Made by a program: the position numbers and the translations under genes. A stretch of 22,999 nucleotides of DNA, from the NCBI GenBank assembly GCA_018902385.1, contig JABSSW010000116.1:1-22999 (forward strand), read 5' to 3'. Below, one piece after another: positions 1 through 22,999 of the stretch (positions are counted from its first letter, which is position 1; every line of letters starts with the position of its first letter). The notes under the pieces are model-generated. The model ran no database searches. It worked only from the letters and a program-made list of their open reading frames with translations, and was not told the DNA's origin. The DNA comes from Physcia stellaris. Its lineage: Eukaryota > Ascomycota > Lecanoromycetes > Caliciales > Physciaceae.

Positions 1-669
1 ACGAAGTGTTGCATGGCTTGATAGTGGACCAAGGCAATGAAGTCGTCTTATATTTACATTCTTATGCCGGCTTCCCTGGTAGCGCGGCCATTGGAGGTCT
101 CTCGAAAGATGAGCAAAAAAGCTCAAGGCAACCAGGGCGGAGTAATAGGCTTAATCTACCAGTCTGCGTTCATACCCTGGGAAGGTGACTGTTTGTACAA
201 TTTGATTGGCGGCGAATATGCGCCATGGCAGGCTCCGGATGTACGTCTCTATCCGCTCTTACCAGTAGCGAACAACCAACCATTGCTTGGCTAACCTGAC
301 CGCAAGTTCGACACTGGTCTGAACATGGTGCCTGACCCCATCTCGACTTTCTTCCACGACGTCCCTAACGATGTGGCGGTCGAAGCGAGAAAAAAAATCT
401 TCGGCCAATCGTTACTAAGTTTGCACGCCCAGAGTGGATCGGTATTTTACCAGAGTAAGGACTATGATGGCAGGAGGATGTACATTCATACGGAAGACGA
501 TCAAGCACTACCGACCTTTGTCATGGATACATGTGTGCAGAACAGTGGAGTGAGTTGGGATGTGCAGAAGGTGAAGACCAGTCATAGCCCCTTCCTAAGC
601 CAACCAAAGATGCTAGCGGGAACTGTAGAAAACGCAGTACTGAAATGGATAGGCACAGGTTCAAAATAG
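1..669 (+). pseudogene. alpha/beta-hydrolase gene, 5'-truncated by the window, one frameshift
   Basis: Seen: a frame open from the first bases carries the nucleophile-elbow motif LHSYAG (Ser codon 60-62). It shifts at a run of six A (115-120) into the frame encoding GLIYQSAFIP and APWQAPD. An intron at about 241-306 (GTACGT donor, GCTAACCTGAC branch region, AAG acceptor, phase 0) joins this to the last exon, which ends at TAG 667-669. That exon carries the probable catalytic His in TSHSPFLS (codon 583-585) and an upstream TEDDQALP segment that may hold the acid. Known: this layout matches fungal AB-hydrolase-fold esterase-like proteins of about 250-270 residues with an HSYGG-type elbow. Inference: removing one A restores the frame, so this is a recent pseudogene or a sequencing error in a functional gene. 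The N-terminus lies outside the window. Substrate unknown. Confidence 0.8.
241..306 (+). other. intron of the alpha/beta-hydrolase gene
   Basis: The intron is 66 nt with GTACGT at the 5' end, a CTAACCTGAC branch-like stretch near the 3' end and an AAG acceptor. Splicing joins QAPD to FDTGLN in phase 0, in the frame of the downstream exon. The unspliced frame stops at 292-294. Confidence 0.65.
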
Positions 670-1493
670 AAGCATGTGGACTGACGACAGATGAGTGTAG
701 CTAGAGTTAGAGGCATAGAAACAACTTCTGGATGCATGATCGATAGCACGAGGCGAAGCATCCATAGCCACTTCAAGAGCGATGAATACACTTTTGCGTA
801 CGTTGAGACAATAAATGAATTGTGAGTGTGTAAGGAAGTTCTGCAGACTCAATTGAAGGCGCGCTTCTACTGACTGGTCATCTCGAGTCGGATTGATATG
901 CTAGTATGCTTCTAAGATCATTTCTTCTCATATCTCCCGTCATACTTGCATATTAAGGGCTTTCAAAACGTGATTCGGTTTCAAGATGGGTGGACAGAAA
1001 CATCGAGTTGGAAAGGAGAATGAATGTATCACCCTTAACCTTGCTCCAATCACTCGGTTTCTTCACTGGTCAGAATTTCCAAGGCCCTCGAGAGCTTTGC
1101 ATGTGTTTTTGCACCCAATAGTGATGAAGAGGACATCCAACAGAAAAACAGAAAAATTTGTGAGTCAATGAGAGTCCCAGCAACCCCATCCTTCCCAGCT
1201 TTCTCACGTACACAAGCCATTATTGAGCTCCACTATCTATATTCCATTTCACCATCAACTCTATAAACAGTAGCGCTTCTCCTTACAAACAACCTCATGA
1301 TCTGCAGCTCCTCTGCGCTCTTCAGTCATACGGGCCCCTCCATTGTTCATAGACTCTGAGTGAAGTGACTTCCCCAACCATAGATCACAGACATTCCCTT
1401 TTTTCGATCAATTACATCCTCTTCCATTGACCATCTATCCTTTCAATCCACATTAATTATATCAATTTGTAGCAGTGATTTGAAGCTAAAAAT
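670..1493. other. intergenic; fungal-promoter-like stretch near 1200-1300
   Basis: No convincing coding frame was found. Around 1226-1300 there is a TATA-like CTCTATAAACAG followed by a C/T-rich leader, as often seen before fungal start codons. It could be the old promoter of the decayed frame at 1494-1869. The short open frames on both strands look like chance. Confidence 0.35.
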
Positions 1494-1869
1494 CCGAATG
1501 CTGCTCTGTTGTTCGAGACAAGCACTGATTGACAATCGGCTATCAGGTTCGCTATTGAGTATTCATCTCATGTCCTCGAAAAACATTCATCTAAGTCTCC
1601 GCGCTCTGAATTATAGGTCAAAGCTTAAAACAGATCCGTCACACAGTCCAAGACGCTTAAGCTCTATACATCCAGGAAACGAGATAGACATGTGAAAATG
1701 GAAGATTTTTCACAAGCTTGAGTTCCGCATTGCTGAAGAATTTGGGACTGACACCAAAAAGATCGTGCTCTCCATCAGGCTCGATCTCAAGTCCCACACC
1801 CCTGCCAAACACATATATCAGCTCAGGCGCATGCCGAGGATTATGGATTGGAGTATTGAGAAACTTTAA
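1494..1869 (+). pseudogene. unidentified decayed coding fragment
   Basis: The best part is a frame at 1696-1869 with protein-like composition, including LEFRIAEEFGTDTKKIVLSI and ending MDWSIEKL before TAA 1867-1869. Immediately upstream other frames give protein-like stretches (FAIEYSSHVLEKHSSKSP around 1549-1605, then SLKQIRHTVQDA), separated by stops and frame changes. That pattern suggests an old gene broken several times. I do not recognise the family and no conserved motif is visible. It could also be fortuitous open reading. Confidence 0.25.
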
Positions 1870-2286
1870 GGTCCGTGATAATTTGCTTCCTTACCGGAGC
1901 TGAGATGGAGCATATGCCAATTGACGCCAGTTGAGCAGAGTGTTGAGGAACTAATGCAGCGGCTAAAAACTCATTTGTAGCATATTCAAAGACGCCTTTA
2001 TGACAAAAAAAAATGAAAACTTTCGAGCTCCCGAAGACTGGCACTAAAACAACATAACCCTATCTTCTCATAGCCTGGACTACGACAAAGACTACACTTA
2101 CCATTTTCTACCCCTGTTTTTCAACTGTATCTAAACGTTCCAGAGCTCTGCCTATGGTCTTCAAATAAGTCCGTTTGATCGCCGCAGAGAGTCGGGATTT
2201 CTCCAGCCGAGGGTCTGCGTTGTTCTATTCGAATAGTATCGATTATTCCGACTTTCAGTACTAATGACTTTCGCTTACCGACACCT
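1870..2286. other. intergenic, nothing recognised
   Basis: About 400 bases with no supportable gene, RNA or repeat on either strand. It includes a run of nine A near 2004-2012. Confidence 0.3.
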
Positions 2287-2757
2287 TCACACCTTCTGTA
2301 AATGAATATCCCTTCCCCCTTGCGGCGCCAAGGTCTTCAAAGTGCCAAACCCAATCTCCCCCAACATACGATGCACGATTCTAAACCCCAAGCTTGGTAT
2401 ACCAACCGAGGAGGGAAAGTACTCATAATCCATCAGTCCCTGCAACGTATCCTCCAACTCGCCGTACCACATGGCCCATCGCTGCTTGCCACTCTCAACT
2501 CTAACAACGCAATTCGCGGCTGGTGGACTAGGCAGACCGGTGCTGCTGAAAGGTCCGGTGAGGCGGGCACGGGGTGAGAGTGGATGTAGCGCCGGACGTA
2601 CTCGCGGCTCTCGTAGAGCGTAACGGCGATGTCGTTGCGTGCAATCGTTGGGCCGAGGAGGGTGTGATTTGGTTAAGAAAGTTCCCTCGATGGGAAAGGA
2701 TTGCGTTCGTGCTGTTGGTAAGAGAGGAAGAAGAACTACACTAGTGATTAGTGACAA
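2287..2757 (-). pseudogene. small secreted protein, two compensating frameshifts
   Basis: Seen: the ATG at 2757 (minus strand) starts a hydrophobic leader, MSLITSVVLLPLLPTARTQS, a likely signal peptide. The frame is open to TGA at 2287. In the middle third the protein-like frame is the +1 frame, with GPTIARNDIAVTLYESREYV and RRYIHSHP. The original frame resumes with AANCVVRVESGKQRW, WYGELEDTLQGL and GIPSLGFRIV. The first shift lies near 2668-2672 (TTT/GG run on the plus strand) and the return near 2510-2560. Length is about 156 residues, normal for small secreted fungal proteins. Inference: one gene whose central third is read out of frame, a pseudogene or an indel error in each place. Function unknown. 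I cannot name a family. Confidence 0.6.
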
Positions 2758-3493
2758 TGTTCAGGCATAATCTTCAAGCTATTCACTTTGCTCTCAGGAT
2801 CTCGGGGCTAAGTTGATGTATGGAGCTGATTGTGGAAGTGGGCAGGCCCGATACTGGTGCTGCAAGAATGCCGATGGCGAATTGTAAGACAAACGTGATA
2901 GCGACGGTGCTGTAGAACATCTTGGCCGAAAGATCCCGGCACAATATTGCCAGTGGCGACAATATGCTCCAAATATCAATTTTGTCCTGATGGACGGTCG
3001 ATTACTTCCTAGTTATACTCGTGGATTGCGCTTCATGCGCTCCGTGAGTTTGCGCCAGGCGCAATTCATCCCGCATTTCATTCAGTCGACCTGCCGATAT
3101 GCGAAAAGACAAGTTACTGAGACAGACGGCACAAAGTGACGGTGATCGTGAGACATTGCGTTAGATTCGCGTATACCTCGTAGCTCATCTCACAAATTGA
3201 GACCAGTAGACACATAGATGACAGATATTTTTTTGTCAATTCTCCTGCAGAACGGGGTACTTTAAACTTCGTTATTGTCGTCTCTCCCGTTCGATCGTGT
3301 GATCGAGTATAGAAATCCCCAAAGCTCTCCAGAGACGTGAACCTCCTTAACACCGTCATGAAGTTTCTCAGGCGGCTCATACTCATAGTCTCAACCTTGT
3401 AACCAGCCAGCCGCTCATCTTGGACAGGACGAGAAATCTGTAGGTCAATTGCCAGGATATCTCACCAAAAGCTTCCCCCAATTGAGTCATATC
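2758..3493. other. intergenic or decayed, nothing firm
   Basis: A 90-codon minus-strand frame (3114-3386) and smaller ones are open but have no recognisable motif or gene-like context. Part may belong to the decayed HET-like gene just upstream on the minus strand (3494-3866). No RNA gene or repeat was recognised. Confidence 0.25.
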
Positions 3494-3866
3494 TTATTGA
3501 AGTAAGCTGTGGCTACAAAGAATCATAGTCCTGCAAGGAAGTGCAACTTCCTGCACCACCCAAGCTCGAGACAACCAGCGCGCTTTCCGTGGAAGCTGAC
3601 ATAGGCAGCCTAAGCACGAGAATGATCTCCCCTTGCCAAGGTAGTTGTAAGCTCCTGTAGAGTCGAGGTAGTGCTGCCGCTTCAATTCCTCTGATGATTG
3701 GTGTCACGAAGGTCTCAATCGCGTCACAACCAATAATAGTAATCGTTATTGTCGTCAAACGGGGTTGTTCTTGACCTCCTTCTTGTTCCACCTGTAAGCG
3801 CTCAGTAGACTTTCCTGGGTAGATGACGGTAAGTGCTCGGGCTTTAAAGCTGAATCTGTACAACAT
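3494..3866 (-). pseudogene. remnant resembling a HET (heterokaryon incompatibility) domain
   Basis: Seen on the minus strand in two frames: an upstream part with ARALTVIYPGKSTER (about 3780-3850) and, after a frame change, RKARWLSRAWVVQEVALP followed by CRTMILC (about 3520-3590). Known: HET domains of fungal self/non-self recognition proteins contain a segment of the type W-F-x-R-x-W-x-x-Q-E-x-x-L, which the second part matches closely. An earlier segment of the type V-x-x-[VY]-x-G may match the first. The WIDAxCIDQ-type motif expected further upstream was not found and no long open frame remains. Inference: a degraded copy. The call rests mainly on one motif, so it is tentative. Confidence 0.45.
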
Positions 3867-4342
3867 GTCGCTTTGACATCGCGACGAATGGACCTTCGAC
3901 TCTCATGCAAGCTACCTTTTTCAATCATCCAAAATCAGAGTGTCTTCGTACTTGAGTCGGACGGGACTGATGAATTTTGCATTCCCTCCTTCATACAGTC
4001 TTCATATAAGTGGAAGTCCAGATGGATATTGGAAGCTATGGGCCGAGGTAAAGATGGGAAATGTGCCCTGCCCCTTGATTTAACTCGAATGTTTTTCTTT
4101 TACGTTGAGAGAAGATCAAGCCTTGGGGTGTTCTGCTTCAGAGACGTGAGAGAGTATTTTATGAGGGTTTAGGGCTTCAAGATATTCTGCCCCTTACTGT
4201 TGCTGAGGTAATGATATGCTGAAATGTACGCACCATCACGTAGATGTTCGTCCGCACGGGTTTGTTGTCGCAAACACATCGAAACTTTCCATTTGCTCCA
4301 TGGCACCAACTCCAACAGCTATCGCCCAATAGAGACCGAATT
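3867..4342. other. intergenic, upstream region of the kinase gene
   Basis: A 99-codon plus-strand frame (3873-4172) has no recognisable motif and is not called as a gene. The segment before 4343 should hold the kinase promoter, but no clear TATA element stands out. Confidence 0.3.
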
Positions 4343-5229
4343 ATGAATAACACCAGTGTTGCTGCATACCGTACGCCAAAGCAGTACCACCCAGAAGAAG
4401 CCAAGGACAAACTCTCCCTCGGCTCTACAGCCAGTGTCTGGAAGCACTCCGAACTTCCAGGCGTTGTCATCAAGGCGCCCACCAAGGAACCATGGCCGCC
4501 AGAAGCGGAGAACAAGTTCTATACTGAGGCAGCCATATTACAGGCATTAGGCCCGCACCCTAGGATCGTAAAGTATGAGTCTCAACACCCAGACTCTATC
4601 TGTTTGGAACCTCCGCTGATGATCACAGCTTCTTAGGACTCCTCGACCCGCTCGAGCCACGCAAGGGCTTGTTGTTCGCACAGGCAGTCAATGGGGATGT
4701 GTCTCAATATCTGAAAACCCATGGTGATACAACTGGCCCCTCGCTGAGAGTTAAATGGTGCAAGCAGGCGGCAGATGCCTTGTCACACTGCCACGCCCGG
4801 GGTGTTCTACATTGCGATCTACGGCCTGATCAGATGTTGCTTGACGGTGAGCTAAACCTCTTTCTCTGCGACTTTGGAGGCTCGGAAAACGCCCAACATA
4901 GTGGAGGGAATCTTCCGGCCCACGGCTTCTTCGACCCCAGAGAGGACAACCTAGAGGTCACGAAAGAGATGGAGGTATTCGGCCTAGGATCGTGCATGTA
5001 CTGTTTCATGACTGGACATCTTCCCCACGAGCCAACAAGTACCAACGCTGCCTCTTACGCCTACGTGGAGAAGTTCTCGCGCCTCTTGAAGCAAGGTGAC
5101 CTTCCGAATACTTCGGCTCTCGAAGGTGGAGACATAATCACGAAATGCTGGACGCGCGAGATCGGATCGACCAGTGAGGTACTGGCATGCTATGAAGAGT
5201 TGGAACGACGGTTGGATAATGCAGAGTGA
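4343..5229 (+). CDS. small protein-kinase-domain protein with atypical catalytic loop (2 exons)
   Basis: Exons 4343-4572 and 4629-5229 give 276 residues after removing a 56-nt phase-2 intron (GTATGAG donor, CACAG acceptor). The junction reads HPRIV-N-FLGLLDP, the expected kinase strand beta-4/5 region. Seen: start of the domain at SLGSTASVW (about 25-33), beta-3 lysine K44 in VVIK, candidate alpha-C glutamate E62, catalytic loop HCDLRPDQ (138-145), DFG at 158-160, and a VFGLGS segment (193-198) of the subdomain IX type. The Arg of HRD is Cys, and the Asn five residues after the catalytic Asp is Gln145. The protein is little more than the kinase domain. The ATG at 4343 is preferred over the in-frame ATG at 4244 because it has A at -3 and little protein-like sequence lies before it. 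Similar small kinases with an HCD loop are common in filamentous fungi. Substrate unknown. Confidence 0.82.
4573..4628 (+). other. intron of the kinase gene
   Basis: The intron is 56 nt with GTATGAG at the donor and GATCACAG at the acceptor. Without it the frame stops at 4634-4636. With it the kinase domain is continuous. Confidence 0.8.
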
Positions 5230-7162
5230 GTGAGACTTCGAACATTGCCGCCGCTGCCGGCCACTACCCGATACTATTCAACCTATGGCAAGATGCGAAG
5301 CGTCATTATCCCATTTGACGAGTACAATGGAGGCAGTAGGGTTGTCGAAAGTCTCGATGTTTTGAGCCATACGACAAGTGACCTCGTAGCCCCTTCACTG
5401 GAACTATGCAGATGCGCCGTTGCAGATTGCCGCCTGTCTCCTCAACCATTACTATCTACCATATCTCGCTTCGAATCTTAGGTATCGCTAGAGACCATAA
5501 TGTTGTCGACATGATCACTAGTGGCCCCGCCCGTGAATTCAAATCTAACGAAAAGGCTAACGAACGGCCTACAGACAACCAGCAAGAGGCAAAGAGCTCT
5601 AGCCCTTAACGCTCTCATAGGTAGACTTTCGAGAGTGCCCTTTGATCCGATCTACCGGTCTGTCTTCAGGGCCGGTCAGATGACCTAAGCCATGACCTCC
5701 GAAGCTATGCATGCTGGCGCGAATGAGACTTTCAACTTTGCAAACTCTGTCCTCTCCGCTCAAAATTCACAAGTAGAAAGAAAACCTATTCATACTACCG
5801 GTCCCTTTTCAACAATCATAGTATTTACCACATACCTTGGGTCCTCGTCTGAACCTTAGGAGGAACTTCCGGTCGCCCACTCAAGATGGTATTACTCCCG
5901 CGCAAAAGAAGTTAATCACTGGCTCTTAGAAAAGGTCTTTGCATCAAAGATTTCATGTTGGAGACATGTTGTGCATGTTAAAGAGTAGCTTGCGCATTGT
6001 CGCATCGGTTTTTAGCTTCGCAAAGATCGATAGCTTAAAGAAAGGTGATCTTGCGCGCTCAAGCAGCTTCCAAGACTTACCAGTGGGACCATGGGGCTGT
6101 CACACGGATGACGGGATCGCTGGGATTTTTTGGTAGAAGGCCCCAGATTTGGCTACTGAAGTATCAAGTGGTATTGAACACCAAGAAAGTAGGAAAGAGA
6201 GGGCCCGTCTATGCAGATGCTTTTTAGGCTTGAACATGTAGGTATTGACTCGATCAGAGATATCCGAACTTCATCACAAAGACTGTCAGTGTTCTGTATC
6301 AGGCCCTGGGAGACTGAACAGTGAACAACGGAAGCCTGCAGTCTTGCGATGGACGAATGGTTGGGGAAGTAATCAACCCGACTACTCCGTACTCCCTCGA
6401 GCTTTACCCACAGCAAGATCTGCATCCTACCTTGAGGCTTCTTTGAAAAAAGCGCAATAGACAAGAAACGACTCACGAGGGCCCAGATTCAGCCACACAC
6501 CCAACGACTGCCAAGGAGTTACATTTAGCACGCGTATTCATTATTAGGGAGACGTGTGACTGCAGGGAGACTCGCCTAGGCCTGAGCCCGATGTACCCCC
6601 TCGACGGCAGCTACGACTGTTACCCCCCTCTATGTGAGGATCCACATTGAACCCAACTAGGCAGTAATAACATCTCTCGCTCCTGTCAATACCTCTTCGG
6701 GCTTAAATTGAAAGCGCTGCAATCAATTGCTCCCTTTTGGCCTCTATGGCCCCCTGCGCTCGGCGTTTCGAATGTTCACGCACTATCAAAGTACTTTTCC
6801 CCTTTTTTGAAGGAACTTACCGACAACTGGGGTCGGGTGGTGCCGTCTGGTCCACCTGTAGCGTAGTATGACAATTGAGGGTCCCATGGCAGTCTTATGC
6901 TCAGCCCTGTAACATTTGCGATAGCTTCAAGATGCTATCGCGTACTCGCTTTCGTAAATTGGAAAAGACTATAGTTAGCATCTGGATGATACCCAAGCAT
7001 GAGTACGTGCGAGGTCTGTCTTCTGGTGGTGGTCGCCTCAAGCAGCAAGAAGTGCAAATACTCATGTACAAAAGGTAGCCGGTTCCCTCTCTCGAAATCT
7101 CATATTTCATCAATTCAGCACTTTTCATACCTTTCCTACAAATTCGTAACAAACCCCACATA
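5230..7162. other. 1.9-kb stretch without a recognised gene
   Basis: Several open frames of 60-107 codons occur on both strands (for example 5230-5481 plus, 6153-6476 minus, 6875-7078 plus). They overlap each other, carry no motif I recognise and have no intron structure that extends them. The last 100 bases should include the promoter and leader of the P450 gene. No tRNA, repeat or mobile-element end was seen. Confidence 0.35.
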
Positions 7163-9025
7163 ATGGCTAGCTCGCTGAGGGTCTCACTTCATGAACGCAC
7201 AGCCTCGACGACTGGCACCAGTGGCAACGTCCCACTCGTCACGCCAACAAATCATGGATATATCGCACACGAGGCGCCAGCCTTAGCTCACGCTGCCCGA
7301 TACCCTGTTATACTTGTTCTATCCCTTCTGATTCTTCACAAGTCTTTCTCCAGCGCCCAAAAATGGAAGACGGCAGCTCCGAGGGAACAATACCGGCGAC
7401 CAGCCCAGGTCCCATACCTGACGCCTATGTTAGGAAATGCTTTCTCGTTTCTATACGCTCCTCAAGAATTAGCCAGGTCAATATCGTGGGTGAACCCCGC
7501 GACTCATGTCACCCTTTGGGGATGGTCTCGTTGCTGACAATGCTGTAGTGAGAGACTCGGCAAGTCCGGCATCTTCAGTCTGAATATGCTCACCCAGGAA
7601 GTCTATGTCGTGTCAGGATCCGAATATCTTAATGCCATCTGGAAAGACACCAAAAAAGGTCATGATGTCACACGATGCCCTGAACCTCTCCCTGAGCAAT
7701 ATGTTCGGCGTACCAGGTAGAGAGATGCCGTTTTTCTTAGGCGATAGGACCGGCAGCTCGCATGACCCTCACGCTTCAAGTCCTGCCAGAGACCCTGACC
7801 ACCGTGTCTCATATCTCATGCTCAAAACTACAGCAGACTATCTCTCTGGGACGCATCTCACTGCCACAGCCCAAAAATATCAGGCCGCGATGAAGAGCCA
7901 GGTAGATATTCTGCCCATTGGGGACGATTGGGTTGAAATGGACGACCTCTTTAGCTTTACTCGCCGCCTCATAGCCAACTCAACAGTTGAGACGATGTTG
8001 GGCTCGAGCTTTTTGTCTCAATTTCCTGACTTCGTTGATAATTTCTACACATACAACAGCAGAATACGGAGGTTTCTCCAAGGATGGCCAAAATTCTTGT
8101 TGCCAAAGGCTTGGTGCGCACGTAAGAGATGTATTGACATTATGCAACAGTGGCGGAAGACAGTCAATGCTCAGGATTTTGATGGGAGTCCAATGATGCT
8201 TAAGAGGTGGAGCTGGTTTGAAAAATGGAACATTAGTGATGACGCTATCGCAGCCTCAGACCTTGGCATTCTGTGGGGGGTAAGTGCATCAGCCAAAGCT
8301 GATGGGGATTGAAAAGCAAATACTAATCCTTGATGCTCTACAGAACTTTCTCCAACGCTATCATCCTGGCTTTCTGGCTGTGCTGGCATACATTACAAGA
8401 TGAACAGTTGCTTTCCGCTGCCACTGTTGAGATGGATGAGTGCAGAACAAAAGAAGCCAGTAGCAGCTTGTCTTTCGACACGACCAAGCTCACCTCACAA
8501 CCTTTGTTGCAATCAATGCACGCCGAGGCTTTGAGGAAGTACGTCGCAGTTTACATTCCGCGAACGACCGAGTACGGAGAGACCTAAGTGCTTGACTACC
8601 AGATACCTAAGAACAAATTGGTCGTCATCAATAGCGCTATGGCACATATGGACGAACGTAACTGGAACCTGGGCACCCGAGGCGAACATCCTGTGGAGAC
8701 GTTTTGGGGGAGGTTCCTTACTCAGCACGCCGTCTCCTGCCGAAGCCGATGGAATAAAAGAGCGGTTCGGATGAGGACAAACCCAGGTTCTCACTCAACC
8801 GGTACAAAGGAGCTTGGGTTCCGTTTGGTGGAGGTATCCACCAGTGCCCAGCGAGAAATTGGGTGAAAAACCCAAATGCTCATCAGCCTCGCCGTGATTA
8901 CTGGAACATTCGAGATCGAGCTTAAGAATAAGGAGAAAAACCTGAGGATAGATTTCGCTAAATATGGTCTCGGCGCTTTAACTCCTGGGGAACAGGCCCC
9001 TTTTCGAATAAGGCGGAAGAGATAA
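7163..9025 (+). pseudogene. cytochrome P450 pseudogene (three exons, multiple frameshifts and one stop)
   Basis: Seen: start ATG 7163, a membrane anchor at about residues 47-59 (PVILVLSLLILHK) and a proline-rich hinge to LGNAFSFLYAPQELARS. Intron 1 is 7486-7548 (phase 2). The next exon has GIFSLNMLTQEVYVVSG. Intron 2 is 8280-8343 (GTAAGT, TACTAAT branch, CAG). Then come NAIILAFWL in the I-helix position, ExxR as EALR (8527-8538), PKNKLVV, and the heme loop PFGGGIHQCPAR (about 8818-8853), ending in FRIRRKR at TAA 9023-9025. Lesions: one extra base in A6 at 7652-7657, a shift just after intron 2 (near 8347), an in-frame TAA at 8585-8587, shifts near 8725 and 8772, and one extra A in A5 at 8866-8870. 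The usual CPGR is CPAR. Known: P450s are heme-thiolate monooxygenases anchored in the ER. Inference: dead gene. The FGGGxHxCPxR style recalls CYP7/8-like fungal P450s. Substrate unknown. Confidence 0.85.
8280..8343 (+). other. second intron of the P450 pseudogene
   Basis: GTAAGT donor at 8280, perfect TACTAAT branch sequence at 8321-8327 and CTCTACAG acceptor, 64 nt. The signals are intact although the flanking exons are frameshifted. Confidence 0.75.
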
Positions 9026-10358
9026 TTTAGGAGCACACCAGCATTGCAACATCATGGTACCTTGGAAATGTATTGAATGTATTCTACAATGCATACAATT
9101 TGATTGCCGAAGCTCCGATGTCGCCAGGATAGAGATCTCTTACGTTAATCCTTTGTTTCCCTTGATGCACCCCTAAACAAAGTCTAGGCGTAACTCCGGG
9201 TTTGGAAAGTGCTTGGAGCGTATCTGAGAAGATTGGGAAAGGTGTGTACCGACTCTAGTGAACGCGCCTGGGGCTTCTACAGATATGCTCAATGTACTGA
9301 GGAGTTACGTTGGAGTGACTATGAGAATGCCGAGTGAGTCTCACTAATGATCCTATCAAGATGCGGTTCTAATGCAAATGCTCATATCCGCATCCGTCCA
9401 ATTCTGTCTCGTATTTCCGTCGTTGGGTTAGAGCTACGTTCAGATTTAACACTATCGTACCAGCGCAGATGCATTTCCAACAGCGCCACTTCTCATCCAA
9501 GGAGGCGTTGGTCCATAGCCATCAAACTTCTTACAGCAATGAGAATTCCCATGTGAAAAAGGCTCTCGCTCAGTTGATGACTTGGAGTTATCTTCATGTA
9601 TGGTCGTCACCGTCATTCCGACCAAAGAAGGTTTTCTTTCACAGTCGGTCTTTGAGTGTCACGGCGCGAAGTTACTCTTAAACTAAAAGTCAGGTACCAC
9701 ATCCACCAGTATGGCACTCGGGCTGATAGCTTCCAGGTGAGACAAGGCCCGAGACGGGCCCCTGGGATCGCTCCTGCCGAGAAGCTTCCGGGCACCCAGC
9801 TCTCAAGGGTTAGAAACTCTCCATCAGTGACTGCGTAGACCATAAGCAAAGCGCGATGCCCCTGTCAAAGATGGGAAACATTAGTTAAGAAGGCCGACAG
9901 ACAGAAGGCGTGACTCGTAGCTTGACAACAAATCAGGGAGAAAGTCTTACGGTGAGCTTACTTTGGCCCGCGGCTTTCGGGCGCATGTACGATGGATCAC
10001 ATCCCGCAATCTCATTAGTACTCTAATTCGGTCCCTGCGCCTGTGAGCCGCTCGCTTGGAGATTCGAGACAGTAACGAGGAGCTATTTTCAGGTCTTCCA
10101 ATGCGGTGGGCAACTGAAATGTCCGAGGTAGGGGGTCTTGAATACGCGATGGCGGGTCGCCTGAACTTCTTAGGGAGTACCCTATGTTCCTGCATGACTT
10201 TCACTTCGACAATCCAGGCCCCGGAGCTTCGAAATTGACAAGGAATGGCAACATATTTGGACTACCCGTAGGCAGAGATCTCTGCAAGGCATTAAAAAGC
10301 TTGCTGAGAGCATCACACAACCCCCTGGAATCATCACCACCACCTCTTCATCGCGACG
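9026..10358. other. 1.3-kb stretch without a recognised gene
   Basis: There is no supportable coding frame. A short protein-like run (GFYRYAQCTEELRWSDYENA) lies near 9270-9332 before a stop but is isolated. Frames around 9613-10238 on both strands overlap and lack motifs. The final part is the upstream region of the secreted-protein gene at 10359. Confidence 0.3.
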
Positions 10359-10853
10359 ATGTACGCTCCTCATCTTACGATAGCCCTGACCTTCTCCGCG
10401 CTTTTTCGTCCCGTTCTCAGCTGGTCTACATGGGCTATCGAAGACGCGATAAACCCACAGGATATCCTCACACCCGATTGCAGCGTCGACACCTCCACCT
10501 CCACCGTAACCGACTGGGCGCTCACCCCCGCATGGCAAAACTCAATGCAAGAGTGTCTCTTCAAGATGAACAGCTCCAGCTGGGATGGCAATTTATGCGA
10601 ACCGGAATATCCAGACATCAGCAGGGATGTTGATCCACGACCCAATTTTCTCTTCTGGAAAGCCCACGCGCGCAACTTCAAAGACGCGCAGGACTGCTAC
10701 AATATGTGTGCGGCCTGCTTGCTGAAAGGGATCCAGATTGGGTTGGCGGTGACGACTTGGTGCCACTATGCCGCCTACACGGTGGGATGGAAGAAAGCTA
10801 CGTGTCAGATGGGGTTCGACTACCACGAATCGGGGTCTGGAGGGTCGTGGTGA
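10359..10853 (+). CDS. secreted cysteine-rich protein, 164 aa, unknown function
   Basis: Seen: a single intact exon, ATG with A at -3, TGA at 10851-10853. The N-terminus is hydrophobic (MYAPHLTIALTFSALFRPVL) and fits a signal peptide ending near residue 20-23. The mature part has eight cysteines at about positions 41, 66, 80, 113, 117, 120, 135 and 149, enough for four disulfides, including a CYNMCAAC cluster. It is rich in Trp, with several aromatic-Cys pairs. No transmembrane segment follows the leader. I do not recognise the family. The features fit an extracellular, effector-like or cell-surface protein, but that is inference from composition only. The codon choice looks like a real gene, and the reading frame is undamaged, unlike many neighbours. 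Confidence 0.75.
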   Translation: MYAPHLTIALTFSALFRPVLSWSTWAIEDAINPQDILTPDCSVDTSTSTVTDWALTPAWQNSMQECLFKMNSSSWDGNLCEPEYPDISRDVDPRPNFLFWKAHARNFKDAQDCYNMCAACLLKGIQIGLAVTTWCHYAAYTVGWKKATCQMGFDYHESGSGGSW

Positions 10854-10855
10854 AG

Positions 10856-11220
10856 CATGCGTTTGTATGAGTGCTTTTTCTTCGGCAGCGGCCCCTTCGA
10901 GCACAGTATAGCTTTTACGGATACCATTTGCATAAACCAGAAGCTCCATCTTATCACTCGTCGCCATTTGCAGAAGTCGCGCTGTTTCGTCCTCCGGTGG
11001 GAAATCTTGTTTGAAGCCTACTTCTAGCACAAGTCTCTCAGCGCCCACGTGTAGGACGTCGGCACCCTCGATATCCTCGTACCAATAGACAGCTATTACC
11101 ATCGTAGATCTACCCTTGAAACAAACTCAGGCGTGCCCAAAGGCTAGACTTGTCTATCAGCTCATGGAAATCAAGCTGTGGCCATCTTTCTTGCCAGTAA
11201 GGCTGCATCATCATCCGCTT
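10856..11220 (-). pseudogene. unidentified minus-strand coding fragment, one frameshift
   Basis: Seen on the minus strand: MMQPYWQERWPQLDFHELID and SSLWARLSLFQG (about 11214-11112) in one frame, then in another frame MVIAVYWYEDIEGADVLHVG, LVLEVGFKQDFPPEDE and LLVYANGIRKSYTVLEG (11102 to about 10870). The two join if one base is removed from the CCC at 11113-11115 (plus strand). The downstream frame runs on through the end of the secreted-protein gene on the other strand, so its true 3' end is unclear. The amino-acid composition looks genuine. No family is recognised. It could be one exon of a larger decayed gene reading leftward. Confidence 0.35.
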
Positions 11221-11511
11221 AGAGCCGAATGATATTCTGTTTGTAGTCAGAAAATAAAATGCCGAAACCCATTTACCTATATCTGGTCGTAATCCCGTAA
11301 GGTTACCAGTCCTTCAACAAATTTTCTTCGTGTTATATGTCAGGCCTCCCATTCTGTTACCAGTCCAGTCACTTTTTCCGGTGTTCTACGACCAGAAAAA
11401 CCACAGATGTCCGATGTGAAGTTCCGTGAGACGCACTATACCATCCACCGCAATAGTTTTCCGAAGTAGCCCGTTAGATCTACGGAATTGCCAAAGCTGC
11501 TCTGCTAAAAG
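11221..11511. other. intergenic, nothing recognised
   Basis: No coding, RNA or repeat signal that I can support. A possible short intron reading leftward (GTAAAT to ACAG, about 11237-11276) lies beside the minus-strand fragment but gives no consistent phase. Confidence 0.25.
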
Positions 11512-11775
11512 TGAGGACATTATATATCAGATACGCTTCTTGGAGCATCACGCAGTCGGGCTGCGCTCTTAAATAGCATCCACGATCGTGCTTCGGTCTT
11601 CAAGAGCGGAGAGATATTTGAGAGATACTTGACGAGACTGTTGAGAAAGCGAATCTACCTGATATCAAGCTTGACGGACTTCATCACTGCATTAAAGGAG
11701 ACCAACAATTTGCCGCGCTGTGTGACTTCTGCCTGTTGGTTAATTTCCGGATACCGTGCCCGAGAGCGTCTTTGA
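11512..11775 (+). pseudogene. unidentified open coding fragment
   Basis: Seen: an 87-codon frame ending at TGA 11773-11775, without a good start codon. It includes LLGASRSRAALLNSIHDRAS, then FKSGEIFERYLTRLLRKRIY, and ends near SACWLISGYRARERL. The composition is helical and protein-like. No family recognised. It may be one exon or a fragment of a lost gene; chance is possible. Confidence 0.25.
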
Positions 11776-12247
11776 AGACCTACATATGTTCAGGATGAAC
11801 AGCGAGCGCTGTTGAATTGTCTTTAGACAGTGGACCGCTCTCACTACGTGGCTAGCTGGCTGCGAGCATGAGTCTGTCTATCGTCTCTATCGAACTTAAC
11901 CGTACTCAGGATGAACCCTATAATATCACGGTCAACGTCTCATCAAATTACGTAGCTAATTTTTGTACTATAGTGAATAAGGTGCATCTTATTGTATCAA
12001 GAATTCCGGAAGAGCGGCCTTTGTGTGTCAAGCTGGCTGTTGTGTCCCGAAGCTCTACCGCAATCATTTGAGGTCTGTTTGGCTTTGACCAGATGATGAG
12101 AAAACTTGCAGGCATTTAATGATTTTTCTCAGATTGTTCGCACCCAAGTCTATGAACCTTCAGCGCTATGTGTGAACCGATTAGCAACCCAGAAAGAGAA
12201 CGACTCATGGAAATCTATCTTGATTCTTCTAAGCTATACCATGGCCT
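11776..12247. other. intergenic, nothing firm
   Basis: A 67-codon plus-strand frame (11868-12071) is open but has no motif. This stretch is downstream of the peroxygenase gene that ends at 12248 on the minus strand. Confidence 0.25.
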
Positions 12248-13844
12248 TCAAGGTCCTTTTGCTTGCTTATACCCGGGATACTTGTTATACTGGCCTTGAT
12301 CCACACTTACCAGCTTCGGACAATTCAAGCCCGCTAGGTTTTTATCGATGTTTGCAGCTAGTGGTGCAACGGCAGCGGTAACGTCCTTGTACAAGGACGT
12401 CACTAGTCCTGGTGCCTCGCTCTGGTACGAGCTGGAAGGTAAAACATTCCAGGTTGTTGCCTTTGGTGAGCGAGGCAGCATTGAACACCCCCTTGCTTAG
12501 ATTCGAAGGGTCAACGCCCACGAAAGAGTTGGGGGTACCGGTGTTGCCCCCAGGTGAGAGGAGTCGTGAATCTCTAAGTCCATACTGGTTGATATCTGAG
12601 AGGAAGCTAAGGAAGAATTAGTATACCCACTCATTTCTGAGGGACACCATTATAAACGGCTCACCCGGGAATCGTATATTCATCACCGACCGGTCGCTTG
12701 TACCAATTATCTGGAATTCGTTCATACCCGGGAGTGTACTTGAAGGCGCCACTGTTGCCTGTGACCGCGAAAAAGGATTTGAACGTTTGCTTATCGAGAT
12801 AGCCTTGGGGATAATCCGCCGAGTGATTGGCCATCATTGCTGGTGGGAAAGCATATCCAGCAGGAGAAACCAAAACTCCAGCGAACTGGGGAAAGAAGAA
12901 GTATGGGTTTTTGGATATAGAGTCGTTGAAGCGTGCTTGGCGGAAAGGAAACAGAGCACTGTACTGTTGAGGCGCCGGCTGTTAAGGACATGTAAGCATA
13001 TGAACTAGACTTACATTGACAAAAAGCGTCAAGATAAGAGGATACTTGGACGTACCGTGTTATCTAAGAGAGCATTATAATACTGTTGGAACTGGTCGAT
13101 TTGTAGGAGATAGTCGTTGCCCTTTTGAAGCGTCAGCACTAGTCTAGATTTCTAGTGGCTTCTTCCAAATAGCTTTCTTGACTGACTTAAGGAATAGGTC
13201 CCCACGGGGTTGGTGAGGTATCACCCTCATAATTATTGTGTGAGCCACTTAGGACCAGTGGGTACTCCCAAAAGACCAGTACTGCCCAAGATCGCCTCGA
13301 ACTGTTGGTCCACCTATAGTACCCAGGTTTGCAGAGAGTGCGTTACCATCGAAAAGCGTAAATTGCGAGGGAACGATCCGAGATCGACCGCCATCCGCTT
13401 AATTACCACTACTGTTAGCATCAAATCCATAGATAATGACTGGAAACTGTTTGAAAAGCTAATCAACATACCTGTGTTGACTGCTTGTATAATGGTGGGG
13501 ATATCGGCGACCCCATTGTGAGGTAAGTAACCGTGGTTTGCTAGAGCATTCAATCCAGGGCAAGGTCCGCGCTGGTCTCCACTCTTTGGTGCAACCCAGG
13601 CATGGGTACCTGTTGTAGAGACCTTTTGTGCCACGGGATCGAATACTGCGCGCCTTTTCAGCTCCTCCTTCAAATGAGGACATTCTTTCTCATTGCGCGT
13701 AGCCGCCTGCTGGGCGGCGTAGGGGCATTTGCCTTCTGCAACCAGTTTCAAGGCATCGAGAGTCGCTGCATCAAGATGTGGAAGAGCAGTTACAATGCTA
13801 ACAGCTATCGCAGCTATGCCTAGGGCTATTTGAAGTGACTTCAT
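12248..13844 (-). pseudogene. heme-thiolate peroxygenase-like protein (Peroxidase_2 family), five exons, frameshifted
   Basis: Seen on the minus strand: start at 13844, signal peptide (MKSLQIALGIAAIAVSIVTA), then PCPGLNALANHGYLPHNG (PCP, Cys95 the expected heme ligand), SHNNYEGDTSPT (EGD motif), RQARFNDSISKNPYFFF, VSPAGYAFPPAMMANHS, TPGYERIPDNWYKRP and SFVGVDPSNL. Introns: 13412-13471, 13122-13186, 12979-13055 and 12607-12664. Known: unspecific peroxygenases and chloroperoxidases use H2O2 to oxygenate substrates outside the cell. PCP and EGD are the family signatures. Lesions: one extra base in each of the runs at 13369-13371, 13352-13355 and 13206-13209, a one-base phase mismatch at the second intron, and a shift near 12430. 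A CATATAAG-like TATA lies at 13911-13918. A Lys stands where a catalytic Glu is expected. Inference: a pseudogene, or a working gene with base-calling errors. It is about 430 residues, the normal length for the long type. Confidence 0.85.
13412..13471 (-). other. first intron of the peroxygenase-like gene
   Basis: GTATGT donor at 13471 and GCTAACAG acceptor ending at 13412, 60 nt, phase 1. The length is a multiple of three and the intron has no stop in frame, so retention would not break the reading frame. Confidence 0.75.
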
Positions 13845-15237
13845 TCCTGGGTCTGGGGAGCCAAGCAGATTGTGGGGGTCCGAGAATAAAAGCCTCAGAC
13901 GCGACTACTTCTTATATGACAATAAAGCTCTTAGGAATCTAGGCGATTAGTGGTTGCTCAGGAAATGATATCATGATACCTGCAATTGCTTAGAAGCGAG
14001 ACACACCCCGCTGGAGAAACCAGGTGATGATGCTCTCTGACGATGGCTAGCCTTATGCATCGGCATTCGGAATGGACCCAGACCACTCGCGTTTCCACAT
14101 TTTACATGTGCTTTGTTTTAAGAAAAGGGTTTTAGGTGATCCCTATACCGATGCAACTGGACGACTCACACCATGCTCTTGAGTAAAATTCAAGCCTCCT
14201 CCACTGACGTCGAGGCTCCAAGCCTCCAAGAAGAAGATTTGGAGCTAGACCAAGTATGCTCGAATGTGACCTTCCTCATTCGGCTTAAAAGCCTCAGGCA
14301 GTCAACGATCGGGTCTAGTCGTCCTCACTTGATCTTGCTGTTTCTGTGGCTCAGATCGGTTAAGGCCCATGGTATCTAAGGTGGCTAAATTCGATGCACC
14401 TCTAGTGGGCGTAAAAGCCAGAATCTCATCCACAAACTTTCCAGTGGTCAATGGTGCTCCACAAATATCCTTGATCTGCTCGCCAACAACTTTGTCCAGA
14501 CGCATTGGTACTGGTAACATTCATGATATGTTGACATGTGAAGACCCCCAGTGTGCTGGCAACACATGATACGTTTGGTTACGAGAGGAACGCATTCGCG
14601 GTGTGGATGAGTCATTGAGGTCCCTCTGCATGACCCCGCATGACCCTGCATACTCAGATGGAAGTAAGCTCGGTAAGGACGAAGTCTCGGCCACAGCTCA
14701 GGAGGAGTAGGACCCAATGAGATGGTTCATGTTGACTTTTGGCCTCGCAAAAAACATTCCTCCACGAGGCTCACCAATACCGGCAGAGGCTAATCAATCC
14801 TTAACCAATACCTCTGTAGCGTGGCACACTCCACCGATAATATCGTCATCGTGCAGTGGGATTTTCACTCGTAATCCGGATTCTGTAATTGGCCTCGAAA
14901 GAATGGATGGGGTTTTGAATCTAGACTGCGCCTAGTCGCTCATAGCGCCAGCGGAGAAGTGATAATGATCCGTGGATAAGTCCTTGAAAATCTTCCTTGT
15001 TAATAGTCTCTGGTAGACCGGGCCCACCGGACTCATTGTTGCTTTCCTCAAGCTACAGAGTGGTCTTCAACCCGAGTCTGCATTATGAGCTAGTTCGTGG
15101 TGGCCAGTAGCTTTTCCAGGAGGCCCATGAGAACCCGATAAAAGCGACGGCAAGAGAATTAGATGAGCTGTGTTGAAACAGGCCGCAAAGACGTGAGGGA
15201 GAGAGCAAGCCGAGACGCTTCTGGAGAAAATCTATCT
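13845..15237. other. gene-poor stretch with weak fragments
   Basis: The first 80 bases are the peroxygenase promoter (TATA-like 13911-13918). Frames at 14173-14379 and 14369-14569 (plus) and 14302-14520 and 14448-14717 (minus) overlap on both strands. The minus frame ending 14302 includes DEILAFTPTRGASNLATLDT, protein-like but without a known motif. A 10-nt direct repeat (GCATGACCCC/GCATGACCCT) lies at 14628-14647. No gene is called. Confidence 0.3.
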
Positions 15238-15693
15238 AGTAAGTGATCAACCCAGTTCTTGTACCTCACCGATATGGCTCGATCAGCTACGCACACTCGC
15301 ATTCATGAAGATGGTTCCAGGTCTCGACCCATCCAGCCATTCACACGGATGAAAACACTTCCGCGAACGATGAAATATTCGTGACAAATACTTCGTGATG
15401 TCACTAAACTCTTCAAGCTTTCTCAGCCTCGGCACTTTCTCGGTCTCGCTGTCCTCGTCACATTCTTCATTGTCTACCTGGAGTCATTGCAATATAGGGA
15501 TCTAAACTCGGGAGGTTTGAGCTTTCCCGAACGATGTTTTCGTCTTTTTCTTGACATGAGGAAACCGTCAAGGATTATGGAGAAGCCCGCACGTGTCTCT
15601 TCCGAAATCGAAGTTTGGTCTCTGTCGCGTGACTTCCAAAGCAGCTGGCTCGAGCTTGAGCTGGTTGTGATCTCAGACGAAGTGATCACCTAG
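15238..15693 (+). pseudogene. unidentified decayed gene fragment with one membrane-like segment
   Basis: Seen: a plus-strand frame from about 15382 to TAG 15691-15693 with RDVTKLFKLSQPRHFLGLAV, a hydrophobic run LGLAVLVTFFIVYL, then GGLSFPERCFRLFLDMRKPS and SSWLELELVVISDEVIT. Just upstream other frames give LRTLAFMKMVPGLDPSSHSH and DENTSANDEIFV, and a GTAAGT donor lies at about 15239. Together these suggest one gene with indels. The codon choice is fungal-like (CTC, GTC, TTC, AAG). An opposite-strand frame (15474-15689) is also open, so the strand is not certain. Family unknown. Confidence 0.3.
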
Positions 15694-15906
15694 CTCTACT
15701 CTTAATGGAAATCTTTCGAAACTTGCGATAGGCTGCTTCGGTTCAAGACCTTATTTTTAGGCGATTCCGACGATTACTGCGACCACTGCGACCCGGCTTG
15801 ATTGACAATAGGAGACTTAAACCGAGAATGAGACAAAGGCCATCTACAATACAGACAGCACATGATGGCTGCTTATTCTTCTCCCAAAAAAGACCTGGGG
15901 GAACAG

Positions 15907-16206
15907 TCAGAACAGAAGAGCATACCACGAACAGGATTCACAAGCCCATAGAACTTTAATCCTGGCAGTCCCCTCTTCTGACGTCGTTGTGTAAGCCTCC
16001 AGCTGATGTCTTGCTTTCGCCAACCGACGAGCGATACTAGATCCACTGTAAGTGTCTGAGGTCAGATCTTGTGGCCAACAGCCCTTCTCCGTTGAAAAAG
16101 AGCTGGCATCGTCAGACTCAGACTGACTACGATTTGGGACATCATAGAGAAGTTGGTGAATAATCGCTAGGCTGGAGAAGCAGAATGGACAGAGAGATGT
16201 TCTCAC
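15907..16206 (-). CDS. possible minus-strand gene, unknown
   Basis: Seen: a 99-codon minus-strand frame from ATG 16206 with CPFCF near the start, ARRLAKARHQLEAYTTT and VLWACESC near the end. The codon use is plausible. A GTGAGT and a pyrimidine-rich CTTCTCCAG lie at its start, and GTATGC with CCCCCAG at its end, so it may be an internal exon. No family recognised and no homologous motif certain. Weak call. Confidence 0.2.
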   Translation of the reverse strand: MRTSLCPFCFSSLAIIHQLLYDVPNRSQSESDDASSFSTEKGCWPQDLTSDTYSGSSIARRLAKARHQLEAYTTTSEEGTARIKVLWACESCSWYALLF

Positions 16207-16992
16207 TCACGAGTGGTGGGACATAGGGTTAGTGTGGCGAAGATCTTTCAAATGAAAAACCTTCGAACGTAGGCCCAGTTGCAGAGATGAAGAGGATTTG
16301 TACATTCTGAACACTTTTTCTCGACGACTCCAAATGGGACGAGAACAGAAAATTTCCCTACGTACGACGCTGGGGTTCGTTGGAAGCGACTTTCGGTATT
16401 TCGTCGATTAAACACTACAAGCCGCTAGCGATTGTATAATCATAACGAGTGAGGTCCTACGGTGTGTATATCTTGGAAAGGACGACAGTAGTAGAGTAGT
16501 CGTTGAGACTGTCACTGACCAGTAACCCCTGTGGGCGGGTGCTAGAGTGCATGCTCTTGGCTGATCGACCGCTACGCGAGCCATTCATGAAGCACACCAA
16601 TCACCGAAGTCACATCAGAAATGCCTAGATGCTAGAGTTGTTTCAGAAAACCGTGCCTGACAAGAAACGACGTCACACTTGCAAAGCGAGGTCAATCATC
16701 CCGGACAAGCGAAATTGATGGCCTGATTGTCAAACCACCACGGGCGGATCGAAATCACTTCACCTTGTCAGCGTTGAATGTTGTCGCTGGCGCTGAATCT
16801 GCCTTGGGGCCGTCGCCTTGGCGACTGCACGATGGGCGTCATTTGAAAGGCGGACCGTAGGAAGACAAGGATGGCGTGAGGCACGACGGTCAAGTTATAA
16901 GTTTCTTTCTCCTTCAATTTATCCTTTGAATGAGTTTTCACTTGTGTGTATAGTCCTCAGTAGCATAACAAGGTCCCGGAACAAGCGTTATC
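16207..16992. other. upstream region of the lysozyme gene, no gene recognised
   Basis: About 790 bases with no convincing coding frame. A TATA-like TTATAAGT lies near 16894-16901, followed by a C/T-rich leader. This fits a promoter for the start codon at 16993. Confidence 0.35.
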
Positions 16993-17882
16993 ATGTATCA
17001 TTCCACAGCCATTCTCTTTTCACTCCTTCCTCTTACCCTCGCAGCCGTCAACGGCCCCTGCATCGATGGGACACCAGGCGTCTGCGTAACAACCTCCGAC
17101 TGCGCGGCCGCTGATGGCTCCTTCCGCTCTGGTTTCTGTCCGAACGACCCAGACAACGTGAGATGCTGCATTAAGCCCGAATGCGGGTCTGGAGGCAATT
17201 GTCGGTCTACATCCTCCTGTGATGGTACTCCCAAAGCTGGCCTTTGCCCTGGTCCTTCGACTTTCCAGTGCTGCCAACCTAAGAGCAATGGTGGTGGTGG
17301 AGCGCCAGGCGGTGGTGGGAGTACGGGGGACCACAGCTTGAGCGCAAATGGAGTGGACTTCATCGCTGGCTTCGAGGGGTTCGAGCCCAACTTTTATAAC
17401 GATGCTGCTGTAAGTACTCACTACCCCAATTCTAGTATTGGGATTTACTCATCTTCCAATCAGGGCGTAAGGACCATAGGCTACGGGCACGCCTGCCAGG
17501 AGGCAGGGGAATGCGACGACATCAATCCCCCCATCACCAAGGCCGAGGGCAAGGACCTGCTCAACAGCGATGCAAACACCTTCGAAGCCTGCGTCAACAA
17601 GGACGTAACCGTCGCCGTATGTTACCAGCCCCACAAATGAGTCTCCTGATCAACTACCGAATACTAACACGGCTTCAGATAAATCAAAATCAATTCGACG
17701 CCCTCGTCAGCTTCACCTATAATCTCGGCTGCGGAAACTTGGCGAATATTGCACACACCCTGAACGCCAATGACTTCTCGGGCGCTACGGCTCAGATGAA
17801 GGAATACACACACGGTGGAGGGAAGGTCTTACCAGGCTTGGTGCGGAGAAGACAGGCGGAAGTAGATCTCTTCAACTCGTGA
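16993..17882 (+). CDS. secreted GH24 (phage-type) lysozyme with duplicated 6-Cys N-terminal module, 3 exons
   Basis: Exons 16993-17409, 17464-17616 and 17679-17882 give 257 residues. Introns are 54 nt (GTAAGT to ATCAG) and 62 nt (GTATGT, ACTAAC branch, TTCAG), both phase 0. Seen: signal peptide (about 1-20); two successive Cys-rich units, Cys 23, 31, 37, 49, 58, 59 and Cys 64, 70, 76, 85, 93, 94, each ending in CC; a Gly-rich linker (100-112); then the lysozyme domain from about 118. The catalytic triad has the GH24 spacing E128, D137, T143 (GFEG, YND, TIGYGH), like Glu11-Asp20-Thr26 of T4 lysozyme. QFDALVSFTYNLGCG and LVRRRQAEVDLF are typical of the C-terminal half. Known: GH24 enzymes cleave the MurNAc-GlcNAc bond of bacterial peptidoglycan. 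Inference: an intact extracellular antibacterial or bacterium-feeding enzyme. The Cys units may bind cell-wall polymers. Confidence 0.92.
17410..17463 (+). other. first intron of the lysozyme gene
   Basis: GTAAGT donor and AATCAG acceptor, 54 nt, phase 0, with no in-frame stop. Removing it joins NDAA to GVRTIGYGH and gives the exact GH24 spacing between the catalytic Asp and Thr. Confidence 0.85.
17617..17678 (+). other. second intron of the lysozyme gene
   Basis: GTATGT donor, ACTAAC branch site and GGCTTCAG acceptor, 62 nt, phase 0. It contains an in-frame TGA, so it must be removed to reach the conserved last exon. Confidence 0.88.
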
Positions 17883-18481
17883 AAGGCCTGCTATTGCTAG
17901 ATGGGACGGGAAAATGTAAATTATCCTTATAACTTGACCCGAGAAGAGCAGCCTCTTCATTTTCACTCATCTGCAGTGACTCCCCTCTCATCGTGTATGA
18001 AGGTCTCTCCCATCTTCGCCTTCTTGTTTCAGTCTAGCCTTTCGAATGCTTTCATCTATCGATAACTTAACAATCCATTACTGCTAAAATGTTAAGTCAG
18101 CTACCTGTCCATAACGGCGCAATCGCAATCCAGTACTGAGGGTGTATTTCACCTCGCTCACACTGAACTGTTCCTCTGACTCCTGGGGACTGGTGTAGAG
18201 CATGATTGTGTTCGCACTCAGCCTTGGGAGTTCCAGACTCAAGCAATCTCCTCTCTCCATGTGTCATGGCCACTGATTAGCTCTCTACGTCCCAAGCGGC
18301 CATGCTCGCCATGCTATTTCTATGCGACAGAGGCCGTGACGCCGGCCCATACGCCCGTCATTCTCTATCGTTGTCAAACCTCCAATTCGGCTAGGTGTAT
18401 GCCGTTTCCAAAGTCTGGCACTGTCTTTCAGACTCTCGGACATGACTGCATTTTCAAACTGCAGCTTCCTTTCCAAATTGA
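17883..18481. other. convergent 3' intergenic region
   Basis: About 600 bases between the 3' ends of the lysozyme gene (plus) and the membrane-protein gene (minus). A plus-strand frame starting at 18261 is open but runs antisense into the membrane-protein exon and has no motif. Nothing else recognised. Confidence 0.35.
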
Positions 18482-19662
18482 TCAAGGGGGCTTGTCATTC
18501 TGCACCCGCAGAGACGTTGGTATGTATTGGCTCCTTGTCTCAACAGCTTCTCGGGGTCCCTCTGCTGTGGTACTGAAGCTTTCCGTTCGGCTTGTGCTTG
18601 GTGCCAGAAGTTCGACGATTCGTCCCCGCTCAAGATCACTGTCTTCGAATCTAAGCTTTTGCTCTGTGTGTGTATTAGCCTTAGTACTACATAAATTGTA
18701 GGCTTGAAATAAGTACCCGTGTATACTTCTTTAAAAGTCAAAAGAAGGGAACCAAGCATCAACATGGTTACTATTTGGCCGAAGCTAAGCTGATGTTCAT
18801 CCCCAATCATCTCACCAGTAGGTAACTGGCGGTTCAAAAGGATGCCACCAAGACCAAGAGTGAACCAGACGATGTCGTAATAGAGGTTCACGGTCAAGGA
18901 TCCTAAGATGGCTGCAAACCCAAGATAGACTCTGATGACGATCGACACGAACCATTGCCAGAGAACGGTTTTTGCAGACGTTCTTTGGAAAGCAAGAATA
19001 CTTGACTTCGAGAGGTTGGGGTCTCGACGCTTCGAGTTTTGTCTCATCCGTTCAAGACACAGCCGGGGTTGTGACAGGAGGAACTCATCCAGTGCTGTAG
19101 TATCAAAGACTCTCCAGATGGATGTGCCGTAGTGCAAGATCAGAGCACAGACGTATGGGTTTGTCTGGGTGAAACTCTCGTCTTGCTCCTCAAACAAACA
19201 TTGGGCAGGACATGGCGTGCTCGCACTCCACGCGGGATGACTCGCCAAAATGATAGCTAGAAGCATCATTACCAGCATCAAGACCATGATGCATACCCTC
19301 CAATTACGCAACGTTCTCCGTTCCTGCAAATAGCATTTCAGGACGCTGAGGCTAGTCATATGGGTGTTTGAAAACCAGGCCAGATCCACCACGATGGAGA
19401 AGTGGTATACAGAAATGGAGCAATGCTTCCAGTAACCGGCGATCAGGATGGCGACGCCGAACAGTAATTGGTAATCGCTCAACAGGAGGACAAGACGCTC
19501 GATGATTGGTCGCCAGAAGTTTTTACGTTCTGGGCTGATACGGAGAAAGCGTAGCTTCTCGAGGTTACGGAATAGCCAGCCATCGATGGCGTTGTCGTCG
19601 TATCCTCGGAGCAGACCCAGAAGGTGAGAGACGAATATGTTGGAGTCTGAATCGTATTGCAT
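18482..19662 (-). CDS. multi-pass integral membrane protein, unknown function (2 exons)
   Basis: Exon 1 is 19662-18717 and exon 2 is 18663-18482, on the minus strand, giving 375 residues. The 53-nt intron (18664-18716; GTACTT donor, TACTAAG branch-like, ACACAG acceptor) is in phase 1. Splicing gives a hydrophilic tail with FEDSDLERGRIVELLAPSTS and SQYIPTSLRVQNDKPP. Seen: predicted membrane segments at about residues 56-76, 123-141, 232-256, 257-277 and 295-311, with a possible one at 84-100 (ISVYHFSIVVDLAWFS). A Cys-containing loop (CPAQC) follows segment 123-141. Known: this resembles the many uncharacterised fungal proteins with a DYQLLFGVAIL-type helix and a VYHFSIVVDLAWFSNTH-type segment. 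No enzymatic motif. It is intact. An LTR element begins about 150 bases upstream of its start. Confidence 0.8.
18664..18716 (-). other. intron of the membrane-protein gene
   Basis: GTACTT donor at 18716 and CACACACAG acceptor ending at 18664. The unspliced frame stays open to 18454 but gives an unremarkable tail; the spliced frame gives a better, charged tail ending at TGA 18484-18482. Confidence 0.7.
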
Positions 19663-19848
19663 TGAAAAAGTATGTAGGTTCTAGTTACATGCGACCGTGG
19701 CTTATTTGACCTATTGCCCTAGTCACGTGTGCCAAGGCCCTGAAGCATACCGATTCTAACACTCCCTTTTGCACCTGAAGCCTTGAAGTCTGATATATTT
19801 ATTCTCTTTATCGTGTGACGTCATGATGTTGAGTTTTCATTTGTATGT

Positions 19849-20029
19849 GAAATTTTTGATTTCGATTTTCTGTTACGTTGTACGAGATTCTGAATCTCGA
19901 TTTTCTGTTCAATTCGTTGAAATCTTGAATCTTTCTTGTTGTACTATTTTACGAAATCTTGATTTCGATTTTCTGTTTCATTTGATGAAAATCTTGATTT
20001 TCGATACGTTGATGAAAATTTTGATTTTC
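19849..20029. repeat. degenerate tandem array, six units of about 34 bp, each with a short palindrome
   Basis: Short inverted repeats begin at 19849 (GAAATTTTTGATTTC), 19883 (CGAGATTC-T-GAATCTCG), 19919 (imperfect), 19952 (CGAAATC-TT-GATTTCG), 19987 (GAAAATC-TT-GATTTTC) and 20014 (GAAAAT-TTTG-ATTTTC). Spacings are 34, 36, 33, 35 and 27. GATTTTCTGTT-like sequence follows several of them. Confidence 0.6.
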
Positions 20030-20446
20030 GTTACATGTGAAATTGAAATCAATGTTTCGAAACAATCAGATTCTTTTTAGATTTGAAAATTCTTTGTTGT
20101 TTTCGTTAACGAAATCGACAATCGATATTTTCATTTGATGAATCTGTATAATTCTCATCGATATCGAATTCGAAAATGTAAATCAATGTGTAAAATTTAA
20201 TTTTCTTGATTTTGTCATTCAGTGTGTTGATTTTATTTCGTTGCGCTTTTTTTTATTTTTTTTTGAATCATTCGAAAGTCGATTTTAAATAAATATTTCA
20301 ACATAAATCTGAATGTAATACGTTCGCGCTATCGAACAATTAACTCGTGCGTTAATCTTGAATACGCGTTTGCGTAACGCAAGTGCTTGACATTAATAAT
20401 GAATGTAATTCAAATGTAACATAGTTATAAGCGCACGTTTAATAGA

Positions 20447-20479
20447 AACGTCATGAATTGATGTCATAATCATGACGTT
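20447..20479. repeat. 10-bp perfect inverted repeat in the putative LTR
   Basis: AACGTCATGA (20447-20456) and TCATGACGTT (20470-20479) are exact reverse complements, 13 nt apart. More CGTCAT/ACGTCA copies follow at 20488-20493 and 20501-20506. They resemble CRE/ATF-type sites and may be LTR regulatory elements, which is inference. Confidence 0.5.
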
Positions 20480-20756
20480 AATCAAAGCGTCATAATTATT
20501 ACGTCAAATACGAATATAAATAGACTGTTCATTTTTTTTCTCGTTGAGTTTCAACGATTAATTTTACATTTACAGTATTCATACGATGCTGATAATTAAT
20601 AATTGAAATTTATTAAATTTCACGTTTTTCAATAGTTCGATGCGCTATCGTAAAGCTAATACATTATTGAAATTTGCTTTACGTCAGCGCGTCTAAATTT
20701 TTACAATTCTAATCGTTTCATTTTTCGAAAAGAAAGATTCGAGATTTATTAGCATC

Positions 20757-21938
20757 ATGATTGAATCAAATATCAACATTTCAGATTTTAGAGTAAAAAA
20801 TCTTGATGATGTTTCAAATATTTCAAATAGTTTTATTTTTTCGAGTTGAAGCGACGTGAATCAAACTCAACAAAACATTTTTATTATCGACAATGCGACG
20901 ACGCAAAACATTTTGAAACAAATGACAATTTGCTGAAAATTTAACGATGAAATCGTTCCAATTGCGAATTCAGATTCGAACAAATCAAAACGCAACGTAA
21001 TTCGTTATCGCATCGCAAACGCAATCAATATCAATTGTATTTATCGTTCATTTCAAAAACGAAAATTCAAAAACAATTTTTTATAAAGACGAAAGCGAGT
21101 GAACATATTCGTTGATTTCGCGAAATCGAATTCGAATTTCTGACGTGTTTTAATTATTTTATGAATGATCGATCGAAAATTCTTTGATGCATGTCATCGT
21201 TGCGAAAAAAATTCTCAATTTCAATGATTCAATCGCATCGACAACGATAAAGACTTGAAAAATATTTTTTACGATTATTACAAATTTTTTTTTTGAATTT
21301 GATAGCAAATTCAATGATCGTCGATTCGTCGTTTACGAAAATTGAAAACGAATTCGTCAACGTGCGAATCAAAAATGTTTAATTTCAAAATGAATTCGAG
21401 AAATATGAAATTCATTTGTCGTTTTTTGATTTAATTATTCGATCAATTTTTCTTTTGTAAACTATCATTATCGTTGAAAAAAAGTTGTTAAATATCGAAA
21501 AATATCGATTTAAAAAAAAACTTGTTTGCGAAAATTGTCATGTTGAAAAAGATTTTTGAACGCGAACGACGAACAAATTCGCGTGTTCAAAATAATCAAA
21601 ACATTTTTCAAGCAAAAAAAAAACAAAAACAAAAATAAAAAGCAATTTCAACAACAAAATCAACAGCAAAATCAATCGCAAAATCGTTTCAATCAAAACA
21701 TTTTTCACGATTTCAACGCAATACGCATGCGAAAAACAAGAAAACGCAATGAAAATGATCAAAATACAAAATCAACGTGTTATCGATATCATCGCAAAAA
21801 TCATTATGTTTTCGATTGTAAAATTGATGTAAATGAATCGAATAATCAACATATCATCGTTGTCGTCAACGTCACATTTGAGTCAAAAAAAAATCAAGTT
21901 TCGCGAACGCTTCGCAAGCGAAACAAAAAAAATCAATA
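20757..21938 (+). pseudogene. gag-like region of the retrotransposon, broken
   Basis: Seen: an ATG-initiated frame at 20757 with TGA stops at 20847 and 20934 and TAA at 21084. From about 21295 a second frame reads to TAA 21937 with internal stops at 21343, 21391, 21406, 21427, 21475 and 21544 (all TGA) and one TAA at 21511. It includes a Gln-rich stretch (about 21640-21690) and a zinc-knuckle-like CYRYHRKNHYVFDC at 21778-21819. In the knuckle pattern CX2CX4HX4C the second Cys is Tyr (TGT to TAT would explain it). Known: gag of Ty3 elements ends in such a knuckle. Dead copy. Confidence 0.7.
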
Positions 21939-21998
21939 AAAATTCGAAATCTTATCGTGATTCAAGACTGAATCAGATTTTTGAAAAATGAGCGACTT

Positions 21999-22385
21999 GT
22001 TCGCGCGTTCGTAAATTCTGAAATCAAAATCAATTTTATCAATCAAGTTTTTGTCACTCAATGAGAAATGCAATCGATAAACGAAATTATTTTATCGTTA
22101 TCGAATTTTCTGAATGAACAAAGTCGCTATTGTCATCAAACGCATGAACTCATTTACAACATAATAAATTCGTGAAATCAACATCGTCAATGCAAAATTT
22201 TGTTCTATGCAATTGATTATATTGAATCGAATTTTATTTTGAATATGTCTATGTTGATTGTCGAAAACATATTAATGAATTCGGCGAAAAGCAATTGACG
22301 TTTCAAAATCAAATTCAAAAAATTTCAAATTGATACGTCTAGGCAATTTGCAAAAAACTTAAAGAATCACGAACAAATATTCGCG
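21999..22385 (+). pseudogene. retrotransposon aspartic-protease-like segment, inactivated
   Basis: The frame is continuous with the RT frame downstream. RAFVNSEIKINFI stands where Ty3-type proteases have a DSG-type active site (for example A-L-V-D-S-G-A), so the catalytic Asp appears to be Asn and the Gly to be Glu. Later LFYAIDYIESNFILNMSMLI matches the expected second half, where a G-x-D-x-I-L-G-type motif is changed. TGA stops lie at 22062, 22173 and 22296, each where the family commonly has Trp. Confidence 0.65.
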
Positions 22386-22999
22386 TTGATGTGTGCAAAA
22401 ATCGAAAAGCAATCGAAAAAACAAAAATTTAAAATTACGAAAATGTCAAAACAATTAAAGAATTTAAAAAGTCAATTTGACGACATTAAGACAAATATTT
22501 TATTCGAATTAAATAAAAATGATCATGTTATTGATTTGAAAAAGAACGAAAAATCGTCGTTCATGTCGTTGTATAATTTATCACAAAATGAACTAGCGAA
22601 GTTTCGACGTTACATCGAAAATGTTTTGATCAAAAAATGAATTAAACATTCAATTTTTTTCGTTGACGCGTCGATATTTTTTGTATCGAAAAAAAATGAA
22701 AATTTTCGTTTTTGTGTAAATTATCGAGATTTGAATGCGATGATTATCAAAAATCGTCATTCATTATTTCTAATCACAAAGATTTTGAATCGTTTTAGTG
22801 ATGTCAAAAAATTCATCAAAATCGATTTGAAAAATGCTTATCATCGAATTCGCATCAAGCAAAACGACGAATGAAAAACGACGTTTCGCACGCGATATGA
22901 ACATTTTGAATATCAAATCATGTTTTTTGAATTAATCAATGTTTCAACAATTTTTCAAATTTATATCAATAAGATTTTGCGAAAACTTGTCGACGTTAT
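22386..22999 (+). pseudogene. Ty3-type reverse transcriptase, N-terminal half, inactivated and cut by the window
   Basis: The frame runs to the window end with TGA stops at 22638-22640 and 22872-22874. Seen: the leader with YNLSQNELAKFRRYIE, then FFVSKKNENFRFCVNYRDLN (RT block 1), ILNRFSDVKKFIKIDLKNAY and HRIRIKQNDE (blocks 2-3, with the first catalytic-type Asp), TTFRTRYEHFEYQIMFFELI (block 4, family consensus F-R-T-R-Y-G-H-F-E-Y, here Gly to Glu) and INKILRKLVDV. The YxDD active site would follow just beyond the window. Known: copies RNA to cDNA for element transposition. This copy cannot. Confidence 0.85.

What the first reader, a model, noticed from the sequence alone, without database searches (positions are those of the whole stretch)
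19783..22999. Near-total loss of CpC/GpG in a retrotransposon, with CpA and CpG kept
Seen, counted by eye: over about 3.2 kb I find one CC (20957-20958) and two GG (22282-22283, 22342-22343). C and G are each roughly one base in seven, so several dozen of each would be expected. CpG is common, and CpA is very common, for example in the Gln-rich gag stretch. The flanking genes have abundant CC and GG. Established: fungal RIP usually converts CpA to TpA on both strands, though preferences vary between fungi. Here the target looks like the 5' C of CpC on both strands (CC to TC, GG to GA). That is an unusual specificity and may point to a distinct RIP-like mutator or deaminase. I know of no CpC-only RIP as the standard form.
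Basis: partly seen in the sequence, partly recalled or inferred. Interest (0 to 1): 0.85.

Follow-up and report, generated by a model that had tools for sequence, protein, structure and literature searches.

The report
Retrotransposon-mutating defence with reversed sequence preference
In the lichen-forming fungus Physcia stellaris, repeated DNA has been mutated by a defence of the kind called RIP, but it changes C before C or T instead of C before A, so the usual tests for this defence would miss it.

Summary
In 19783-22999 there is 1 CC and 2 GG, where composition predicts about 63 each. I identified the 44 Mb genome as Physcia stellaris, a lichen fungus. Copies with normal CC/GG exist for three repeat families in the same genome, so the change could be measured directly. 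Against the unmutated copy of this Ty3-type element, mutated copies carry C-to-T at 96.7% of CpC, 84.5% of CpT, 7.1% of CpA and 3.1% of CpG, on both strands and whatever the 5' neighbour. Two further families give the same order. Two unmutated copies of one family differ by 5-7% in all four contexts, so CpA and CpG lie near background. Stops inside 149 reverse-transcriptase matches are 249 TGA, 33 TAA and 3 TAG, as GG-to-GA predicts. The target is therefore CpY (CpC before CpT), not CpC alone. Best explanation: repeat-induced point mutation by a RID-class methyltransferase with changed 3'-base preference; the genome has two such genes plus a DIM-2. Two standard RIP indices score the element as not RIPped. 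A 1,239-species survey concludes that RIP-like defences share a CpA preference (PMC12543289).

The parts
19638..20313 (.). Dispersed repeat next to the gene at 18454-19662; CC/GG kept to 19782, absent from 19783 on. Related stretches in L024 and L027 stop having CC/GG within about 60 bases of the same place.
20314..20713 (+). 5' long terminal repeat of the Ty3-type element; matches LTRs of copies elsewhere in the genome
20714..22999 (+). Internal part of the element (presumed gag, not recognised by Pfam in L018; start of pol), hypermutated at CpC and CpT on both strands; cut off by the end of the contig
   Evidence: (window row: CC 0.948, CT 0.749, CA 0.049, CG 0.044)
22686..22988 (+). Reverse transcriptase match (RVT_1, E 2.8e-11) interrupted by one TGA
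1..19782 (.). Unmutated genic flank with normal dinucleotides (CC 0.96, GG 0.94 of expected)

Best explanation
This is repeat-induced point mutation with a reversed sequence preference. In the sexual phase of Physcia stellaris, a RID-class cytosine methyltransferase recognises duplicated DNA and drives C-to-T at CpC first and CpT second on both strands, leaving CpA and CpG nearly untouched. Shown here: the targets, their order, both strands, occurrence in repeats beside normal genes, mostly sharp edges, a burst relative to other substitutions, and the presence of two RID-class genes and one DIM-2. Inferred: that RID (one of the two copies) is the enzyme, that it acts before meiosis, and that duplication is the trigger.
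For: Family 1 (reference L018; alignments of at least 300 bases): C-to-T at CC 12,686 of 13,118, CT 11,847 of 14,024, CA 936 of 13,256, CG 412 of 13,253; 5' neighbour nearly irrelevant (ACC .968, CCC .965, GCC .958, TCC .976). Each of 17 loci with a long alignment shows the same order, with both strands alike. Family 2 (reference in L017): CC .862, CT .514, CA .076, CG .043. Family 3 (reference L036, 7 mutated copies): CC 544/604, CT 514/717, CA 51/604, CG 29/613; its second unmutated copy L098 differs at .06/.07/.05/.05, which is the background. Burst: L099 has 128 C>T/G>A but only 10 other changes from the reference, whereas unmutated L098 has 20 and 17. 249 of 285 stops inside RT matches are TGA. 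Bimodal genome: 6 of 59 readable stretches have 0 CC+GG, the other 53 have 14 or more. RID-class genes on C5 and C6, DIM-2 on C3.
Against: No cross, methylation data or mutant links enzyme and mutation. Dependence on duplication is read only from which DNA is affected. Copies are not independent samples. The RID on C5 shares its catalytic motifs with other lichen proteins, including one of Usnea, so sequence does not point to the source of the new preference; the part after motif VIII could not be compared widely. Mutated sites show no strand clustering, so no strand-biased single event is seen. One edge (L011) tapers over about 300 bases. Only one genome was examined.
Confidence: 0.78

Rival explanations
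1. Repeats are methylated at CpC/CpT (for example by DIM-2) and the methylcytosines deaminate slowly over time, with no dedicated mutator.
For: A DIM-2 gene is present. Copies differ in the extent of CpT change.
Against: The burst: L099 and L100 have 128 C>T/G>A each with 10 and 11 other changes, fewer other changes than separate the two unmutated copies (17). CpC is 80-83% converted already in the lightest mutated copies fetched. CpG is kept at about three times expectation.
Confidence: 0.12
2. A single-strand DNA cytosine deaminase (APOBEC-like) edits the element during reverse transcription or in repeats.
For: Nearly pure C-to-T with a neighbour preference, as deaminases give.
Against: Deaminases of that kind are recalled to read the 5' neighbour; here the 5' neighbour has almost no effect and the 3' one decides. 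Both strands are hit equally, while editing of minus-strand cDNA would be one-sided. A different repeat in the flank is affected too. I did not search the genome for deaminase genes.
Confidence: 0.05
3. Ultraviolet damage at adjacent pyrimidines in a sun-exposed lichen.
For: Targets CpC and CpT are dipyrimidines.
Against: C with a 5' pyrimidine and 3' purine is changed in only 6.0% (732 of 12,264), against 90.5% (11,450 of 12,658) for 5' purine and 3' pyrimidine. UV is not expected to select repeats.
Confidence: 0.01
4. No mutation process: the family always lacked CC/GG, or the deficit is an assembly artefact or follows from AT-richness.
For: The deficit is so complete that an artefact has to be considered.
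Against: Copies with normal CC/GG lie in the same assembly. Three families show the pattern. The hybrid Nanopore/Illumina assembly has normal DNA close to the edges. Shuffles exclude composition.
Confidence: 0.01

Closest known systems
Repeat-induced point mutation of Neurospora crassa and Leptosphaeria maculans (RID-dependent in Neurospora, CpA)
   Same: Heavy C-to-T and G-to-A in repeats, both strands, RID-class and DIM-2 genes present, low-GC blocks beside normal genes
   Different: CpC and CpT are the targets and CpA is nearly spared; products are TpC/GpA and TpT/ApA, TpA is low, CpG is kept; stops come mostly as TGA (from Trp), not TAA/TAG (from Gln)
CpT-biased RIP signals: Magnaporthe oryzae, Botrytis, Sclerotinia (PMC4352252), and CpT-dominant results for Neurospora Tad1 and control fungi (PMC2621366, PMC7882544)
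   Same: CpT is a reported target in ascomycetes that carry RID-class genes
   Different: In the passages seen, CpT goes with CpA and no CpC-led pattern is named; here CpC outranks CpT and CpA is near background
CpG-biased RIP-like mutation of Microbotryum and rusts (Masc2-type, PMC4352252)
   Same: C-to-T in transposons with a non-CpA context
   Different: CpG is the one dinucleotide best preserved here
C/T differences between nuclei of Rhizoctonia solani AG8 (PMC4014442)
   Same: Its Table 2 lists CpC as the most frequent CpN class (one per 301 bp in repeats, against 490-583 for the other three)
   Different: Unpolarised heterozygous differences spread over genes and repeats alike in a basidiomycete, discussed by the authors as CpG-biased
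RIP in the lichen fungus Cladonia rangiformis (PMC12542154)
   Same: Lichen fungus with strong low-GC blocks, sharp borders, RID and DIM-2
   Different: Mutated DNA peaks near 16% GC there; wholly CC-free loci here are 24-28% GC because CpA and CpG stay. The passages I read give no dinucleotide context

Membership tests
Repeat-induced point mutation (RIP) | Almost pure C-to-T/G-to-A change in repeated DNA | tested here: met
   25,881 C>T or G>A against 1,477 other substitutions (plus-strand table); searches likewise
Repeat-induced point mutation (RIP) | Unique genes spared, sharp borders | tested here: met
   53 of 59 readable stretches normal; most edges within 100-200 bases, L011 over about 300
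Repeat-induced point mutation (RIP) | Preference for CpA (typical, though CpT and CpG variants are known) | tested here: not met
   CpA 7.1% against CpC 96.7%; TpA/ApT 0.44 and (CpA+TpG)/(ApC+GpT) 1.43, both on the not-RIPped side (cut-offs 0.89 and 1.03 as quoted)
Repeat-induced point mutation (RIP) | RID-class methyltransferase encoded in the genome | tested here: met
   C5 (P0195) and C6 (L033) genes, motifs PCQ, EQT/EET and GNAVPP present
Repeat-induced point mutation (RIP) | Triggered by duplication above a length and identity threshold | not tested
   The families measured are repeated, but no threshold was measured and I did not show that every CC-free stretch is repeated
Repeat-induced point mutation (RIP) | Acts before meiosis and requires RID | not testable with these tools
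   Needs crosses and mutants
Ty3/Gypsy LTR retrotransposon with chromodomain | LTRs, and order RT - RNase H - integrase - chromodomain | tested here: met
   In copy L018: LTRs 99.5% identical, RVT_1, RT_RNaseH, Integrase_H2C2, rve, Chromo. The window copy itself ends within RT
APOBEC-type deaminase editing | 5'-neighbour preference (recalled) | tested here: not met
UV signature | C-to-T at dipyrimidines including 5' pyrimidine (recalled) | tested here: not met

The most novel reading that the evidence does not exclude
A RID paralogue (the C6 gene; its closest named match is in Heterodermia, which I recall as a member of the same family) has evolved recognition of a 3' pyrimidine and carries out a CpY form of RIP in a clade of lichen fungi. 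This defence is invisible to the standard RIP indices and spares Gln and Arg codons, so genomes scored as RIP-negative may have it.
Probability: 0.35. Interest if true: 0.85.

Novelty: new variant of a known kind. Interest (0 to 1): 0.76.

Why it matters
RIP is mostly treated as a CpA process, and a 2025 survey of 1,239 fungi concluded that RIP-like defences share that preference (PMC12543289; abstract, two results sections and passages read). Here the preference is nearly inverted: the typical target is spared and CpC is almost eliminated. That gives a natural pair for asking which part of a RID-class enzyme reads the base after the cytosine. It shows that detection by TpA/ApT-type indices can fail completely. 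It also predicts a different outcome for the elements: few stop codons (mostly Trp to TGA), heavy loss of Pro and Gly codons, and AT-rich blocks that stay rich in CpG and so could remain open to CpG methylation.

Tried and rejected
Rejected: composition, an ancestral lack of CC/GG, CpC-only targeting (CpT is also hit), UV damage, strand-biased editing, assembly artefact (hybrid assembly from an axenic culture; normal DNA close to the edges). Tried without result: search of viral contigs for relatives of the element (4 pattern matches, none confirmed); a residue in the C5 RID that would explain the preference (120 proteins; the catalytic motifs are shared by other lichens, and residue 731 is shared only with the nearest match, outside those motifs; most database proteins stop before the part after motif VIII, so that part was not compared); the RT gene at C39:289400-290800 as a further family (single copy).

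Literature: 10 searches. I saw no CpC-led or CpY-targeted RIP in what I opened. Of the papers listed as holding the word CpC I looked at passages in PMC2621366, PMC5555474, PMC4014442, PMC5602860 and PMC9073689 (in these two it is a strain number), PMC7979813 and PMC4522978 (one figure legend only, results by family not seen); in PMC7493409 the word was not found in the main text. Others that hold the word, such as PMC5496416, PMC3017866, PMC2973834 and PMC10170752, were not opened. [quoted passage not shown] The library lacks most subscription papers, including Clutterbuck 2011 (known here only as cited in PMC4352252), so an earlier report cannot be excluded.

Counts dropped: one search used alignments of 300 bases or more out of 48, and LTR positions count more than once because both LTRs match. 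One search used alignments of 600 or more: 17 of the 20 sequences given had one. One search used 4 alignments in 3 loci; two of 199 bases were dropped. One search used 8 of the 40 other matches listed, about 700 bases of each. One search scored 150 of 527 candidates; one search holds 149 of those 150 rows, one lost in copying. One search had 60 fixed, not random, positions; one was all N, although the script's own tally counted it as mutated (7 of 60). One search placed 61 of the 70 proteins given; nine lacked the search motif, among them the Aspergillus, Talaromyces and DIM-2 rows.

Full report
Observation. In window 19783-22999 CC occurs once and GG twice; 1000 base shuffles give means of 63.4 and 62.6 with minima 41 and 42. 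The 19.8 kb to the left are normal. The change is sharp: 12 CC+GG in 19701-19800, then none in the next 500 bases.

Organism. The window is contig C116 of a 44.0 Mb genome in 147 contigs. A database protein of Physcia stellaris (P0195) is covered by exact 12-mers of locus L035 at 928 of 932 residues, and its contig length, 1,184,035, is that of C5. The lengths of C26 (594,864) and C28 (586,074) equal the scaffold and contig N50 printed for that assembly in PMC7513301 (passages read). The paper gives 46.57 Mb in 184 scaffolds, so the genome held here is somewhat smaller. The organism is a lichen-forming fungus of the Lecanoromycetes, sequenced from an axenic ascospore culture with Nanopore and Illumina. 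In the passages I saw (12 of 20 places) RIP of P. stellaris is not mentioned.

Element. From 20314 on the window holds the start of a ~7.35 kb LTR retrotransposon. Sixteen further fetched loci have long alignments to the copy in L018. That copy is 51.6% GC with normal CC/GG, has LTRs 99.5% identical, and shows RT, RNase H, integrase and chromodomain matches in Ty3 order. It is flanked on both sides by CC-free DNA. Bases 19783-20313 belong to another repeat, with relatives in L024 and L027 in which CC/GG end near the same point.

Mutation spectrum. Against L018, C-to-T was found at CpC 96.7%, CpT 84.5%, CpA 7.1% and CpG 3.1% (13,118 to 14,024 cells each). Changes of A or T were few: A 493 of 26,836 and T 622 of 24,602. 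All 17 loci with long alignments (window included) show the order CC > CT >> CA > CG, with C-strand and G-strand rates alike. The 5' neighbour and the -2 base hardly matter; the base after the cytosine decides. In CCA with the second C still present, 3,362 of 3,367 first Cs are T. CpA is not always at background: two loci reach .165 and .146 (L014, L021).

Other families. In a second family (reference L017 8745-9801, 51.5% GC; four alignments in three loci) the values are CC .862, CT .514, CA .076, CG .043. In a third, two unmutated copies exist: L036 and L098 differ at .06/.07/.05/.05 for CC/CT/CA/CG, which is background. Seven mutated copies range from CC .80 to .97, CT .49 to .91, CA .05 to .18 and CG .02 to .09. 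CpC is therefore consumed first, then CpT; the heaviest copies also show some CpA. The lightest of these, L099 and L100, carry 128 C>T/G>A each with 10 and 11 other changes, while the two unmutated copies are separated by 17 others. The mutations therefore look like a burst, not slow decay.

Genome scale. Of 60 fixed positions of 250 bases, one was all N; 6 of the other 59 had no CC or GG and 53 had 14 or more. The positions were chosen, not drawn at random, so the 10% is a rough figure. Among RT matches (150 scored of 527 candidates) 139 of 149 transcribed rows carry stops: 249 TGA, 33 TAA, 3 TAG, and 111 rows have TGA only. This follows if TGG becomes TGA by GG-to-GA while CAA, CAG and CGA are mostly spared.

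Indices. The usual RIP indices give 0.44 for TpA/ApT and 1.43 for (CpA+TpG)/(ApC+GpT) in the window element, both on the not-RIPped side of the cut-offs 0.89 and 1.03. An index for CpY, (CC+GG+CT+AG)/(TC+GA+TT+AA), is 0.08 in the element, 0.02 and 0.03 in L014 and L012, 0.90 in the window flank and 1.04 in the L018 element.

Enzymes. PF00145 gives four matches in three loci. C3 encodes a DIM-2-like protein (DUF7893 and DNA_methylase). C5 encodes a 932-residue RID-class protein, 49% identical to an Aspergillus candidus methyltransferase over the catalytic domain and 66% to one of Usnea florida. C6 encodes a second RID-class protein whose catalytic part runs across introns to the GNAVPP motif. 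In the search with C6 (74 matches, most unnamed) the closest named match was Heterodermia at 72%; the other named species were Aspergillus and Talaromyces at 33-36%. That search admits only proteins of 0.55-1.75 times the query length. The two RID-class proteins fall in separate, well-supported halves of a tree of 61 rows (the bootstrap had not settled and a long-branch warning was given). The catalytic motifs of the C5 protein are shared with other lichen proteins. The names RID and DIM-2 rest on similarity and on recalled motifs. Which gene sets the preference is open.

Mechanism. A rule set by the 3' base, on both strands, without 5' influence, fits a C5 cytosine methyltransferase acting on double-stranded repeats, as in RID-dependent RIP. 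It does not fit deaminases that read the 5' base (recalled) or UV: with a 5' pyrimidine and 3' purine 6.0%, with a 5' purine and 3' pyrimidine 90.5%. Slow deamination of methylated repeats is disfavoured by the burst and by the retention of CpG.

Literature. PMC4352252 (passages read) lists CpA, CpT and CpG signatures for ten genomes and has no mention of CpC. PMC12543289 (abstract, two results sections, passages) screens 1,239 species, concludes that RIP-like defences share a preference for CpA, and lists no Lecanoromycetes among its 130 species with strong recent signatures; I do not know whether Physcia was included. It also says that some clades show evidence for undescribed RIP mechanisms. 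PMC12542154 (passages) reports strong RIP in a Cladonia with no dinucleotide context in what I saw. PMC3897900 (passages) uses CpA-type indices on a lichen fungus. PMC2621366 and PMC7882544 (passages) report CpT-dominant change in some fungi; PMC2621366 also lists CpC among dinucleotides depleted in Stagonospora repeats. PMC4014442 (passages) stresses CpG in Rhizoctonia, though its Table 2 has CpC as the most frequent class. The searches and what I did not open are listed under Tried and rejected.

Verdict. It is a new variant of a known kind. The link to a particular enzyme, the sexual timing and the spread among lichen fungi remain to be shown.

Noticed in passing
window 16993-17640 (+): Secreted-looking protein with a Phage_lysozyme match (PF00959, E 3.4e-9), a bacterial/phage-type domain in a lichen fungus.
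   Followed up: partly
window 13314-13844 (-): Start of a family-2 (chloroperoxidase-type) peroxidase, PF01328.
   Followed up: no
window 4669-5229 (+): Protein kinase fragment (PF00069) in the genic flank.
   Followed up: no
L034 1470-4664 (-): The DIM-2-like protein of Physcia and its three nearest relatives (P0075-P0077) lack the BAH match (PF01426) that most of the 120 listed relatives carry.
   Followed up: no
G000:C39:289400-290800: An 833-codon open reverse-transcriptase frame without stops, single copy by DNA search and with normal CC/GG.
   Followed up: partly
L018 1256-8615: An unmutated element lying in CC-free DNA, which suggests that mutated blocks still receive new insertions.
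   Followed up: yes
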